A stretch of DNA of 64,000 bases from contig NZ_JAPZVN010000002.1 of NCBI RefSeq assembly GCF_027533845.1, positions 372,001 to 436,000 of the forward strand, in the 5' to 3' direction. The position numbers and the translations under genes were made by a program. Under the pieces are notes generated by a model. The model searched no databases. It saw nothing but the letters and a program-made list of their open reading frames with translations, and had not been told where the DNA came from. This stretch comes from Streptomyces sp. RPT161 (GTDB taxonomy: Bacteria; Actinomycetota; Actinomycetes; Streptomycetales; Streptomycetaceae). Below are positions 1 through 64,000 of this stretch, in pieces (the first letter of the stretch is position 1; each line of letters begins with the position of its first letter).

Positions 1-47
1 GGCGGCCCCCGGGAAACGCAGCCGCGCACAAATGGTCCACCCGGAGG

Positions 48-88
48 GCGCGAAAAACACCGATCCGTTCGGGTGGTTCTTTTCGCGC
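48..88. terminator. Imperfect hairpin, likely terminator of the heme oxygenase gene
   Basis: The left arm GCGCGAAAAACACC (48-61) pairs with the right arm at 72-88 with a small bulge. Both arms carry an A- or T-run, so the hairpin could end transcription on either strand. It sits just past the stop of the minus-strand heme oxygenase gene at 122. Nothing else is visible in 1-121. Confidence 0.5.
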
Positions 89-121
89 CCCCGTGCGCAA
101 TTGCCTTACCCGCGCGCCGGG

Positions 122-778
122 TTACCCGGCGAAGGTCAAGGCGAGGTCCGCGAAGACCGCGCTGTTCAGGGTGAACGCGTGTCTGCACTCGTCGACCACC
201 CGGTGCCGCTCCGGCTCGTCCACCGGCAGCGCGTCGAGTAGTTCGCGGTACTCCCGCTTGAAGGCGGCGGGGTTGCCGATGCCCTCGAAGACGTAGAACC
301 GCACGCCGTCGCCCTTGCGTTGGAAGCCCCAGGTGCGTTCCGCGATGCCCCGGATGACCTGGCCGCCGGACAGGTCGCCGAGGTAGCGGGTGTAGTGGTG
401 GGCGACGTAGCCCGCGGGCCAGGCCGCGGCGACCTCGGCGACGCGGTCGCAGTACGCGGCCGTGGCGGGCAGCGGCGAGGCCGCGGTGCGCCAGTCGGCT
501 CCGCGCAGATGCTCCAGGTCCCGTTCGAGTTCGGCCACCCGCAGCAACTCGGGGCGTATGAACGGGCCGGCGACCGGGTCGGCGGCCAGCCGGTCGGCCG
601 TCTGCTCCAACGCGCGGTAGACGAACCACAGTTGCTCGGTGTAGCGGACGTACGCCTCCACGCCCAGCCGCCCGCCGAGCAGGTCGGCCATGAACGCGGA
701 CTCCTCGGCCTCGGTGTGCTGGGCGTGTGTCGCGGAGCGGATGAGATCGGAGAAGCGGGCGAACTGGGTGGCGGTCAC
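122..778 (-). CDS. Heme oxygenase (biliverdin-producing)
   Basis: It opens heme to biliverdin, CO and Fe2+, as in bacterial iron acquisition or heme turnover, in the cytoplasm. The N-terminal HTEAEES segment supplies the proximal heme-ligand His (about residue 21), and GDLSGGQ in the middle is the family's distal-helix signature. The length of 218 aa is normal for HmuO/HO-1-type enzymes. A GTG start at 778 is chosen because GGAGG lies 5 nt upstream. The ATG four codons earlier (790) has no ribosome site of its own. No heme-uptake genes are adjacent. The gene is divergent from the prim-pol-like gene. Confidence 0.9.
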   Translation of the reverse strand: MTATQFARFSDLIRSATHAQHTEAEESAFMADLLGGRLGVEAYVRYTEQLWFVYRALEQTADRLAADPVAGPFIRPELLRVAELERDLEHLRGADWRTAASPLPATAAYCDRVAEVAAAWPAGYVAHHYTRYLGDLSGGQVIRGIAERTWGFQRKGDGVRFYVFEGIGNPAAFKREYRELLDALPVDEPERHRVVDECRHAFTLNSAVFADLALTFAG

Positions 779-1073
779 ACGGGCCTCCATCGGCTACGGC
801 GCGGCTGCGGCGCGCTGGCGGCGCCGCGAGGACGGCGCCCACCGCACGACTTGCCGACATGCTGTCGGGAAAGGCTATACCCGCCCGTGATCCATTCGGA
901 ATCGCTCATCCGGGGGACCTGAGAGGATTCGGCCATTTACCGCGCCGCGACCGCACGTCCGTCACACCACGCACATCGCCCCCGCTGACGCCACCCCGCG
1001 TTCACGCGGCCGACGCGCAGGGAGCAGGATGGACAGTGCATCCGGCGAAACACCCACCGACGAGAGGGGTTCT

Positions 1074-1802
1074 ATGGAACGCAGGGGCAGGATGTCCGAG
1101 TGGCTGCGCCGCCGCCCACGCTCCACGGGCGACAGGCCCCGTGCCTCCGCCCGCGCCGCCACCCCGGACCGGGACGCGCTCCTCCTCGGTGCCGCAGCGG
1201 CGTCGTTCCCGGTGGCACCGGCCGCCCACCCGTCCGGCTTCAGCTGTTCCTGCGACCGGATCGGCTGTCCCACGCCGGGCATGCACCCGGTCTCGTTCGC
1301 CTGGCAGACCCAGGCCACCACCGACCCCGAGCAGATCACCCGCTGGCTGGCCGCCCAGCCGCTGGCCAACTTCATCACCGCCACCGGCGCCAACCACGAC
1401 GTACTGGACGTACCCGCCGCCGCGGGCGGGATCGCGCTGCGCCGACTGGACGCGGAGGGTGTGCCGGCCGGCCCGGTGGCGCGCTACGGCGCCGACCGGA
1501 TGCTGTTCTTCACCGCCACCCGGGCCCCGGCGGACGAGGACGAGTGGTGGCCGTGCGAGCTCGACTGCCATCCGGAGACCCTCGACGAGCACCCCGGGCT
1601 GCGCTGGCACTGCCGCGGCAGCTATGTGCTGCTGCCGCCGTCCCGGCTGCCGGACGGCTCGGTGGTGGACTGGGTCCGCCCGCCGGACCTGCCGCTGCCG
1701 GACCCGCTGCCGCTGCTCGCGGTGCTGACCGACGCGTGCGCCCAGGTCGCCACCGAGGCGCGGCCGGAGGCGGCCGGCGGCTGGCTCTCGGGCGGCCGGT
1801 AG
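1074..1802 (+). CDS. Bifunctional DNA primase/polymerase (prim-pol)-like protein, chromosomal
   Basis: This 242-aa protein resembles the N-terminal prim-pol domain proteins that are common as stand-alone genes in Streptomyces. A cysteine cluster SCSCDRIGCPTPGMHP (about residues 56-71) is followed by the NFITATGANHDVLDVP core, in which the aspartate corresponds to the catalytic-site region. The usual paired acidic D-x-D motif is not obvious, so polymerase activity is uncertain. The start is placed at ATG 1074, behind GAGAGGGG. An in-frame ATG at 1029 behind AGGGAG is a real alternative. The function in the cell is unknown, and there are no replication neighbours. Confidence 0.65.
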   Translation: MERRGRMSEWLRRRPRSTGDRPRASARAATPDRDALLLGAAAASFPVAPAAHPSGFSCSCDRIGCPTPGMHPVSFAWQTQATTDPEQITRWLAAQPLANFITATGANHDVLDVPAAAGGIALRRLDAEGVPAGPVARYGADRMLFFTATRAPADEDEWWPCELDCHPETLDEHPGLRWHCRGSYVLLPPSRLPDGSVVDWVRPPDLPLPDPLPLLAVLTDACAQVATEARPEAAGGWLSGGR

Positions 1803-1834
1803 GCGCCGTCCGTGCGCCCCGCCGAGGCGGCGTC

Positions 1835-2836
1835 CTAGGCGCCGCTGGCCGAAACCAGCCCCTCGATGCGGTTGAGGAAGACCACCTTCGCGCCCGCATC
1901 CGACCGCGCGGGCACCTTCACGACCTGCTCCGCCACCTTGTACAGCGTCACCGACCTGTTCGGGGTGCCGGTCAGCAGCGCGTTAACGTTCGGATCCTTG
2001 ATCACCACCGGCCCCTTGGCCACCGTCTGCTTCATCTCGTGACGCGTGGTGAAGAACACCAGTGCTCCGCCGTCCCGCAGCCGCAGGGCCACCGGGGCGT
2101 ACTGCACCGGGTCCGCGGGCTCGTCCGCGAACTGTGTCACCACCTGAGAGGTCGGCGCGTACTGGGTGCGGCGCTGGGCGCGCAGCCCGGAGGTCTGGCT
2201 GCCCTGGGCGAACGCCGTGGAGCCCTTGTCGCCCTGCTGGAGGTACGCGGTGTACCGGGCGCCCAACTCGCCCGGCTGGACCAGCAGGTCGGTTCCGCCG
2301 ACCGGCACCGGCACCGCGTAGCCCTGGCCGTCGGTGGCGAAGTCCGGCAACTGGCCGGGCGCCAGCACCGACAGGTACGACGCCCGCCAGGCGTCCTTCA
2401 CGCTGTCCCGGGTGAAGACCAGCAACCAGCGGTCGCGGTCCCGGCTGTTGGCGGTGTCCGCGACGAACCACTTCGGCCAGCCGCGCTCCCGTGGGATCAG
2501 GAAGCGGGTGTCACTGAACCGCAGCGGCTGGTAACCGGGGTTCCCCGAGGGGCTGTTGACGTGCCGGGCCTTGATCCCGGCACCGTCGATGGCGCCCAAC
2601 GCGCCCGTCTCCACCTGGGCGTTCAGCGACGGGTCCAGCTTGCTGTCGGCGTCGTTGACCACCTGGGCGAAGTGGTCGAGGGCGGCCGGGGCGTCGGCCT
2701 TGCCGACCGCCGGGACGACCGCGTCCGCGCCGTGCACGGTGACGCAGCCCGTCGCCGTGCACGCCAGTAGGGCCAGCGCCGCCAGGCTGGACAGCCTGCG
2801 GCGCGGCCGTATGGGCAGCGGGGCACGCGCGGTCAT
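1835..2836 (-). CDS. Secreted lipoprotein of unknown function
   Basis: The 333-aa protein has an N-terminal basic stretch, a hydrophobic core and a Cys after CTATG (about residue 31), which suggests a lipoprotein anchored outside the membrane. The rest is a soluble domain rich in W, Y and D with no motif I recognise. It may be one of the conserved Streptomyces proteins of unknown function. ATG 2836 is preferred because AAGGAG lies 9 nt upstream, although the frame stays open to 2929. The gene converges on the prim-pol-like gene. Confidence 0.7.
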   Translation of the reverse strand: MTARAPLPIRPRRRLSSLAALALLACTATGCVTVHGADAVVPAVGKADAPAALDHFAQVVNDADSKLDPSLNAQVETGALGAIDGAGIKARHVNSPSGNPGYQPLRFSDTRFLIPRERGWPKWFVADTANSRDRDRWLLVFTRDSVKDAWRASYLSVLAPGQLPDFATDGQGYAVPVPVGGTDLLVQPGELGARYTAYLQQGDKGSTAFAQGSQTSGLRAQRRTQYAPTSQVVTQFADEPADPVQYAPVALRLRDGGALVFFTTRHEMKQTVAKGPVVIKDPNVNALLTGTPNRSVTLYKVAEQVVKVPARSDAGAKVVFLNRIEGLVSASGA

Positions 2837-2942
2837 GGCGGACGGCTCCTTAGTGTGTTCGCGATCGGCCGCAAACACTACCGGGACCGCCCCGCGCCCC
2901 GGCCGTCGGAGGCGGTACGGCGCCCACACCCTGCTGCCGCGG

Positions 2943-3800
2943 CTACGGCAGCGTCAACACCTCGGCGCCGGTGTCGGTCACCACCAGCGTGTGCTCGAAC
3001 TGGGCGGTGCGCTTGCGGTCCTTGGTGACCACCGTCCAGCCGTCCTCCCAGATGTCGTAGTCGTACGTGCCCAGGGTGAGCATCGGCTCGATCGTGAAGG
3101 TCATGCCGGGCTGGATCACGGTGGTCGCCCGCGGGTCGTCGTAGTGCGGGATGATCAGCCCGGAGTGGAACGAGGAGTTGATCCCGTGACCGGTGAAGTC
3201 CCGCACCACGCCGTAGCCGAAGCGCTTGGCGTACGACTCGATGACCCGGCCGATGATGTTGATCTGGCGGCCCGGCCTGACCGCCTTGATCGCCCGGTTC
3301 AGCGACTCCCGGGTGCGCTCCACCAGCAGCCGTGACTCCTCGTCGACCTCGCCGCACAGGTAGGTGGCGTTGGTGTCACCGTGCACCCCGTGGATGTAGG
3401 CGGTCACGTCGAGGTTGACGATGTCGCCGTCGCGCAGTTCCGTGGAGTCCGGGATGCCGTGGCAGATGACCTCGTTGAGCGAGGTGCAGATGGACTTGGG
3501 GAAGCCGCGGTAGCCCAGGTCCGACGGATAGGCCTGGTGGTCGCACATGTACTCGTGCGCGATCCGGTCGAGTTCGTCGGTGGTGGTCCCGGGCTTGATC
3601 GCCTTGGCGGCCTCCGCCATCGCCTGGGCGGCGATGCGGGAGGCGACCCGCATCTTCTCGATCGTCTCGGTGTCCTGCACCTCCGGTCCGGTGTACGGCG
3701 TGGGCGCGGGCTTGCCCACGTACTCCGGGCGCGGGATCGACGCGGGCACTCGGCGGGTCGGCGAAAGCGTGCCGGGAACGAGAAGCGACTGGCCAGACAT
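2943..3800 (-). CDS. map: Type I methionine aminopeptidase
   Basis: It removes the initiator Met from nascent proteins. The five metal ligands of the pita-bread fold are visible: Asp in VNLDVTAY, Asp in HGDTNAT, His in TGHGI, Glu in TIEPM and Glu in FEHTL. An N-terminal extension of about 40 residues rich in Pro and ending PTPYTGPE is typical of the actinobacterial MetAP-1c class. The start at 3800 gives MSGQSLL and 285 aa. The longer open frame to 3989 is not supported by a ribosome site. Actinomycetes usually have more than one map gene. Confidence 0.93.
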
Positions 3801-3954
3801 GCCAGTGAGTGTATCGGCGCCGCACAATCGAAGCTGCGGCCGCACGGTATCTCCGCCGAGGGGTGGCGATGGGCGGCCGGGGGGAACGATTGGCGGACAG
3901 GGAAACACCAGGGGCCCGGGGGTTGGCCCCGGCAGAACGCGGTAGGAGTGCGGC

Positions 3955-4194
3955 ATGGCTCTGTTCAGACGCAAGAAGGCGACCGGCAAACCGGGCGAGT
4001 GGTACTACTGCCTCAGGGACCACAAGGTCGAGGAGGGGCCGGAATGTCCCGCGCTGGAACGGCTCGGCCCGTACCCGACCGCGGCCGAGGCCGCGCGGGC
4101 CATCGACATCGCGGAGGAGCGCAACGAGGAGTGGGAGCAGGACCCGCGCTGGAACGACCAGGGCGGCTCCGCACCCCGCGGCACCGGCAGCTGA
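3955..4194 (+). CDS. Small conserved actinobacterial protein
   Basis: A charged 79-aa protein that begins MALFRRKK and carries [26 protein letters not shown] and WEQDPRW blocks. The GPY-x-T-xx-EA pattern recalls SPOR-like repeats, and homologues are sometimes labelled that way, but the function is unknown. AGGAG lies about 11 nt upstream of the start. It is divergent from map and 69 bp upstream of the F420 reductase gene, and may be cotranscribed with it. Confidence 0.75.
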
Positions 4195-4263
4195 GCCACG
4201 CCGCCGCGCGCGACCCGGCCCCCGTACCGCCGCGGTGCCGGGTCGGCTGGCAGGATCGCCGGT

Positions 4264-4989
4264 ATGACTACTGATGCGAACACCCCTGACAGCGGCGCCG
4301 CCGCGGCGAAGCCCGCGGCCAAGGACCCCTGGGACCTGCCGGACGTCTCCGGTCTGGTCGTGGGCGTGCTGGGCGGCACCGGCGACCAGGGGCGCGGTCT
4401 CGCGTACCGGCTGGCGAAGGCCGGGCAGCAGGTGATCGTCGGTTCCCGCAGCACCGAGCGGGCGCGCACCGCCGCCGAGGAGCTGGGCCTGGGCGTACGC
4501 GGTCTGGACAACGCGGAGTGCGCGCGGGCCAGTGACGTCGTGATCATCGCGGTGCCGTGGGAAGGGCACGCCAAGACGCTGGAGGCGCTGCGCGAGGAGT
4601 TGGCGGGCAAGCTGGTCGTCGACTGCGTCAACCCGCTGGGCTTCGACAAGAAGGGCGCGTACGCGCTGAAGCCGGAGGAGGGCAGCGCCGCCGAGCAGGC
4701 CGCCGCGCTGCTGCCCGACTCGCGGGTCACCGCCGCCTTCCACCACCTGTCCGCGGTGCTGCTCCAGGACCCGGCCGTGGAGCGGATCGACACCGACGTG
4801 ATGGTGCTGGGCGACAGCCGCGCGGACACCGACGTCGTGCAGGCGCTTGCGGCGCGGATCCCGGGCATGCGCGGGGTGTTCGCCGGGCGGTTGCGCAACG
4901 CCCACCAGGTGGAGTCCCTGGTGGCCAACCTGATCTCGGTGAACCGCCGGTACAAGGCGCACGCGGGACTGCGCGTCACCGACGTCTAG
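4264..4989 (+). CDS. npdG: NADPH-dependent F420 reductase
   Basis: It transfers hydride between NADPH and coenzyme F420, supplying or draining F420H2 for deazaflavin-dependent enzymes. After a 30-residue Ala-rich leader it has the Rossmann motif VGVLGGTGDQGRGLA (about residues 36-50) and the NADP phosphate-binding segment VGSRSTERA. VVIIAVPWEGH and the DCVNPLGFDKKG substrate region follow. The length of 241 aa fits bacterial Fno/NpdG. Confidence 0.92.
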   Translation: MTTDANTPDSGAAAAKPAAKDPWDLPDVSGLVVGVLGGTGDQGRGLAYRLAKAGQQVIVGSRSTERARTAAEELGLGVRGLDNAECARASDVVIIAVPWEGHAKTLEALREELAGKLVVDCVNPLGFDKKGAYALKPEEGSAAEQAAALLPDSRVTAAFHHLSAVLLQDPAVERIDTDVMVLGDSRADTDVVQALAARIPGMRGVFAGRLRNAHQVESLVANLISVNRRYKAHAGLRVTDV

Positions 4990-5065
4990 CCGACGTCGCG
5001 GCGCGGGGGGCATGGGTCAGAATGGGGTGAGTCGTCACCGGCCGTTGACCCGAGGAGCCCCGCCC

Positions 5066-5257
5066 ATGCCCCGCCTCGCGCTGTTCGCCATCGCCGTCTG
5101 CGTGCTCGCCGTAGCCGCCGCCGTCGTCTCCTTCGTGCAGGGCAGCTTCCTGGGCGTCGTCTGGGTGCTGATGGCGGGCGTCTCCAGCAACATGGCGTGG
5201 TTCTACCTGCGCAGGGCGAAGGCCGCCCGGGCCGCCGCGGAGCCGGTCAGCCAGTAG
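5066..5257 (+). CDS. Small two-helix membrane protein
   Basis: The protein has 63 aa with two hydrophobic segments (about residues 3-23 and 28-45) and a basic C-terminus (YLRRAKAAR). The start at 5066 is chosen for GAGGAG 7 nt upstream rather than the frame's earlier ATG at 5012. Its stop overlaps the 3' end of the convergent site-2 protease gene by 11 bp. Function unknown. Confidence 0.7.
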   Translation: MPRLALFAIAVCVLAVAAAVVSFVQGSFLGVVWVLMAGVSSNMAWFYLRRAKAARAAAEPVSQ

Positions 5258-6029
5258 GGGAGCCCTTCCAGAACTGGAAGAGGCGGTAGCCGTACGCCGA
5301 GTACACGTCCGGGATGTGGAAGGCGCGCATGATCGCGTCGATGACGTCCCAGAACACGGTGTTGATCTCGGGGATCCACAGGCAGCCGAAGACCGCGATC
5401 AGCCCGAACGGGGCGTACGGCTCGACCTGGCGGCGCACCTTGTACGACAGCCACGGCTCGATGACGCCGTAGCCGTCCAGCCCCGGCACCGGCAGGAAGT
5501 TGAGGATCGCCGCGGTCAGCTGGAGCATCGCCAGGAACGCGAACGCGGCCAGGAACGGCGTCGGCGCCCAGTCCAGCCCGCCGAGGGTGAACGGCAGCAT
5601 CAGGGCGAGCGCGAAGGCGGCGTTGGTCAGCGGTCCCGCCGCCGAGATCAGGCTGTGCCTCCAGCGGCCGCTGATCCGGCCGCGCTCGATGAACACCGCG
5701 CCGCCAGGCAGCCCGATGCCGCCCAGGATGACGAAGACCACCGGCAGCACGATGCTCAGCGCCGCATGGGTGTACCGCAGCGGGTTCAGGGTCAGATAGC
5801 CCTTGGCGCCCACCGTGATGTCGCCGCCGTGCAGTGCGGAACGGGCGTGTGCGTACTCGTGCAGGCACAGCGAGACGATCCAGCCGGAGACCACGAACAG
5901 GAAGACCGCGAAGCCGGTGTTGGCCGCGAACCCGTGCCACACCGCCCACCCGGCGACGAGCATGATCGCGACCAGCCCGAGGAACACGGGTGAGACCTGT
6001 CGGTCGTGACGGGTGGTTGCGGTGGCCAT
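5247..6029 (-). CDS. Site-2 protease-type intramembrane metalloprotease (M50 family)
   Basis: A polytopic membrane zinc protease of 260 aa. The catalytic HEYAH (HExxH) lies in the second hydrophobic segment (about residues 57-61), and the third ligand region NFLPVPGLDGYG lies near residue 165. It lacks PDZ and CBS domains, so it belongs to the minimal group-III-like family often called site-2 protease family protein. The substrate is unknown. A membrane anti-sigma factor would be a typical one, but no link is shown here. Confidence 0.9.
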   Translation of the reverse strand: MATATTRHDRQVSPVFLGLVAIMLVAGWAVWHGFAANTGFAVFLFVVSGWIVSLCLHEYAHARSALHGGDITVGAKGYLTLNPLRYTHAALSIVLPVVFVILGGIGLPGGAVFIERGRISGRWRHSLISAAGPLTNAAFALALMLPFTLGGLDWAPTPFLAAFAFLAMLQLTAAILNFLPVPGLDGYGVIEPWLSYKVRRQVEPYAPFGLIAVFGCLWIPEINTVFWDVIDAIMRAFHIPDVYSAYGYRLFQFWKGSPTG

Positions 6030-6173
6030 GCGCGAAGCTCCATCGGGTCCGGGACGTGATCGGTTCCCGACCGTACAGGCCGATCCGGCCGCGTGTTGTG
6101 TCCGGCACCTCGGAAACGTCCGGTCATGGGGTTCGGTTCCATGACCGGACGCGTGGCCGCCGCCGGACAGGCG

Positions 6174-7025
6174 TCAGGTGCGGTCGCGGAACTTCGCCAC
6201 CGCCAGCGGGGCGGTGACCAGGGTGATGCCCGCCGCCCAGGCCAGGGTGAGCAGCGCCGAATGGGCGACCGGCCCGCCGTTGACCAGGCTCCGGTTGGCG
6301 TCGGCGAGCGCCGACAGCGGATTGACCTTGGTGAAGGCCTGCAGCCAGCCAGGCATGGTGGTCGGCTTGGCGAAGATCGAGCTGCCGAACTGCAGCGGCA
6401 TCAGCACCAGCATGCCCAGCCCCTGCACCGCCTGCGCCGTCTTCACGGTCAGCCCCAGCAGGATGAAGATCCACATCAGCGAGGCGCCGAAGACCAGCCC
6501 CAGGCCGACCGCGGCGAGCAGGTGCAGCACCGAGGTCTCGATGGTCAGCCCCAGAACGAAGCCCATCACCAGCAGGAGCGTGGTGGCGACCAGCATCCGG
6601 CCGATCTCCACCACGATCTTCGCGATCAGCACCGAGGAGCGCGCTATCGGCATGGTCCGGAACCGGTCCATCACCCCGGTCTTGAAGTCGTCGTTGATGC
6701 CCGAGCCGACCGCCATGGCGATGTTCATGCCCATCATCGCCATCAGCCCCGGGATCACGTAGTTGACGTAGGCGTGCTGGTTTCCGGCGACCGCGCCGCC
6801 GAAGACGTAGACGAACAGCAGGGTGAAGATCACGGGCATCAGCAGGACGTCGAACATCGACTCCGGGTCCTGCTTGATCCGCATCAGGTTGCGGCGCGCC
6901 AGCGCCCCGATGTGCCGCAGGTTGGCCCGCAGCCCGATGCGGCCATCGTGTGCGGCGGTCACAGTGCTCACGCCCACCGGTCGCCCGTCGCCGACCTCAA
7001 CCGGGACACTTCGCTTCGCTGTCAT
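6174..7025 (-). CDS. ABC-2 type transporter permease (DrrB-like)
   Basis: Membrane subunit of a daunorubicin-resistance-like exporter, 283 aa. After a polar N-terminus it has about six hydrophobic segments, beginning with FDVLLMPVIFTLLFVYVFGG and including the ABC-2 signature region between helices 2 and 5. Its ATG overlaps the stop of the ATPase gene (ATGA at 7022-7025), so the two are translationally coupled. The substrate cannot be read from the sequence. Confidence 0.9.
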   Translation of the reverse strand: MTAKRSVPVEVGDGRPVGVSTVTAAHDGRIGLRANLRHIGALARRNLMRIKQDPESMFDVLLMPVIFTLLFVYVFGGAVAGNQHAYVNYVIPGLMAMMGMNIAMAVGSGINDDFKTGVMDRFRTMPIARSSVLIAKIVVEIGRMLVATTLLLVMGFVLGLTIETSVLHLLAAVGLGLVFGASLMWIFILLGLTVKTAQAVQGLGMLVLMPLQFGSSIFAKPTTMPGWLQAFTKVNPLSALADANRSLVNGGPVAHSALLTLAWAAGITLVTAPLAVAKFRDRT

Positions 7026-8029
7026 GCTCCGACTTCCTCGAACTCGCTGGACCGCGCGGCCTTCTGGCCGGTGAGGGCCAGGAACACCTCGTCCAGACTG
7101 GGCAGATGGGTGCCGATACCGGCGATGGAGAAGCCGCGCGCCCCCAACAGCGCAACGATGGCGGTCAGTTGCTCGTCGCTGATGACGGGTACGTGCACCG
7201 TGCCGTCGGCCTCGTCGGCGGTCGCCCCCGTGATGCCGTCCAGCCCGGCCTGGGCCAACGCGGCCAGCATCCGCGGCAGTTCGGCGCGGTCGCCGGGGGT
7301 GATCCGCAGGGTGCGGCCGCCGACCTTCGCCTTCAGCTCGTCGATCCGGCCCTCGGCGATCACCCGGCCGCGGTCGATCACCGTCAACTCGTCGGCGAGC
7401 TGCTCGGCCTCCTCCATGTACTGCGTGGTCAGCAGCACGGTGGCGCCGTCGGCCACCATCCGCTGGACCTCCTCCCACACCTCGTTGCGGGTGCGCGGAT
7501 CGAGCCCGGTGGTGGGCTCGTCCAGGTAGAGCACCGCGGGGCGGCCGATCATGCTGGCGGCGAGGTCGAGCCGTCGGCGCATACCGCCCGAGTAGTTCAT
7601 CGCCGGACGCCGGGCCGCGTCGGTCAGCGAGAAGCGCTCCAGCAGCTCGTCCGCGCGGGACCTGGCGTCCTTCCGGGACAGGTCGAGCAACCGCCCGATC
7701 ATGTACAGGTTCTCCCGGCCGGACAGCTTCTCGTCCACCGACGCGTACTGGCCGGTCAGCCCGATCACCCGGCGCAGCTGCCGGGGCTGGGTCAGCACGT
7801 CGTGCCCCGCGACCCGGGCGGTCCCGGCGTCCGGCCTGATCAGAGTGGACAGGATCCGTACCAGGGTGGTCTTCCCGGCACCGTTCGGGCCGAGCACGCC
7901 CAGTACGGTGCCCTGGGACACCTCAAGATCCACTCCGTCGAGGGCTTTCGTCTCGCCGAAGCGCTTGGCCAGGCCCCGTACTTCCACGGCTTTGCCGCCG
8001 CCACTGGTCGTCGTCTTGAGCGGTTTCAT
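7022..8029 (-). CDS. ABC transporter ATP-binding protein (DrrA-like)
   Basis: ATPase subunit, 335 aa. It shows Walker A GPNGAGKTT (about residues 48-56), the signature YSGGMRRRLDLA, and Walker B VLYLDEPTTGLDP. The DrrA-family C-terminal extension (EFEEVGA end, SLDEVFLALTG) is also present. The pair with the downstream permease gives a complete drug-efflux half-transporter set. It is typical of self-resistance or lipid/drug export, and no biosynthetic cluster is nearby. Confidence 0.93.
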   Translation of the reverse strand: MKPLKTTTSGGGKAVEVRGLAKRFGETKALDGVDLEVSQGTVLGVLGPNGAGKTTLVRILSTLIRPDAGTARVAGHDVLTQPRQLRRVIGLTGQYASVDEKLSGRENLYMIGRLLDLSRKDARSRADELLERFSLTDAARRPAMNYSGGMRRRLDLAASMIGRPAVLYLDEPTTGLDPRTRNEVWEEVQRMVADGATVLLTTQYMEEAEQLADELTVIDRGRVIAEGRIDELKAKVGGRTLRITPGDRAELPRMLAALAQAGLDGITGATADEADGTVHVPVISDEQLTAIVALLGARGFSIAGIGTHLPSLDEVFLALTGQKAARSSEFEEVGA

Positions 8030-8144
8030 GCGACCACGGTCGCCGACGCCACCGACAGGGCGCTGACAGGCCGCTGACAGGCTCGCCTGCCGCGGGCCAA
8101 GCGGGTCAAAGGGACGGCGGTGGGCGCGGCCCCCACGCTCCCGG

Positions 8145-8828
8145 CTAAGCCTTCACCGAGATCAGCCGTTGGCCCTGGGAGGTGATGACGTCGAACCGGG
8201 AGATGTCGGACGGGGACATCGAGGTGGAGCCCTTGAGGTCGAGCGGCTGCGGATGCTCGTCGGTGCCGTAGCCCTGGCCGGAGACCGTCCAACTGGCGAT
8301 GGTGTCCTGGCGGCCGTCCTTGCCGACCACCACCAGATGGCAGGTGCGCGGCCCGTAGACGTAGGACAGCCGCAGGTCGATCTGGGTGCCCCAGGGCTTG
8401 CCGGTCAGCCCGACGATGGCCGACGCCCCGCTCACGGGGTCGGTCGCGGCGCGCTGGAACGCCGCGGCCTGCACACCGGTCACCGCGGGCTGCCCCTGGC
8501 TGGCCAGCACGGCCGCGGTCGGACCGGCGACGATCAGTACCGCGGCGGCCACCGCCGCCAGCCACCGGCGGCGCACCCTGGTCCTGCGCTGCGCCGCCAC
8601 CTCGCCCAGCAGCCGGTCCAGCATCGCCTCGCTCGGCGGCTCGGGTGCGCCCGCGCTCCCGAGTTCCGCCAACACCGGGACCAGGCCGCCGAGTTCGTCC
8701 AACCGCGTGGCGCAGACGTCGCACTCGGCGAGGTGCCGCTCGAACCGGTCCATCTCGGCGTCGTCCAGCACGCCGAGCAGATACGCGCCGACGTCGATGT
8801 GCGGGTCGGGCCGTGCGTACTCGGTCAC
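8145..8828 (-). CDS. Zinc-binding anti-sigma factor (RslA-like)
   Basis: Membrane anti-sigma factor of 227 aa. The N-terminal ZAS domain has HLAECDVC (H-x3-C-x2-C, about residues 34-41). A transmembrane helix follows (WLAAVAAAVLIVAGPTAAVLA, about 92-112). An extracytoplasmic domain of about 110 residues completes it. The GTG start overlaps the stop of the upstream sigma gene (GTGA), so stoichiometric translation is likely. It should hold the partner ECF sigma inactive until an envelope or redox signal releases it. Confidence 0.88.
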   Translation of the reverse strand: MTEYARPDPHIDVGAYLLGVLDDAEMDRFERHLAECDVCATRLDELGGLVPVLAELGSAGAPEPPSEAMLDRLLGEVAAQRRTRVRRRWLAAVAAAVLIVAGPTAAVLASQGQPAVTGVQAAAFQRAATDPVSGASAIVGLTGKPWGTQIDLRLSYVYGPRTCHLVVVGKDGRQDTIASWTVSGQGYGTDEHPQPLDLKGSTSMSPSDISRFDVITSQGQRLISVKA

Positions 8829-9403
8829 GAGGTCACTCCTCTCTCCTCCAGTGCGTTCCGCAGACTGCGCAGCGCGTAGTAGATCCGGGACCGTACGGTG
8901 CCCGGCGGCACCCCGAGCACCTTGGCGGTCTCGTTGGTGTCCCGGCCCCTGAAGTACGTCTCCACCAGCACCTGGCGATGGGCGGGCGTCAGGTCGCCCA
9001 TCGCGTCGGAGATGGTCATCAGCCGTAGCGCGCGGTCGAGTTCGTCGTCGGCGGGCACCTGCTCCAGGTCGGCGCCGCCCTCCTCGACCGGGCGGGCGAG
9101 CCGGCCGCGGTGCGCGTCGATGACCACCCGGCGGGCGACGGTCACCAGCCACGGCCGCAGGCCGCGTCCGCTCGGGTCCAGGTGCGAGGCGCTGCGCCAG
9201 GCCCGCAGCAGGGTCTCCTGCACCACGTCCTCGGCGAGGTAGCGGTCTCCGGCGACCAGGCGCAGCACATAGGCCATCAGCGGACCCGCGTGATCGCGGT
9301 AGAGCGCCCGCATCAGTTCCTCCTCCGAGCCGTGGCCCGGGAAGCGGTGGCGTTCCACGCTGGCATCCTCGCGCAGGCCCGGCCCGCGGTCGACCTGAAG
9401 CAC
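8825..9403 (-). CDS. ECF RNA polymerase sigma factor (SigL-like)
   Basis: Region 2 contains MRALYRDHAGPLMAYVLRLV and the DVVQETLLRAWR motif. Region 4 has LTPAHRQVLVETYFRGRDTNETAKVLGVPPGTVRSR, a helix-turn-helix that reads -35 elements. With the overlapping anti-sigma gene it forms a regulatory pair resembling mycobacterial SigL/RslA. The start is ambiguous: GTG 9403 has AGGAGG 11 nt upstream, GTG 9415 is too close to the same site, and GTG 9358 is possible. Confidence 0.88.
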   Translation of the reverse strand: MLQVDRGPGLREDASVERHRFPGHGSEEELMRALYRDHAGPLMAYVLRLVAGDRYLAEDVVQETLLRAWRSASHLDPSGRGLRPWLVTVARRVVIDAHRGRLARPVEEGGADLEQVPADDELDRALRLMTISDAMGDLTPAHRQVLVETYFRGRDTNETAKVLGVPPGTVRSRIYYALRSLRNALEERGVTS

Positions 9404-9477
9404 GAGTGGGGCCACCTCCTGTATGTCACCGTGGGTTCATCAGGACATACGGGAGGTGGCCCGGCTTTGCTCAACGG

Positions 9478-10344
9478 CTAGTGGAAGCTGTGCTCCGCCG
9501 CCGGGTACGCCCCGTCGACCACCTCGTCGGCGAACGACCTGGCCGCGTCGCCGAGCACCTCACGCAGCCGTGCGTACTGCTTGACGAAGCGCGGCAGCCG
9601 CCCGCCGGTCATCCCCGCCATGTCGGTCCACACCAGCACCTGCGCGTCACAGTCCGGGCCCGCACCGATGCCGACGGTGGGCACGTGCAGCATCGTGGTG
9701 ACCTCCGCGGCCAGCTCGGCCGGTACCAGCTCCAGCACCACCGCGAAGGCGCCCGCGTCCTGCACCGCCTTGGCGTCCCGCAGCAACTGCTGGGCGGCCT
9801 CCTCGCCCCGGCCCTGCACCGGGTAGCCGCCGAACGCGTTCACCGACTGCGGGGTCAGGCCGATGTGCGCCATCACCGGGATGCCGGAGGAGACCAGCAG
9901 CTCGATCTGGTGCGCCGAGCGCTCGCCGCCCTCCAGCTTCACCGCGCCCACCCCGGCCTCCTTGACCAGCCGGGTGGCGTTGCGCAGCGCCTGCGTCGGG
10001 CCCTCCTGGTAGGAGCCGAACGGCAGGTCGCCGACGATCAGCGCGCGGCTGGTGCCGCGTACCACGGCGGCGGACAGCATGGTGATCTCGTCCATGGTGA
10101 CCGGGACCGTGCTGTCGTAGCCGAGGTGACAGTTGCCCATGGAGTCGCCGACCAGCAGCACCGGAATGCCCGCCTCGTCGAAGACAGAGGCGGTCATGGC
10201 GTCGTACGCGGTGAGCATCGGCCACTTCTCGCCGCGCTGCTTGGCCGCGGCGATGTCCCTCACGGTGATGCGGCGGGTGCCCGTTCCTCCGTACAGCGCC
10301 TTGCTGCTGTCGGATTGCTTTTGGGCAGCCTCAACGTGCGTCAT
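9478..10344 (-). CDS. panB: 3-methyl-2-oxobutanoate hydroxymethyltransferase (ketopantoate hydroxymethyltransferase)
   Basis: It makes ketopantoate from 2-oxoisovalerate and methylene-THF, the first step to pantothenate and CoA. Visible motifs are ITVRDIAAAKQRGEKWPMLTAYD and LLVGDSMGN, with the Mg ligand Asp. HIGLTPQSVNAFGG and GIGAGPDCDAQVLVWTDM follow. Length is 288 aa. ATG 10344 has AGGAG 8 nt upstream. The reading frame continues to 10410 without a better start. It is divergent from the MFS gene. Confidence 0.95.
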   Translation of the reverse strand: MTHVEAAQKQSDSSKALYGGTGTRRITVRDIAAAKQRGEKWPMLTAYDAMTASVFDEAGIPVLLVGDSMGNCHLGYDSTVPVTMDEITMLSAAVVRGTSRALIVGDLPFGSYQEGPTQALRNATRLVKEAGVGAVKLEGGERSAHQIELLVSSGIPVMAHIGLTPQSVNAFGGYPVQGRGEEAAQQLLRDAKAVQDAGAFAVVLELVPAELAAEVTTMLHVPTVGIGAGPDCDAQVLVWTDMAGMTGGRLPRFVKQYARLREVLGDAARSFADEVVDGAYPAAEHSFH

Positions 10345-10471
10345 GGAAAGGCTCCTGTTCATGTCTCGAAGCGCCCTGACGGCGTCTCCGGATCGCCTCC
10401 ATGCTGACATGCCGCGGCGGTGGCCGAAAGGCCGGTGCCCCGTTCTTCCACCGCCCGGCTTTGCCCGCCAT

Positions 10472-10500
10472 TTACGATACGAGACGGATTCGTATCGTAA
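10472..10500. promoter_or_regulatory. Perfect inverted repeat, probable TetR operator
   Basis: Arms TTACGATACGA (10472-10482) and TCGTATCGTAA (10490-10500) are exact reverse complements separated by 7 bp. The repeat lies 20 bp upstream of the MFS exporter start, where the core promoter must be. The TetR gene of the same operon is the obvious candidate to bind it, giving drug-inducible autoregulation. Confidence 0.85.
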
Positions 10501-10520
10501 GCGCGTCTAGCGTGGAACCC

Positions 10521-12134
10521 ATGCCCGCAGATGACGCTGCTGTGACATCGTCCACCCCGCGGATCCCCGAAGCGGTGCACCGCCGCCGCTGGGCCATTCT
10601 GGCCGTGCTGCTGCTCAGCCTGCTCGTCGTCGTGCTCGACAACTCGATCCTCAACGTGGCGATGAAGACCATCGCCCAGCCCGAGCCCACCGGCCTGGGC
10701 GCCACCCAGAGCCAGTTGGAGTGGGCGATCAACGCCTACACGCTGGTCTTCGCCGGGCTGCTGTTCACCGCCGGGCTGCTGGGTGACCGGCTGGGCCGCA
10801 AGAAGGTGCTGCTGTTCGGCATGCTGGTGTTCGGCACCGGTTCCGTGCTCTCGGCGGAGGCGAGCTCAGCGGTCCAACTCATCGGATTCCGCGCGGTGAT
10901 GGGGCTCGGCGCGGCGTTCGTCATGCCGTCCACGCTCGCCATCATCATGAACGTCTTCGAACGCGAGGAGCAGCCCAAGGCCATCGGCATCTGGACCGGC
11001 TCGGTGGGCTTCGCCATCGCGCTCGGCCCGATCGCCGGTGGGCTGCTGCTCCAGCACTTCTGGTGGGGCTCGGTCTTCTTCGTCAACGTGCCGATCGTGC
11101 TGGCCGCACTGATCGCGATGTCGTTCCTGGTCCCCGACTCCAGGGACCCGCACCCCGGGCGGCTGGACCCGCTGGGCGTGCTGCTGTCCGTCATCGGCCT
11201 GGTGCTGCTGGTCTACGGGATCATCAAGGGCGGCCAGTTGGCCGACTTCGGCGCGCCCAGGTCGTGGGCGGCCATACTGGGCGGGCTCGCCGTGCTCACC
11301 CTCTTCGTGCTGTACGAGCGGCGCAGCAGCCATCCCGCCTTCGACGTCGGGTACTTCCGCGACCGGCGGTTCTCCGCCTCGGTGGTCACCATCGGCCTGG
11401 TGTTCTTCGCGTTGATGGGCGTGACGTTCTTCTTCGTCTTCTACACCCAGAGCGTGCGCGGGTTCAGCCCGTTGCAGTCGGGGCTGCTGCTGCTTCCGCT
11501 GGCCGCCGCGCAGATCATCTTCGCGCCGCGGGCCCGGCTGGTGGTCAACCGGTTCGGCGCCCGCGCGGTGTGCACCGGGGGCATGCTGCTGACCTCGGTG
11601 GCGTTCCTGGGCTTCCTGCTGCTGGGGCGGTCGACTCCGGTGTGGGTACTGGAAGTCGTGTTCTTCGTGATGGGTACGGCGATGGCGCACGTCATGCCGC
11701 CCGCCACCGTCATGATCATGTCGTCGCTGCCGCGTGAGAAGGCCGGTTCCGGGTCCGCGGTGAACAACACCTTCCGGCAGGTGGGCGGCGCGGTCGGAGT
11801 CGCCGTGCTGGGCTCGGTGCTGTCCACCGTCTACCGCCACAGCATCCGCGGCGAGCTCGCCGCGGTGCCCGGACTGCCGGCGCACGTACAGCACACGGCG
11901 GGCGAGTCCGTCGAGGCCACCTTGGGGGTGGCGCAGCAGTTGGGGCCGGTGGGCCAGGCGCTGGTCGGCCCGGCCGACAACGCGTTCATCCACGCCATGC
12001 ACGCCACGGCCGTCGGATCGGCGGCCGTCGCCTTCCTGGGCGCCGCGGTGGCCTGGCTGTTCCTGCCGCACGGCGACGCCGTGCGGCCACCGTCCGCCGA
12101 ACCGGAGAGGTCGGCGGCGCGGAGCGGGGGATGA
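10521..12134 (+). CDS. MFS drug exporter, DHA2 (EmrB/QacA) family, 14 TM
   Basis: Proton-driven multidrug or antibiotic efflux pump of 537 aa. The N-terminus [23 protein letters not shown] carries the DHA2 family's D in helix 1. [11 protein letters not shown] is motif A in the first loop, and [25 protein letters not shown] is motif C. About 14 hydrophobic segments follow. The start at ATG 10521 leaves a very short leader after the operator. It is translationally coupled (ATGA) to the TetR gene. Confidence 0.93.
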
Positions 12135-12739
12135 GGACGCGCACCATGGCCACCGGGCGGGGCCGTCCGCGCAGCGCGGCGGCGGACAGCTCGATCGTGG
12201 AGACGGTGCTGCGGCTGCTGGAGGAGGGCGTGACGCTCGGCGAGCTGTCCATGGAGCGCATCGCCCGCTCGGCCGGAGTCGGCAAGGCCACCGTCTACCG
12301 CCGGTGGGCCAACAAGGACGCCCTGCTGGTGGACGTCGTGCGGGCGGTTGACGAACCGCTGCCGCCGCTGGCCGGGGCGTCGGTGCGCGACGACCTGGTG
12401 GCGCTGCTGGAGGCGATGCGCCAGGGCGCGCTGGCCAAACGCTCCTCGGCGGTGCTGCGCAACGTCATCGGCCACCTCCAGCACAGCCCCGAGCTGTGGC
12501 GGCAGTACCACGACACGGTGGTACGCACCCGCCGCGAGGCGATGTACGCGGTGCTGCGGCGCGGGGTGCGCACCGGGGAGATCCGCGACGACCTCGACGT
12601 ACGGCTGCTCGTGGACCTGATCGCCGGGCCGATGCTGGCCCGTGCGCTGCTGTACGAGCGGGCGCCGATGGAGGACGGGCTGGCGGAGCGGATCGTGGAC
12701 GCCGTACTCGACGGGGTACGCCCCGTTCACCAGGACTGA
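12131..12739 (+). CDS. TetR family regulator of the adjacent exporter
   Basis: A 202-aa one-component repressor. The N-terminal helix-turn-helix spans about residues 36-62 ([25 protein letters not shown]), followed by an all-helical ligand-binding domain ending [24 protein letters not shown]. The overlap with the MFS stop and the palindrome upstream of the operon make it the likely local repressor. The ligand is unknown but probably a pump substrate. Confidence 0.92.
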
Positions 12740-12998
12740 CCTGGGCCGTTCGCGCGGTCCTGAGCGCGGTGCGGTGCCCGGAACGTATCGGGAATGTGCT
12801 GGTTCGGCTGCCGAATATGCGCATCGTGTCACAGGAGCCGAAGCAGCGCCGTGGACGGAAACCACCGTGTCATCCGGTCCGTCCCTCAGATGAGCGCCGT
12901 ACCCCGTCCGCCCCTAGGGTCGGAAGCACGGACCCTCGCCCCTCGGGGGCGACCGCGGTTCGGCGCGTACACACAGGCACGCGGACAGGTGAGGACCC

Positions 12999-14006
12999 AT
13001 GGCCCAGGCGGACACGGCGCACGGTGAGCGCGACGAGCACGAGACACGCCCGAGCCGACCCGCGATCCACTGGCGGGACGCGGGCACCTGGCGGCGCGGC
13101 TGGGTGATCGCCGCGATCGCGCTGGTCGTCGGGCTGCTGATGTTCTTCCACTCCAGCGTTCCCAACAGCGTCGGCAACCTGGGCAGCCTGTTCGAGACGT
13201 TCCTGCCCTGGACGGGGCTCGTGGTGCCGGTGCTGCTCGCCTTCGCCCTGGTACGGCGCTCGGCGGTGGCGCTGGCCGCGCTACTGGTGCCCGCGGTGGT
13301 GTGGGTGAACCTGTTCGGCGGATTGCTGACCGGCAAGTCGTCCGGCGGTGGCAACCTCACCGTCGTCAGCCACAACGTGAACGCCGGCAACCCGGACCCG
13401 GCCGCCACCGCCAAGGACATCGCGGGCTCGGGCGCCGACATCGTCGCGCTGGAGGAACTGGCAGGCAACGCGCTCCCCGTCTACGAGCGGGGCCTGGCGG
13501 ACACCTACCGCTACCACGAGGTGGAGGGCACGGTCGCGGTGTGGAGCAAGTACCCGCTCAGCGACACCCGGCCGGTGGACATCCAGCTCGGCTGGGTCCG
13601 GGCGCTGCGCACCACGGTGGCCACGCCTCAGGGCCCGGTGGCGGTCTACGTGGCGCACATGCCGTCGGTCCGGGTGCGGCTGGACAGCGGGTTCACCGCC
13701 GGGCAGCGGGACCGCAGTGCGGCGGCCCTGGGGGACGCGATAGCTCGGGAGCCGCAGCGGAGGGTGATTCTGCTCGGGGACCTCAACGGGACGATGAACG
13801 ACCGGAGTCTGTCGCCGATCACCGCGCAGATGCGCTCCGCGCAGGGCGCGGCGGGAGACGGGTTCGGCTTCACCTGGCCCGCGTCGTTTCCCATGGCGCG
13901 GATCGACCAGATCATGGTGCGGGGGATTGCGCCTGCCCGCTCCTGGGTGCTGCCGGCCACTGGCAGCGATCACCTGCCGGTGGCGGCGACCCTGCGGGTG
14001 GGCTAG
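12999..14006 (+). CDS. Membrane-anchored endonuclease/exonuclease/phosphatase family protein
   Basis: The first 115 residues hold three hydrophobic helices (about 35-52, 67-85 and 88-108). An extracytoplasmic EEP domain follows. Catalytic-type motifs are VVSHNVNAGN, ALEEL (metal Glu), VAHMPS, LLGDLNG and GSDHLPV (His). Substrates in this family range from DNA to phospholipid headgroups, so the specific reaction is not assignable. Length is 335 aa. The start is supported by GAGGA 5 nt upstream. Confidence 0.85.
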   Translation: MAQADTAHGERDEHETRPSRPAIHWRDAGTWRRGWVIAAIALVVGLLMFFHSSVPNSVGNLGSLFETFLPWTGLVVPVLLAFALVRRSAVALAALLVPAVVWVNLFGGLLTGKSSGGGNLTVVSHNVNAGNPDPAATAKDIAGSGADIVALEELAGNALPVYERGLADTYRYHEVEGTVAVWSKYPLSDTRPVDIQLGWVRALRTTVATPQGPVAVYVAHMPSVRVRLDSGFTAGQRDRSAAALGDAIAREPQRRVILLGDLNGTMNDRSLSPITAQMRSAQGAAGDGFGFTWPASFPMARIDQIMVRGIAPARSWVLPATGSDHLPVAATLRVG

Positions 14007-14065
14007 CGGGGGTCTCTCCTCCTGCTAGCCCGTGTGCCGTCAGCCCTGGCCCGCCGCGGAAGGGG

Positions 14066-14086
14066 CCGGGGGGCCGCCGCCCCCGG
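14066..14086. terminator. G/C hairpin between convergent genes
   Basis: CCGGGGG (14066-14072) pairs with CCCCCGG (14080-14086) across a 7-nt loop. It lies in the 108-bp gap between the convergent EEP and nadE genes. There is no U-tract. Confidence 0.45.
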
Positions 14087-14114
14087 AAAGGCAACTACGT
14101 GCCCCGAGGGGGCG

Positions 14115-15866
14115 TCAGCCCCGTTCCCGCCAGCGGTTGGTGATCGGGAGGCGGCGGTCCTTGCCGAAGCCCTTGGCGGTGATCTTCGTGCCCGGCGGGT
14201 ACTGCCGCCGCTTGTACTCGGCCGTGTCGACCAGTCGGACGATCCGTTCCACCAGCTCCTCGTCGAAGCCCGCGGCCACGATCTGCGCGCGGCCCTGGTC
14301 CTGCTCCACGTACCGGTCCAGGATCACGTCCAGTACGTCGTAGTCCGGCAGCGAGTCGGTGTCGACCTGGCCCGGCCGCAGCTCCGCGCTCGGCGGCTTG
14401 ACGATGGAGTTCTCCGGGATCGGCGGAACCTGACCGCGCTCGGCGGCGGCCGCGTTACGCCACTTCGCCAGCTCCCACACCTTGGTCTTGAAGACGTCCT
14501 TGATCGGCGCGAAGCCGCCCACCGCGTCCCCGTAGAGCGTCGAATAGCCGCACGCCAGCTCGGACTTGTTGCCCGGCGCCAGCACCAGGTGACCCTCCTG
14601 GTTGGAGATCCCCATCAGCGTCGTACCGCGCAGCCGCGCCTGGAGGTTCTCCTCGGCCAGCCCCGACAGGTGCAGTGAGGCCATGAAGGCGTCGAACATC
14701 GGGCCGATCGGCACGGTCCGGAAGTTCAGCCCGGTGCGCCGCGCCAACTCCGCCGCGTCGCCCTTGGAGTGATCGGAGGAGTAGCGGGACGGCATCGACA
14801 CGCCGTACACGTGCTGCGCGCCGATCGCGTCACACGCGATGGCCGCCACCAGCGCCGAGTCGATACCGCCGGAGAGCCCGACCAGAACGCTGCGGAAACC
14901 GTTCTTCGTGAGATAGGCGCGCAGCCCCACGACCAGTGCCGTGTAGATCTCCTCGTCGTCACCCAGCCGTGGCGCCTGCTCCCCGGGCACCTGCGGCTCG
15001 TACGGAGCAAGCGGCTCCGCCGAGATCGTCCGGTGCTCGATGACCAGACCGTCGTCCACCGTGCCCGAGGGGACCGCGCCGGCGGCGGGCAGTTCCAGGT
15101 CGACCAGTACGCAGCCCTCCTCGAACTGCGGCGCACGGGTGATCACTTCACCCTCAGCCGACACCACGATCGAGTCGCCGTCGAAGACCAACTCGTCCTG
15201 CCCGCCGGTCATCGCGAGGTACGCGAGCGTGCAGCCCGCCTCCTGCGCGCGCTTGCGCACCAGGTCGAGCCGGGTGTCGTCCTTGGCGACCTCGTACGGG
15301 GAGGCGTTGACGGACAGCAGCAGCCCGGCCCCGGCGGTACGGGTGGCGGGCACCCGCCCGCCGTCCTGCCACAGGTCCTCGCAGATCGCCAGCGCCACGT
15401 CGATGCCGCGCACCCGGATCACCGGCAGCGTGTCGCCGGGCACGAAGTAGCGGAACTCGTCGAACACGCCGTAGTTGGGCAGGTGGTGTTTGGCGAACGA
15501 CAGCACCACGCCGCCGCGGTGCAGCACCGCCGCCGCGTTCTGCGGCGCGCCCGCCGGCTGGCCGTACCGCGGCTCGGCCTTCTCGCTGCGGTCCAGGTAG
15601 CCCACCACCACCGGGACCTCGCCGAGCCCCTCGGCGGCGAGCCGCGTCGCCAGCGCGGTCAGCGCGGAGCGAGACGCCTCCACGAACGACGCGCGCAGCG
15701 CGAGGTCCTCGACCGGATAACCGGTCAGCGCCATCTCGGGGAAGGCGACCAGATTCGCCCCCTGGTCGGCCGCGTGCCGTGTCCAGCGCACTATCGCGTC
15801 CGAGTTGCCGGAGATGTCACCGACGCAGGAGTCGATCTGATTGAGGGCGAGACGAAGTTGAGGCAC
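14115..15866 (-). CDS. nadE: Glutamine-dependent NAD+ synthetase
   Basis: Two-domain enzyme of 583 aa that amidates nicotinate adenine dinucleotide with glutamine-derived ammonia. The N-terminal nitrilase domain has the Glu-Lys-Cys triad in FPEMALTGYP, AKHHLPNYGVFDE and LAICEDLWQ. The C-terminal synthetase has the P-loop LSGGIDSALVAA (about residue 330), GISNQEGHLVLAPGNKSELACGY and a C-terminal FGKDRRLPITNRWRE. The start is GTG 15866, and the ribosome site is weak. Confidence 0.95.
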   Translation of the reverse strand: MPQLRLALNQIDSCVGDISGNSDAIVRWTRHAADQGANLVAFPEMALTGYPVEDLALRASFVEASRSALTALATRLAAEGLGEVPVVVGYLDRSEKAEPRYGQPAGAPQNAAAVLHRGGVVLSFAKHHLPNYGVFDEFRYFVPGDTLPVIRVRGIDVALAICEDLWQDGGRVPATRTAGAGLLLSVNASPYEVAKDDTRLDLVRKRAQEAGCTLAYLAMTGGQDELVFDGDSIVVSAEGEVITRAPQFEEGCVLVDLELPAAGAVPSGTVDDGLVIEHRTISAEPLAPYEPQVPGEQAPRLGDDEEIYTALVVGLRAYLTKNGFRSVLVGLSGGIDSALVAAIACDAIGAQHVYGVSMPSRYSSDHSKGDAAELARRTGLNFRTVPIGPMFDAFMASLHLSGLAEENLQARLRGTTLMGISNQEGHLVLAPGNKSELACGYSTLYGDAVGGFAPIKDVFKTKVWELAKWRNAAAAERGQVPPIPENSIVKPPSAELRPGQVDTDSLPDYDVLDVILDRYVEQDQGRAQIVAAGFDEELVERIVRLVDTAEYKRRQYPPGTKITAKGFGKDRRLPITNRWRERG

Positions 15867-15947
15867 GGCCCCAGCGTAATCGTCTGTTCGACGCTATGGG
15901 GCCCGCGGGGCGCGTCGGCTGGCTCACACCCTGCGGGCCCAGGGCGG

Positions 15948-17618
15948 CTACCGCCGGTAGCCCAGTAGCGCCATCATGCCGCTCTCCGCGTGGTAGACGT
16001 TGTGGCAGTGGATCATCCACAACCCCGGATTGTCCGCGTCGAACTCGACGTCCAGGGTCTGCCGGGGCAGCACTATCGCGGTGTCCTTGCGCGGTCCGCC
16101 GTTGGGCAGGGCGAAGGCGTGCCCGTGCAGATGGACCGGATGCCACATGGCGGTGTCGTTGCGGAACGACAGCCGCACGCGGTCGCCGGAGCGCACCGGA
16201 ATCCGTCGCGCGGGGTCATACCTCTCCCCGTTGAAGCCCCAGTCGTACTTCGCCATACCGCCGGTCAGCCGCAGGGCGACGGTGGTGTCCGGCCGTTTGG
16301 CGGGCAGCGCCACGCAGGGCGCGGCGCGCAACCTCCCCGCGGTCAGCGGTGCCCGGTCCAGTTCCGCCGGGCGTGCGTCCTTCCCGGGCGCCTCGCCGGT
16401 GGCGGTGCGCAGCACGGCCCGCGCTACCGCGTTCTTTCCCTCCGCCAGCGCGACCAGCGGGAACACCCCGTCGCCCGCGGTGAGCAGGACGTCGTAGCGC
16501 TCGCCCATACCCAGCAGCAGCGAGTCCGCCGTGGTGTGGGCGACCGGCAGGCCGTCGGCGTGGGTGACGGTCATGCGGTGACCGCCGAGGGCGACGCGGA
16601 AGGCGGTGTCGCCGCCCGCGTTGATGAGCCGGATGCGCAGCCGCTCGCCCGGTTTGGCGGTGAAGGTCTGCGGGTCATCCGCGATACGGCCGTTGACCAG
16701 GTAGTACGGGTACGCGACATCGCCCGCGTCGCCGCCGAGCAGGCCGCTGGTCGCACCCATCAGCATGCGGCTCGGGCCGGGAGCGGAGAAGCCCATGGCG
16801 CCCATACCTGGCATGTCGGACATGCCGTCGCGGTCGTCGCCGCCGGTGCCGTGGCCGCCGGAGCCGCCATGCCCGCCGGTGCCGTGGCCGCCGTTGCCGG
16901 GGCCGCCATGCCCGCCGGTGCCGTGGCCGCCGTTGCCGGGGCCGCCATGCCCGCCGGTGCCGTGGCCGCCGTGCGTCCCCGACGACATCCCGCCGAGCAC
17001 GGCGTCCGGCGTGGAACCGTCCACGCCGTCGACCCAGTCGTCCAGCACGACCACCCACTCCCTGTCGTACCGGAGCGGTTCCTTCGGGTCCTCGACGATC
17101 AGCGGCGCGTACAGGCCGCGGTCCTGCTGCACGCCGGTGTGCGGGTGCAGCCAGTACGTGCCCGGGTGCGGCACCGTGAAGCGGTAGGCGAACCGGGCGC
17201 CGGGGGCGACCGCCCGCTGGGTGACGTCGGGGACGCCGTCCATGTCGTTGCGTAGCGTCAGGCCGTGCCAGTGTGCCGTGGTGGGCTCGGGAAGGTGGTT
17301 GACCAGCAGGGCCTCAAGGGTGTCGCCCGCGGTGACGCGGATCTCCCGGCCGGGGAGTTGACCGCCGTAGCTCCAGCTGCGGACCTTCGGGCCGCCCAGG
17401 TCCAGCGTCGACTCGGTTGCGGTGAGCCGTACTTGGCGCAGCGGACCGCTGCCGCGCCGCCGCTCGGCGGCGGCGACCTGCGGGCCGTCGGGGGAGACGA
17501 ATCCGTCGGCCGACGGGCCGTGCCGCCCCGGGCCGGAGGACGAGCAGGCGGCGAGCAGCCCGGTTCCGGCCAGGCCGAGACCCGCGCCGAGCATGGCGCG
17601 GCGGGTGTAAGTGCGCAT
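15948..17618 (-). CDS. Tat-exported multicopper oxidase lipoprotein (CueO/laccase type)
   Basis: It oxidises Cu(I) or phenolics outside the membrane using four coppers. The leader TRRAMLGAG followed by LLAAC (about residues 6-26) is a twin-arginine signal with a lipobox. All four copper-binding motifs are present: AHWHG, WLHPHTGVQ, HPVHLHGH and HCHNVYHAESGMM. Between domains (about residues 210-270) there is a Gly/His-rich tandem repeat and a Met-rich patch (MSDMPGMGAMG), as in copper-handling oxidases. Length is 556 aa. It lies 80 bp downstream of a small membrane gene and is probably cotranscribed with it. Confidence 0.93.
   Translation of the reverse strand: MRTYTRRAMLGAGLGLAGTGLLAACSSSGPGRHGPSADGFVSPDGPQVAAAERRRGSGPLRQVRLTATESTLDLGGPKVRSWSYGGQLPGREIRVTAGDTLEALLVNHLPEPTTAHWHGLTLRNDMDGVPDVTQRAVAPGARFAYRFTVPHPGTYWLHPHTGVQQDRGLYAPLIVEDPKEPLRYDREWVVVLDDWVDGVDGSTPDAVLGGMSSGTHGGHGTGGHGGPGNGGHGTGGHGGPGNGGHGTGGHGGSGGHGTGGDDRDGMSDMPGMGAMGFSAPGPSRMLMGATSGLLGGDAGDVAYPYYLVNGRIADDPQTFTAKPGERLRIRLINAGGDTAFRVALGGHRMTVTHADGLPVAHTTADSLLLGMGERYDVLLTAGDGVFPLVALAEGKNAVARAVLRTATGEAPGKDARPAELDRAPLTAGRLRAAPCVALPAKRPDTTVALRLTGGMAKYDWGFNGERYDPARRIPVRSGDRVRLSFRNDTAMWHPVHLHGHAFALPNGGPRKDTAIVLPRQTLDVEFDADNPGLWMIHCHNVYHAESGMMALLGYRR
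16863..16975. repeat. 39-bp tandem repeat inside the multicopper oxidase gene
   Basis: A 39-bp unit begins at 16863, 16902 and 16941 (about 2.9 copies). It encodes a 13-residue Gly/His unit with the pattern GGHGTGGHGGPGN. The His-rich linker may bind copper, and the DNA repeat is prone to copy-number change. Confidence 0.9.
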
Positions 17619-17698
17619 GGGGAGTGCACCTCGTGGTGTCGATGGATGTGCATACGGGTGGTGGCATGCGGCCGCGCGGAAGCGGCCGATGACGGGAC

Positions 17699-18184
17699 CT
17701 ATATGCGCGACACCGACAGACGGGCGAGGGACAGCGATATGAGCGGCGGCGGCACGGGCCGCGCCCCCGTGAGACGTGTGCGCAACGCGGCCAGTGCGAC
17801 GCCCGCACCCGTCTCGGCCAACCCCAGCGCCAGCCCGAGGACGGCGAGCAGCGCGCTGCCCCACGCGCCGAGCACGGCGAGGCAGACCGACAACGGGTCC
17901 ATGGAATGGGCGGGTTGAGGGTGCCGATCGTGACCGGGGGAGGGAGCCTGCGCGGCCGGGGCCGCGGCGGACGGCGGCGCGGGGCGCCCGGGTGCCGCGA
18001 CCGGCGCCGTCGGGCCCGACTCAGCCGCCTGGACCGTCTCACCCGCCGGGACCGACGCCGCCGCCGGGACCGACTCCGCCGCCGCGGACATCCCCGGCAT
18101 TGCGGGCATCGCTGGGTGCCCGATGGTGTGCATGGTGAAGATCCCGAACAGCAGGGCGGCGAACAGCAGCAGTCGGCGGACCAT
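17699..18184 (-). CDS. Small Met/His-bearing membrane protein upstream of the multicopper oxidase
   Basis: A 161-aa protein with an N-terminal hydrophobic segment (LLLFAALLFGIFTMHTIGH) and then HPAMPAMPGM. A low-complexity Ala/Pro/Glu stretch leads to a second hydrophobic region (LAVLGAWGSALLAVLGLALGLA). The pattern resembles DUF6153-type Streptomyces proteins as I recall them. Met and His residues next to a copper oxidase suggest a copper-related role, which is inference. AGGGGGG lies 7 nt before the ATG. Confidence 0.65.
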   Translation of the reverse strand: MVRRLLLFAALLFGIFTMHTIGHPAMPAMPGMSAAAESVPAAASVPAGETVQAAESGPTAPVAAPGRPAPPSAAAPAAQAPSPGHDRHPQPAHSMDPLSVCLAVLGAWGSALLAVLGLALGLAETGAGVALAALRTRLTGARPVPPPLISLSLARLSVSRI

Positions 18185-18284
18185 CGCACACCCCCCTGGT
18201 GTCTCCTGGGTAACTCCTGCCACGCGGGCAGCACCTTCGACAAAGAACCCTACACACCGCCACTGACAACGGCTCAGTCCCGGA

Positions 18285-19061
18285 ATGCGTCCCTCGCGCC
18301 ACCGCCCGACGATGGAGCCAGAGCGCGACGAACGGACATCCATGGCGCCATCCCCGCACCGCCGCCGACGGCCGGGCCGCGACTGCCCTGCCCCGGTCCT
18401 GGTCACGTCCGTGCCGTTGCTGCTCGGAGCCGCCGCCTACACCGCCTGGGTGCTGGAAGTCGTCCTCGCCACCGGGCTCGACCCGCTCCAGGCGTATCTC
18501 AGCGAACTGGCCGCCGTGGACCAACCGCTCGGTGGCCTGTTCCGTGCCACCGACCTGCTGGCGGGCCTCGCCGTGCTCATCGGATCGTGCTGCGGGCTCC
18601 TGTTGCTGCCGCGCCGCCGCTGGGCCACCACGGGCTGGGCCGCACTGGCGGTGTTCGGCGCCGCCACCGCGGTGGACTCTCGGCTGCCGCTGAGCTGCGC
18701 CCCGACCCGGGACGAGAGCTGCGCCGCCCGCGAGACGGCGGGGCTGGTCCCCGCCACGCACACCGCGCATGCGGTGAGCAGCACGACCGCCGTGCTCGCC
18801 GCCCTCACCGCGCTGGTGACGCTCACCCATGCGGCCCGGCGGTACGGCTGGCCGCCCCCGCTGCGCACTCTCGGGCCACCGCTGGTATGCGCCGAACTGG
18901 CCGCCACCGCATGGGCGTTGGGCGCCACGGCCGCTTTCCAGACCGGGCGCGGCACCTGGTCGCTGGGGGCGGGGCAGCGGCTCCAGACGCTGCTGGTCGC
19001 CGTCTGGATCGGCGCGCTGGCCGTCTCCGTGTCCCGCCAACCGACACCCCCGCCGCCATGA
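18285..19061 (+). CDS. DUF998 family membrane protein
   Basis: A multi-pass membrane protein of up to 258 aa. It has the DUF998 features AYLSELAAVDQPLGGLFRATDLLAGL, SCAPTRDESCAARE and a conserved HTAHAVSS (His) segment. The function is unknown. The start may be ATG 18285, 18312 or 18342, and none has a clear ribosome site, so the transcript may be leaderless. It is coupled by ATGA to the hydrolase gene. Confidence 0.75.
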   Translation: MRPSRHRPTMEPERDERTSMAPSPHRRRRPGRDCPAPVLVTSVPLLLGAAAYTAWVLEVVLATGLDPLQAYLSELAAVDQPLGGLFRATDLLAGLAVLIGSCCGLLLLPRRRWATTGWAALAVFGAATAVDSRLPLSCAPTRDESCAARETAGLVPATHTAHAVSSTTAVLAALTALVTLTHAARRYGWPPPLRTLGPPLVCAELAATAWALGATAAFQTGRGTWSLGAGQRLQTLLVAVWIGALAVSVSRQPTPPPP

Positions 19062-19960
19062 CCGCCCGCGCCCACCCCGTGCCGGGCGCCGCGCCGCCCG
19101 GCTGGATCCTGCGCGTCGGCGGCGTGCCGCTGCACGTACTGCGCGAGGGCGCGGGACCGGTCTGCGTGCTCAGCGGTGGGCTGGGGCTGAGCTGGTTCGA
19201 CTGGGACGCGGTGATCCCACTGCTCACCCCGCACCGCACGGTGGTGCGGTTCGACCGCCCCGGCTACGGGCTCAGCGCCCCGCCGGTCGCGGCACCCACC
19301 GCCGCCACCGAGGCGGAACGGATCCGGCGGGTGCTGGACGCGCTCGGGTTGCACGGACCGTGCACCGTCGCCGGGCACTCGCTGGCGGGCTTCCACGCCG
19401 AGGCCTTCGCCCGGCTCTACCCCGAGCGCACCGCCGCCCTGCTGCTGGTGGACGCCAGTGTCGAGGAGGCACCCCGCACGCCCACGGCCAGCGGGCTGCG
19501 CACCGCCGCCGCCCGGGCACTGGCCACCGCGCTGACCGCCGCCGCCGTACCGTACGCACTCGGGCCGACCGGACGCCGACTGCTGTGGAGTGCCACCACG
19601 CTGGACGGCCGCGACCCGGCCCCCACGCCACTGGTGCGGCGTACCTACCGCACCGGCCGGATGCTGCGCGCCGCCCTGCTGGAGAACACCCGCTATCCGG
19701 ACATGGCCGACGAGATCCGCGAGCTGCGCGCCCGCCGGCCACTGCCCGCGGTACCGGTGACCGTGCTGGCCGCGTACGACGGCAGTGGCTCGCGCCGGGC
19801 GCTGCACTGGCTGCGACGGCAGCTGTTGCTGGCCAACGTGCTCGGCGCCCGGTTCAAGATCGTCACTCCGTCGGGGCACCTGATCATGATCGACCGGCCG
19901 CGGGCGGTGGCCTCCGCACTGCTCGACCCGGGAATTCCCCTGGGGAGGGTGCGTACCTGA
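19058..19960 (+). CDS. Alpha/beta hydrolase
   Basis: A 300-aa alpha/beta-fold hydrolase. The nucleophile elbow GHSLAG (Ser at about residue 108) is clear, RFDRPGYGLS precedes it, and the C-terminal PSGHLIMIDRP supplies the catalytic His. The acidic member is probably Asp in VLAAYDGSG. The substrate is unknown. The overlap with the DUF998 gene suggests joint function at the membrane. Confidence 0.85.
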   Translation: MTARAHPVPGAAPPGWILRVGGVPLHVLREGAGPVCVLSGGLGLSWFDWDAVIPLLTPHRTVVRFDRPGYGLSAPPVAAPTAATEAERIRRVLDALGLHGPCTVAGHSLAGFHAEAFARLYPERTAALLLVDASVEEAPRTPTASGLRTAAARALATALTAAAVPYALGPTGRRLLWSATTLDGRDPAPTPLVRRTYRTGRMLRAALLENTRYPDMADEIRELRARRPLPAVPVTVLAAYDGSGSRRALHWLRRQLLLANVLGARFKIVTPSGHLIMIDRPRAVASALLDPGIPLGRVRT

Positions 19961-20129
19961 AGTGCCGGTGCGTGTTCCACAATGGCCGTGAGGGCGTGAC
20001 GCTGCGTGTAACGCGTCGGAAACCCTCCTCGGTGATACTGGTGTGCCCTGGGCAGCGCTCCGCTACAGTGCGCCGATCCCGGCGAGCAAGCCGTCTGACC
20101 TGCCCGTCCGACCTGCGAGGATAGAGCCC

Positions 20130-21491
20130 ATGGATAAGCAGCAGGAATTCGTGCTCCGCACGCTGGAGGAGCGCGACATCCGGTTCGTCCGGCTGTGGTT
20201 CACCGATGTGCTGGGCTTCCTGAAGTCCGTCGCGGTGGCGCCCGCCGAGCTTGAGCAGGCGTTCGACGAGGGCATCGGCTTCGATGGATCCGCGATCGAG
20301 GGCTTCGCCCGGGTCTACGAGTCCGACATGCTGGCCAAGCCCGATCCGGGGACCTTCCAGATCCTGCCGTGGCGCGCCGAGTCCCCCGGCACGGCCCGGA
20401 TGTTCTGCGACATCCTCATGCCGGACGGCTCCCCGTCGTACGCGGACCCGCGCTACGTGCTCAAGCGGACCCTGTCCAAGACCTCCGACCTCGGGTTCAC
20501 CTTCTACACCCACCCGGAGATCGAGTTCTTCCTGCTGAAGGACAAGCCGTCGGACGGCACCCCACCGACCCCCGCCGACTCCTCGGGCTACTTCGACCAC
20601 ACCCCGCAGCACGTCGGCCAGGACTTCCGGCGACAGGCCATCACCATGCTGGAGTCCATGGGCATCTCGGTGGAGTTCTCCCACCACGAGGGTGCGCCCG
20701 GCCAGCAGGAGATCGACCTGCGGTACGCGGACGCGCTGTCCACGGCCGACAACATCATGACGTTCCGGCTGGTGATGAAGCAGGTCGCGCTGGAGCAGGG
20801 GGTGCAGGCCACCTTCATGCCCAAGCCGTTCTCCGAGTACCCCGGTTCCGGGATGCACACCCACCTGTCCCTCTTCGAGGGCGACCGCAACGCGTTCCAC
20901 GAGTCCGGCGCCGAGTACCAACTGTCCAAGGTGGGCCGCTCGTTCATCGCCGGACTGCTGCACCACGCCGGTGAGATCTCCGCGGTCACCAACCAGTGGG
21001 TCAACTCCTACAAGCGCATCTGGGGCGGTTCCCAGCGCACCGCGGGCGCGGGCGGCGAGGCGCCCTCGTACATCTGCTGGGGCCACAACAACCGCTCCGC
21101 CCTCATTCGGGTCCCGATGTACAAGCCCGGCAAGACCGTCTCCACCCGCGTCGAGGTCCGCTCCATCGACTCCGGCGCCAACCCCTACCTGACCTACGCG
21201 GTGCTGCTGGCCGCCGGCCTCAAGGGAGTTGAGGAGGGCTACGAACTCCCGGCGGGCGCCGACGACGACGTCTGGGCCCTCTCCGACGCCGAACGCCGCG
21301 CCCTGGGCATCGAACCCCTCCCGCAGAACCTCGGCGAGGCCATCACCCTGATGGAACGCAGCGAACTCGTCGCCGAGACACTCGGGGAGCATGTCTTCGA
21401 CTTCTTCCTCCGCAACAAGAAGCAGGAGTGGGAGGAGTACCGGTCGGAGGTCACGCCGTTCGAACTGCGGAACCTGCTGCCGGTGCTGTAG
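20130..21491 (+). CDS. glnA2: Glutamine synthetase-like ligase GlnA2
   Basis: GS-type ATP-dependent glutamylation enzyme of 453 aa. It has the beta-Grasp start RFVRLWFTDVLGFLKS and GIGFDGSAIEGF. Metal and substrate residues lie in EIEFFL, HHEGAPGQQEIDLRY and PGSGMHTHLSLF, and NRSALIRVP follows. At the position where GSI-beta has the adenylylated Tyr (DLYELAPEE in glnA of this window) it has DDVWALSDAE, so Tyr is replaced by Trp and GlnE control is unlikely. In S. coelicolor the GlnA2 type is linked to polyamine glutamylation rather than ammonium assimilation. Confidence 0.93.
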   Translation: MDKQQEFVLRTLEERDIRFVRLWFTDVLGFLKSVAVAPAELEQAFDEGIGFDGSAIEGFARVYESDMLAKPDPGTFQILPWRAESPGTARMFCDILMPDGSPSYADPRYVLKRTLSKTSDLGFTFYTHPEIEFFLLKDKPSDGTPPTPADSSGYFDHTPQHVGQDFRRQAITMLESMGISVEFSHHEGAPGQQEIDLRYADALSTADNIMTFRLVMKQVALEQGVQATFMPKPFSEYPGSGMHTHLSLFEGDRNAFHESGAEYQLSKVGRSFIAGLLHHAGEISAVTNQWVNSYKRIWGGSQRTAGAGGEAPSYICWGHNNRSALIRVPMYKPGKTVSTRVEVRSIDSGANPYLTYAVLLAAGLKGVEEGYELPAGADDDVWALSDAERRALGIEPLPQNLGEAITLMERSELVAETLGEHVFDFFLRNKKQEWEEYRSEVTPFELRNLLPVL

Positions 21492-21595
21492 GGCAGGTCA
21501 CAGTCGGCTTTTTCGGCTGTAGCGGCTACCGGAGACAGCAGTCCGGGCCGGTACGGGGGCCGTCCTGCTACCGCGGCAACCGGGTCGAGTTGAGG

Positions 21596-21618
21596 GGCCG
21601 TCCCCTTCGGGGACGGCC
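21596..21618 (+). terminator. Terminator-like hairpin after glnA2
   Basis: Perfect 10-bp arms GGCCGTCCCC and GGGGACGGCC with a TTC loop, about 105 bp past the glnA2 stop. Confidence 0.65.
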
Positions 21619-21741
21619 GCTCGGCGTTCGGCGCGCACCGCTCTTGTGAGGGATACCGGCAAACCGCTCGTGCGGGGGATCTTCACGCGGCTGGTGGATG
21701 GGACTCTGTGACCGTCGAGAAGACCGTCGAAGGGGAACGTG

Positions 21742-22422
21742 ATGATCCACCGTCCAGGAATCCGCCTGCTCAGTGCCGCCGCCGCGGGCGCCGCCGCGCT
21801 GCTGTCCGCCTGCTCCGGGCTGGCGCCGGACCAGCACCGCGAGGTCAGCTACGCGGTGAGCGCCCCGGTGCACAGGCTGGTCATCGAGGGCCACACCGGG
21901 GAGGTACGGGTGACGGGTGGCGGCTCCACGGTCAGCGTGACCGAGAGACAGAACTACAAGAGCGCCCCGCCGCACACCACGCACACCACCACCGACGGCA
22001 CGCTGACCCTCGGCTACGACTGCCATGACTGCGGGGTCGACTACGACGTGCGGGTTCCGACCGGTACGACGGTCGCCGTCACCGCGAACACGGGCGATGT
22101 GTCGATCACCTCGATAGGCGGCCCGGTGACGGCGAGCACCGACACCGGAACGGTCACCGGCGACCAACTCGCCACCAGCCAGGCGCACCTGACGTCCGAG
22201 ACCAGCGATGTGCGGGCGACGTTCACCCACGCCCCGGCCACCGTCTACGCCACCTCCCAGACCGGCAGCGTCGAGGTCACCGTCCCGCGCGGCACACCGT
22301 ACGCGGTCCAGGCCAGCTCGCAGACCGGAAAGGTCCACATCGGCGTCCCACGGGCCGACAACAACTCGCACACCATCACGGCGAAGGCCGAGACCGGCGA
22401 CGTGACGGTCCGTACGGCCTGA
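21742..22422 (+). CDS. DUF4097-type beta-helix lipoprotein
   Basis: A 226-aa exported lipoprotein with lipobox LLSAC at about residues 21-25. The mature part is a repetitive beta structure with recurring S/T-x-T-G-D/S-V motifs (NTGDVSI, TDTGTV, SQTGSVEV, SQTGKVHI, AETGDVTV), as in DUF4097/DUF4098 adhesin-like domains. A CHDCG pair of cysteines lies near residue 94. Function unknown. AAGGGG precedes the ATG. Confidence 0.8.
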   Translation: MIHRPGIRLLSAAAAGAAALLSACSGLAPDQHREVSYAVSAPVHRLVIEGHTGEVRVTGGGSTVSVTERQNYKSAPPHTTHTTTDGTLTLGYDCHDCGVDYDVRVPTGTTVAVTANTGDVSITSIGGPVTASTDTGTVTGDQLATSQAHLTSETSDVRATFTHAPATVYATSQTGSVEVTVPRGTPYAVQASSQTGKVHIGVPRADNNSHTITAKAETGDVTVRTA

Positions 22423-22598
22423 ACGTCCGCTTGCGTGCGGGGAGTTGACGGCAGCGACTGCCCGCATGCCGCCGTCAGCGGTGGACATCGGCCTCGCGCT
22501 GCCCGGGGTGGTGGTGGCTGTGCTGTCCGTGCCGCGTCGCGGCATGCCCTCGATCGTGACCCTCGCGTTCGCCGCCGTGATCACCGAGGCGCTGTCCG

Positions 22599-22830
22599 TC
22601 ACGGCCTCCACCCGCAGCCGCCGCGTTCCGCGTGCATGCCGGTCAGGTTCGCGCCGCCGCCCACCAGCGAGTTGATGTACGGGGCGGAGGAGTTGCCGAT
22701 GACCTGGCCGTACCCGTTGTTCTCCAGCACCACCACGATGACGTGGTCGGCGTGTCGGTGGCCGCCCGTGCCGCGGGCAGTGACACGGCGGACGTGAGGG
22801 CGGTGAGGGCACGGCGAGACGTACGAAGAT
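22599..22830 (-). pseudogene. N-terminal remnant of a secreted phosphoesterase (acid phosphatase/PLC family)
   Basis: Reading right to left, one frame gives a signal-peptide-like RRALTALTSAVSLPAARA. A shifted frame then gives HVIVVVLENNGYGQVIGNSS followed by APYINSLVGGGANLTGMH, the start of PF04185-type phosphoesterases, and a stop at 22599-22601. The catalytic remainder (several hundred residues) is absent, and a frameshift separates signal and domain. The rest of the 676-bp stretch 22423-23098 holds no convincing gene. A hydrophobic plus-strand frame at 22466-22640 might be another gene fragment. Confidence 0.75.
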
Positions 22831-23098
22831 CGGGGCTGGGAAGTTCGGGCCCCGTGTCTGTGGGGAAGTACCGGGGCTGTGCGTGCGGGGCTCCGTCAGA
22901 CTGGGAGCGGAGCGCCGTCCGGTCCGTGCTCGGACGGTGAGGATCTGGGGAACGCTATGGATACGGCCGAGGCGGCCGAAGGACGACGGTTACGTACCAG
23001 CCGCAGCCCGCGACGGATACGCTCGCGGCGGACACGGCGAACGATCAAAGCGCGCGACGACGGCACCCGCGTCCCGGAGCCACCAGGAGGAGAAGCCC

Positions 23099-26098
23099 AT
23101 GCTGGAAGGGCGGCGCAGCAGCACGTTCAGCAAGCTGCTGCGGCACGGGTTCACCGACCCGGACGCGGCCGAGCGGCTGCTCGAAGGCCCGGAGTTGTCG
23201 TCGGTGCGCGACGATTCGGTGCTGCTCGACGCGCTGGGTGCGACGGCCGACCCCGATCTGGCGCTGCGCGGTCTGGTGCGGCTGGCCGAGGCGCAGGAGC
23301 CCACCGAACGGCACGCGCTGCTGGACACGCTGACCGGATCCAAACCGCTGCGCGACCGGCTGCTCGGGGTGCTCGGCGCCTCCGAGGCGCTCGGCGACCA
23401 CCTGGCCCGGCACCCGCACGACTGGCACGCGCTGGTGACCTACGAGTCGACCGATCTGCACCCGGGCGTCGAGGAGTTCGAAGCCGGGCTGCGCAAGGGC
23501 ATGGCGGACGTCGCCCCCGCCACATCAGAGGACGCGCTGCGCGCCGCGTACCGCCGCTGCCTGCTGGCGATCGCCGCCCGCGACGTCTGCGGCACCAGCG
23601 ACCTCGCCGAGACCGCCGCCGAACTCGCCGACCTGGCCACCGCCACCCTGCGTGCCGCCCTCGCCATCGCCGAGAGCGAGCAGCCCGCCGACGCCGCCGC
23701 CTGCCGGCTCGCGGTGATCGCCATGGGCAAGGCGGGCGGCCGGGAGCTGAACTACGAGTCCGACGTCGACGTGATCTTCGTCGCCGAGACCCCGGAAGGC
23801 GGCGACGAGGGCAAGGCGCTCCAGGCGGCCACCCGGCTCGCCGCCCGCATGATGCGGGTCTGCTCGGCGACCACCGCCGAGGGCACCATCTGGGAGGTCG
23901 ACGCCAACCTGCGCCCCGAGGGCAAGAACGGCCCGCTGGTGCGCACCCTCAGCAGCCATCTCGCGTACTACCGGCGGTGGGCCAAGACCTGGGAGTTCCA
24001 GGCACTGCTCAAGGCCCGCCCGGTCGCGGGCGACGAGGCCCTGGGCCAGGACTACGTCGACGCGGTGGCACCGATGGTCTGGCAGGCCGCCGAGCGCGAG
24101 CACTTCGTCACCGACGTTCAGCAGATGCGCCGCCGCGTGGTGGACAACATCCCCGCGGCGCACCTCGACCGCGAACTCAAACTCGGCCCGGGCGGCCTGC
24201 GCGACGTCGAATTCGCCGTGCAGCTACTGCAGTTGGTGCACGGCCGCACCGACCCCGCGCTGCGCAGCGGCACCACGCTGACCGCGCTGAGCCAGCTCGC
24301 CGAGGGCGGTTACGTGGGCCGCGCCGACGCCGCCGCGCTGGACGCCGCGTACCGGTTCCTGCGCTCGATGGAACACCGCATACAGCTCCACAAGCTGCGC
24401 CGCACCCATCTGGTGCCGGAGGACGAGGCCGATCTGCGTCGGCTCGGCAGATCGCTGGGCTTCCGCTCCGACCCGGTGGCCGAACTGCAGCGGGAGTGGC
24501 GGCGGCACTCCGTCGAGGTGCGACGGCTGCACGAGAAGCTGTTCTACCGCCCGCTGCTGGACGCCTTCGCGCAGCTCGAACCCGGTGCCGCCCGGCTCAG
24601 CCCGGACGCCGCCCGGCAGCGCCTGGAGGCGCTCGGATACGCGGATCCGGCCTCCGCGCTGCGCCACCTGGAGGCGCTGGCCTCCGGCGTCAGCCGCAAG
24701 GCGGCGATCCAGCGCACCCTGCTGCCGGTGCTGCTCGGCTGGTTCGCCGACTCCGCCGACCCGGACGCCGGTCTGCTGAACTTCCGCAAGGTCTCCGACG
24801 CCCTGGGCCGCACCCCGTGGTACCTGCGGCTGCTGCGCGACGAGGGCGCCGCCGCCGAGAACCTGGCCCGGGTGCTTTCCGCCGGTCGGCTCGCCCCCGA
24901 CCTGCTGCTGCGCGCCCCCGAGGCGGTCGCCCTGCTCGGCGACCCCGAGGGGCTGCGGCCACGCGCCCTGCCCGCCCTGGAGCAGGAGGTGCTGGCCGCC
25001 GCCAAGCGCGCCGACACCGCTGAGGCCGCGGTCACCGTGGTGCGCGGGGTGCGCCGCCGCGAGTTGTTCCGTACCGCCGCCGCCGACCTGACCGGCGGCT
25101 TCCACCCGGAGGTCGATCCGGGCGCCGCCGTGGACGCGGTCGGTACCGCCATCTCCGACCTGACCACCGCCACCCTCGCCGGCGCCCTGCGGGCCGCCGT
25201 GGACGCCGTGGGCGCGGGGGAGCCGCTGCCGACCCGGATCGCGGTGATCGGCATGGGCCGCTTCGGCGGGCGCGAGCTGGGCTACGGATCCGACGCGGAC
25301 GTGCTCTTCGTCCACGACCCGCAGCCGGGCGCCGAGGAGCACGAGGCCGCCAAGGCCGCGCTGAAGGTCGCCAACGAGCTGCGCAGGCTGCTGCAGATCC
25401 CCACCACCGACCCGCCGCTGGTGGTGGACGCCGACCTGCGTCCCGAGGGCAAGAGCGGCCCGCTGGTGCGTTCGCTGGCCTCGTACGCCGCGTACTACCG
25501 GCGCTGGTCGCTGGTGTGGGAGAGCCACGCGCTGCTGCGCGCCGCACCGGTGGCCGGGGACGCCGAACTGGGCGCTCGGTTCATCGAGCTGATCGACCCG
25601 CTGCGCTACCCCGCCGAGGGGCTGGGGGAGGAGGCGGTGCGCGACATCCGGCGGCTGAAGGCCCGTATGGAGGCCGAGCGGCTGCCGCGCGGCGCCGACC
25701 CCACCACACACACCAAGCTCGGCCGCGGCGGGCTGTCCGACGTGGAATGGACGGTCCAGCTGTTCCAGCTGCGGCACGGCTGGGTCGAGCCCGGCCTGCG
25801 CACCACCCGTACCCGCGAGGCGCTGGCCGCCGCGTGCGCGGCCGGTCTGGTCGACGCCGAGGACGCCGCCGTGCTGGACGAGGCGTGGGTACTGGCGACC
25901 CGGGTGCGCAACGCGGTCATGCTGGTCCGCGGCCGCCCCGGAGACACCTTCCCCAGCGACGGCCGGGAACTGGCCGCCGTCGGCCGCTACCTCGGGTACG
26001 GCCCCGGCCAGGTGGGCGCCATGCTGGACGACTACCGCCGGATCACCAGGAGGGCGCGGGCGGTCGTGGAGCGGCTGTTCTACGAGTACGAGGGGTGA
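23099..26098 (+). CDS. glnE: Bifunctional glutamine synthetase adenylyltransferase/deadenylase
   Basis: It adds AMP to, or removes it from, the regulatory Tyr of GlnA according to nitrogen status. There are two nucleotidyltransferase domains. The N-terminal one has GKAGGRELNYESDVDVIF (about residues 210-227) and the C-terminal one has GRFGGRELGYGSDADVLF. Each is followed by DANLRPEGK or DADLRPEGK and by a LGxGGLxDVEW/F helix. Length is 999 aa. ATG 23099 is behind AGGAGGAG. The longer open frame back to 22883 is not needed. Its target glnA lies 23 kb downstream, beyond the inserted element. Confidence 0.96.
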   Translation: MLEGRRSSTFSKLLRHGFTDPDAAERLLEGPELSSVRDDSVLLDALGATADPDLALRGLVRLAEAQEPTERHALLDTLTGSKPLRDRLLGVLGASEALGDHLARHPHDWHALVTYESTDLHPGVEEFEAGLRKGMADVAPATSEDALRAAYRRCLLAIAARDVCGTSDLAETAAELADLATATLRAALAIAESEQPADAAACRLAVIAMGKAGGRELNYESDVDVIFVAETPEGGDEGKALQAATRLAARMMRVCSATTAEGTIWEVDANLRPEGKNGPLVRTLSSHLAYYRRWAKTWEFQALLKARPVAGDEALGQDYVDAVAPMVWQAAEREHFVTDVQQMRRRVVDNIPAAHLDRELKLGPGGLRDVEFAVQLLQLVHGRTDPALRSGTTLTALSQLAEGGYVGRADAAALDAAYRFLRSMEHRIQLHKLRRTHLVPEDEADLRRLGRSLGFRSDPVAELQREWRRHSVEVRRLHEKLFYRPLLDAFAQLEPGAARLSPDAARQRLEALGYADPASALRHLEALASGVSRKAAIQRTLLPVLLGWFADSADPDAGLLNFRKVSDALGRTPWYLRLLRDEGAAAENLARVLSAGRLAPDLLLRAPEAVALLGDPEGLRPRALPALEQEVLAAAKRADTAEAAVTVVRGVRRRELFRTAAADLTGGFHPEVDPGAAVDAVGTAISDLTTATLAGALRAAVDAVGAGEPLPTRIAVIGMGRFGGRELGYGSDADVLFVHDPQPGAEEHEAAKAALKVANELRRLLQIPTTDPPLVVDADLRPEGKSGPLVRSLASYAAYYRRWSLVWESHALLRAAPVAGDAELGARFIELIDPLRYPAEGLGEEAVRDIRRLKARMEAERLPRGADPTTHTKLGRGGLSDVEWTVQLFQLRHGWVEPGLRTTRTREALAAACAAGLVDAEDAAVLDEAWVLATRVRNAVMLVRGRPGDTFPSDGRELAAVGRYLGYGPGQVGAMLDDYRRITRRARAVVERLFYEYEG

Positions 26099-26106
26099 GG
26101 CCCCGG

Positions 26107-27027
26107 TTATCCGACGGCCTTCACCGGCGCCGCTGACACATACCGCGGCAGCCGGTAGGTCAGCCGTCCGTACACCGCGAAGGAGACGGTGAACCCTATG
26201 CCGAGGCAGACGACTCCGCCGAGCGCGTCCAGCCAGAAGTGGTTGGCGGTGGAGATGATCACCACGAGCGTCGCCACCGGGTAGAGCACCCCCAGCACCC
26301 GTACCCACACTGGGCGGGCCAGCGTCGCGATGGTGATGCCGCACCACAGCGACCAGCCGATGTGCATCGACGGCATCGCCGCGAACTGGTTGGACACATG
26401 CGCCAGATCACCCGACGCCATCGAACCCCAGGTGTGGTGCACCGCGACGGTGTCGATGAAACCGGGGCCGCCGCGCATCAGCCGTGGCGGCGCCAACGGG
26501 AAGAAGTAGAAGCCCACCAGCGCGATCCCGGTGGTCGCGAAGATGGTGAGCCGGGCCGACGCGTACCGCCCCGGATGTCTGCGGAACAGCCAGACGAGCA
26601 CCCCGATCGTCATGATGAAGTGCAGCGTCGCGTAGTAGTAGTTCATCCCCACGATCAGCCACGTCACCGAGTTGATGGCGTGGTTGATGTGCTGTTCCAC
26701 GGCGACGCCGAGGCTCTGCTCCAAGTGCCAGACCTGGAGCGCGTGATGCATCGCGGACTTCTCCTGCTCCGGCACCGCGTTGCGTACCAGCGAGTACACC
26801 CAGTAGCTGACGCCGATCAGCGCGATCTCGAACCACAGCCGCGGTCTACGGGGTTTGCGGAACCGGGAGATCAGCGTGTGCCGCACCTCCGTGCGGCGGT
26901 CCTCCCGCGCTGTTCCATCGACGTCGATGGAACCGGTGGAGCGCGGAGGGACGGCCGTACGGCCTTCCAGGATCTTCGCTGTCGGTTCCCCCATAGGCGG
27001 ACAGTCTGCCAGATGCTCTGGAGTCAC
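26107..27027 (-). CDS. PAP2-superfamily membrane phosphatase
   Basis: A polytopic membrane protein of 306 aa. The phosphatase motifs are MPSMHIGWS (catalytic His, about residue 223) and STANHFWLDALGG (His near 265). The upstream Lys/Arg motif is LAPPRLM. This architecture matches the aureobasidin/inositolphosphotransferase-like PAP2 branch common in Streptomyces. The substrate is probably a lipid phosphate. GTG 27027 has AGGGGA about 6 nt upstream. ATG 26994 is an alternative. Convergent with glnE. Confidence 0.87.
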   Translation of the reverse strand: MTPEHLADCPPMGEPTAKILEGRTAVPPRSTGSIDVDGTAREDRRTEVRHTLISRFRKPRRPRLWFEIALIGVSYWVYSLVRNAVPEQEKSAMHHALQVWHLEQSLGVAVEQHINHAINSVTWLIVGMNYYYATLHFIMTIGVLVWLFRRHPGRYASARLTIFATTGIALVGFYFFPLAPPRLMRGGPGFIDTVAVHHTWGSMASGDLAHVSNQFAAMPSMHIGWSLWCGITIATLARPVWVRVLGVLYPVATLVVIISTANHFWLDALGGVVCLGIGFTVSFAVYGRLTYRLPRYVSAAPVKAVG

Positions 27028-27216
27028 AGATCATCCCCTGGTCGGGTCTTCGACATCCCCAGTACGCCTCAGGTCCGACTGCCGGTACGGTTCGGACCCG
27101 TACGGCCCGGAGGCGACAAATCGGAAAGCGCGCGCGGTCGTGGGAACCTACGAGGCCGATTTGATCATGTTCCCATACCGCCGAACGGGTGAAAAAACGG
27201 GTGCCGCGGGCGTGGC

Positions 27217-28887
27217 TCACACACCCCACCACGCCGCCGTGTCGTCAGGCAGCGCCACGCGTCCGCCCGCCGCCCGTACGTCCGCGCTGGCCAGCAGCAG
27301 CTGCCCCGGCACCGGCATGGACACAGGACGCCCGGTCAGGTTGACGGTGCACACGAGGCCGCCCTGATCGCTGTCCCGACGGAACGCCAGCACGCCCCCG
27401 GGGGCGTCCAGCCAGCTCACCCCGTCTCCCGCGCCCAGCGCCGGATGCCGGGCGCGCACCGCCAGCGCCGAGCGGTAGAACTCCAGCGTCGACCCCGGGT
27501 CGCCGGTCTGCGCCTCGACGCTCAGCTTCGCCCAGGACTCCGGCTGCGGCAGCCAACTCGGGCCGCCCGGCAGCGGCCCGAAGCCGTACGGCGGCGCGCT
27601 GCCCGACCATGGGATCGGCACCCGGCAGCCGTCCCGGGTACCGTCCTGACCGCTGCCGCGGAAAAAGGCCGGATCCTGCCGTACCTCGTCCGGCAGCTCG
27701 GTCACCTCCGGCAGTCCCAACTCCTCACCCTGGTACAGGTACGCGGAGCCGGGCAGCGCCAGCATCAGCAGGGTCGCCGCCCGCGCCCGGCACAGTCCCC
27801 GCGCCGGATCGCCCATCGCCAGCCGCGTGGTGTGCCGCACCACGTCGTGGTTGGACAGCACCCAGGTGGCGGGTGCGCCGACCGCGCCCATCGCGGCGAG
27901 CGAGTCCTCGATCACCCGGCGCAGCTCCTCCGCGTCCCAACCCGCGGTCAGGTACGTGAAGTTGAACGCCTGGTGCAGCTCGTCCGGGCGCAGGTACAGC
28001 GCGCTGCGCCGCACCGTCGGCGTCCACGCCTCGGCCACCGCGATCCGCTCTCCCGGGTAACCGTCCAGGATCCGGCGCCAGTCGCGGTAGATCTCGTGCA
28101 CCCCGTCCTGGTCGAAGAACGGCAGCACCTGGTTGCCCAGCAGCTTCACCTGCTCGGTGTGCCCGATGTCCGGCAGACCGGGCGCCTTCACCAGCCCGTG
28201 CGCCACGTCGACCCGGAAGCCGTCCACCCCGAGGTCCAGCCAGAACCGCAGGATCGACCGGAACTCCTCGCGCACCGCGGGGTGTTCCCAGTTGAAGTCG
28301 GGCTGCTGCGGGGCGAACAGATGCAGGTACCACTCGCCGGGCGAGCCGTCCGGCTCCGTCACCCGGGTCCAGGCGGGCCCGCCGAAGATGGACTCCCAGT
28401 CGTTCGGCGGCAGTTGGCCGTCCGCGCCCTTGCCGGGACGGAAGTGGAACCGCTGCCGGGTCGCCGAGCCGGGCCCCTCGCGCAGCGCCCGGCGGAACCA
28501 CTCGTGCTGGTCGGAACAGTGGTTGGGCACCACGTCCACGATCACCCGCAGCCCCAACGCGTGCGCCTCCCGCACCAGGTCGTCGGCGTCGGCGAGGGTG
28601 CCGAACGCCGGGTCAACGGCGCGGTAGTCCGCCACGTCGTACCCGCCGTCGGCCTGTGGCGAGGCGTAGAACGGCGACAGCCACACCGCGTCGACGCCCA
28701 GCGCCTTCAGATACGGCAACCGGGACCGGACACCGGGCAGATCGCCCGTGCCGTCACCGTCCGAGTCGGCGAAACTACGCGGATACACCTGGTAGATGAC
28801 CGCGTCACGCCACCAGTCGGAGCGTTGCGCGCGGTCGGAGCGGCGGGGTGACGGGCAGACGGCGTCGGCGAGATGCTGGCTGGTCAT
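27217..28887 (-). CDS. Alpha-glucosidase, GH13 family (oligo-1,6-glucosidase-like)
   Basis: A cytoplasmic glycoside hydrolase of 556 aa acting on alpha-glucosides such as maltose or isomaltose. The start WWRDAVIYQVYPRSFADSDGDGTGDLPG is the family N-terminus. The GH13 conserved regions are DVVPNH, GFRVDVAHG (nucleophile Asp), VAEAWTP (acid/base Glu) and VLSNHDVVR. In S. coelicolor the neighbourhood next to glnE contains maltose-use genes, but no malEFG transporter is seen here. Confidence 0.92.
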   Translation of the reverse strand: MTSQHLADAVCPSPRRSDRAQRSDWWRDAVIYQVYPRSFADSDGDGTGDLPGVRSRLPYLKALGVDAVWLSPFYASPQADGGYDVADYRAVDPAFGTLADADDLVREAHALGLRVIVDVVPNHCSDQHEWFRRALREGPGSATRQRFHFRPGKGADGQLPPNDWESIFGGPAWTRVTEPDGSPGEWYLHLFAPQQPDFNWEHPAVREEFRSILRFWLDLGVDGFRVDVAHGLVKAPGLPDIGHTEQVKLLGNQVLPFFDQDGVHEIYRDWRRILDGYPGERIAVAEAWTPTVRRSALYLRPDELHQAFNFTYLTAGWDAEELRRVIEDSLAAMGAVGAPATWVLSNHDVVRHTTRLAMGDPARGLCRARAATLLMLALPGSAYLYQGEELGLPEVTELPDEVRQDPAFFRGSGQDGTRDGCRVPIPWSGSAPPYGFGPLPGGPSWLPQPESWAKLSVEAQTGDPGSTLEFYRSALAVRARHPALGAGDGVSWLDAPGGVLAFRRDSDQGGLVCTVNLTGRPVSMPVPGQLLLASADVRAAGGRVALPDDTAAWWGV

Positions 28888-28923
28888 GGATTCGGCTGGA
28901 CCTCCGGGTGGCGCGGCCAGGGG

Positions 28924-30876
28924 CTACGTCAGTGCGGCGAGGGTACTGCCGTCCGGCAGCCTGCCGCTCAACTCCGGGTGGCTGGTGGGCCTGGCGGGCA
29001 GCACCAGGGTGTGGCCGTCCGAGGCGCCGCCCAGACCAGCCGCGGTGATCGAGCCGACCTCCGGGCTGCCCGCCGCCACCAGGTACCAGTGGCCGGTGGG
29101 GGACTTCCACAGCACGCCCGACAGCACACCCGGCGCCATCGGGCCGCAGGCCGCGGTGGACCGCCCGTGCGCGGCGATGGTGGCCGGGGTGCCCGGCGCG
29201 GTGCCGGGCGGCACGAACTGCACCGAGACGTGGTCGGCGCCGGACCAGGAGTCTGCTCGCGTGCACAGCCAGTTCGCGGTACCGGCGTCGTCCGGCAGCC
29301 GTTGGTCGGCGAACTGCCAGTTCCCCACGGTACGTACGCCCTGACCGCGGTCCGCGGCGAGTCGGCAGGCGGCGTGTGCCCAGTCGCCCAGCGCCTGCGC
29401 GTCGTCGGCCTCGCCCTGCCTGGCGCCGGGCCCGGCGGCATGGGTGAGATGGACGGGGATCAGCTCCGCCAGGTCGGTCAGCAGGAACGGCTGCTGGTCG
29501 GGGGCGTTCGCGCTGGGGGTGAACTGCATCGCGGTCCACGACGAGTCGGCGGTGCCGCACGACCCGTCGGCGGCGGGCACCGGCACCGGGTCGGTGACAC
29601 CGTCCGACGAGCGCTTCAGCGGCCGTGGCGCCGCATCCGGTTTGAGCAGGTTCCGCAACTGCGTGCGGTCGATCCACGGGGCGGTCAGATAGCGGGCGTT
29701 GCCGTCCGTGGACCTGGCGACCACCACCGCTGACGCGTTCGCCGCGGACGCCCCGTCGACCCGGGCGAAGTCCAGCACCGGCGCACCGCCGCCGTCCGCG
29801 GGCTCGGCGTACCGCACCAGCCGCAGCCCGTCGTAGAGCAGCACCACGCCCGCGCCGTCCACGTCCCCCGCGAACAGCAGCTGCGGTGCGGTGACCGGCG
29901 GAGTCTGCGCGGTGCCCGGGGTGGCGGACACGTGTACCGCGGAACCCGGCCGCGCCCAGACGTCGAGCGCGCGCTGCAGCAGTCCCCGGTCGTCGGTACG
30001 GTCGCCGCGGGCGGGCCAGGACGCGAAGTCCAGCCGGGAGGTGCGGGTCCAGGCGCCGGCGTCCGCCCGCACCACCGACGCCGGGTTCAACATCCGGTTG
30101 AGCGCGGCCTGTTGCGGCCCCAGCGGCCCGGCCGCCCCGAAACCGCTGCCGCCGCCGTCTCCCGGCACGCCGAGCAGCGCGGCGGCGACGGTCGCCGCCG
30201 CGGCGACCGCCGCACCGGCCCGGGCGTGCTGCCGCCTGCGCATCAGGTCGGTCGGCCGGGCGTGCACCACACAGGGGTCGAACTCGCTGTCGGCCAGCGT
30301 GCGGAAGTCCACCGTCCGGGCGGCCGTGGACGCGTCGTGCACGGCCCTGCGCGGCCCGGCCACCCCGGCCGCCGCCAGCAGCGCCGCGGTCCGCTCCTCG
30401 TCCAGGCCCTCGACGGCGCGCAGCGCGTACGCGGCCCGGGCCGGGGCGTCCAGCTCGGACAGGGCGCGGTCCAGATCGAGGTCGTCCAGGTCGCCGGTGC
30501 GCGGGAACAGCCGCAGCCCGATCACCTGCGGCGGCAGCGGAGCGGCCACCAGGGCGTTGCGCCCCCAACGCCGCCATCCCGCCTGCCGTTTGCCGTAGGC
30601 CAGCGCGCCGCGCAGCACCTCGCCTCGCACCAGGGCGTACGCCGGGTCCTCGCCCTCGGCGGCCCCGGTCACCGGCCGCCGGGTACGCGGCAGCGCCCGC
30701 TGCGCCAGCCGGTGCGCGAGCAGCACCCGTCGGTGCCGCCCGAGGGCGGCGGGCAGCGTGACGTACGCGATCCGCACCAGCCGCGGATAGTGCTCGACCA
30801 GCGCCGCCTCGGCGTCGTCCACCTCGACCGGCTCGGCTTCTACGGCGTCGGCCACGGTTGCCTGCTGCGTATCCAC
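28924..30876 (-). CDS. Sigma-factor-like membrane protein with large exported domain
   Basis: A 650-aa protein. Residues 20-200 look like a degenerate ECF sigma factor: EHYPRLVRIAYVTLP in the region 2 position, and ELDAPARAAYALRAVEGLDEERTAALLAAAG in the region 4 position. One transmembrane helix follows (about 215-240). The remaining 400 or so residues are an exported beta-rich domain with scattered Cys. Similar proteins are conserved in Streptomyces, function unknown. It may have evolved from a sigma factor and now act as a membrane sensor, which is inference. GTG start. Confidence 0.7.
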   Translation of the reverse strand: MDTQQATVADAVEAEPVEVDDAEAALVEHYPRLVRIAYVTLPAALGRHRRVLLAHRLAQRALPRTRRPVTGAAEGEDPAYALVRGEVLRGALAYGKRQAGWRRWGRNALVAAPLPPQVIGLRLFPRTGDLDDLDLDRALSELDAPARAAYALRAVEGLDEERTAALLAAAGVAGPRRAVHDASTAARTVDFRTLADSEFDPCVVHARPTDLMRRRQHARAGAAVAAAATVAAALLGVPGDGGGSGFGAAGPLGPQQAALNRMLNPASVVRADAGAWTRTSRLDFASWPARGDRTDDRGLLQRALDVWARPGSAVHVSATPGTAQTPPVTAPQLLFAGDVDGAGVVLLYDGLRLVRYAEPADGGGAPVLDFARVDGASAANASAVVVARSTDGNARYLTAPWIDRTQLRNLLKPDAAPRPLKRSSDGVTDPVPVPAADGSCGTADSSWTAMQFTPSANAPDQQPFLLTDLAELIPVHLTHAAGPGARQGEADDAQALGDWAHAACRLAADRGQGVRTVGNWQFADQRLPDDAGTANWLCTRADSWSGADHVSVQFVPPGTAPGTPATIAAHGRSTAACGPMAPGVLSGVLWKSPTGHWYLVAAGSPEVGSITAAGLGGASDGHTLVLPARPTSHPELSGRLPDGSTLAALT

Positions 30877-30919
30877 GTCCCGTCAAACGAGCCGTCCAGA
30901 CGTTGGTCACCGTGATCGT

Positions 30920-31552
30920 TTACCGGGGGGCTCGCGTTCCGGCCAGTGCCGGTCCGGCTGACTCGCCGCGGATTCCGGCGGGGGCCGGCGGATGCCCGCC
31001 CGCGAGTCCGATGACCAGCGCGGCGAGGTGTCCCACGTCCACGAACCCGGGCGCCCGCCGCAGCAACGGCCGTACGCCGAGGGCCAACAGGCCCGTCACG
31101 GCGGCCGCGCGCAGCGCGGGACGCCGGATGCTCGCGGCGTGCCGGGCCACTACGGCGCCCAGGCCGTAGCTGGGTCCCACGTCGACCGCCCCGGCCGTTC
31201 GCGGCGACGCGCCGACGGACCGCAGGCCGCCGTACACCAGCAGGCTCGCGCCGATGTGCCCCAGCGCGAAGACCCCCGCCGTGCGGCGCGCGCCCCAGGC
31301 GGTCTCCGCCCGGCCCAGTGCCCCGACCAGCAGCGCGGCGAACGCCGGGCCCGGCGTCTGCTCGGTGAGGAAGGCGCTGGTCACCAGGGTGTGCCAGCGA
31401 CCGGCGCGGAGGTTGTCGACGTTGGTGGAATGGGCGCGCAGCAACCGCTCGCGTCGCGCGGGGGCCATGCGGCCCACCCCGTACGCGCCGATCCCCAGCG
31501 CGCCCGCGTACGTCGCCGTGACCCAGGGCAGACGGGAGCGTGATGACCTCAT
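30920..31552 (-). CDS. Rhomboid-like membrane protein
   Basis: A 210-aa protein with several hydrophobic segments. NLRAGRWHTLVTSAFLTE matches the rhomboid W-R motif region, followed by FALGHIGASLLVYGG. DVGPSYGLGAVVARHA occupies the place of the GxSG serine site and reads SYG rather than a canonical GASG, so proteolytic activity is doubtful. VDVGHLAALVIGLAGG would carry the second conserved His. Probably a rhomboid-fold pseudoprotease or a divergent protease. Confidence 0.7.
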   Translation of the reverse strand: MRSSRSRLPWVTATYAGALGIGAYGVGRMAPARRERLLRAHSTNVDNLRAGRWHTLVTSAFLTEQTPGPAFAALLVGALGRAETAWGARRTAGVFALGHIGASLLVYGGLRSVGASPRTAGAVDVGPSYGLGAVVARHAASIRRPALRAAAVTGLLALGVRPLLRRAPGFVDVGHLAALVIGLAGGHPPAPAGIRGESAGPALAGTRAPR

Positions 31553-31650
31553 CGGTCCATCATCGGTGATCTTCGCGGAACCGTTTCCGCCCCGATCGCA
31601 CTCTCCAGTTGTCGGGAACGGAACCCCAAGTCGCCGCAGGAGGACGCCGA

Positions 31651-33258
31651 ATGACCGTGGAGACCCGCAGACCCCGGCGCTCGCGGCCGAGCACCGCAAC
31701 GATGATGATGCTGGGCACGCTGGTGTCCCGGGCCACCGGTCTGATCCGCATCATGCTGCAGGGCGCGGCTTTGGGCACCGGGCTGCTGGCGACCACCTAC
31801 GGCGCCGCCAACTCGGTGCCGACCAGCATCTACTTCCTGCTGATCGGTGGCGCCCTGAACTCCGTGCTGGTGCCGCAACTGGTCCGGGCCCGCACCGAAC
31901 ACCCCGACGGCGGGCGGGCGTTCGAGCAGCGGATGGTCACCCTGGTGCTGTGCGTGCTGTCCGCCGGCACCGCGCTCGCCGTGTGGGCGGCGCCGCAGAT
32001 CGTCAGCGTCTATATGCGGGACACCCCGCACCACCACGAGGCCTTCCAACTCACCGTGGTCCTCGCCCGGTTCCTGCTGCCGCAGGTCTTCTTCTACGGG
32101 CTGTTCTTCATGCTCGGCCAGGTCCTCAACGCCCGCGGCAGATTCGGGGCGATGACCTGGACCCCGGTTCTGAACAACGTCGTGCTGATCACCATGTTCG
32201 GCCTCTACCTGAGCATGGTGGCGGTTCCGGAGGACCCCAGCGACGTCACCCCCGCCGACGTGCGGCTGCTCGGCGTCGGCACCACCATCGGCATCGTCCT
32301 ACAGGCGGTCGCCCTCATCCCGTACGTCCGCGAGTCCGGATTCCGGTTCCGGCCGCGCTTCGACTGGCGGGGGGCCGGGCTGCGCAAGAGCGTGGCGGCG
32401 GCCCGCTGGACGCTGCTGTTCCTGCTGGCCAACCAGGTGGCGATGACCGTGGTCAGCAACTACGCCATCGCCGCCGACACCCGGCTGCCGAAGGCGGGCG
32501 TGGGCAACACCGCCTACACCTATGCGCAGAGCCTGTGGACGATGCCGCAGTCCATCGTCACCGTCTCCGTCGTCACCGCGCTGCTGCCGCACATGAGCCG
32601 CGCGGTCGCCGAACGGCGGCTGGACGACGTACGCCTCGGGCTGTCCCACGCGCTGCGGGTCACCGGGGTGGTCATCGTGCCCGCCGCGTTCTTCTTCGTG
32701 GCGTTCGGCCCGCAACTGGCCGAGCTGGCCTTCGCGCACGGCAACGCCACCGCCGCCGAGACCCTGCCCTGCGGCCACATGCTCCAGGCGCTGGGCCTCG
32801 GCCTGGTCCCGTTCTCCGCCCAGTACCTGCTGCTGCGCGGCTTCTACGCCTTCGAGGACACCCGCACCCCCTTCTGGACCGCGGTGCTGATCTCCGCGGT
32901 GAACATCGCGCTGGCCACCGTCTGCCACTGGCTGCTGCCGGTGCGCTGGGCGGTGACCGGGATGGCGGCCGGGTACGCCCTCTCGTACGGCGTCGGGCTG
33001 CTGGTCACCGCCGCGCTGCTGCGCCGCCGCCTGGAGGGGCGGCTGGACGGGAAGCGGCTGCTGCGCACCTACGGCAAGCTCGGCGCCGCCGCGCTGGCCG
33101 CGGCCGCCGCGGGGTGGGCGGCCGGGCACACCGCGTCCGCCACTTCCCCGGTGCTCGAACTGGCCGTGGGCGGTGCGGTGATGGCGGCGCTGTTCCTGTT
33201 CATCGCCCGGGTGCTGCGGGTCGGCGAGCTGAACAGCCTGAAGGGCGCGGTGCGTTGA
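31651..33258 (+). CDS. murJ: MurJ-type lipid II flippase / MviN family
   Basis: MOP-superfamily membrane protein of 535 aa with about 14 helices. It carries LVSRATGLIRIMLQGAALG near the N-terminus and the family segment GGALNSVLVPQLV. TMPQSIVTVSVVTALLPHMSRAV and the central YLLLRGFYAFEDTRTPFWT follow. It flips peptidoglycan lipid II. Streptomyces have several paralogues and this may be a secondary one. ATG 31651 sits behind AGGAGG. The TTG at 31609 is not preferred. Confidence 0.85.
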   Translation: MTVETRRPRRSRPSTATMMMLGTLVSRATGLIRIMLQGAALGTGLLATTYGAANSVPTSIYFLLIGGALNSVLVPQLVRARTEHPDGGRAFEQRMVTLVLCVLSAGTALAVWAAPQIVSVYMRDTPHHHEAFQLTVVLARFLLPQVFFYGLFFMLGQVLNARGRFGAMTWTPVLNNVVLITMFGLYLSMVAVPEDPSDVTPADVRLLGVGTTIGIVLQAVALIPYVRESGFRFRPRFDWRGAGLRKSVAAARWTLLFLLANQVAMTVVSNYAIAADTRLPKAGVGNTAYTYAQSLWTMPQSIVTVSVVTALLPHMSRAVAERRLDDVRLGLSHALRVTGVVIVPAAFFFVAFGPQLAELAFAHGNATAAETLPCGHMLQALGLGLVPFSAQYLLLRGFYAFEDTRTPFWTAVLISAVNIALATVCHWLLPVRWAVTGMAAGYALSYGVGLLVTAALLRRRLEGRLDGKRLLRTYGKLGAAALAAAAAGWAAGHTASATSPVLELAVGGAVMAALFLFIARVLRVGELNSLKGAVR

Positions 33259-33275
33259 CCCGCTTTGTCGACCCG

Positions 33276-33605
33276 CTACCGGGGGGACGGCGAGCGAAGG
33301 CCCCGGGAGACCACGGAGGTCCGCTGGTAGTGCTGCATCTCCTCGATGTCGCCGATGTACGGGCGGATCTCCGCGAGGAACCCGCGGAAGTAGGGTCCGC
33401 CGCGGAACCCCCGCTCGTGCTCCTCCACCGAGGCCCACTCGATGCGCAGCACATAGCGTTCGGGCTCCTCCACACCCTGCATCAGCTCGTAGCCCAGGCA
33501 CTGCGGGGCCAGATCGAGTTGTTCGGCCGCGGCCGTGTACGCCTTCTCGAAGGCGATGCGGCGCTCGTGGTCCGCGATGCGGTAGCGGATGTACTCGACG
33601 ATCAT
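33276..33605 (-). CDS. Antibiotic biosynthesis monooxygenase (ABM) domain protein
   Basis: A 109-aa dimeric alpha/beta barrel protein. MIVEYIRYRI starts the first strand, EQLDLAPQCLGYELMQGVEEPERYVLRIEW forms the middle of the fold, and HERGFRGGPYFRGFLAEIRPYI ends it. Members include quinol monooxygenases and heme-degrading enzymes. The exact substrate is not clear. Confidence 0.82.
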   Translation of the reverse strand: MIVEYIRYRIADHERRIAFEKAYTAAAEQLDLAPQCLGYELMQGVEEPERYVLRIEWASVEEHERGFRGGPYFRGFLAEIRPYIGDIEEMQHYQRTSVVSRGLRSPSPR

Positions 33606-33799
33606 CGAGGTCCCCTTCTCGCTGATTCACCCGGGGTCGGCCAGCGCGGTCGGCAAACACCCCCTCATCAGGACGTTACGGCCATCCGGCGCCGCCGTCG
33701 CCCGGGCGCGCGGTCCTTTTTGCGGCTGGCACACCAAATAGGCCAGTAAGCTCCGGCGCACGCCCTTGCGCCGGGTGACCGGCATGAACCGGGCCAGGC

Positions 33800-34185
33800 C
33801 ACGCCGCCGCCTCCCGGACCAGGCAGAACCGGGTGGCCCGCGGGGCCGGACGTAGATCCGCCGACCGCGCACCCCGTCCCCGGCGTCGCGGAAGGTGTCG
33901 CCGAGCCCGAGTGCCTCGCGCGCGGCCGCGTCGAGGTCCGTGACACCGATGTCATGGTGGAACTGCTGGGGTTGCTCCGGATCGGCCCCGCGCGGCGGTC
34001 GCCGGTCGGCGGCCCGCTGGAAGGCGGGCACCGCGCCGGAGGGGGTGGGTGGGGTGGCCCAGTCACCGCCCCCGGCCCAGCGCGGGTCGGGACGGTTCGC
34101 CTCGCCGCCGAGCAACTGCTGGTGGACGCGGACGAGTTACGTCACGTCGGACAGTCCGGTACCACGCAACTTGCGGTTCGCCGAT
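33800..34185 (-). pseudogene. Decayed VOC (glyoxalase-like) protein gene
   Basis: The frame read from about 34115 gives LLGGEANRPDPRWAG and PQQFHHDIGVTDLDAA, then GRRIYVRP, typical of VOC proteins. The C-terminal PAGHPFCLVREA is recovered only if one C is removed from the run at 33842-33845 and one G at 33829-33830. Upstream, DCPDVT is shifted out of frame and an in-frame TAA lies at 34137-34139. At least four lesions make it a pseudogene unless the assembly is wrong. The rest of 33606-34344 shows nothing else. Confidence 0.75.
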
Positions 34186-34344
34186 CAACGGCTCGCTCCT
34201 TCGCGGGGCACCCCCAGCCCCCGGCCTGGGCCGTACCCGAGGAATCCGAGGTTCCGGTAACGGGGTAAAAAGCGCACAATGGACATGCGGCCCCGCGCCG
34301 CGAGGCGCGGTCCAGTTGTGTGCGCAGTGAAGGAGATGAGTCGT

Positions 34345-34800
34345 ATGGCCGACGTCTCACGCCACCACGCAGGTGATCTTTCGCAGCACCCCGATGTGCA
34401 CGAGATGCGGGAGCGCTACGCCCGCGTGGAAGCCGGGCGGAAGGAGGTGGCCGTTGACGGGCTGGTCCTCCTGGCGGGTCTGTGGTGCGCCATCTCGGCA
34501 TGGACGGTCCACTTCAACACGACCCGTCCTGACCTCATGATCAACAACCTCATCATCGGCCTCGCCGTCGCCGTGATCGGCCTCGGCCTCACCATGGCAC
34601 CGGCCCGGATGCAGGGCCTTACCTGGGCCGCGGCCGCGATGGGGATCTGGCTGATCATCTCGCCCTGGGTGGTCACCCGCGCGCCCAACGCCGGAGTGAT
34701 CTGGAGCAACGTCGTCGTCGGCGCGGTCATCTGCCTGTTGGGCCTGGTAGCCGCAGGGACGGTGATGCGGGGCAAGGAGCCTGTTACGGCTGCACGCTGA
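34345..34800 (+). CDS. SPW repeat membrane protein
   Basis: A 151-aa protein with four hydrophobic helices arranged as two SPW repeats. The signatures are GLWCAISAWTVHF (first, degenerate) and GIWLIISPWVV (second, SPW intact). N-terminal HHAGDLSQHPDVHEMRERYARV is the usual Streptomyces lead-in. Function unknown. ATG 34345 is chosen because AAGGAG is well spaced. The ATG at 34336 touches it. Confidence 0.85.
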   Translation: MADVSRHHAGDLSQHPDVHEMRERYARVEAGRKEVAVDGLVLLAGLWCAISAWTVHFNTTRPDLMINNLIIGLAVAVIGLGLTMAPARMQGLTWAAAAMGIWLIISPWVVTRAPNAGVIWSNVVVGAVICLLGLVAAGTVMRGKEPVTAAR

Positions 34801-34806
34801 GCCAAT

Positions 34807-34832
34807 GGCCGCCCCCGCCCGCGGGGGCGGCC
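34807..34832 (+). terminator. Terminator-like hairpin after the SPW gene
   Basis: GGCCGCCCCC (34807-34816) pairs perfectly with GGGGGCGGCC (34823-34832) over a 6-nt loop, starting 6 bp past the stop. Confidence 0.65.
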
Positions 34833-34967
34833 CTTCCGGGCTCAAAGTGACTGCGGGGGAAGCGCGGTTGGGCCGGGTGGCGCCTTCCCTGCGCGTCGGT
34901 GGGAATGACGGGGGCCTGACGGCCGGTTCCTCCGCCACGCGCGCCACGCGGTCCCCTGAAACGCGGC

Positions 34968-35000
34968 GAGGGCCGCCACCCTGTACGGGCGGCGGCCCTC
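34968..35000. terminator. Hairpin beside attL, probably the original glnA terminator
   Basis: GAGGGCCGCC (34968-34977) pairs with GGCGGCCCTC (34991-35000). Before integration this would lie 32 bp downstream of the glnA stop codon on the minus strand. The element now separates it from glnA by 14 kb. The stretch 34833-34967 shows nothing recognisable. Confidence 0.7.
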
Positions 35001-35031
35001 GCCGTCGTGTCGTCGCGCCGCGACCGAGGGG

Positions 35032-35045
35032 CTTAGATGTCGAAG
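35032..35045. repeat. attL core (14-bp direct repeat)
   Basis: CTTAGATGTCGAAG, identical to 48967-48980. On the minus strand it reads TTC GAC ATC TAA, the last codons of glnA, so a small glnA remnant is left here. The similarity extends to 19 bp with two mismatches. Confidence 0.9.
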
Positions 35046-35219
35046 AACTGATGTGGTGGAGCGGCCACCTCAGGTGTTCGTTCGAGCTGCCGCCGTGAGC
35101 AGCGCGGATGCCGTCGTTGGTTGTCGTCATTGGTCATCTTTGGGTGCCGTCGGACGGCCCAGGGACGGCCCGGCCGAAACTCCGTGCCCGTTGTCAGTGG
35201 CTGCTCCTAAGGTGCAGCT

Positions 35220-36209
35220 ATGCATAAGGGGGCCATCGACCGCGAAGCGGTGCTCAAGACGCTGGACGAGTACGACCGGATGGGGCGCGAGGCGTTCCTG
35301 GCTGCATACGGCTACGGAGAGGCTCGGTCCTACCTGCTCGTCCACGAGGGCAAGGAATACGACTCCAAGGCCGTGGCGGGCGTGGCGCACCGACACGTAC
35401 ACGGCAGAGCGCTCAAGCCGGACGAGTTCAGCGGAGGCCGAGACCACGCAGCCAGGTGGCTCAGGGATTTGGGCTTCCAGGTGAAGTCCGTACGTAACCC
35501 CGACTGGGCCCGTGACGAGTTGATCCTCGCTTGCGCCCTGGTCGCCAAGAACGACTGGCGAGGACTCGACGCGGGCGACCTCAGGGTGGTGGAGCTGTCC
35601 CGGCTTCTACAGCTCATGCCCGTCCACGCTCAGGCGGAGCGCAACGAGACCTTCCGCAACCCCAATGGCGTTGCGCGCAAGACGTTCGACATCGCCACTC
35701 GGCATCCCGACTACCGCGGCAGGCCCACCAACGGGGGCGCGTTGGACCGGGTAGTCCTGCAAGACTTCCTCGACCGTCCCGCGGAGATGGAGAACTCCGC
35801 CCGCCTCCTCCGTGAGGGCATCGCCTCTGGTGAACTGACGGCCACTGCGCCCGTGAGCGACGATGAGATGGACGACTACAGTGCGCCGGAGGGGCGGCTT
35901 CTCCTGCGGAAGCACGTTGCTCGCGAGCGAAACAGAGGGCTCCGTAAACGGAAAATTGACGCAGTCCTCAAGCAAGGGGGGACCCTCGCCTGTGAAGCAT
36001 GCGGGTTCGACTTTGAGCGGCAGTACGGGGAGCGCGGTGCGGGCTACATCGAATGCCACCACGTAGTGCCGCTCCATGAAGCGGGTGAGGGTCGGACGAA
36101 GCTCGCGGACCTTGCCCTCATCTGCGCGAACTGCCACCGCATGATCCATCGACAGGCGCCGTGGCCGACGCCGAAGCAGTTGCGGGAAGTAATCGAAGCG
36201 CGGCGATAA
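35220..36209 (+). CDS. HNH endonuclease with sulfur-binding-like domain (ScoMcrA-like type IV restriction)
   Basis: A 329-aa protein with three parts. The N-terminus (about 1-85; VLKTLDEYDRMGREAFLAAYGYG, SYLLVHEGKEYDSKAVAGVAH) looks like the ScoMcrA head domain. The middle (about 90-190; LILACALVAKNDWR, VVELSRLLQLMP, ETFRNPNGVARK) resembles the phosphorothioate-DNA-binding SBD. The C-terminus is an HNH nuclease with CEACGFDF, ECHHVVPLHE and LICANCHRMIH. There is no SRA domain. It would cut incoming DNA bearing sulfur modification. It is the first gene inside attL and AT-richer than the chromosome. Domain assignments are from memory of the family. Confidence 0.82.
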   Translation: MHKGAIDREAVLKTLDEYDRMGREAFLAAYGYGEARSYLLVHEGKEYDSKAVAGVAHRHVHGRALKPDEFSGGRDHAARWLRDLGFQVKSVRNPDWARDELILACALVAKNDWRGLDAGDLRVVELSRLLQLMPVHAQAERNETFRNPNGVARKTFDIATRHPDYRGRPTNGGALDRVVLQDFLDRPAEMENSARLLREGIASGELTATAPVSDDEMDDYSAPEGRLLLRKHVARERNRGLRKRKIDAVLKQGGTLACEACGFDFERQYGERGAGYIECHHVVPLHEAGEGRTKLADLALICANCHRMIHRQAPWPTPKQLREVIEARR

Positions 36210-36287
36210 GAGCCGCAGAAACGTCACACGCTGGTTTTTTGGGCGACAGGCCCCGGCGCTGCCAGGGGCCTGCCGCGAGTGTTCTGG

Positions 36288-36983
36288 TCACGCCAAAGCG
36301 TCGGCTACTTCGCTCATGCTTGACGTGATCGCGTCCGCGCCAGCGGCGCGGAGTGCCTCGTGCTTGTGGGGTTTGTTAGCGAAGCCGATGGCCTTCGTGC
36401 GGGCGGCGTGGGCAGCCTCGATGTCCGTCACAGAATCACCGAGCAGCGCACAATCTTCGGCACGCACGCCGAGCGCTTGAACCGCCCGGCGCACCGAATA
36501 AGGGTGGGGCTTCATGCGTTCCGGCTGATGCTCGGGGCGCCCCACGATCACGTGGATATGAGAAAGCAACCCATGTCGGTCGAGAAATGCCCGCGCGCAT
36601 TGCTCCGAGTTGTTGCTCACGATGGCTACGCCACGGCCGGAAGCATAAGCCGTCTGAATCGCGCTGCTGGCTCCGCTGGTCGGATCCCCAGCTACCGCTA
36701 CGGCCTCTATCTCCCTCTCCTGAAGTGTGCGTTCGGTAGCCAGCACCAGCCCCCTGCCGCCTTGCTGTGACAGCCTGAGAATCTCCAGAGGGTCCTCGAT
36801 TCCCTCGGCCTTCGCACCGAGCGTCGGGTCATACTCGGCCACGGTCTGGCTCAACTCACGGGCGACCAACGTTGCCGGTAGGCCACGGAACACGTGGCAG
36901 ATGGGTCCGTCGAAGTCGAACAGTACCCCTGACGACGAGGTAAGTGCCGACGCCAGGCTGTTAGTGCCCGTATCAGTGCCCAT
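36288..36983 (-). CDS. HAD family phosphatase, cotranscribed with the GntR gene
   Basis: A 231-aa haloacid dehalogenase-type hydrolase. Motif I is LFDFDGPI (Asp nucleophile), motif II VAIVSNNS, motif III Lys in RMKPHPYSV and motif IV LLGDSVTDIEAA. It resembles phosphoglycolate-phosphatase-like members, with unknown substrate. ATG 36983 overlaps the end of the GntR gene by 11 bp, indicating an operon. Its role in the element is unknown. Confidence 0.88.
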   Translation of the reverse strand: MGTDTGTNSLASALTSSSGVLFDFDGPICHVFRGLPATLVARELSQTVAEYDPTLGAKAEGIEDPLEILRLSQQGGRGLVLATERTLQEREIEAVAVAGDPTSGASSAIQTAYASGRGVAIVSNNSEQCARAFLDRHGLLSHIHVIVGRPEHQPERMKPHPYSVRRAVQALGVRAEDCALLGDSVTDIEAAHAARTKAIGFANKPHKHEALRAAGADAITSSMSEVADALA

Positions 36984-37839
36984 CAGGGTCGTAATCCCTT
37001 CCGATGGAGTTCCATACGCTGTCGAACCACATCTGAGCCTGTTCGACTTGTTGTGCACCGCTTGATGGATCCTGGTCGTTTACCGAGTAGTGAAACAGGG
37101 TTGCGTCTACTCCAAGCAGGTCGAAGAAATCTACGGTTTCGCCCTGAATGCTGGCCTTGTTGGGGCGCACCGGATAGTACCCGAAGAACGCGTCTTGCTT
37201 GTTGATGACGTATAGCTTGAAGAACTGACTCCCGCTGTGAACTCGGGCCTGAACTTGCGTTTCCTTAACCAGGCCGAGGTGGCCAAGCTCATTTACGGAA
37301 TTCATAACTCCGCGAATTGAGCTTGCCGTGATTTCGCGGGCCCGAGTTCGTAGGCGAGGGTCATCTTCGCAGTCCGCCCGGAGTACCGGGACTGCCTGCG
37401 GAACAGACATGTCAGGGACGAGAATCCGAACGTTGACGCTCGCGGGAGTGAGCCGCCCTACTCGGATCTTGTCGAGTGGCTCCTGCAGCGCACCACGAAG
37501 GGTTTCGCTGGAAAAGCCAGCAAAGTCGATGGACACGTGCTCCTCAGAGAACGCCTGCTCCACGTAGGGCCTGAGACCGGCAGGCCGCTCTGTCCGGTTA
37601 CGCACGAACACGCCGCTGCCCTTGCGGGACACGACGAGCCCTTCGTCTTCAAGGTCACGTAGCGCCCGCTGAATGGTGGCCCTGGCAAATCCATACAGCT
37701 GGGTGAGCTCCTTCTGCGATGGCAGCTTGTCTCCGGGCGCCAGCTTCCGGGTGCGGATCGCCGCACTGAGGCTGCTTGCCACCTGCTCGTACGGCGGCCG
37801 GTCGTCGTCGGGGTCCAGTGGCTCAGGCAGGAAGGTCAT
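36973..37839 (-). CDS. GntR family regulator of the element (KorSA-like position)
   Basis: The winged-helix domain (about residues 1-80; PPYEQVASSLSAAIRTRKLAPGDKLPSQKEL, FARATIQRALRDLEDEGLV, GSGVFV) is followed by a C-terminal domain of about 200 residues that is not a typical UTRA. It occupies the place of korSA-type repressors in pSAM2-like elements. It is divergent from the transfer/replication genes, with candidate operators in between. ATG 37839 gives 288 aa. GTG 37881 is possible. Neither has a strong ribosome site. Confidence 0.88.
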   Translation of the reverse strand: MTFLPEPLDPDDDRPPYEQVASSLSAAIRTRKLAPGDKLPSQKELTQLYGFARATIQRALRDLEDEGLVVSRKGSGVFVRNRTERPAGLRPYVEQAFSEEHVSIDFAGFSSETLRGALQEPLDKIRVGRLTPASVNVRILVPDMSVPQAVPVLRADCEDDPRLRTRAREITASSIRGVMNSVNELGHLGLVKETQVQARVHSGSQFFKLYVINKQDAFFGYYPVRPNKASIQGETVDFFDLLGVDATLFHYSVNDQDPSSGAQQVEQAQMWFDSVWNSIGRDYDPDGH

Positions 37840-37893
37840 GGCTTCGATGCTACGCGGCGAACCCCCAATCAGGACAGTCACCTCAGTCAGGCG

Positions 37894-37923
37894 TTGACAT
37901 GGCTAGTCACGTCGTCCTACATT
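37894..37923 (+). promoter_or_regulatory. Strong vegetative promoter for the transfer/replication operon
   Basis: TTGACA (37894-37899) and TACATT (37918-37923) are 18 bp apart, an unusually good housekeeping-type promoter for this genome. It points right, away from the GntR gene and toward the DUF6284 to rep gene chain. Confidence 0.75.
37900..37909. promoter_or_regulatory. Candidate GntR operator O1
   Basis: TGGCTAGTCA lies between the -35 and -10 boxes. A second copy with one change (TGGCTAGCCA) starts exactly 40 bp later. CTAG-centred dyads are typical for GntR-type repressors. Confidence 0.65.
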
Positions 37924-37937
37924 CTTCTCGTGGCCGA

Positions 37938-37951
37938 CCTGGCTAGCCAGG
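37938..37951. promoter_or_regulatory. Candidate GntR operator O2, perfect palindrome
   Basis: CCTGGCTAGCCAGG is a 14-bp perfect palindrome just downstream of the -10 box, near the expected transcript start. It contains TGGCTAGCCA, matching O1. Confidence 0.65.
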
Positions 37952-38409
37952 GCAGTCACCAGAGAAACGCTGCACGTCAGAGCGGTCTTTACGGCTGCTC
38001 CCATGCACGGGGCGGGGACGCTGCAATCCCGCTAAAGGCCAGGTGGAACAGGGCTTCGGCCCGTACTGGCGAGGTGGCCCGGTGACCGCGAGCAACGGCC
38101 GGAGAGTGGGGACTCGGTCCCCCTTGCAGTGCAACTCCCAGTGAATCGACAGCAGAAGGGCGCTTCTGGTGCTCCAACGACATTGATGGGCGCCGCCGTG
38201 GTCAACCACATGGCGGCGCCTCCTGACATCGCAGCGGCTAGGGCTGCTGCCGGTTGCCTCCTCCGCCCGTCCGGTTCCGTGCACTGCGCGGGGGCCGTAC
38301 GGGCGGAGTTGTGGGGAGCCGGATGTACCGACTTCAACGGCGCGCGGCCCCGGTGTTGCACCACCGGGGCCGCTGTTTGGGGCCGTTCCTGGTGAAGGGA
38401 GCACGACCC
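37952..38409 (+). other. Long structured leader of the transfer/replication operon
   Basis: About 460 bp between the promoter and the first gene with no convincing coding frame. It holds two strong hairpins. One is at 38189-38220 (GGCGCCGCC arm with an inner GTGG/CCAC stem and TCAA loop). The other is the terminator-like stem at 38345-38372. It could be an attenuator, a regulatory RNA or an origin-related region. Confidence 0.55.
38345..38372 (+). terminator. Terminator-like hairpin in the leader
   Basis: Perfect 11-bp arms CGGCCCCGGTG and CACCGGGGCCG with a 6-nt loop, followed by CTGTTT. It ends 37 bp before the DUF6284 start, so it may attenuate the operon. Confidence 0.6.
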
Positions 38410-38679
38410 GTGAGGGACATCGGTGCACTTCAGGCGGTTGTTACCGCCGATGAGTTCGGCCGCGAGCCGTCGGCCGCGGAGCTGGACACGATCGAGCGTG
38501 AGATGCCCGTCATCCTGGCGGAAGTCGATCTGCTCGACGCGCAGATCACCACCTTGGACCGCACGCCGACCGAGGTGGATGCGCGGCGTATCCGCCGGGC
38601 GCGTAACCGGGTGCTGGCCGCCCGGCGAGACCTGGCCAACCGTACGGGCGGCGCGAGCCTGCCGGGAGGTGCGGCGTGA
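38410..38679 (+). CDS. DUF6284-like small element protein
   Basis: An 89-aa protein, alpha-helical and charged (EFGREPSAAELDTIEREMPVI, RRIRRARNRVLAARR). It matches my memory of DUF6284, which is typically the first gene of AICE transfer operons. GTG start behind AAGGGAG. Function unknown. It is coupled by GTGA to the next gene. Confidence 0.75.
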   Translation: MRDIGALQAVVTADEFGREPSAAELDTIEREMPVILAEVDLLDAQITTLDRTPTEVDARRIRRARNRVLAARRDLANRTGGASLPGGAA

Positions 38680-38948
38680 AGTGCAGCGCACGTCTGACCA
38701 ACAGCTTCATCGGCGAGTGGGAGCTGTACGTCGTCACCGACGGTACGAGCCTGGACTGGCCCGAGCACTCCTTTGAGCGGACCGCACCAGTGCCCACCTT
38801 GCAGGAACGGACGGATGCACTGGCCCTGCTCGGCTACTGCGCCGCGGACGACGCCGTGTGGGAGTGGCAGGAGATTCCCAGCGGCGTCATGGACCGTGTG
38901 GAGCTGCTGGCGTCGTTGGACGTTCAGCCGATGGGCGGTGCGGCATGA
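38676..38948 (+). CDS. DUF6303-like small element protein
   Basis: A 90-aa protein with ARLTNSFIGEWELYVV, DWPEHSFERTAPVPT and VWEWQEIP blocks, a pattern I recall as DUF6303. Its GTG overlaps the previous stop and its own stop overlaps the next ATG, so three genes are translationally coupled. Function unknown. Confidence 0.75.
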   Translation: MKCSARLTNSFIGEWELYVVTDGTSLDWPEHSFERTAPVPTLQERTDALALLGYCAADDAVWEWQEIPSGVMDRVELLASLDVQPMGGAA

Positions 38949-39808
38949 ACGCCAAGACCGTGCTCCCCGCCGTGGCGATGACGGGCGTGTCCATGGTGCT
39001 CACCCTGGCCATGGTCGTGATGTGGCTGGGCGCGGCAGTGCCGTGGCCGGTCGCCCTGGTCGTCGGTCTGGGGATCGATGGCGGGTGGCTGGCCACTCTC
39101 GCTTACGAGCGCCGTCTGGCCGCGCAGGGTGACCACAACCGTGCCGTAACCGGTGTCGGCTGGTGCTTCGGCCTGGTCGCGGCCGGTGTCTTGGTCGCGC
39201 ACGCGCTCACCGCCGGGCACTCCGGCGGCGCGTGGCTGGCCGTCGCGTGGATGCCGATCGCGGCTAAGGCCCTGTGGCTGGTGCACGGGCTGTGGGAGCG
39301 CACCGCGCTCACCCCGGCGGCGCTGGGCGTCATCCGGGGTATCCAGCAGGAGGCCCGGGACGAAGCGGCCGTGGCCCGCGCCCGACTCCGGGCGGAGGCG
39401 GCCACCGAGGAGACCCGGCTTGCGGCCGTGACGGGGGCCGGTGCCCGCGTCGCACGCGTCCAGGCCAAGACCGCTCAAACGCTTTCGAAGGCGTGGTCGA
39501 CGCTGGAGACGGCACGGGCGGGCGAGGAGACCGCCAGGGCGCTGACCAGCGTGACGGCCCGCGTCACGCCCGGTGTCGCACACCGTTGGGAACTGCCGGT
39601 CTGGGGCCCCACGCAGCCGGTTGCGCCGCTGACCCTGGGGACCGGGCCAACGCTCACCGACGAGGCGCTGGACGCGCTGGTTGACGAGATCCGTCACAGC
39701 GAGTCGCCCGCCTTGTCCTACCGGGAGATGGCCACGCGGTTCCGCGCGGCCGGTCACTCCGCCTCTGAGGTCCGTCTTCGGGCTGCGTGGAAGCGCGTGG
39801 CGGTGTGA
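38945..39808 (+). CDS. SpdA/DUF2637-like membrane transfer protein
   Basis: A 287-aa protein. Four hydrophobic segments lie in the first 115 residues (LPAVAMTGVSMVLTLAMVVMWLG; WPVALVVGLGIDGGWLATLAY; VTGVGWCFGLVAAGVLVAHAL; AWLAVAWMPIAAKALWLVHGLW). A long Ala/Arg helical stretch follows, then a C-terminal part resembling a winged helix (DALVDEIRHSESPALSYREMATRFRAAGHSASEVRLRAAW). This is the usual Spd-type protein of AICEs, thought to act in intramycelial plasmid spread. Confidence 0.78.
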   Translation: MNAKTVLPAVAMTGVSMVLTLAMVVMWLGAAVPWPVALVVGLGIDGGWLATLAYERRLAAQGDHNRAVTGVGWCFGLVAAGVLVAHALTAGHSGGAWLAVAWMPIAAKALWLVHGLWERTALTPAALGVIRGIQQEARDEAAVARARLRAEAATEETRLAAVTGAGARVARVQAKTAQTLSKAWSTLETARAGEETARALTSVTARVTPGVAHRWELPVWGPTQPVAPLTLGTGPTLTDEALDALVDEIRHSESPALSYREMATRFRAAGHSASEVRLRAAWKRVAV

Positions 39809-40146
39809 TGGGGGCGCTGCCGGTATTCCGGTGGCGCCTGGCCCCGGATGGATACGCCACGCGCCGACAACTGCGGGTGCGTGATCTGCGCCCCGGAGGT
39901 CAGGACGTGGCGGCCGAGTTGCAGCGTCCGCGCCGCGGTCGCGGGCCGCTGGTCGCCTACCTCTACCGCATCGACCAGGCCAAACCGGTGCGGCCCATGA
40001 CAGACGCGAAGTGGGCGGCGCTGGCCAAAGCCAACGCCGCCCGCCGTACCTGCCCGCGGTGCCGCCGTGATGCCGGATACGTCATTCCCACCTCGATCGG
40101 GATGTGCGTGTCCTGCGCCGACCCCGAAGAACAGCGCGCCGCCTGA
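39808..40146 (+). CDS. RRQRL-motif zinc-binding protein of the element
   Basis: A 112-aa protein. ATRRQLRVRDLRPGGQ is the RRQ motif region, and VAYLYRIDQAKPVRPMT follows. The C-terminal zinc ribbon has CPRC (about residue 85) and CVSC (about 103). Its ATG overlaps the previous stop (TGATG). Such proteins recur in Streptomyces integrative elements, function unknown. Confidence 0.8.
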   Translation: MGALPVFRWRLAPDGYATRRQLRVRDLRPGGQDVAAELQRPRRGRGPLVAYLYRIDQAKPVRPMTDAKWAALAKANAARRTCPRCRRDAGYVIPTSIGMCVSCADPEEQRAA

Positions 40147-40175
40147 ACACCCCACCCACGCCAAGGAGTTCTGTC

Positions 40176-40379
40176 ATGCCCAGCAACAACCACGCCGTGA
40201 CGTACGAGTGGAGCGCCGAACTGACTATCAGCGGTGAGCCGATGTGGGCCACCGGCACGTCCAGCGGGCCGGAGGGCTACAGCGTCGATGACGCCTACCG
40301 CGACGCCTGCGACGCCATGGCTCAGCTGGGGCTTGGGCACTTCCCCGGCAGTTTCGTCATTCGGCCCGTCCAGGGCTGA
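40176..40379 (+). CDS. Small element protein, unknown
   Basis: A 67-aa acidic protein (YEWSAELTISGEPMWATGTSSG, DDAYRDACDAMAQLG). ATG 40176 is behind a clear AAGGAG. No family recognised. Its place just before tra suggests a role in transfer or its control. Confidence 0.7.
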   Translation: MPSNNHAVTYEWSAELTISGEPMWATGTSSGPEGYSVDDAYRDACDAMAQLGLGHFPGSFVIRPVQG

Positions 40380-40460
40380 TCTCAGCGCGGGGCCCGGTCT
40401 CAACCGACCAAAGCAGCGGCCGGGCCCCGCTCCCTCCAAACATCTGTGGAAGGAAGCTCA

Positions 40461-42668
40461 GTGAACCACGAGGATGAGAACGAACTGTTCAAGCGACTCG
40501 AAGCCGACCTGGCCACCGAGCCGGGCGCTGAGGTAGTCGACCTGGACAAGGCACGGTCGGCCCGGACCGAGTCGCCCGACTCCATCACCGACTCGACAGC
40601 CGACTCCGAGCCGGGTCGGTCGGGTGGCGAGTCGGATGCCCCGGCCGATCGCGTGCTGGTCGACCAGCCGACCGCCCCGGCCGGTCCGGGCTATCTGGGT
40701 CGGCTGCTCAGCGCGAAGCGCCGTGCGGTCGTCCCGGAGTGGCTGAAGTCCACGGCGGAGTTGAAGACCGCTACCGGCTGGGTGGCGCGCCACTACGCGC
40801 ACGTGGCCGGGTATCACGGGCTGCGTGCCCCGGTCTACGCCGCCCGCCTCACCCTGCAAGCACCCTCCGGCGCCGCCAAGTTCATCGGCGGCATGATGCG
40901 GTGGATGGCCGACCGTGAGGGCGACCCGGTCCGCGCCGCCGCCGTTCGCCGTGAGGACGCGGCCGAGTACCTGAAGCTGTCGCGGCAGCGGGATGGTCGG
41001 GTCCGACTGCGGACCCTGGTCGCGGTGCTGGCCCTGTTCGTCGGAGTCGGGGCGGCGCTGGCCATCTACGTACTCGCCCCCGGCTGGCTTCAGGCCCTCT
41101 CGGTGAGCGCGGTGGTCATGGCGCTGGGCTACGCGGGCCGTAAGGCCGATGACCCGGTCATCCACCGGGCGGTGGAGCTGCCCAAGGCGACCAAGCTCAC
41201 CTCTGACATCGTGCTGCGCGCGCTCGGTGCGCTGGGCATCCCGGCCATCAACTCCGCGCAGGCCAAAGGGCGGGACGGGTTCGAGTTCACCGCCCCCATC
41301 ACCCGCGACGGTCCCGGTTGGCGGGCGGAGGGCAACCTCCCGTACGGCGTGACCGTCACCGACATCATCGAACGGCGCGAACGTCTCGCGTCCGGTCTGC
41401 GGCGCCCGCTGGGCTGTGTGTGGCCAGAGGCGGTTCCGGATGAGCACACCGGGCACCTGGTGCTGTGGGTGGGGGATCAGGACATGTCCCGCGCCAAGCA
41501 ACCGGCGTGGCCGCTGCTGAAGTCCGGCAGCGTGGACCTGTTCAAGCCGGTCGCTTACGGCACCGACCAGCGCGGGCGCTGGGTCGAAGCGACGCTGATG
41601 TACATCGCGGGCGTCATCGGCGCGATCCCGCGCATGGGCAAGACGTTCCTGCTCCGCCTGCTGCTGCTGATCGCGGCGCTGGACCCGCGGGCGGAGCTGC
41701 ACACCTACGACATGAAGGGCACCGGCGATCTGGACCCGGTCGGCAACGCCGTCTCCCACCGGCATGCCGCAGGGGACGATGACGAGTCGATCGTGTACTG
41801 CCTGAACGACTGCCGGGCGCTGCGCGAGGAGTTGCGGCGGCGCACGAAGGTGATTCGCTCGCTGCCGCGGGACATCTGCCCGGAGTCGAAGGTGACCAGC
41901 GCCCTTGCAGACAAGCGTTCGCTGGGGCTGCACCCGATCGTGTTCGCGGTGGATGAGTGCCAAGTGCTCTTCGAGCACGCCGAGCACGGCAAGGAGTTCG
42001 AGGAGATCATCACCGACCTGGTCAAGCGGGGACCTGCGACCGGCATCGTGGTCCTGCTGGCCACGCAGCGCCCCGATGCCAAGGCGCTGCCCACGGGCAT
42101 TTCCGCGAACGCGTCGGCCCGCTGGTGCCTGAAGGTCATGGGTCAGTTGGAAAACGACATGGTGCTGGGCACCTCCGCGTACAAGCGCGGGGTGCGGGCG
42201 ACCATGTTCGCCTGGGCCGACAAGGGCATTCACTACTTCGTCGGTGAAGGCTCCGACGCCCGGATCGTGCGCTCCATCTACGTCGACGGCCGCGACGCCG
42301 AAGCCATCGGCGCCCGCGCCCGCAAGATGCGCGAGACCGCTGGAACCCTGTCCGGGCATGCGCTTGGCGAAGCGCCGGAGGTCACGGCCGTGGCGTACGA
42401 CCTGCTCGCCGACATCCTTGCCGTCATCCCCGCCGACGAGCCGAAGGTGTGGTCCGAGACCGTCGTTGCCCGGCTGGCCGATCTGCGGCCGGAGGTCTAC
42501 GACGGATGGGACCCCGAAGCGCTCGCCACGGCGCTCAAGCCACACCTGATCTCCACCATCCAGGTCGGTCGCCGGGTGAACGGCAAGGTCGTCAACCGGC
42601 GCGGTGTCGACCGCTCCCACATCACTGCTGCGGTTGCGGAGCGTGACGGAAAGCGGGACGCGGGCTGA
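40461..42668 (+). CDS. tra: FtsK/SpoIIIE-like conjugal DNA translocase (TraB/TraSA)
   Basis: The key conjugation protein, which pumps double-stranded DNA between mycelial compartments. It has 735 aa. The N-terminus is acidic and Ser/Asp-rich. Hydrophobic segments lie at about residues 180-215. The ATPase has Walker A GAIPRMGKT (about 388-396) and Walker B HPIVFAVDECQ, then LLATQRPDAKALPTGI. The C-terminal part (ALATALKPHLISTIQVGRRVNGKVVNRRGVDRSHI) is a candidate winged helix for clt binding. GTG start behind GGAAGGAAG. Candidate clt repeats follow directly. Confidence 0.92.
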   Translation: MNHEDENELFKRLEADLATEPGAEVVDLDKARSARTESPDSITDSTADSEPGRSGGESDAPADRVLVDQPTAPAGPGYLGRLLSAKRRAVVPEWLKSTAELKTATGWVARHYAHVAGYHGLRAPVYAARLTLQAPSGAAKFIGGMMRWMADREGDPVRAAAVRREDAAEYLKLSRQRDGRVRLRTLVAVLALFVGVGAALAIYVLAPGWLQALSVSAVVMALGYAGRKADDPVIHRAVELPKATKLTSDIVLRALGALGIPAINSAQAKGRDGFEFTAPITRDGPGWRAEGNLPYGVTVTDIIERRERLASGLRRPLGCVWPEAVPDEHTGHLVLWVGDQDMSRAKQPAWPLLKSGSVDLFKPVAYGTDQRGRWVEATLMYIAGVIGAIPRMGKTFLLRLLLLIAALDPRAELHTYDMKGTGDLDPVGNAVSHRHAAGDDDESIVYCLNDCRALREELRRRTKVIRSLPRDICPESKVTSALADKRSLGLHPIVFAVDECQVLFEHAEHGKEFEEIITDLVKRGPATGIVVLLATQRPDAKALPTGISANASARWCLKVMGQLENDMVLGTSAYKRGVRATMFAWADKGIHYFVGEGSDARIVRSIYVDGRDAEAIGARARKMRETAGTLSGHALGEAPEVTAVAYDLLADILAVIPADEPKVWSETVVARLADLRPEVYDGWDPEALATALKPHLISTIQVGRRVNGKVVNRRGVDRSHITAAVAERDGKRDAG

Positions 42669-42674
42669 CCGTCC

Positions 42675-42766
42675 GGGGCCGCTAGCGCTAGCGGCACACC
42701 CCGCTAACGTTAGCGGCCCCGCTAGCGCCCCAAACCCGCTCTGATCAGGCCGCTAGCGGATAGCGG
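42675..42766. repeat. GCTAGCGG repeat cluster after tra, candidate clt transfer locus
   Basis: GCTAGCG occurs at 42681, 42687, 42721 and 42752. CCGCTAACGTTAGCGG (42701-42716) is a perfect 16-bp palindrome of the variant form, CCGCTAGCGG lies at 42750-42759, and ATAGCGG follows. In Streptomyces plasmids the TraB-binding clt with 8-bp repeats often lies just downstream of traB. Confidence 0.65.
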
Positions 42767-42810
42767 CCCACCTGTGCAAACCCCTTGAAACCTGCCTGGG
42801 AGGGCCCGTC

Positions 42811-43062
42811 ATGACCCCTGCCCTGCTCGCTATCACACTGCTCATCGGCATAACACTCTGTTACGCAGCTGTGTGTGCTGCCTCGCCGTTCGGCAACTGC
42901 CGCAAGTGCCGCGGCTTCGGCTTCGCGACCACCACCGACCGCAAAGGCCGCCTCAAGCGCGGCAAGCCGTGCCGCCGCTGCGACGCCACCGGCAAGCGCA
43001 TCCGCATAGGCCGCTGGCTGTTCAACCGCGCCGCCCGCATCCACCACGACGGCACCCGCTGA
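42811..43062 (+). CDS. Small membrane-anchored zinc-motif protein
   Basis: An 83-aa protein. An N-terminal hydrophobic helix (ALLAITLLIGITLCYAAVCA) is followed by CRKCRGFGF and CRRCDATGKRI, two CxxC motifs like half a DnaJ zinc finger. The C-terminus is basic. GGGAGGG precedes the ATG. Small proteins of this kind are frequent in AICE spread regions. Confidence 0.75.
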   Translation: MTPALLAITLLIGITLCYAAVCAASPFGNCRKCRGFGFATTTDRKGRLKRGKPCRRCDATGKRIRIGRWLFNRAARIHHDGTR

Positions 43063-43099
43063 ACCCCCTGCTCCCGCCACCGATCGGAGCACCCCGCCA

Positions 43100-43294
43100 A
43101 TGACAGTCACCTTCTCCGCCGTGGTCCTGCTGGGCATCGCGGCGTTCCTCGCCCTGAAGATGCGCTCCGCCAAGGCCGGGGCCGCCGTCGTGCTGTTCCT
43201 CTTCGGCTTCTTCGCCGCCCACAGCAGCGCCGCCGGAGCCATCAACGGCATGTGCCAGTCCTTCGCCCACTTCCTCGCCCACCTGCGCGCCTAA
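43100..43294 (+). CDS. Small hydrophobic spread-type protein
   Basis: A 64-aa protein with two hydrophobic helices (FSAVVLLGIAAFLAL and AGAAVVLFLFGFFAAHSSAAG). It lies in a run of small membrane genes after tra, the usual place of spd genes. GGAG lies about 10 nt upstream. Function inferred from position only. Confidence 0.65.
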   Translation: MTVTFSAVVLLGIAAFLALKMRSAKAGAAVVLFLFGFFAAHSSAAGAINGMCQSFAHFLAHLRA

Positions 43295-43308
43295 CCAGGA
43301 GGCTCACC

Positions 43309-43776
43309 GTGAACGAACCCACCGCCCACCGCCGCCCTACCGGGCCCGACACAACGGCCTTACAGGTCCACCGCCCCGCCCCGATCACGCCCGCGCACCC
43401 CGCGCTGCTCGCGTCCGTCCAGCCCGCCAACATCCCGGCCGTGGCGAGCGTCGTCCTGCCGGACGGACGAGTCGTCACCGGCTACGCCATCGAACCCGCC
43501 AAGCCCGAACCCGTCGCGGTCAAGCCCATGGTCTCCCGCGCGGCGGTGAACGTCGCCCTCGGCGGCATCGGGTTCGGCGCCATCTGCGGCGGGCTGTTCT
43601 TGCTGACTGCGTTCCTCGCCGCCCTCACCGCCTTCATCCACGCGCTCATCATCCTCACCGCCGTCATCTTCGGCGGCTGGGTCGCCGTCCAGGTCTTCGG
43701 CCACCACCCCGGCGGCAGCGGGACGACGGTTCACATCCGCAAAGCCGTCATCAAGCGCAACCACTTCCACGGCTGA
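43309..43776 (+). CDS. SpdB-like membrane protein
   Basis: A 155-aa protein. A Pro-rich cytoplasmic N-terminus of about 70 residues is followed by two hydrophobic helices (VNVALGGIGFGAICGGLFLL; FIHALIILTAVIFGGWVAVQVF) and a basic tail (IRKAVIKRNHFHG). GTG start behind AGGAGG. A spread function is likely from context. Confidence 0.68.
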   Translation: MNEPTAHRRPTGPDTTALQVHRPAPITPAHPALLASVQPANIPAVASVVLPDGRVVTGYAIEPAKPEPVAVKPMVSRAAVNVALGGIGFGAICGGLFLLTAFLAALTAFIHALIILTAVIFGGWVAVQVFGHHPGGSGTTVHIRKAVIKRNHFHG

Positions 43777-43785
43777 AAGGAAGCC

Positions 43786-44394
43786 ATGTTCGAGATCCGC
43801 GTCATCTGCGACCCGATCGACACCGACCGTATCGTCGCCGCGCTGGACAGCACGTTCGCGACCGGCACGGTGGCGACTGTCTGCCCCACCCGCGACGGCA
43901 AGCGGCACCGCCTGTACGTCACCGCTGACCACCGCCCCGAGCCGGGATCGTGGCCGACGCCGGAGCAGGCATACGCGAACGCGCCGAGCATCGTCCAGGA
44001 GATCGGCTGGACCGCCCGCACCCTCGCCGAGACCGAGTGCTTCACGGAGTTGGACCGCGAGTTCTACCTGCGCAAGGCCGCACTGCTGGACCGCATCGCG
44101 CTCCTGGACGAGCCCGACGAACCCGGCGACGCCACCGAGGCAGCCGAAGCCACGGCCTTGGTTCTGCTCGACACCGACAAGAGCGCGGGCGGCCGGTACC
44201 ACGGCCGGGGGTACTGGCCCGAACACCCCGTGGCCGAGGCCAACCCCCGCGGCTACGTCCGTCAGGAATACGCCCAGTGGTGGGCGAGGGAAGGCCGTGA
44301 CCAGCACCGCGCGGCCCGGCTCGCAGCAGGCCAGTGCCCCAACTGCGCCTGGCCTCAGCACCAGTGCAACTGCGCTGACCACCCCGACGCCTGA
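43786..44394 (+). CDS. Element protein of unknown function with C-terminal Cys motif
   Basis: A 202-aa protein. The start MFEIRVICDPIDTDRIVAALDSTF looks like a ferredoxin-type fold segment. The middle is acidic, and the end CPNCAWPQHQCNC may bind zinc. AAAGGAAG precedes the ATG. It lies between the spread and replication modules. Confidence 0.68.
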   Translation: MFEIRVICDPIDTDRIVAALDSTFATGTVATVCPTRDGKRHRLYVTADHRPEPGSWPTPEQAYANAPSIVQEIGWTARTLAETECFTELDREFYLRKAALLDRIALLDEPDEPGDATEAAEATALVLLDTDKSAGGRYHGRGYWPEHPVAEANPRGYVRQEYAQWWAREGRDQHRAARLAAGQCPNCAWPQHQCNCADHPDA

Positions 44395-44482
44395 CTACGC
44401 CCGGGACGGCCGCCACGTCTCGCCAAAGAACCGCGGCCGTCCCGGCTCCCCAGAACTCATCACAGAACTGGAGGTCTCCAGC

Positions 44483-45388
44483 ATGACCCATGCTCCCCGT
44501 TCCGCGCTGCTCCGCGCGGCGCTGGACGCTGCCGACCAAGGGTGGCCTGTCATCCCGCTACGCCCCGGCGGGAAAGCCCCCGCCCTCCACGGTGAGCGCC
44601 ACTGCCCCGGAACCGGCGAGTGCACCGACGGGCACCGCACGTTCGAGCAGCGAGCCACCCTCGCCCCCGAGCGCATCGAACGCTGCTGGGCGACTGGCCC
44701 GTTCAACGTCGGCATCGCCACCGGCCCCGCCGGGCTGCTGGTCATCGACCTCGACACACTCAAGCCCAAGGACACAAAGGGCACGCCTGACGGCGTGACG
44801 AGCTTCTTGGCGCTCTGCGAGCGCGCCGGACAGCCCCTCCCCACCACCCGCCGCATCCGGACTCCCAGCGGTGGACAGCACCTGTACTTCACCGCCCCGC
44901 CCGGCGTCAGACTGCACAACACCGCGGGGACCCTCGCCCCGAAGATCGACACCCGAGCGTGGGGCGGGCAAGTCGTCGCACCCGGCAGCACCACGCCATA
45001 CGGCCCGTACACGGTCCTGGACGACTCGCCCGTTGCAGACCTACCCGAATGGCTCCAACACGCCCTGACGGCCCCACAGAGGCCAGCGGCGGCCCCGGTC
45101 TTGCCGATGCCCACCCGCAGTCGCAGCCGGTACGCCGCCGTCGTCCTTGACCGCGAGGCAGCCGCGGTCGCCGCTACAGCCGAGGGCGGCCGTAACGCCG
45201 AACTACTGCGCGCCGTACGGGCGGTGGGCCGGTTCGTGGCCTGGCACGACCTCGACCGCGCCACCGTAGAAGCGGCTTTTCAGGCCGCGGGCGAGACGGC
45301 GGGACTGCCAGCGTCCGAGTGCCGCGCCACGATCCGCAGCGCCCTGGACTGGTCCATCCGCACCGCCCGGCCCCGGGAGACGGCATGA
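44483..45388 (+). CDS. Bifunctional DNA primase/polymerase (RepPP-type replication protein)
   Basis: An archaeo-eukaryotic-primase-type protein of 301 aa for element replication. It has LDAADQGWPVIPLRPGGKAP at the N-terminus. FNVGIATGPAGLLVIDLDTLK (about residues 72-92) contains the catalytic DxD in VIDLD. RIRTPSGGQHLYF and DTRAWGGQVVAPGS are the other prim-pol motifs. A helical C-terminus of about 100 residues follows (EGGRNAELLRAVRAVGRFV). GGAGG lies upstream. With the helicase gene two genes on it makes up the prim-pol class of AICE replication module. Confidence 0.9.
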   Translation: MTHAPRSALLRAALDAADQGWPVIPLRPGGKAPALHGERHCPGTGECTDGHRTFEQRATLAPERIERCWATGPFNVGIATGPAGLLVIDLDTLKPKDTKGTPDGVTSFLALCERAGQPLPTTRRIRTPSGGQHLYFTAPPGVRLHNTAGTLAPKIDTRAWGGQVVAPGSTTPYGPYTVLDDSPVADLPEWLQHALTAPQRPAAAPVLPMPTRSRSRYAAVVLDREAAAVAATAEGGRNAELLRAVRAVGRFVAWHDLDRATVEAAFQAAGETAGLPASECRATIRSALDWSIRTARPRETA

Positions 45389-45762
45389 CCACCAGCCCTT
45401 CCCGCCCCGCCCTGAAAAGCATCCCCACCTGCGACCGGCCCAGCACCGCCGAACCGACCGGCGGTACCCCCGGCCATAGCGCGCTGAAGAACGCCGCCCG
45501 TCAGGGCGTCCGATCTGCTCTGCGTCCTGACCCGCACCCGGCCACCCCGCCCCGCGGGGACGGACGCACCCCGGTCGCCTGGCTCCACGTCACCGCACCG
45601 TCCGACCGGCAAGCGATCCCGTCGGCCACCTCGTGGTGCCAGTGCGGCCGGTACCGCACCGCCACCGGCCGCACCAACGTGCTCCGGCTGGTCGAAGCCC
45701 ACACCGCCCACCGCGAGCACTGCCCACTCCGCAACCCCACCGAGAGGAGGAACGCCGCATGA
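45385..45762 (+). CDS. Small Cys/His protein between prim-pol and helicase
   Basis: A 125-aa protein with a disordered N-terminal half. The C-terminal half is WCQCGRYRTATGRTNVLRLVEAHTAHREHC, a possible zinc site (C-x-C, H, H, C). It overlaps both neighbours by ATGA, so it is probably part of the replication module. No family recognised. Confidence 0.72.
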   Translation: MTTSPSRPALKSIPTCDRPSTAEPTGGTPGHSALKNAARQGVRSALRPDPHPATPPRGDGRTPVAWLHVTAPSDRQAIPSATSWCQCGRYRTATGRTNVLRLVEAHTAHREHCPLRNPTERRNAA

Positions 45763-47168
45763 CCGAGCCGGAAGAACTACCCGCCCCGTCCAACCCCATG
45801 GCCGTCGCGCGACGACTCCTCCCCGACTGGCAGACCCCCGATGGGAACCTGCTGTGCCGACGCTGGCGCGGCTCATGGATGCGCTGGACCGGTACCTGCT
45901 GGCGCGAGCTGGACGACCAGCAGATGCGAGCCTCGCTCTACAAGCGGCTGGAGCACGCCACCTACACCGCAGGCACCGACAAGGACGGACAGCCGGACAT
46001 CCGAGACTGGGCCCCCACGAAGCAGAAGATCAGCAACCTGCTAGACGCGCTGGGCGCCATCACCCTGCTACCCACAGACGTTGACGCCCCGGCCTGGATC
46101 GACCAGCAGGCAGACGAGCATGACCACAGCCCGATCGTGGCCTGCCGTAACGGGCTGCTGCGCATCCGGGACCGGGCCCTGCTCCCGCACGGCCCAGGAT
46201 TCTTCAACCTCGTCTCCGTGCCCTACGCCTACGACCCACAAGCCACCGCCCCCACCTGGGAACGCTTCCTGCGGCAGATCTGGCCCGACGACCAGCCCGC
46301 CATCGACGCGTTGCAGGAGTGGTTCGGCTACGTCCTATCCGGCCGCACCGACCAGCAAAAGATCCTGCTCATCAAAGGTCCGTCACGGTCCGGGAAGGGC
46401 ACCATCGCCCGCGTCCTGAAAGAACTGGTCGGACGCGAGAACCTCGCCGGACCCACCCTGGCCGGACTCGGCAGCAACTTCGGCTTGTCGTCCCTGCTGG
46501 GCAAGCCGCTCGCGGTCATCTCCGACGCGCGCCTGTCCGGCAACGACGGCGGACAGGTCGTGGAACGGCTACTGACCATCTCCGGTGAAGACACCATCGA
46601 CATCGACCGCAAGTACCGCGACCCGTGGACAGGCAAGCTGCCCACCCGGCTGATGATCCTCACCAACGAGCTGCCGAACTTCGGCGACTCCTCCGGGGTG
46701 ATAGCCCGCCGGTTCGTCGTGCTCAACATGACCGTCTCCTGGCTCGGCAAGGAAGACACCGGCTTGACCGACAAGTTGGCAGCGCAGATGCCCGGCATCC
46801 TCAACTGGGCACTGGACGGCCTGGCCCGGCTGGAGCACACCGGCCGGATCACCGAACCACCCTCCAGCCGGGAAGCGGTCATCACCATGCAAGACACCGC
46901 CTCCCCGACCAGCGCGTTCGTCCGCGAACGCTGCACCACCGGCCCCACATGCAGCGTGCCCGTGGACACGCTGTGGGCCATCTGGCGGGAGTGGGCCGAG
47001 GACAACGGCGTGCGCGCCGTCGGCACGAAGCAGATGCTCGGCCGCAACCTGCAATCCGTCGTCCCCCAGCTCCGCCGGACACGGCCCCGAGACCAGTACG
47101 GCCGGCAGGTGCCCACCTACAACGGGATCACCCTCAACCAGTCCGAACCACATTTGTCTGAGCCGTGA
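45759..47168 (+). CDS. P4-type (D5-like) replicative helicase/primase
   Basis: An SF3-type helicase of 469 aa. An N-terminal D5-like region (about 30-190) contains the SPIVACRNGLLRI motif. Walker A is LLIKGPSRSGKGT (about 206-218), Walker B is AVISDARL, and ILTNELPNF is the sensor Asn motif C. A C-terminal winged helix (about 390-440) ends the protein. It should unwind the excised element at its origin. It is coupled to the small protein upstream. Confidence 0.9.
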   Translation: MTEPEELPAPSNPMAVARRLLPDWQTPDGNLLCRRWRGSWMRWTGTCWRELDDQQMRASLYKRLEHATYTAGTDKDGQPDIRDWAPTKQKISNLLDALGAITLLPTDVDAPAWIDQQADEHDHSPIVACRNGLLRIRDRALLPHGPGFFNLVSVPYAYDPQATAPTWERFLRQIWPDDQPAIDALQEWFGYVLSGRTDQQKILLIKGPSRSGKGTIARVLKELVGRENLAGPTLAGLGSNFGLSSLLGKPLAVISDARLSGNDGGQVVERLLTISGEDTIDIDRKYRDPWTGKLPTRLMILTNELPNFGDSSGVIARRFVVLNMTVSWLGKEDTGLTDKLAAQMPGILNWALDGLARLEHTGRITEPPSSREAVITMQDTASPTSAFVRERCTTGPTCSVPVDTLWAIWREWAEDNGVRAVGTKQMLGRNLQSVVPQLRRTRPRDQYGRQVPTYNGITLNQSEPHLSEP

Positions 47169-47217
47169 CTCAGCGCGACTCAATGCCCTGCCGACCCGCT
47201 CTGAGTCGCGATGAGTC
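47167..47217. repeat. Paired GACTCA inverted repeat after the helicase gene
   Basis: GACTCA occurs at 47167 and 47177 and its complement TGAGTC at 47202 and 47212. The two 16-bp arms match at 15 of 16 positions and are 19 bp apart. Each half-site pair is spaced exactly 10 bp. Candidate replication origin, Xis/Int arm site or terminator. Confidence 0.7.
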
Positions 47218-47256
47218 GCTTCTCAGAGCAATGTGGCTCCAACTCTGGAGGACGCA

Positions 47257-47502
47257 GTGAAGCCGCCCCGTGTCCCGGAGGAGACCAATCCCAGAGCCAC
47301 CCTCCGCGGTGGACTCCCGGACCGGTACCTCACCCCTGACGACATAGCCGAACTATTCGACGTGCCCAAAGAGACCGTCTACCAGTGGCGTAAGAAGCGC
47401 ACCGGTCCGCCCGGATTCCGCATCGGCAAGCACATCCGCTACGACCCCGTCGCCGTAAGTAACTGGACCACCAAACGTATGGCCGAGGACGCCGCCGTCT
47501 AG
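47257..47502 (+). CDS. xis: Excisionase (MerR-like helix-turn-helix)
   Basis: An 81-aa DNA-binding protein. YLTPDDIAELFDVPKETVYQWRKKRTGPPGFRIGKHIRYDPVAV is the AlpA/Xis-type winged helix of the helix_turn_helix_17 kind. The GTG start at 47257 has GGAGG ending 5 nt upstream. ATG 47233 is less likely. It directs excision together with the integrase. Confidence 0.88.
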   Translation: MKPPRVPEETNPRATLRGGLPDRYLTPDDIAELFDVPKETVYQWRKKRTGPPGFRIGKHIRYDPVAVSNWTTKRMAEDAAV

Positions 47503-47518
47503 CACCTGCCGTCATCAA

Positions 47519-47556
47519 GGGCCAGGTGCAGCCAAGTCGCTGCACCTGGCCCTTTT
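47519..47556 (+). terminator. Intrinsic terminator between xis and int
   Basis: GGGCCAGGTGCAG (47519-47531) pairs perfectly with CTGCACCTGGCCC (47540-47552), loop 8 nt, followed by TTTT. The best intrinsic terminator in the window. Confidence 0.9.
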
Positions 47557-47587
47557 CGTGCTCACACTGCCCCTGAGAGGAACTGCT

Positions 47588-48856
47588 GTGGCAGGCCACA
47601 TCCAAGACCGTTGGTTCAAGACCGAGACCGGACCCGATGGCAAGACCCGGCGGGTCAAGACTGACCGATACGGCACCGGCATGCGCTACCGCGCCCGGTA
47701 CGTGGCGCCGGACGGGAGTGAACGCAGCCGCTCATTCCCTGACAAGCAAAAGCGCCTCGCCGAAGCCTGGCTGACGCAGATTGCCGCCGACATGACCCGC
47801 GGCCAATACGTTGACCCGTCTGCGGGGAAGGTGACGTTCCAGCAATTCGCCACACAGTGGCTCGCGTCGCAGACGACGGACCCCGCCACCATCGTGGCCA
47901 TGGAGCTCCGGCTTAGGCTGCACGCCTTCCCGCACATCGGGTCGCGTTCACTGAGCGCTTTCCAGCCTGGTCACATCCGCACCTGGGCCCGGGTGCTGAA
48001 GGACTCCGGCATGGCGTCCTCGTACCAGCGCGTCATCTTCGCGAACGTCTCCGCCGTGTTCGGGGCGGCTATGGATGACGGCATCATTGCCCGAAACCCG
48101 TGCCGGGCTGGCTCAGTAAGAGCTCCGAAGCTGGACGCCCGGAAGCTCAAGCCATGGACCCGTGAGCGGGTGCTTGCTGTCCAAGACGGGCTGCCGGAGC
48201 AATACGCCACGACTGTGGACGTGGGCGCCGGTTGCGGACTTCGCCAAGGCGAGATCTTCGGACTCGCCGTGGATGAAGTCGACTTCCTCGCGGGCGTCGT
48301 CCACGTCGTCCGGCAGGTCAAGATGGTTGGCTCGCACTTGGTGTTCGCCCCGCCCAAGGGCGGGAAGCTGCGTGACGTGCCGCTGCCCGACGTGGTGTCG
48401 TACGCGCTTGCCGCACACATCACCAAGCGTCCGCCCATCGATGTCACGCTGCCGTGGAAGACGCCGGACGGGCCGCCGGTCACCGCCACGCTGATTTTCT
48501 ACTCGCGCGAGCGTAAGGCGCTGAACCGGAACTACTTCAATATGTATCTGTGGAAGCCCGCATTGGTCTCCGCAGGCGTCATCCCGCAGCGTCAGCCGGG
48601 GGAGCGGTTCAAGCAATCGCGCGAGCACGGCATGCACGCGCTGCGGCACTACTACGCGTCGGTGCTGCTGGACGCGGGGGAGAACATCAAGGCCCTGGCC
48701 GAGTACCTCGGTCACTCGGATCCCGGCTTCACGCTGCGCACGTACACGCACCTGATGCCCAACAGCCAGGACCGCGCCCGCAAGGCTATCGACGCCGCGT
48801 TCGGCGTAGCGGTGGGAGACGACGGCGATGGCGGCGAGGCGATGGCCGCCGCCTGA
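47588..48856 (+). CDS. int: Tyrosine recombinase, site-specific integrase
   Basis: A 422-aa phage-type integrase. The N-terminal arm-binding region is RYRARYVAPDGSERSRSFPDKQKRLAEAWL, and a SAM-like core-binding domain follows (about 70-165). The catalytic residues are Arg in CGLRQGEIFGL, His/Arg in HALRHYYAS, His in LGHSDPGF and the nucleophile Tyr in LRTYTHLM. GTG 47588 is behind GAGAGGAA. It ends 111 bp before the attR core inside the glnA 3' end, the usual place for the integrase of such elements. Confidence 0.95.
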   Translation: MAGHIQDRWFKTETGPDGKTRRVKTDRYGTGMRYRARYVAPDGSERSRSFPDKQKRLAEAWLTQIAADMTRGQYVDPSAGKVTFQQFATQWLASQTTDPATIVAMELRLRLHAFPHIGSRSLSAFQPGHIRTWARVLKDSGMASSYQRVIFANVSAVFGAAMDDGIIARNPCRAGSVRAPKLDARKLKPWTRERVLAVQDGLPEQYATTVDVGAGCGLRQGEIFGLAVDEVDFLAGVVHVVRQVKMVGSHLVFAPPKGGKLRDVPLPDVVSYALAAHITKRPPIDVTLPWKTPDGPPVTATLIFYSRERKALNRNYFNMYLWKPALVSAGVIPQRQPGERFKQSREHGMHALRHYYASVLLDAGENIKALAEYLGHSDPGFTLRTYTHLMPNSQDRARKAIDAAFGVAVGDDGDGGEAMAAA

Positions 48857-48871
48857 CTCCAGCCGCAGAAA

Positions 48872-48921
48872 GGGCCGTCGGCCGTGCCCTTCCGGTAGTG
48901 GAAGGACACGGCCGACGGCCC
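48872..48921. terminator. Bidirectional terminator between int and glnA
   Basis: Perfect 15-bp arms GGGCCGTCGGCCGTG (48872-48886) and CACGGCCGACGGCCC (48907-48921), with an inner CCTTCC/GGAAGG stem. It serves both the plus-strand int and the minus-strand glnA. It belongs to the element, so it replaces the terminator that glnA lost on integration. Confidence 0.88.
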
Positions 48922-48966
48922 ACAGACGGCCCAGGGGAGCGAAAACCCGCTCTGACCTGCGGCGAT

Positions 48967-48980
48967 CTTAGATGTCGAAG
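48967..48980. repeat. glnA: attR core inside the glnA 3' end
   Basis: CTTAGATGTCGAAG, identical to 35032-35045. It encodes the last three residues and stop of GlnA, so integration leaves the protein unchanged. Confidence 0.9.
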
Positions 48981-50377
48981 TACAGCTCGAACTCGTGCGG
49001 GTGCGGGCGCAGTTGCATCGGGGCGATTTCGTTGGTGCGCTTGTAGTCGATCCAGGTTTCGATCAGGTCCGAGGTGAACACGCCGCCCTGGAGCAGGTAT
49101 TCGTGGTCGGCCTCCAGGGCGTCCAGGACGGCCGGGAGGGAGGTCGGGACCTGGGGGACGTTGGCGTGCTCCTCGGGGGCCAGCTCGTAGAGGTCCTTGT
49201 CGACCGGCTCGGCGGGCTCGATCTTGTTCTTGATGCCGTCGAGACCGGCCAGCAGCAGGGCCGAGAAGGCCAGGTACGGGTTGCTGGACGGGTCGGGGGC
49301 GCGGAACTCGATGCGCTTCGCCTTGGGGTTGGCACCGGTGATCGGGATGCGGATGGCGGCGGAGCGGTTGCGCTGCGAGTAGACCAGGTTGACCGGGGCC
49401 TCGAAGCCCGGGACCAGGCGGTGGTAGGAGTTCACCGTCGGGTTGGTGAAGGCCAGCAGCGACGGGGCGTGCTTGAGGATGCCACCGATGTAGTAGCGGG
49501 CGGTGTCCGACAGGCCCGCGTAGCCCTGCTCGTCGTAGAACAGGGGCTCGCCCGCGTTCCACAGCGACTGGTGGCAGTGCATGCCCGAGCCGTTGTCGCC
49601 GAAGATCGGCTTCGGCATGAAGGTCGCGGTCTTGCCGTTGCGCCAGGCCACGTTCTTGACGATGTACTTGAACAGCATCAGGTCGTCGGCGGCGGCCAGC
49701 AGCGTGTTGAACTTGTAGTTGATCTCCGCCTGGCCCGCGGTGCCCACCTCGTGGTGCTGGCGCTCGACCTTCAGGCCCGCCTTGTTCAGCTCCAGCGAGA
49801 TCTCGGCGCGCAGGTCGGCGAAGTGGTCCACCGGCGGGGCCGGGAAGTAGCCGCCCTTGTAGCGGACCTTGTAGCCGCGGTTGTCCTCCAGCGCACCGGT
49901 GTTCCAGGCGCCCGCCTCGGAGTCGATGTGGTAGAAGGACTCGTTCGACTTGGTCTCGAAGCGCACGCTGTCGAAGACGTAGAACTCCGCCTCCGGGCCG
50001 AAGTACGCGGTGTCCGCGATACCGGTGGAGGCCAGGTATGCCTCGGCCTTCTTCGCCACGTTCCGCGGGTCACGGCTGTACTGCTCGCCGGTGATCGGGT
50101 CGTGGATGAAGAAGTTGATGTTGAGGGTCTTGTCCCGGCGGAACGGGTCGACCCGGGCCGTGGACAGGTCGGCGCGCAGCGCCATGTCGGACTCGTGGAT
50201 GGCCTGGAAGCCGCGGATCGAGGAGCCGTCGAACATCAGGTCCTCGGCGGGGTCGAACGCCTCCACCGGCACCGTGAAGTGCTGCATGATGCCGGGCAGG
50301 TCGCAGAACCGGACATCGACGAACTTGACGTCCTCGTCCCGCAGGAACTTCTTGGCCTCGTCGGCGTTCTGGAACAT
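48968..50377 (-). CDS. glnA: Glutamine synthetase type I (GSI-beta)
   Basis: Main ammonium-assimilating enzyme of 469 aa, a dodecamer. It has the N-terminal [16 protein letters not shown] and [21 protein letters not shown] carries metal Glu residues, [16 protein letters not shown] follows, and [12 protein letters not shown] and NRSAAIRIP complete the active site. The adenylylation Tyr lies in DLYELAPEE, the target of GlnE. The start at 50377 is behind GAGGAGGAG. The 3' end is the attR of the inserted element and is intact. A GlnR box lies upstream. Confidence 0.97.
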
Positions 50378-50474
50378 CCAACTCCTCCTCGGCCCGGCCT
50401 GGCGTGGCTCGGGGCTTGCTGGTCCGTGCGACCAGTGCGGTGGCGCACGCTGGTCCCGACGATATGGATCCGGC

Positions 50475-50512
50475 ATTTCTCAAGGATGACCCATTTGTTT
50501 CGCAGACGTTAA
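50475..50512 (-). promoter_or_regulatory. GlnR operator upstream of glnA
   Basis: On the minus strand the four 5-bp sites TTAAC, GAAAC, GTCAT and GAAAT are separated by exactly 6 bp each, the canonical double GlnR box. It lies 98 bp upstream of the glnA start. GlnR activates glnA under nitrogen limitation in streptomycetes. Confidence 0.88.
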
Positions 50513-50576
50513 CCGACGCCTGCGGTGCCCGTGGGGCCAGCGTTGGGCGCATGGCCGGGGGCAGTACCTTGGACGG

Positions 50577-51044
50577 GTGGACAAACGGGAAGCTTTGGGA
50601 TCGTGGATCTCCGGCCCGCGTGCGGCGGCCGAGCAGATGGGCGCCGACTTCGGCTACCGGGGCAAGCGCCTGGGGCTGCCCCAGGAGGGGCCCGGCTCCA
50701 TCGCGCCGGTGGGCCGGCGGATCGCGGCGCTGTGCGTCGACTGGGCGCTGTGCCTGCTGATCGCGTACGGGCTGCTGGCCCACGGCAGCACGCAGGCGGC
50801 CAGCAACTGGACCTTCGCCCTGTTCGGGGTGCTCAGCCTGCTCACCCTGGCAACGGTCGGCTGCACCCCGGGCAAGCGCCTGCTGGGCCTGCGGGTGGTC
50901 CGTGAGGACGGCGGGCGGCTGGGCGTCGGAGCGGTGGTGCTGCGCACCGTGCTGCTGCTCCTGGTCGTTCCGGCGGCGATCTGGGACCGGGACAGCCGAG
51001 GACTGCACGACAAGGCGGCGCGCGCCGTACAGGTGCGGATCTAG
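50577..51044 (+). CDS. RDD family membrane protein
   Basis: A 155-aa membrane protein next to glnA. PVGRRIAALCVDWALCLLIAYGLL contains the RDD-type Arg and Asp in helix 1. CTPGKRLLGLRVVREDGG is the conserved loop and IWDRDSRGLHDKAARAVQV the typical end. GTG start. Function unknown, possibly transport. It is conserved beside glnA in streptomycetes as far as I recall. Confidence 0.88.
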   Translation: MDKREALGSWISGPRAAAEQMGADFGYRGKRLGLPQEGPGSIAPVGRRIAALCVDWALCLLIAYGLLAHGSTQAASNWTFALFGVLSLLTLATVGCTPGKRLLGLRVVREDGGRLGVGAVVLRTVLLLLVVPAAIWDRDSRGLHDKAARAVQVRI

Positions 51045-51074
51045 CGCGCCGCGGCCGAAACGGGCGCATAGGCG

Positions 51075-51108
51075 AAAGGGGTTCGGGGCATTCGCCCCGA
51101 ACCCCTTT
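51075..51108. terminator. Bidirectional terminator
   Basis: Perfect 15-bp arms AAAGGGGTTCGGGGC and GCCCCGAACCCCTTT with an ATTC loop, between the convergent RDD and DUF4191 genes. Confidence 0.92.
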
Positions 51109-51133
51109 GACGTCCGCTTCGGCGTCCGCGGTG

Positions 51134-51820
51134 TCAGCGCATCTTGCCGTTCCTGGGCATCCGCGCGTTCTTCGGCATCGGCCCCTTCGGGATCGGCATG
51201 TTGCTCATCAGGTCGCCCAGCGCCTTGAGCCGGTCGTTGATCTCGGTGACCTTCTGGCCGGGCAGCACCCGCGGCAGCTTGAGCAGTGTGGTGCGGATCT
51301 TCTTCAGCGAGACCTCGCCCTCGCCGCTGCCGACGATGATGTCGGTGACCGGGGCCTCCACGGCGACCCGCGCCATCCTCTTCTTCTCCGCGGCCAGCAG
51401 GGCCTTGACCCGGTTCGGGTTGCCCTCGCCGACCAGCACGATCCCGGCCCGGCCGACCGCGCGGTGCACCAGGTCCTGGTTGCGGTTCATCGCCACCGCG
51501 GGCGTCACCGTCCAGCCGCGTCCGATGTTCTCCAGCACCGCCGCCGCGGCGCCCGGCTGGTTCTCCATCTGGCCGAAGGCGGCCCGCTCGGCTCGGCGGC
51601 CGAAGACGATCGCCATCGCGAGGAAGGCCAGCAGGAAGCCCAGGATGCCCGCGTAGACGGGGTGACCGATCAAGAAGCCGACGGCGAGGAGCACACCGAA
51701 GGTCACGATGCCCACACCCGCCACGACAAGACCGACCTTGGGGTCGACCCGCCGGGTCATCTTGTAGGTCAGGCCGATCTGCTTCAGCCGCCCGGGGTTC
51801 TCAGATTTCTCCCTCGCCAT
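51134..51820 (-). CDS. DUF4191 membrane protein
   Basis: A 228-aa protein. A short polar start (MAREKSENPGRLKQI) is followed by two transmembrane helices (VGLVVAGVGIVTFGVLLAVGFLIG; VYAGILGFLLAFLAMAIVFG). A cytoplasmic domain ends in a basic, Met/Pro-rich tail. It matches DUF4191, found next to lipA in many actinobacteria. Function unknown. Confidence 0.85.
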   Translation of the reverse strand: MAREKSENPGRLKQIGLTYKMTRRVDPKVGLVVAGVGIVTFGVLLAVGFLIGHPVYAGILGFLLAFLAMAIVFGRRAERAAFGQMENQPGAAAAVLENIGRGWTVTPAVAMNRNQDLVHRAVGRAGIVLVGEGNPNRVKALLAAEKKRMARVAVEAPVTDIIVGSGEGEVSLKKIRTTLLKLPRVLPGQKVTEINDRLKALGDLMSNMPIPKGPMPKNARMPRNGKMR

Positions 51821-51881
51821 GCCGCACAGGATACGTGGCTCGAACGGCTGAGGCGCCACCGGATGGTGGCGCCTGAGCAAC

Positions 51882-52115
51882 TCAGCCGTCGGCCCCGTCC
51901 CGTCCCGATGTGGTGAGGGTCTCCAGTACGTGCTGAGCCTCGCGCCGGTCCTTGGCGCGCCTGCGGTCCTCCAGTACCGCCGTCCAGGCGTTGCGCCGGG
52001 CGGTCTGCTGGCCGCCGCGCAACAAGAACGCCTCCACGGCGCGCAGGGCGCCGGTGACGGATGTGGTGGTAGCGGCGGTAGAGCTCGCATGTGCATGCGC
52101 GGGGTGCGCCTGCAT
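51882..52115 (-). CDS. Small conserved Streptomyces protein
   Basis: A 77-aa protein with a His/Ala-rich start and a basic helical core (LRAVEAFLLRGGQQTARRNAWTAVLEDRRRAKDRREAQHVLETL). ATG 52115 has GAGGGAG about 8 nt upstream. It lies between DUF4191 and lipA on the same strand. Function unknown. Confidence 0.7.
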   Translation of the reverse strand: MQAHPAHAHASSTAATTTSVTGALRAVEAFLLRGGQQTARRNAWTAVLEDRRRAKDRREAQHVLETLTTSGRDGADG

Positions 52116-52196
52116 GGTCGGTCTCCCTCGGGCCGGAAGGAACGCAGGACTGTGCTCGTACTGCTGGGTGCTCGTGCCTGTGGGGCGCGTATCTGA

Positions 52197-52220
52197 CTGG
52201 GTTCGGAGGCTCGAACCCAG
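52197..52220. repeat. Hairpin between lipA and the downstream small gene
   Basis: CTGGGTTCG (52197-52205) and CGAACCCAG (52212-52220) are perfect 9-bp arms. It may terminate lipA transcription. It resembles a tRNA T-arm only superficially. Confidence 0.5.
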
Positions 52221-52331
52221 GATCACCACATTGTGTTACCAGTCGGTGACGGACGGGTCAAACGGTCGTGAAACCCTGGCACGGCCTTTACGCCTGCCGA
52301 CCCCGGCCCTGACGCACGCGCCGCGACGGCG

Positions 52332-53306
52332 TCAGACGGCCTGCGTCGCCGTGGCCGAGAGCGCCGCCTCGCGGGCCTCGATCGCCTGCTGGTACAGCCG
52401 ACCCGCGCGGTACGAGGAGCGCACCAGCGGACCGGACATGACGCCCGCGTAGCCGATCTCCTCGGCCTCTTCCTTGAGCTCGATGAACTCGGCGGGCTTC
52501 ACCCAGCGCTCCACCGGGTGGTGCCGCAGGCTCGGCCGCAGGTACTGCGTGATGGTGATCAGCTCGCACCCGGCGTCGTACAGGTCCTGCAGCGCCTCGC
52601 TGATCTCCTCGCGGGTCTCGCCCATGCCCAGGATCAGGTTGGACTTGGTGACCAGGCCCGCCTCGCGCGCCTTGGTGATCACCTCAAGGGAGCGCTCGTA
52701 GCGGAAGCCGGGCCGGATCCGCTTGAAGATCCGCGGCACCGTCTCCACGTTGTGTGCCAGCACCTCGGGACGGGACGAGAAGACCTCGGCGAGCTGTTCC
52801 GGAACCGCGTTGAAGTCCGGGATCAGCAGCTCGACCTTGGTGCGGCCGGCCTCGCGGTCCGCGGTCATCGCGTGGATCTGACGCACCGTCTCGGCGTACA
52901 GCCAGGCCCCGCCGTCCTCCAGGTCGTCACGGGCGACGCCGGTGATGGTGGCGTAGTTGAGGTCCATGGTGACCACCGACTCGCCGACCCGGCGCGGCTC
53001 GTCGCGGTCCAGCGCCTGCGGCTTGCCGGTGTCGATCTGGCAGAAGTCGCAGCGCCGGGTGCACTGGTCGCCGCCGATGAGGAAGGTCGCCTCGCGGTCC
53101 TCCCAGCACTCGTAGATGTTCGGGCAGCCCGCTTCCTGGCAGACGGTGTGCAGGCCCTCCCGCTTCACCAGGCTGTGCAGCTCGGTGTACTCGGGGCCCA
53201 TCTTCGCCCGGGTCTTGATCCACTCGGGCTTGCGCTCGATGGGGGTCTGGCTGTTGCGGACCTCCAGGCGCAGCAGCTTGCGTCCGTCGGGTGCGACTGC
53301 GGACAC
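52332..53306 (-). CDS. lipA: Lipoyl synthase
   Basis: Radical SAM enzyme of 324 aa that inserts two sulfurs into octanoyl groups on lipoyl domains. The auxiliary cluster ligands are in [13 protein letters not shown] and the radical SAM cluster in [15 protein letters not shown]-like [12 protein letters not shown] and the C-terminal [11 protein letters not shown] (third auxiliary ligand Ser) are present. GTG 53306 behind GGGAG. It acts after LipB, encoded 117 bp upstream, and serves the E2 gene sucB in this window. Confidence 0.97.
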
Positions 53307-53423
53307 GGCGGGCTCCCTGTGACTTCGATTCTTCGGCGTACACCAGGGTACGCCCGTTGTTTACACGCCTTCCGCCCTAGGGAACCCGCGACCTCGCGGG
53401 CGCATTCCCCTGAACAGAAGGGC

Positions 53424-54206
53424 TCATACCGCGCGCGGCAGCGGTGCCGCCGAGGTCAGCACCTCATGCAGGTGCTTCTCCACCACGGGCAGCAGTTCGG
53501 TCACCGCGACCTCGCGGCCCAGCTCGTTGGAGAGCGAGGTGACACCGGCGTCCCGGATGCCGCAAGGCACGATCCGGTCGAACCAGGTGTTGTCCGGATT
53601 GCAGTTGATCGCGAAGCCGTGCATCGTCACGCCTTTGGCGACCCGGATGCCGATGGCGGCCAGCTTGCGGTCCTCCCGGCGCTGGCCCGCGTTGGACGGT
53701 GCGTACTCGGGGCCGTTGAGCCGGGGGTCGAACTCCTCGTCGTGCAGCCGGGGGTCGAAGTCCAGGGTCAGCCCCGGCACCGCCGGGCGCTCCTCCACCG
53801 GGTCGCCGAGCACCCACACCCCGCTGCGGCCCTCGACGCGGGTGGTCTCCAGGCCGAACTCGGCGCAGGCCCGGATCAGCGCCTCCTCCAGCCGCCGTAC
53901 GTGGGCGACCACGTCGACCGGGCGCGGCAGCTTCAGGATCGGGTAGCCGACCAGCTGGCCGGGTCCGTGCCAGGTGATCTTGCCGCCGCGGTCCACGTCC
54001 ACCACCGGGGTGCCGTCCAGCGGGCGCTCGTTCTCGGCCGTGCGGCGTCCCGCCGTGTAGACCGGTGGATGCTCCAGCAGCAGGCAGGTGTCCGGGACCT
54101 CGTCCGCGAAGCGGGCGGCGTGCACCCGGCGCTGCTCCTGCCAGGCCTCCTGGTACTCGACTGCGTCCGGCCCGAATCCCAGGTGGACGAAGCGCAGGTC
54201 ACTCAC
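53424..54206 (-). CDS. lipB: Octanoyl-ACP:protein octanoyltransferase
   Basis: It transfers octanoate from ACP to lipoyl domains. It has 260 aa. [13 protein letters not shown] is the family signature, [16 protein letters not shown] binds the acyl chain, the catalytic Lys is in [10 protein letters not shown] and the catalytic Cys in IVPCGI. GTG 54206 behind GAGGAG. The lipB-lipA order is usual in actinobacteria. Confidence 0.96.
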
Positions 54207-54413
54207 AGCGGCTCCTCAGGTTTTGGCTCATGGCGCCGTAAGCAACTGTACGGCTGGGGTGCCGATGGCTGAGAAGCGGCTGCCGCTTTTACCACGCCAA
54301 CCCGGGCGGAGGGATGGATTCCGGGGTGGTGCACCGGAGTGGTTCACCCATTTCGGCGAATGTGGGGCAGGTACGGCGAAGAGGGCGGTGCGGACAGTTA
54401 CATTCGCGCCGTT

Positions 54414-54444
54414 CCCGGCGCTAGGCGACGTAGCGAGCGCCGGG
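54414..54444. repeat. Hairpin in the leader of the NsdA-like gene
   Basis: CCCGGCGCT (54414-54422) and AGCGCCGGG (54436-54444) are perfect 9-bp arms with a 13-nt loop. Nothing else is recognisable in the 356-bp gap 54207-54562. Confidence 0.5.
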
Positions 54445-54562
54445 CTCAAGCACCGCCTGAGCACCGCACGACACCAGCTCCGCACCACCGTCCACCACGC
54501 ACCACCCAGACCGCCCGCCCACCGCGTACCGCCATCCCTCCGAGGAGGGGACCGCACAGCAC

Positions 54563-56050
54563 ATGACGGATCGAACCACGCAGCGCCCACCCAACCGCCA
54601 GCTGGCCCAACTCATCGCCGAGGCGGGATTCTCCAACGCGGGCCTGGCCCGCCGGGTCGACCAGCTCGGCGTCGAGCACGGCCTGGACCTGCGCTACGAC
54701 AAGACCTCGGTGACCCGCTGGCTACGCGGCCAACAGCCACGCGGCACCACCCCGGCGCTGATCGCCGAGGTCTTCACCCGCCGCCTGGGCCGGCGGCTGT
54801 CCGCCCAGGACCTCGGCCTGGACGCCTGCGCCCCGGTGTACGCCGGGCTTGAGTTCGCGGCCACACCGGAGGAGGCGGTGGACATCGTCAGCGGGCTGTG
54901 GCGCAAGGACACCGGCAGCCAGGCCGAACTCCGCAGGATCGCCTTCACCCCGGCCGGACTGGTCGTGCCCAGCAGGGACTGGCTGATCGGCCGTCCCGAC
55001 GACCGGGTCGCCCGGGGCCCGGGCAGTGGCCACGACACCACGCCCGACGGTCCGCAGCTGTCGGCCAGGGTCCCGGCACAGACCCGTGGCCGCCAGGGAG
55101 CGGGCGGGCGCGGCGGACCGGCCCGTGAGCCGGGGCGCAGGGTGAGCGCGGGGGACGTCCACGCGCTGCGCTCGGTGGGCGAGCTGTTCCGCTCGCTGGA
55201 CCACGCGTACGGCGGCGGCCACGCCCGGCAGGCCCTGGTGCGGTACCTGGAGCACGAGGCGGAGCCGATGCTGCGCGGCAGCTACGGGGAGGCGCTCGGC
55301 CGACGGCTGTTCGCCGCCGCCGCCGACCTGACCCGGCTGGCCGGCTGGACGTCCTACGACATCGGCGCGCACGGGCTGGCCCAGCGGTACTTCGTGCAGT
55401 CGCTTCGGCTCGCCCAGGCCGCCGCCGACCGGGTCTACGGCGGATACGTGCTGGTCACCATGAGCCGCCAGGCGGTCTACCTGGGCCACGGCCGGGAGGC
55501 CATCCAGCTCGCCCGGGTCGCCCAGCAGGGCGTGGGAACCGGCGCGCCCCCGGTCGTCCAGGCGCTGCTGCACGCTGCGGAGGCGCGCGGACACGGGCTG
55601 CTCGGCGACGCACGGGCGTGCGCCGCCTCGCTGGCCCGAGCCGAGCGGGCCCTGGAGGCGGCACGCGCGGGCGACGAGGCGCCGTACTGGGCGCGGTTCT
55701 TCGACGAGGCCCAGCTCGCCGACGAGTTCGCCCACTGCCACCGCGACCTTCAGCAGTACCGGGCGGCCGCCCAGCACGCCGAGCGCTCGCTGCAACTGCG
55801 CGGGATGGCCTACGCGCGCAGCCGGGTGTTCTGCCGCACCGTGCTGGCCACCGCCCGGCTGGGCCTCGGCGAGTTGGAGCAGGCCTGCACCCTCGCCTCG
55901 GAGGCGCTGCAACAGGCCTCCGAGATGCGGTCGGTACGGGCGCTGGAGTACGTACGGGACTTCGGCCGCCGCGTCGAGCCGTACCGGGACGCGCCACCGG
56001 TGCGGGCGTTCCACGAGCGCGCCGCGTCGCTCGGCGTCCCGATGGGCTGA
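54563..56050 (+). CDS. NsdA/BldD-region-like regulator with TPR-type repeats
   Basis: A 495-aa protein. The N-terminus has a helix-turn-helix-like block (LAQLIAEAGFSNAGLARRVDQLG, TSVTRWLRGQQPRGTTPALIAEVFTRRLGR). A low-complexity linker follows (about 155-195), then helical repeats resembling TPRs to the end. This layout is that of NsdA-type proteins, negative regulators of sporulation and antibiotics in Streptomyces. Whether this is the nsdA orthologue or a paralogue is not settled. The leader is 356 bp. Confidence 0.78.
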   Translation: MTDRTTQRPPNRQLAQLIAEAGFSNAGLARRVDQLGVEHGLDLRYDKTSVTRWLRGQQPRGTTPALIAEVFTRRLGRRLSAQDLGLDACAPVYAGLEFAATPEEAVDIVSGLWRKDTGSQAELRRIAFTPAGLVVPSRDWLIGRPDDRVARGPGSGHDTTPDGPQLSARVPAQTRGRQGAGGRGGPAREPGRRVSAGDVHALRSVGELFRSLDHAYGGGHARQALVRYLEHEAEPMLRGSYGEALGRRLFAAAADLTRLAGWTSYDIGAHGLAQRYFVQSLRLAQAAADRVYGGYVLVTMSRQAVYLGHGREAIQLARVAQQGVGTGAPPVVQALLHAAEARGHGLLGDARACAASLARAERALEAARAGDEAPYWARFFDEAQLADEFAHCHRDLQQYRAAAQHAERSLQLRGMAYARSRVFCRTVLATARLGLGELEQACTLASEALQQASEMRSVRALEYVRDFGRRVEPYRDAPPVRAFHERAASLGVPMG

Positions 56051-56053
56051 CCT

Positions 56054-56090
56054 GCGGGGCGGGCCGTATACGACGTACGGCCCGCCCCGC
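56054..56090. terminator. Bidirectional terminator
   Basis: Perfect 15-bp arms GCGGGGCGGGCCGTA and TACGGCCCGCCCCGC around a 7-nt loop, between the convergent regulator and oxidoreductase genes. Confidence 0.9.
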
Positions 56091-56094
56091 GCGG

Positions 56095-57354
56095 TCAGGC
56101 CACCGCCGGCAGGTCGCGGGCGGTGTCGCCGTACCCCGGGCGGATTCCGAAGTCCCGCATCACGTGGTGCGCGGCGCGTCGGCCGGAGAACAGCGCGCCC
56201 TGCACCGTGCTGGTGTCACGGTGGTCGCCGCACACGTACAGCCCGCACAGCACCCGCACCGGGCGCCGTACGTCATGCGGCGGCGGCATCGCGGGAACCG
56301 CGTCCGGGTCATGGTGGACGGCGAGCAGTTCCCAGCGCCGGGTGTCCGTGCCGTACAGCTCGGCCAGGTGCGGGCGGACGGCGGCGTCCACGTCGGACGG
56401 GGGCGGGCCGAGCACGGTCGAGGTGATCAGGGTGCGCCCGGTGGGCGCCCGGGAGGGGTCGACGGCGCTGGCGACCATGGTGTGCGCCACCGGACCGCGC
56501 CGCTCGGTGTCCAGCACCAGCAGCGGCTCGCGCGCGGGCGCCCGGTCGGCGGCGTGGTGCACCACCGTCACCGGGTGGAACCCGGGCAGCCGCAGGCCCG
56601 GCAGCAACGCCGCCGCGTCCCGCGCGCCGGTGGCCACCACGGCCGCGCGGCACGGGAGTTCACCGTCGTCGGCGGTGCTCACGGCGTTCGCCGCGACGGC
56701 GGTGGCGCGCACCCCGAGCCGTACGGTGCCGGACGGCAGCGCCGCCGCGAGCAGTTCCGGAACCGCAGCCGCGCCCCCTGCCGGCAGCCCGAGCCGTCCG
56801 CGTGCGTAACCGCGCAGCACCAGATCCGCACAGTGGCTGGAGGTGACCAGCCGCGGGTCGTGCAGCAGCGCGGTCAGCAGCGGTCGCAGGAAGCCGTGCA
56901 CCACCCGGGGCGGCAGGCCGCGGGCGGCCAGCGCGGTGGCCGTGGTGGTCTCCGGCCGGGCCAGCAGCCGGTCGGTGGAGGCCAGGGCGAGCCTGCTGAG
57001 GGCGGCGTTCAGCCGCGCCTTGTCCAGGGCGCCGCGCGGATGGACGGTGCGATGGCCGCGGCCCGCCGGGGGCCAGGTGCCCGGTGGGCCCACGGTCGGC
57101 GAGACCGGCAGCAGCCGCAGCGCGCTCAGACCGGGGGTGCGGCGCAGTTCGGGATAGGAGGTGTTCAGCAGCTGGCTCCCGCGGTCCAGGCGGAAGCCGC
57201 CGACGGTCTCGGTGGCCATCCGCCCGCCCACGCGGGGGGTGGCTTCCAGCACGGTGACGGTGACCCCCGCGCTGATCAGATGGTGTGCGGCGGACAGGCC
57301 GGCCAGGCCTGCGCCGATGATGACAACGTCCGTGTGGGATGCGTGGAACGGCAC
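56095..57354 (-). CDS. FAD-dependent amine-oxidase-like oxidoreductase
   Basis: A 419-aa flavoprotein. The N-terminal dinucleotide fold is VVIIGAGLAGLSAAHHL (about 9-25), then VLEATPRVGGRMATE. The C-terminal FAD contact is LYVCGDHRDTSTVQGALFSGRRAA. It is close to protoporphyrinogen-oxidase and phytoene-desaturase relatives, and the substrate is unknown. GTG 57354 is chosen because GGGGAGG lies upstream. The frame stays open to 57483. Confidence 0.87.
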   Translation of the reverse strand: MPFHASHTDVVIIGAGLAGLSAAHHLISAGVTVTVLEATPRVGGRMATETVGGFRLDRGSQLLNTSYPELRRTPGLSALRLLPVSPTVGPPGTWPPAGRGHRTVHPRGALDKARLNAALSRLALASTDRLLARPETTTATALAARGLPPRVVHGFLRPLLTALLHDPRLVTSSHCADLVLRGYARGRLGLPAGGAAAVPELLAAALPSGTVRLGVRATAVAANAVSTADDGELPCRAAVVATGARDAAALLPGLRLPGFHPVTVVHHAADRAPAREPLLVLDTERRGPVAHTMVASAVDPSRAPTGRTLITSTVLGPPPSDVDAAVRPHLAELYGTDTRRWELLAVHHDPDAVPAMPPPHDVRRPVRVLCGLYVCGDHRDTSTVQGALFSGRRAAHHVMRDFGIRPGYGDTARDLPAVA

Positions 57355-57598
57355 GGTGCCCCTCCCCGGGGTCGGATTAGGCTCCCCGCTGACGCGGCGG
57401 CGGGTGCCGCGCGCCGCGCTGGATGGGTCATGCCCGTATCCGCCCGGTCCAATACCGGCAGTTTCTCCTGGAGTTGACGACATTCGACGCCAGAAGGTGT
57501 CGCAAAGCGGCCAACTCCGTTCAGAATGTGGTTAGTTGAATGCAGCCCACCGGACACCGCCGGGCCACGCCGGTGCCCGGAGATGTCCGGGCCAACGG

Positions 57599-58498
57599 TC
57601 ACCGCTCATCGGCGAGCGCCGCGCGGATCGACTGGTCGATCTCCGGGAGCGCGAACGCGAAGCCGGATTCCAACAGGCGTCGGGGGACGACGCGTTGACT
57701 GCTCAGTACGTCCTGGGCGAACTCGCCCAGGGCGATCCGCAGCGCCGGCGCGGGCACCGCCGCCAGCGTCGGGCGGTGCAGCACCCGGCCCATCGCCGCC
57801 GTCACCTCCCGGTTGGTGACCGGCTCCGGAGCCGTCAGGTTCACCGGCCCGGACAGTCCCGGGGTGTCGATGAGGTACCGCAGCGCCGCGATGTGGTCAT
57901 GCAGCGCGATGAAGCTCCAGTACTGCCGTCCGCTGCCCAGCCGCCCGCCGAGCCCGGCCTTGAACAGCGGGAACAGCCTGCCCCAGGCCCCACCGCCGCG
58001 CGCCACCACCAGGCCGGTACGGGCGATGGCGGTCCGCACGCCGGCCGCGCCGGCCGCCGCGGTGGCCTGCTCCCACTCCTGGCACACCTCGGCCAGGAAC
58101 CCGGTGCCCGGCGGCGTCGACTCGTCCACCACACGGTCGCCGGTGTCCCCGTAGATCCCGATCGCCGATCCGCTGACCAGCACCTTCGGCCGCGGATCCA
58201 GCTTGGCCACGGCATCGGCTACCGCCTCGGTGCCGAGCACCCGGCTGTCCCGGATCTCCTGCTTGTACGCCTCCGTCCAACGGTGGTCGCCCACTCCGGC
58301 GCCCGCGAGGTGGACCACCGCCTCGCACCCGGCCAGCCCACCGAGGTCCACGTACCGCCGCTTGGGATCCCAGCGGACCTCACGCGGGGCGGTGGGCTCG
58401 CGGCGCACCAGACGGAGCACCTGGTGCCCGTCGGCGAGCAGGGAGCGGACAAGCGCGGAACCGATAAGCCCTGAAGCACCGGTGACTGCGATACGCAT
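57599..58498 (-). CDS. TIGR01777-family NAD-dependent epimerase/dehydratase-like protein
   Basis: A 299-aa SDR-fold protein. ITGASGLIGSALV-like VTGASGLIGSALV at the N-terminus binds NAD(P). VVHLAGAGVGDHRWTEAYKQEIRDSRV and LVSGSAIGIYGDTGDRVVDES are family hallmarks. The C-terminal DUF1731 part is VPAPALRIALGEFAQDVLSSQRVVPRRL. The physiological reaction is unknown. Confidence 0.9.
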   Translation of the reverse strand: MRIAVTGASGLIGSALVRSLLADGHQVLRLVRREPTAPREVRWDPKRRYVDLGGLAGCEAVVHLAGAGVGDHRWTEAYKQEIRDSRVLGTEAVADAVAKLDPRPKVLVSGSAIGIYGDTGDRVVDESTPPGTGFLAEVCQEWEQATAAAGAAGVRTAIARTGLVVARGGGAWGRLFPLFKAGLGGRLGSGRQYWSFIALHDHIAALRYLIDTPGLSGPVNLTAPEPVTNREVTAAMGRVLHRPTLAAVPAPALRIALGEFAQDVLSSQRVVPRRLLESGFAFALPEIDQSIRAALADER

Positions 58499-58572
58499 GG
58501 GGACATCCTGCCCGCTGACCCGGCGCGGAATAACGCAGTGACACCCCTGTCCGGCGATGGCACAGTGCCCCC

Positions 58573-59061
58573 GTGTCCCAGACGCGCATCCGACCCGCGA
58601 CGGCCGACGACGACTCCGCCCTGTCCGGCCTCGACCTGCGGATCTGGTCGCCGCTGCACGCGGTGACGCCCCGGCCGGAACCGGGCGGCCACTTCTTCGA
58701 CGAGCGGCACCGCCCCGATCAGGTCCTGGTCGCGGAGACCGACGGCCGGGTGGCCGGATACGTACGGGTGGTCCCGCCGACCCCGCTGGCGTCCAACGCC
58801 CACGTCCGGCAGATCCAGGGGCTGGCCGTCGACGACTGGGCGCGCGGTCGCGGCGTCGCCAGGGCGCTGCTTCAGGCCGCCTGTCACACCGCCCGTGCCC
58901 AGGGCGCCCGCCGCCTCACCCTGCGGGTGCTCGGCCACAACACCCCGGCCCGCCGGTTGTACGAGACGGCGGGCTTCGTGGTGGAAGGTGTGCTGCGGGA
59001 GGAGTTCCTCCTCGACGGCGGGTACGTGGACGACGTACTGATGGCACGGAACCTGCGGTAG
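58573..59061 (+). CDS. GNAT family N-acetyltransferase
   Basis: A 162-aa protein. VAGYVRVVPP forms the central strand, and the acetyl-CoA loop is GLAVDDWARGRGVARALLQAA (about 90-110), followed by VLGHNTPARRLYETAGFVVEGVLREEF. It resembles RimI/RimJ-like small acetyltransferases. The substrate is unknown. GTG start. Confidence 0.9.
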   Translation: MSQTRIRPATADDDSALSGLDLRIWSPLHAVTPRPEPGGHFFDERHRPDQVLVAETDGRVAGYVRVVPPTPLASNAHVRQIQGLAVDDWARGRGVARALLQAACHTARAQGARRLTLRVLGHNTPARRLYETAGFVVEGVLREEFLLDGGYVDDVLMARNLR

Positions 59062-59076
59062 CGCCTGGGGCGCGGG

Positions 59077-59595
59077 TCAGCCGTTGAAGCGCTGCCACAA
59101 CTTGGGGAAGCGCGCCGAGACCTGGTCCGGGTCGTCGAAGTCGAGTTGCTCGCCCTCCGGCTTGATGGGCTGCTCCAGGTCCAGGTCCGGCAGCCGTTCC
59201 CCGGTCAGCTGCTCGTACGCCTCGTCGGCGGCGTACCCCAGATCCTCGGCGTAGCCGTCCGCTTCCTCGTCGAAGTCCTCCAGCAGCGTGGCGAGGTCGT
59301 CCGGGTCGCTGTGCAGCGCGCCCTCGAAGACCCGCCGCCCCTGCCCGATCAGCCAGCAGCGCCAAGCGGAGAACGCGTCCTCGTCGGCGCCGCCGAGCAT
59401 GATGTCGGCCGCGCCCCACATGTCCCAGCGGTAGGCGCGGCGGAAGCGGGTCTCGAAGTGCCGGGCGAAGTCCTGCACGGCCTCGGGGTCGAGCCGGGTC
59501 AGCCGGTCGACCACCAGGTCCGCCTGCTCGTCGGGGTCGCCTCCGGCGTCCGCGCGGGCGCCGTCGATGATCTCCCAGAACTCCGTTTCGTCCAT
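59077..59595 (-). CDS. DUF4240 protein
   Basis: A 172-aa acidic protein. MDETEFWEIIDGAR at the start and WDMWGAADIMLGG with FSAWRCWLIGQGRRVFEGAL are the DUF4240 signature. Function unknown. ATG 59595 has GGAG 5 nt upstream. The GTG one codon earlier is not preferred. Confidence 0.88.
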   Translation of the reverse strand: MDETEFWEIIDGARADAGGDPDEQADLVVDRLTRLDPEAVQDFARHFETRFRRAYRWDMWGAADIMLGGADEDAFSAWRCWLIGQGRRVFEGALHSDPDDLATLLEDFDEEADGYAEDLGYAADEAYEQLTGERLPDLDLEQPIKPEGEQLDFDDPDQVSARFPKLWQRFNG

Positions 59596-59687
59596 CACCG
59601 CTCCAGCATCCTGGCTGTCGCCCCGGCACGCACGCGGAGTACCCCGGATGCGTCCGTGTCGTTACGCGGCACCGATCTCGTAGGAAA

Positions 59688-59708
59688 ACCCGACAGGAGG
59701 TGTCGGGT
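59688..59708. promoter_or_regulatory. Inverted repeat in the SDR upstream region
   Basis: ACCCGACA and TGTCGGGT are perfect 8-bp arms around GGAGG, 54 bp before the SDR start. Possible operator in the divergent intergenic region. Confidence 0.5.
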
Positions 59709-59761
59709 ATCGCTGCGAGGGTCGGTGGAGCGTTCACGGCGAGGAGCACAGGAGGTCGAAG

Positions 59762-60676
59762 ATGGGCAACGGTCCGCTGAGCGGCAAGGTCGCGCTGGTG
59801 GCGGGAGCGACCCGGGGGGCGAGCCGGGCGATGGCGGTGGAACTCGGCCGGTGCGGGGCGACGGTGTACGTCACCGGCCGGACGACCCGGGAGCGGCGAA
59901 GCGAGGTGAACCGGCCGGAGACCATCGAGGAGACGGCCGAACTGGTGACCGCGGCGGGCGGCACGGGGATCGCCGTGCCCACGGACCACCTCCAGCCGCA
60001 GGAGGTGCGGGCGCTGGTGGAGCGGATGGACCGGACGCACGGGCGACTGGACGTACTGGTGAACGGGGTGTGGGGCGGTGACCGTCTACTGGAGTTCGGC
60101 AAGAAGGCCTGGGAGCTGCGGCTGGCGGACGGGCTGCGGATGCTGCGGCTCGGCGTGGAGGCGCATCTGGTCACCAGCCACCTCGCGCTGCCGCTGCTGA
60201 TCCGGCGGTCCGGTGGGCTGGTGGTCGAAGTGACCGACGGGACGGCCGACTTCAACCGCAGGTACCGGGAGAACCTCTTCTTCGACCTGGCCAAGAACGC
60301 TCCGCACCGGATTGCGTTCGGCCTCGCCGAGGAACTGGCGGAGTACGGCGGTACGGCCGTCTCCCTCACGCCAGGGTTCCTGCGGTCGGAGGAGATGCTG
60401 GACCACTTCGGCGTGCGCGAGCGGAACTGGCGCGACGCGGTCGCCGTGGACCCGCACTTCGCCGTTGCCGAGTCTCCGGTGTACGTGGGACGGGCGGTCG
60501 CGGCCCTGGCCACCGACCCGGACGTGAGCCGCTGGTCCGGGCACTCGGTTTCGAGCGGCCAGCTGGCCAGGGAGTACGGCTTCACGGATGTGGACGGCTC
60601 CCGCCCGGACGCGTTCGGGTATTTCCGGGATGTGGTCTTCGGGGGGAAGGCGGGGTCGGCGGACGACTACCGGTAG
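59762..60676 (+). CDS. Short-chain dehydrogenase/reductase with altered active site
   Basis: A 304-aa SDR. The N-terminal cofactor loop is VAGATRGASRAMAVELG (about 13-29), then TGRTT and VLVNGVWGGD. Where the YxxxK catalytic motif is expected the sequence is FFDLAKNAPHR, so Phe replaces Tyr and Lys is kept. VVEVTDG fills the place of the catalytic Ser strand. The enzyme may be inactive or use another acid. AGGAGG lies upstream. Confidence 0.87.
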   Translation: MGNGPLSGKVALVAGATRGASRAMAVELGRCGATVYVTGRTTRERRSEVNRPETIEETAELVTAAGGTGIAVPTDHLQPQEVRALVERMDRTHGRLDVLVNGVWGGDRLLEFGKKAWELRLADGLRMLRLGVEAHLVTSHLALPLLIRRSGGLVVEVTDGTADFNRRYRENLFFDLAKNAPHRIAFGLAEELAEYGGTAVSLTPGFLRSEEMLDHFGVRERNWRDAVAVDPHFAVAESPVYVGRAVAALATDPDVSRWSGHSVSSGQLAREYGFTDVDGSRPDAFGYFRDVVFGGKAGSADDYR

Positions 60677-60760
60677 ACGGCGGGCCTTCACCGCGACGGT
60701 GCGACGGGCGGAGCCCGGCGGTGTCCAGCCCGCGGCGGCCCCGGCGGTGAGCCGATCGCC

Positions 60761-61726
60761 TCAGTGCCGGTAGAGGCCGGCCGCCCGCGCCGCCGCCCGG
60801 GCGAACCGTCGTCGTAGCTCCGCGGGCGCCGTGACCTCCGCCTCGGGCCCGAGGGCGAGCAGCTGCTCGTACGCCACATCGAGGCTCTCCACCGGCAGGC
60901 GCACCGTCACCCATCCGCCCTCCGGCTCCCCGCCCGCCGCCAGTGCCGACCGGGCCGCCGCCCGGTCGGTCACGTACGGAAGCCTGCGCGCGCCGTCCGG
61001 CGACAACCGCAGCACCACCTCGTCCCGCAGGATCGAGCGGGCGAACTCCGCCGCCCGACGGGCCCAGAAGTCCGGCAGGTCGAACTCCGCGTCCCGCTCG
61101 AAGCGTTCACCGCAGGGGGAGACCGAGACCACGCGGTCCACCCGGTACACCCGGAACTGTTCCGCCGAGCGCGCCACCAAGTACCACACGCCCGCCTTGA
61201 GCACCAGACCGTACGGCTCCAACTCCCGTACGACCTCGGCGCTCTGGCGCCGGTACGTGACGCGGATGCGCCGGTCGTCCCAGACCGCCTCCGCGACAGG
61301 CGGCAACTCCGCCGGGGTGCGCGGCTCCTGGTACCAGGCGGGCGCGTCGAGGTGGAAGCGCTGGGCCGCCGAGCGCGAAGCGTCCCGCAGCTCCGGCAGC
61401 AGTGCCGCCGACACCTTCAGCCGGGCGGCCGAGGCGGCGTCCGCCAGCCCCATCGCGCGCAGCGCACCCGGCACTCCGGACAGGAACAGTGCCTCGGCCT
61501 CGTCCCGGCCGAGCCCGGTCAGCCGGGTGCGGTAGCCGCCCACCAGGCGGTAGCCGCCGGTCCTGCCGCGGTCGGCGTAGACCGGCACGCCCGACTCGGA
61601 CAGCGCGAGCACATCGCGTCCGACCGTCCGCTGCGAGACCTCAAGCGCCGCCGCCAGCTCGGCCGCCGTCATCGACTCGCGCGACTGCAACAGCAGCACC
61701 AGATGGATCAGCCGCGCCGCCCGCAT
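60761..61726 (-). CDS. WYL-domain transcriptional regulator (YafY-like)
   Basis: A 321-aa protein. An N-terminal winged helix (SMTAAELAAALEVSQRTVGRDVLALSESGVPV) is followed by the WYL sensing domain (RIRVTYRRQSAEVVRELEPYGLVLKAGVWYLVARS, about 177-211) and a C-terminal WCX-like extension. WYL proteins respond to nucleic-acid or small-molecule ligands. It converges with the SDR gene. ATG 61726 is behind GGGAGG. Confidence 0.92.
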   Translation of the reverse strand: MRAARLIHLVLLLQSRESMTAAELAAALEVSQRTVGRDVLALSESGVPVYADRGRTGGYRLVGGYRTRLTGLGRDEAEALFLSGVPGALRAMGLADAASAARLKVSAALLPELRDASRSAAQRFHLDAPAWYQEPRTPAELPPVAEAVWDDRRIRVTYRRQSAEVVRELEPYGLVLKAGVWYLVARSAEQFRVYRVDRVVSVSPCGERFERDAEFDLPDFWARRAAEFARSILRDEVVLRLSPDGARRLPYVTDRAAARSALAAGGEPEGGWVTVRLPVESLDVAYEQLLALGPEAEVTAPAELRRRFARAAARAAGLYRH

Positions 61727-61782
61727 CCATGCCTCCCCGTACCGGAACCCGCGTACCGGCCACCGCCCGCCGGAAAGGGTGC

Positions 61783-61812
61783 GCCCCCGGTCCCAGCAGC
61801 GGGATCGGGGGC
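61783..61812 (-). terminator. Terminator-like hairpin after sucB
   Basis: A 12-bp stem (one G-U) formed by 61783-61794 and 61801-61812 around AGCAGC, starting 22 bp past the sucB stop on the minus strand. Confidence 0.6.
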
Positions 61813-61834
61813 ACACCGGTGCGACTACCGGGAC

Positions 61835-63631
61835 TTACAGCCCCAGGTCGCCCTCGAACTCACCGGCCTCCAGGCGGGCCTTGACGTCCGACAGGTAGCG
61901 GGCGGCGTCCGCGCCGTCGACCAGCTGGTGGTCGTACGACAGGGTCAGGTAGACCATGTCGCGGATGGCGATGGTCTCGCCCAGCTCCGGGTGGTCGATC
62001 ACGACCGGGCGGCGCACGGTGGCACCGATGCCCAACTCGGCCACCTGCGGGTAGTTCACGATGATCGTGTCGAACAGCGCACCGCGCGAACCGGTGTTGC
62101 TGATCGTGAACGTGCCGCCGGACATGTCGTCCGGGCTCAGGCCACCGGTGCGCACCTTGCCGGCCAGCTCGGCGGTCTTCTTGGCGATACCGGCGATGTT
62201 CAGGTCACCGGCGCCCTTGATGACCGGGACCATCAGGCCCTTCTCCGAGTCCACCGCGATGCCGATGTTCTCGACGTCGTGGTAGGTGATGGTGCCGTCG
62301 TCGTTGATCTTGGCGTTGATCGACGGGTGGGCCTTCAGCGCCTCGGCCGCGGCCTTGACGAAGAACGGCATCGGGGAGAGCTTGACGCCCTCACGAGCCA
62401 GGAAGGACTCCTTGGCCCGCGTCCGCAGCTTCATGATCCGGGTGACGTCGACCTCGACGACGGAGGACAGCTGCGCCTGGTTGTGCAGCGCCTTCATCAT
62501 GTTCTCGGCGATGACCTTGCGGATCCGCGACATCTTGACCGTCTGGCCGCGCAGCGGGGACGGCGCGGCCGCGGCGGCGGTCTTGGCGGCCGGGGCAGCC
62601 GCCGGGGCGGCCTGAGCGGCGGCCTTGGCGGTCTCGGCGGCGGACAGCACGTCCTGCTTGCGGATCCGGCCACCGACGCCGGTGCCCTTCAACGTGGACA
62701 GGTCCACACCGTGCTCGGCGGCGAGCTTACGGACCAGCGGGGTCACGTAGGCACCCTCGGCCTCGGCGGTCGCCGGGGCGGCGGGGGCCGGAGCGGCCGG
62801 AGCCGGGGCGGCGGGGGCCGGAGCGGCCGGAGCCGGGGCGGCGGGGGCCGGAGCCGGGGCAGCCGGGGCCGGAGCGGCGGCCGGGGCAGGGGCCGGAGCC
62901 GGAGCGGGGGCCGGAGCCGGGGCGGCGGCCGGGGCCGGGGCTTCCTGGGCCGGGGCCGGAGCCGGAGCCGGGGCCGGGGCCGGAGCCGGGGCCGGGGCGG
63001 CCGGGGCGGGGGCGGCGGCCTGAGTGGCGCCCGCGGCACCGATCACGGCGAGCTTGGCGCCGACCTCGGCGGTCTCGTCCTCGCCGACCACGATCTCCAG
63101 CAGGGTGCCGGAGACCGGCGCCGGGATCTCGGTGTCGACCTTGTCGGTGGAGACCTCGAGCAGCGGCTCGTCGGCCTCGACCGACTCGCCGACCTGCTTC
63201 AGCCAGCGGGTGACGGTGCCCTCGGTCACCGACTCACCGAGCGCGGGCAGGACGACGTCGGTGCCCTCGGCACCACCCGCGGGAGCGGCGGCCGGAGCCG
63301 GAGCGGCCGGAGCCTCGGCGGCCGGAGCCGGGGCGGCGGCGGGGGCGGGCTCGGGCTGGGCGGCCGGGGCCGGGGCAGCGGCGGGCGCGCCGGTGCCGTC
63401 GTCGATCACGGCCAGCTCGGCGCCGACCTCGACCGTCTCGTCCTCGGCCACCTTGATGGAGGTGAGGATGCCGGCAGCGGGGGCCGGGATCTCGGTGTCG
63501 ACCTTGTCGGTCGAGACCTCGAGCAGCGGCTCGTCGGCCTCGACACGCTCACCCTCGGCCTTCAGCCAGCGGGTGACGGTGCCCTCGGTCACGCTCTCAC
63601 CGAGCGCCGGCAGGGTTACGGAAACCGCCAT
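61835..63631 (-). CDS. sucB: 2-oxoacid dehydrogenase E2 (dihydrolipoamide succinyl/acetyltransferase), two lipoyl domains
   Basis: E2 core of a 2-oxoacid dehydrogenase complex, 598 aa. Two lipoyl domains (about 1-76 and 120-195) each carry the lipoylated Lys in [14 protein letters not shown]. Long Ala/Pro linkers (about 77-118 and 200-285) are followed by the E3-binding domain [23 protein letters not shown] (about 293-330). The catalytic domain ends in [16 protein letters not shown] with the HxxxDG site. Succinyl versus acetyl specificity is not certain; actinobacterial SucB naming is by synteny. ATG 63631. It is followed by lpd upstream on the same strand. Confidence 0.92.
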
Positions 63632-63681
63632 GGTTTCGGTTGCTCCTAACGATCTGTGCGGATTGCGGGCGTGTCGAGGGG

Positions 63682-64000
63682 TTAGTCGTGCGAGTGCAGC
63701 GGCTTGCCCGCGAGCGCCAAGTGGGCCTCACCGAGCGCCTCGTTCTGCGTCGGGTGCGCGTGGATGAGCTGCGCGACCTCGGAGGGCAGCGCCTCCCAGT
63801 TGTAGATCAGCTGAGCCTCGCCAACCTGCTCGCCCATCCGGTCACCGACCATGTGGACGCCGACCACGGCACCGTCCCGGACCTGGACGAGCTTGATCTC
63901 GCCCGCGGTCTTGAGGATCTTGCTCTTGCCGTTGCCCGCCAGGTTGTACTTCAGGGTGACGACCTTGTCGGCCCCGTACAGTTCCTTGGCCTTGGCCTCG
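63682..64000 (-). CDS. lpd: Dihydrolipoamide dehydrogenase (E3), C-terminal part only
   Basis: Runs off the window. The visible 105 codons cover the dimerisation domain: [39 protein letters not shown] and the catalytic [16 protein letters not shown] with the His-Glu pair (HPTxxE). It reoxidises the lipoamide of the E2 encoded just downstream (50-bp gap), so sucB and lpd form an operon. Confidence 0.95.

Follow-up and report, generated by a model that had tools for sequence, protein, structure and literature searches.

A 13.9-kb AICE-type element at the 3' end of the glutamine synthetase gene glnA, and the target sites of its integrase family

What is the DNA that lies between two copies of a short repeat beside the glutamine synthetase gene glnA, and do the repeats mark an insertion? 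In the window, the 64-kb stretch of DNA analyzed here, the 14-bp direct repeat CTTAGATGTCGAAG occurs as two exact copies with 13.9 kb between them (Table 1). There is no further copy in the window, even with up to two mismatches allowed. Dinucleotide shuffles gave a mean of 0.07 matches, and two matches were reached in 1 of 100 shuffles. The significance of the repeat by itself is only moderate, and we therefore looked for independent evidence.

Boundaries and gene content of the element

The genome set comprised three genomes of the host genus and a 396-genome sample of the family. Because this sample covers 17 genera, the label "Streptomyces" is loose for the finding. The window flanks, joined over the repeat, form one 2,073-bp block that aligns at 91% identity in the congener G002. 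At this empty site, CTTAGATGTCGAAG is present once as the end of glnA, the flanks are unbroken, and glnA is 99% identical to the window gene. In addition, the window has exactly two copies of the arm-type repeat GACGGCCCAnnGACGGCCC, each lying just inside an end of the element. The G002 empty site and the confinement of GACGGCCCAnnGACGGCCC to the two inner ends prove the insertion. The preliminary description had proposed comparing glnA flanks in relatives; the comparison yielded this unoccupied site, not a relative with the same genes at glnA and no duplication.

One could still suppose that the repeat arose by chance and that ordinary indels 3' of glnA account for the gene content, as might be suggested by a second congener, G001, in which about 2 kb of ordinary genes and no element separate the flanking gene from glnA. 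However, the exact G002 alignment refutes this idea, the arm repeats lie at both ends and nowhere else, and attL/attR pairs recur in other genomes. We consider its probability negligible. G001 itself, where glnA is more than 1.5 kb from the flanking gene, was tried as a second insertion and rejected, because the intervening DNA is a sigma-factor/decarboxylase region and the core is not duplicated.

The element runs from left to right as attL, arm repeat, HNH and HAD cargo, GntR regulator, DUF6284 protein, Spd-like protein, TraB-like protein, Prim-Pol, P4-type primase, Xis, integrase, hairpin, arm repeat, and attR. Several features identify an AICE. A site-specific integrase is flanked by attL and attR, and there is a replication module of the element's own, with a Prim-Pol protein (PF09250) and a TIGR01613 primase. 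The single FtsK/SpoIIIE-type transfer protein, TraB, was recognized through its family. A profile built from 12 homologues hit FtsK structures at 2.9e-11 and, at 1.2e-12, a DNA translocase coupling protein; searched alone, the protein gave weak matches only, and PF01580 was matched by 4 of the 12 homologues and not by the window protein itself. As is expected of an AICE, no relaxase or type IV secretion gene was found among the open reading frames scanned, which included part of the small ones. The membrane protein next to traB matched no family in profile searches, and its homologues (75 to 85% identity) are present in many related integrase loci. Judged from its sequence, the element is complete in gene content. 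Therefore, the earlier claim that the 14-bp repeat bounds a complete element holds for the bounding, by the empty site and the arms, and for completeness in the sense of gene content alone.

Phages also have tyrosine integrases and P4-type primases, and a prophage or phage satellite could in principle show this part of the gene set. We regard such an origin as very improbable. No capsid, terminase, or tail gene was recognized in the 13.9 kb, and an FtsK-type TraB, a Spd-like protein, and a GntR regulator are present. Moreover, the closest integrase in phage records is 29% identical, and none was found in viral contigs.

Table 1. Features of the element and its flanks (window positions)
Feature	Position	Strand	Evidence or remark
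Original glnA terminator hairpin, now displaced, on host side of attL	34962..35005	.	-51.7 kcal/mol, z -9.4
attL core CTTAGATGTCGAAG	35032..35045	+	Nine other genomes have a similar core and the element arm at +122
Left arm-type repeat GACGGCCCAGGGACGGCCC, putative integrase arm site	35153..35171	+	+122 from core, invariant in other attL sites
Cargo, HNH endonuclease domain protein	35220..36209	+	PF01844, 5e-10
Cargo, HAD-family hydrolase	36288..36983	-	PF00702, 1.9e-19
GntR-family regulator, putative KorSA-like role	36973..37881	-	PF00392, 5.9e-20
DUF6284 protein	38254..38679	+	PF19801, 1.3e-38
Membrane protein adjoining traB, likely Spd (spread)	38936..39808	+	Role suggested by position
TraB-like FtsK-type DNA translocase (transfer protein)	40446..42668	+	12-homologue profile
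Two small proteins between tra and rep modules	43252..44394	+	No confident match in family searches
Bifunctional primase/polymerase, replication module	44480..45388	+	PF09250, 2.1e-45
P4-type primase/helicase, replication module	45756..47168	+	TIGR01613 over cut-off, 2.5e-52; DUF5906/D5_N
Xis, excisionase-type HTH protein	47233..47502	+	PF12728 HTH_17, 9.9e-11; weak TIGR01764; directly before int
Tyrosine integrase, 422 aa	47588..48856	+	PF00589, 1.8e-16; clade located at glnA
Element-borne hairpin between int and glnA	48872..48922	.	-62.4 kcal/mol, z -10.3
Right arm-type repeat GACGGCCCACAGACGGCCC	48914..48932	+	-52 from core in most other glnA attR sites
Conserved element-side motif CTCTGACCTGCGGCGAT adjoining core	48949..48966	+	Near-identical in other glnA elements
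attR core: glnA last three codons (Phe-Asp-Ile), stop, one further base	48967..48980	+	
glnA, glutamine synthetase, host target gene	48968..50377	-	PF00120, 5.6e-139

Integration at the end of glnA

The reading we prefer, with a probability of about 0.94, is that of an integrated 13.9-kb AICE whose tyrosine integrase would recombine the attP of a circular form with an attB formed by the final glnA codons. A tRNA target was considered and rejected, because the window contains no tRNA or tmRNA gene and none adjoins the integrase in the glnA loci. The existence and boundaries of the element at its glnA site are strongly supported. The gene set, the empty site, and the arm repeats thus confirm the proposal of the preliminary description that an AICE-type element occupies the glnA 3' end. 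It was also right that the right repeat copy consists of the last glnA codons and stop, with one extra base, that the integrase adjoins attR, and that the glnA protein is unaltered. The left copy had been taken for a passive remnant. Instead, it is attL, in which the host's former glnA-stop region is joined to the attP half of the element.

The point of crossover is indicated by two genomes (G412 and G427) in which attL and attR are not identical. There, attL has the host ATC TGA and attR has the element ATT TAA, and GTCGWAG is common to both. These mismatches place the crossover within GTCGWAG, and consequently the element provides the stop codon and the last codon of glnA. Integration in this way re-creates the glnA reading frame and leaves the protein unaltered.

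The remaining steps are predicted from the genes and sites present. The integrase would bind the arm repeats and the core, and Xis would drive excision. The Prim-Pol/P4-type module may then replicate the circular form, and the FtsK-type TraB would transfer double-stranded DNA to recipients. The hairpin on the host side of attL has a counterpart directly 3' of glnA in the G002 empty site. The element-borne hairpin is likely a replacement terminator for both convergent genes, int and glnA, and would take over from the original glnA terminator, now displaced by 14 kb. A weak point of this scheme is that some relatives do not have a perfect arm repeat at one end.

Recurrence of the glnA site

Integrase relatives were gathered from named genomes and from the 396 family genomes. 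In about 20 further species, most of them Streptomyces and one an Actinomadura, integrases of at least about 80% identity are located at the 3' end of glnA. Every named relative down to about 81% identity, and one of 77% identity, is convergent with glnA; they come from 16 Streptomyces strains and one Actinomadura. The loci with this arrangement are L070 to L084, L087, and L148, together with an intact copy in G142 and decayed copies in G301, G211, and G128. The preliminary description had asked whether integrase homologues also sit at glnA or at tRNA genes with other cores, and the close relatives proved to be at glnA in species after species.

The attachment sites recur as well. Using a degenerate core pattern, we found attL/attR pairs on the same contig and strand in the window genome and six other genomes, with a spacing of 13.5 to 21.4 kb. 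The spacing is 7.2 kb at L148, and the attL sites of L159 and L177 are on other contigs of draft assemblies. The arm repeat is at exactly +122 in nine attL sites outside the window and at -52 in most attR sites. At three loci (L078, L084, and L178) a gene of about 1 kb lies between the integrase and attR, and the integrase is therefore not always terminal.

Among 30 sampled glnA 3' ends, the right-end signature is present in the window and in seven others. These seven (L214 to L220, in G017, G044, G024, G066, G054, G074, and G013) have a hairpin, an arm-like repeat, and a GAGCGG..CCGCTC motif adjoining glnA, and no intact integrase was found in the 6 to 19 kb examined. They look like relics at a hot spot, or are possibly ancestral host sequence that gave rise to attP. 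Such right ends in 7 of 30 sampled genomes, and the broken integrases of G301, G211, and G128, show that decayed relatives are common at glnA. The window element might likewise be a defective or ancient AICE, now fixed and no longer mobile. We think this unlikely, since all of its core genes are open, its two cores match exactly, and neither arm repeat is damaged.

Other traces were seen in single genomes. In Streptomyces poonensis (L180, G417:C5:111500-131000), the DNA to the left of attL, at about position 1528, resembles the right (arm) end of another element. From this sequence, elements appear to pile up in tandem at glnA. The genome of the window element also contains, near a contig end (G000:C69:41477-44444; L002, L006, and L039), a broken integrase relative of 47 to 57% identity, accompanied by a fragment that shares 79% identity with the HAD cargo protein. 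By its gene remains, this locus is a decayed sibling element.

Each of the 61 family genomes sampled has glnA, and the DNA encoding the last residues of the enzyme is nearly invariant, with GTCGAAGTA kept at the 3' end in 30 of the 30 genomes read. The glnA end is therefore a dependable integration site across streptomycetes, and integration vectors could use it as a portable attB without disrupting the gene. Some elements have a Val-type core, CACGTCGAAG. Their hosts have a glnA with Val as the last residue, and a single clade inside the Ile type holds their integrases.

Other targets of the integrase family and comparison with known elements

When eight target groups were mapped on a tree of 85 integrases, 7 changes of target were needed, which is the minimum possible. 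The sister clade of the glnA integrases is located at a MurA/EPSP-family gene whose end shares 11 bp, CTTAAATGTCG, with the glnA core. The two clades have the same arm repeats and spacing; they differ in the target, which ends ...FRDI* in the MurA-family gene and ...YFDI* in glnA. Further clades are found at a second glutamine synthetase gene, a phosphoglycerate-mutase-like gene, nusG, and a CAP-domain gene, with one target per clade. Duplicated target ends were found for the second glutamine synthetase (39 bp, L110), the phosphoglycerate-mutase-like gene (L098 and L101), and the CAP gene (L090 and L092). At the MurA-family loci, no duplicated end in the sequence within reach was convincing. 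Of 109 relatives, 93 have the arm motif after the integrase; the background in about 1.66 Mb was 19 copies elsewhere on the same strand and 8 on the other strand.

Several observations add to this picture of the family. The second glutamine synthetase paralogue is targeted at its 3' end by a separate integrase clade of 58 to 62% identity (L100, L102, L103, L107, L109, L110, L114, L118, L125, L129, L134, L136, and L068). Another clade (L094, L106, L113, L117, L119, L122, L124, L126, L130, L132, and L137) has a common downstream target, and ARAGORN calls a tRNA-Gly in one member only (L126). At L179 (G221:C45), an integrase of 78% identity that is near the glnA clade is at a different core, TTTCAAATGCGCG. 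An 18.5-kb Streptomyces "plasmid" (NZ_CP107792.1, hit H2) encodes an integrase of 60% identity, and it may be an AICE in its excised circular form.

The same TraB/replication modules occur with different integrases at other sites. L117 and L119, for example, have TraB proteins of 83 to 84% identity and Rep proteins of 83 to 87% identity, with an integrase of 58% identity. Conversely, the elements at glnA carry unrelated TraB types. Together, these findings argue that integrases are exchanged as modules.

On balance, we favor a model in which one large AICE integrase family has spread by retargeting the 3' ends of conserved protein genes, namely glnA, the glutamine synthetase paralogue, and the MurA-family, phosphoglycerate-mutase-like, nusG, and CAP-domain genes. 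In this model, the attP arm geometry stayed largely fixed while the short core changed, and every target gave rise to one clade. The glnA clade would itself have shifted further, in step with the change of the last codon from Ile to Val. This clade-by-clade retargeting is the most interesting extension of the glnA finding. The target map, with similar arms and a changing core, lets the change of specificity in a tyrosine integrase be tested, and it contrasts with a published statement (PMC9513070) that the sequence of an AICE integrase does not correlate with its site.

The preliminary description had considered a core protein gene undescribed as an AICE attB. This does not stand. In their survey, Choufa et al. 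2022 (PMC9513070) counted 14 of 51 conjugative elements in protein-coding genes, among them rlmN and a gene for a glycosyltransferase. According to Ghinet et al. 2011 (PMC3218068), integrases of the pSLS subfamily do not target tRNA genes. PAISt of Streptomyces turgidiscabies uses the bacA 3' end (PMC4057263). No pSLS record was recognized among our plasmid matches. glnA was not named as an integration site in the literature searched, which covered few subscription journals and no supplements. The element is therefore of a known type, and its site appears to be one that the searchable literature has not yet named.

Compared with the AICEs of streptomycetes (pSAM2 and SLP1; surveys of Ghinet 2011 and Choufa 2022), the element has the same att-tra-rep-xis-int-att order, and it is alike in its Prim-Pol replication, single FtsK-type transfer protein, size, and integrase beside one att site. 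However, pSAM2 and SLP1 target tRNA genes, whereas this element uses the glnA 3' end with a 14-bp core. The AICEs at rlmN and the glycosyltransferase gene (PMC9513070) and the pSLS subfamily (PMC3218068) likewise have a protein gene as attB and short direct repeats; the rlmN repeat is 11 bp, and glnA is not named as a target for them. PAISt (PMC4057263) is also at the 3' end of a conserved protein gene, but it differs from the element here in being a large island with an 8-bp palindromic site and bacA as its target.

Follow-up and report, generated by a model that had tools for sequence, protein, structure and literature searches.

In Streptomyces and its relatives, TraB-driven transfer of double-stranded DNA is a main route of conjugation. 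The clt loci known from such systems are described mainly by direct repeats.

The TraB of the pSVH1 type is an FtsK-like protein whose C-terminal winged helix reads 8-bp repeats at clt (PMC4170104, PMC3583192; here and below, what is said of described systems refers to the excerpted text of the papers). The locus that we describe resembles this system in having several 8-bp motifs and an FtsK-like TraB, for which a winged helix is predicted. It differs from it in that the motif is another one, the motifs form inverted pairs with a fixed 22-bp spacing, the TraB C-terminus has no credible Pfam match, and the covariation between protein and DNA is strongest in the wing. In pWTY27, clt lies directly behind tra and is footprinted by the Tra protein (PMC3583192). 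Like the pWTY27 clt, our array is non-coding DNA directly behind tra with direct and inverted repeats, but the pWTY27 repeats are TGACACC and CCCGCCC and lie partly inside tra (PMC3583192). Another short repeated palindrome that is conserved among Streptomyces plasmids is the sps palindrome of the spdA genes. SpdA binds it, and its sequence (CGTCACGTGACG) hardly varies (PMC4170104), whereas the letters of our array change with TraB. Finally, the host element shares integrase, xis, Prim-Pol, FtsK-like tra, and att sites with SLP1 and other Prim-Pol AICEs, and differs from them in being inserted at the 3' end of glnA (PMC3218068).

The integrative element and the array behind tra

The window (the whole 64-kb stretch of DNA that was analysed) contains a 13.9-kb integrative element (35032-48980) bounded by two copies of TTAGATGTCGAAGT, an exact 14-bp direct repeat. 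The left att core lies at 35032-35045 and the right one at 48967-48980, both read on the plus strand. The right core is at the 3' end of glnA (glutamine synthetase, 48968-50476, minus strand), which serves the element as its attachment site. The empty insertion site is present in two genomes of the same genus. No tRNA gene that could serve as att was found in the 64-kb window, nor in 18 array loci without TraB that are discussed below. Those genes of the element for which we give positions are on the plus strand. The 740-residue product of tra (40446-42668) is an FtsK/TraB-like translocase with weak NCBIfam matches to plasmid_TraB and FtsK and a PDB sequence match to FtsK motors; a homologue is annotated as FtsK. 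ORF2 (42811-43062), 3' of the array, encodes an 83-residue CxxCxG protein. Pfam matches identify a replication module of Prim-Pol and a D5-like helicase (44297-47168) and, farther on, an excisionase (HTH_17) and a tyrosine integrase (47233-48856); the element also encodes a GntR regulator. The element has the features of an AICE: it carries an integrase, xis, a gene for replication and an FtsK-like tra between att repeats, and relatives have the empty site.

The array consists of eight half-sites NNTAGCGG within 90 bp 3' of tra. Two 16-bp palindromes, R1 (CCGCTAGCGCTAGCGG, 42679-42694) and R2 (CCGCTAACGTTAGCGG, 42701-42716), have their centres 22 bp apart. They are followed by a single half-site on the minus strand (R3, CCGCTAGCGC, 42719-42728), by a CTGATCAG palindrome (42741-42748) that is widely kept and also occurs behind a second TraB family, and by a looser pair (R4, GGCCGCTAGCGGATAGCGGCC, 42748-42768). 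The sequence-only reading had described four GCTAGCG copies and one 16-bp palindrome directly after a TraB-like gene. All of this is present: the four copies are on the plus strand at 42681, 42687, 42721, and 42752, the palindrome is R2, and the array is non-coding and adjoins the tra stop at 42668. What that reading lacked is that R1 is also a 16-bp palindrome, the 22-bp spacing from R1 to R2, and the CTGATCAG palindrome and R4, which take the array up to 42768. In many loci, inspection by eye also shows GCTATC or GCTAGC as a half-site at the start of ORF2 (42829-42834, within its first codons), where the encoded residue alternates between Ile and Ser.

Eight half-sites in 90 bp far exceeds chance. 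In 200 first-order Markov sequences of 64 kb each, half-sites of the form G[ACT]TAGC[GA]G never numbered more than two per 92 bp. The word GCTAGCGG occurs six times in the window, counting both strands, against 2.34 expected (six were reached in 4 of 100 shuffles), and five of the six copies are packed into 81 bp. Of the paired form GCTANNNNTAGC, the window has two copies (0.115 expected), and the array contains both. The array thus holds several copies of a 7-9 bp motif, as expected of a clt, and the recognised unit would be better given as NNTAGCNN in inverted pairs than as GCTAGCGG. Since TraB recognition repeats also occur in host chromosomes, the sequence-only reading had called for a count there. 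The 7.69-Mb host genome does contain 85 copies of GCTAGCGG and 37 of GTTAGCGG, but they are scattered, and no second array or clt-like cluster for the array's motif was found in it; GCTANCGNTAGC occurs three times, two of them in the array. Two papers (PMC3218068 and PMC6722414) discuss clt-like sites in chromosomes, and clusters have been reported for the pSVH1 TraB. The host genome differs in this respect, although chromosomal clusters are not required of every clt.

Array classes and the C-terminal domain of TraB

We gathered relatives of TraB by protein (144 of 394 genomes of the window's family match at 1e-60), with further TraB loci from named genomes (80) and from two plasmid-collection records. 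The paired array NNNCTANNNNTAGNNN-6-NNNCTANNNNTAGNNN lies behind the tra stop in 111 of 114 loci with a TraB match, with differing letters, and the gap between the R1 and R2 16-mers is 6 nt in 111 of 111 paired arrays (this set contains repeats; there are 101 unique TraB proteins). The three misses are a paralogue that is about 29% identical (L006) and two loci in which one arm is damaged (L111 and L113). By the sequence-only reading, absence of the repeats behind close tra homologues would have spoken against a clt; we found the opposite. A DNA pattern search that made no use of proteins found arrays in 25 of 394 genomes of the class, in 23 viral contigs, and in 115 of 394 genomes of the family. 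TraB adjoins the array in 22 of the 25 class-genome loci and in 19 of the 23 viral-contig loci; 12 of 48 pattern loci were dropped because they failed a strict ORF and domain test. As a control, the reversed pattern hit none of the class genomes; among the family matches listed, it gave four single hits. A scan of the viral contigs by protein patterns found no relative, but the DNA pattern did find some.

We named classes of arrays by their four core letters and counted them among the 101 unique TraB proteins. Class I (R2 ACGT) accounts for 54, class III (GACC/GGTC and similar) for 18, class IV (CCGG) for 15, class Ib (R2 GCGT) for 5, class II (TCGA) for 4, and class V (GCGC, with CTCTAG flanks) for 4; one array is of another class. 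The right half of R4 also differs between classes: 14 of 15 class IV elements have ATAGCAC there, whereas 51 of 54 class I elements have ATAGCGG. The sequence-only reading had called the repeat an uncharacterised specificity. We found no earlier description of this array, of the swaps described next, or of islands with several clt loci in the open-access literature (subscription papers mostly lie outside it), and a full-text search with the repeat strings returned no paper that by its title concerns actinomycete elements; the array is, however, one of several specificities. The papers that we searched give clt sites for few plasmids, while our sequence comparison locates the site behind well over 100 tra genes. 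Two smaller observations concern the classes. Behind two tra genes (L195 and L221), the arms are GCTTGCGCAAGC, in which the otherwise constant TAG has become AAG, R4 is altered as well, and L245 has a matching array. Also, locus lists inspected by eye gave no clear pattern of co-resident elements avoiding the same array class.

Near-identical elements have exchanged a cassette of about 400 bp that comprises the TraB C-terminus and the array. For example, L064, of class V, and L021, of class I, have 98% identity over motor residues 190-640 and 91% in ORF2, but only 51-63% in the two main parts of the C-terminal domain. The same pattern holds for L092/L034, L052/L021, and L076/L032, and over all of the swap pairs the motor is 97-98%, ORF2 82-95%, and the C-terminal domain 48-74% identical. 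A dip in DNA identity spans the tra stop (about −300 to +60 or +120), and identity recovers on both sides. The annotated coding sequence in the swapped tract is the TraB C-terminus, which makes this domain the obvious partner for the array. As the domain and the array move together, the swaps show coupling rather than contact, and because the two share one cassette, a switch on the motor tree does not independently prove contact either.

The swapped domain (42363-42665, plus strand) is predicted to be a winged helix. Its AlphaFold model (mean pLDDT of 82.8) has a recognition helix and a beta-hairpin wing, and its matches in fold libraries are mainly winged-helix proteins, with middling scores; FtsK gamma is not among the matches listed. 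Neither Pfam (no credible match) nor a sequence search against solved structures identified the domain. When TraB proteins are aligned by array class, each class has its own wing motif at the end of the protein. We predicted the class of each array from its nearest neighbour, leaving one out (n = 100; duplicates by TraB identity were removed, which reduced 111 loci to 101, and L002 was dropped). TraB residues 651-740 give an accuracy of 0.97. If pairs with at least 85% motor identity are excluded, the accuracy is 0.89 for residues 651-740, 0.80 for 631-720, and 0.47 for 601-690, as compared to 0.20-0.48 for segments that end before residue 640 and 0.28 for ORF2, which is about as near the array as the TraB C-terminus but on the opposite side. 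With exclusion at 78% identity the contrast is weaker (0.68 versus 0.35-0.53 for the segments and 0.39 for ORF2). By parsimony, the class changes 7 times on a tree of the C-terminal domain, against 16 times on one of the motor and 28 times on one of ORF2. Within the domain, the association with class is highest at wing residues 709-716 (V715, 0.90; V716; R709; R710). It drops towards the tra stop codon, although the stop is nearer the array, and at third codon positions it averages 0.04-0.09, with single values of up to 0.44. The letters of the array track the C-terminal winged helix of TraB and not the motor, ORF2, or silent codon positions. That TraB touches the array is our deduction from where this signal sits, namely in the wing. 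The likely partner residues can be named, and the natural swaps are ready-made tests of specificity.

One rule links single residues to single bases: a Trp insertion in the wing goes with a half-site whose first base is not G. It held in 131 of 132 unique loci before we noted it as a prediction, and it was written down, with two further rules, before new loci were collected. The test set was 60 more distant loci, of which 58 have at least one intact arm, 46 have at least two, and 40 pass the strict paired pattern; the two without an intact arm are L181, whose end is frameshifted, and L188. The rule held in 58 of 58 testable loci (25 without Trp and 33 with it). Over 186 unique loci (190 before duplicates by TraB identity were removed), one is discordant (L162). 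Among independent supported switches, 9 agree with the rule, none oppose it, and 1 shows no difference; a tree of the C-terminal domain built without its wing yields 3 supported pairs, and nearly all of their pairings agree. The other two written predictions failed in part. The association of R700 with GCGT, which was seen in 5 of 5 older loci, held in 0 of 2 new ones and is rejected. The association of an RT motif with CCGG is partial: among the new CCGG arrays, the motif covers 6 of 9. Another form of the wing, [IM]SRR, accompanies CCGG in 3 of these 9 loci and in 2 older ones.

A candidate clt and its rivals

We propose that the array is the clt gripped by TraB, that is, the motor's landing site for exporting the element; from the sequences and the structural model, we put the probability at roughly 0.85. 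This supports the candidate clt locus of the sequence-only reading, as the repeat letters follow the C-terminal domain of TraB and the array lies behind nearly all related tra genes. The recognition helix and above all the wing would read the 8-bp half-sites NNTAGCNN. Several TraB subunits would sit on the inverted pairs R1 and R2, on the same face of the DNA helix, with R3 and R4 as additional half-sites. A TraB hexamer may then assemble at R1-R2 and pump the excised double-stranded circle to the recipient. To change its specificity, an element would swap the domain and the sites jointly. We count in favour of a landing site that islands without tra also carry complete arrays, and against a clt that the pairs behind tra are inverted, known clt loci being described mainly by direct repeats.

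Could TraB bind the array for another purpose? The array sits in the leader of ORF2, and it might be an operator for the operon of ORF2 and the replication genes, with transfer being loaded elsewhere. We think this improbable: islands without tra have whole tandem arrays with neither TraB nor ORF2, ORF2 does not track the class of the array, and there is no match to a sigma-70-like promoter at the array. It is more doubtful still that the array is a replication origin or a partition site. Repeat arrays are typical of both, and the Prim-Pol module lies 3' of the array. Yet tra and ORF2 accompany the array in 111 of 111 loci, whereas homologues of Prim-Pol, D5, and the integrase were found in just 31, 15, and 27 of these loci as fetched (counts that are lowered by distances and contig ends), and single islands have several arrays of different kinds.

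The exchange of cassettes is real, and the C-terminus and the array might covary without touching, simply because they lie on one recombination tract. But then the signal within the tract should not be concentrated in the wing and recognition helix, be low at third codon positions, and fall towards the stop codon, nearer the array, nor should ORF2, on the other side, fail to follow; we give linkage alone the same very small chance as an origin. Smallest of all is the chance that the array works as RNA, with R1 and R2 forming the hairpin of an attenuator or terminator. In every class, most of R1 is complementary to R2 (mean of 0.93 of pairs), but the four core pairs of such a hairpin are intact in just 34 of 66 unique arrays, while R2's own core dyad is kept in 46. 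Searches for terminators gave no match and those against Rfam no credible one, and a hairpin offers no reason for covariation with the TraB wing.

Islands without tra and a second TraB family

Among the matches listed in the family search, we fetched 25 loci that were not beside a TraB already listed, which makes them a non-random sample. Ten have TraB and 15 do not: HMMs of the two TraB families found none in these 15 and did find both of 2 positive controls. Of the 15, 12 carry an integrase that is 57-62% identical to the window's. Six of these 12, which measure 7.5-9.8 kb, lie wholly between direct repeats, with an integrase and no TraB inside, as expected of satellites, and the islands examined have xis and primase- or helicase-like genes. 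L245 to L250 contain tandem clt-like arrays of several classes and of two TraB families beside xis and int (for example at 7560-9060 in L245 and 7700-8500 in L250). The other six loci (L258, L259, L261, L262, L263, and L266) have one to three kinds of array site, and L258, L259, L261, and L263 are flanked by direct repeats. Overall, GCTANNNNTAGC sites of more than one kind are present in 11 of the 12 loci, of which we count 10 as firm because L266 qualifies only via one distant stray site. As a control, we sorted the sites of 64 loci that have tra and span at least 13 kb; just 2 have more than one kind, both via single strays. Three arrays from the class search also have no TraB even within about 7 kb. 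Of these orphans, L236 and L238 are near transposases, and L237 is near a large serine recombinase and Mrr-like and HNH nucleases.

The host genome contains another TraB that is about 27% identical over the aligned part and has a different repeat cluster behind it. The arrays of its relatives have the form [A/G]GGGAG-NN-CTCCC and often include a palindrome like CTGATCAG. The core GGGAGNNCTCCC occurs somewhere in 27 of 30 loci of this second family, and 6 of the 64 first-family loci with tra have it too. L245 to L250 each have one or two stretches that match second-family arrays beside their own arrays. Also, four stretches of L250 (88, 143, 125, and 68 bp) align with DNA behind tra genes, four different ones from the two families, and L245 aligns over six stretches with DNA behind tra genes; thus, these islands string together clt-like loci with different addresses.

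Most simply, the islands would be satellites that collect docking sites and are exported by resident TraB pumps. Arrays without TraB fit such hitch-hiking but were not predicted. Integrative mobilizable elements similarly have an integrase and att sites and no transfer apparatus (PMC5704250); the islands differ in carrying several clt-like arrays for a pump of double-stranded DNA. Integrating elements without tra or rep are mentioned in PMC3218068. More broadly, we consider it likely that double-strand conjugation by TraB uses a readable and swappable address code, consisting of the winged helix and the clt cassette, and that islands of 7.5-9.8 kb without tra gather several complete clt loci that serve two TraB families (the richest islands have about four to six), which would let almost any resident TraB export them. 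If so, islands with several sites are satellites of TraB conjugation, which would explain the spread of genes without transfer machinery.

Two minor observations concern the repeats of other TraB proteins. The CTGATCAG-like palindrome is common to the arrays of both TraB families, though their repeats differ. In L239 (4080-4240), another TraB of the host genome is followed by GGGTAG/CTACCC and CGAAGTAG repeats, and a similar GGGTAG stretch can be seen by eye in L245.
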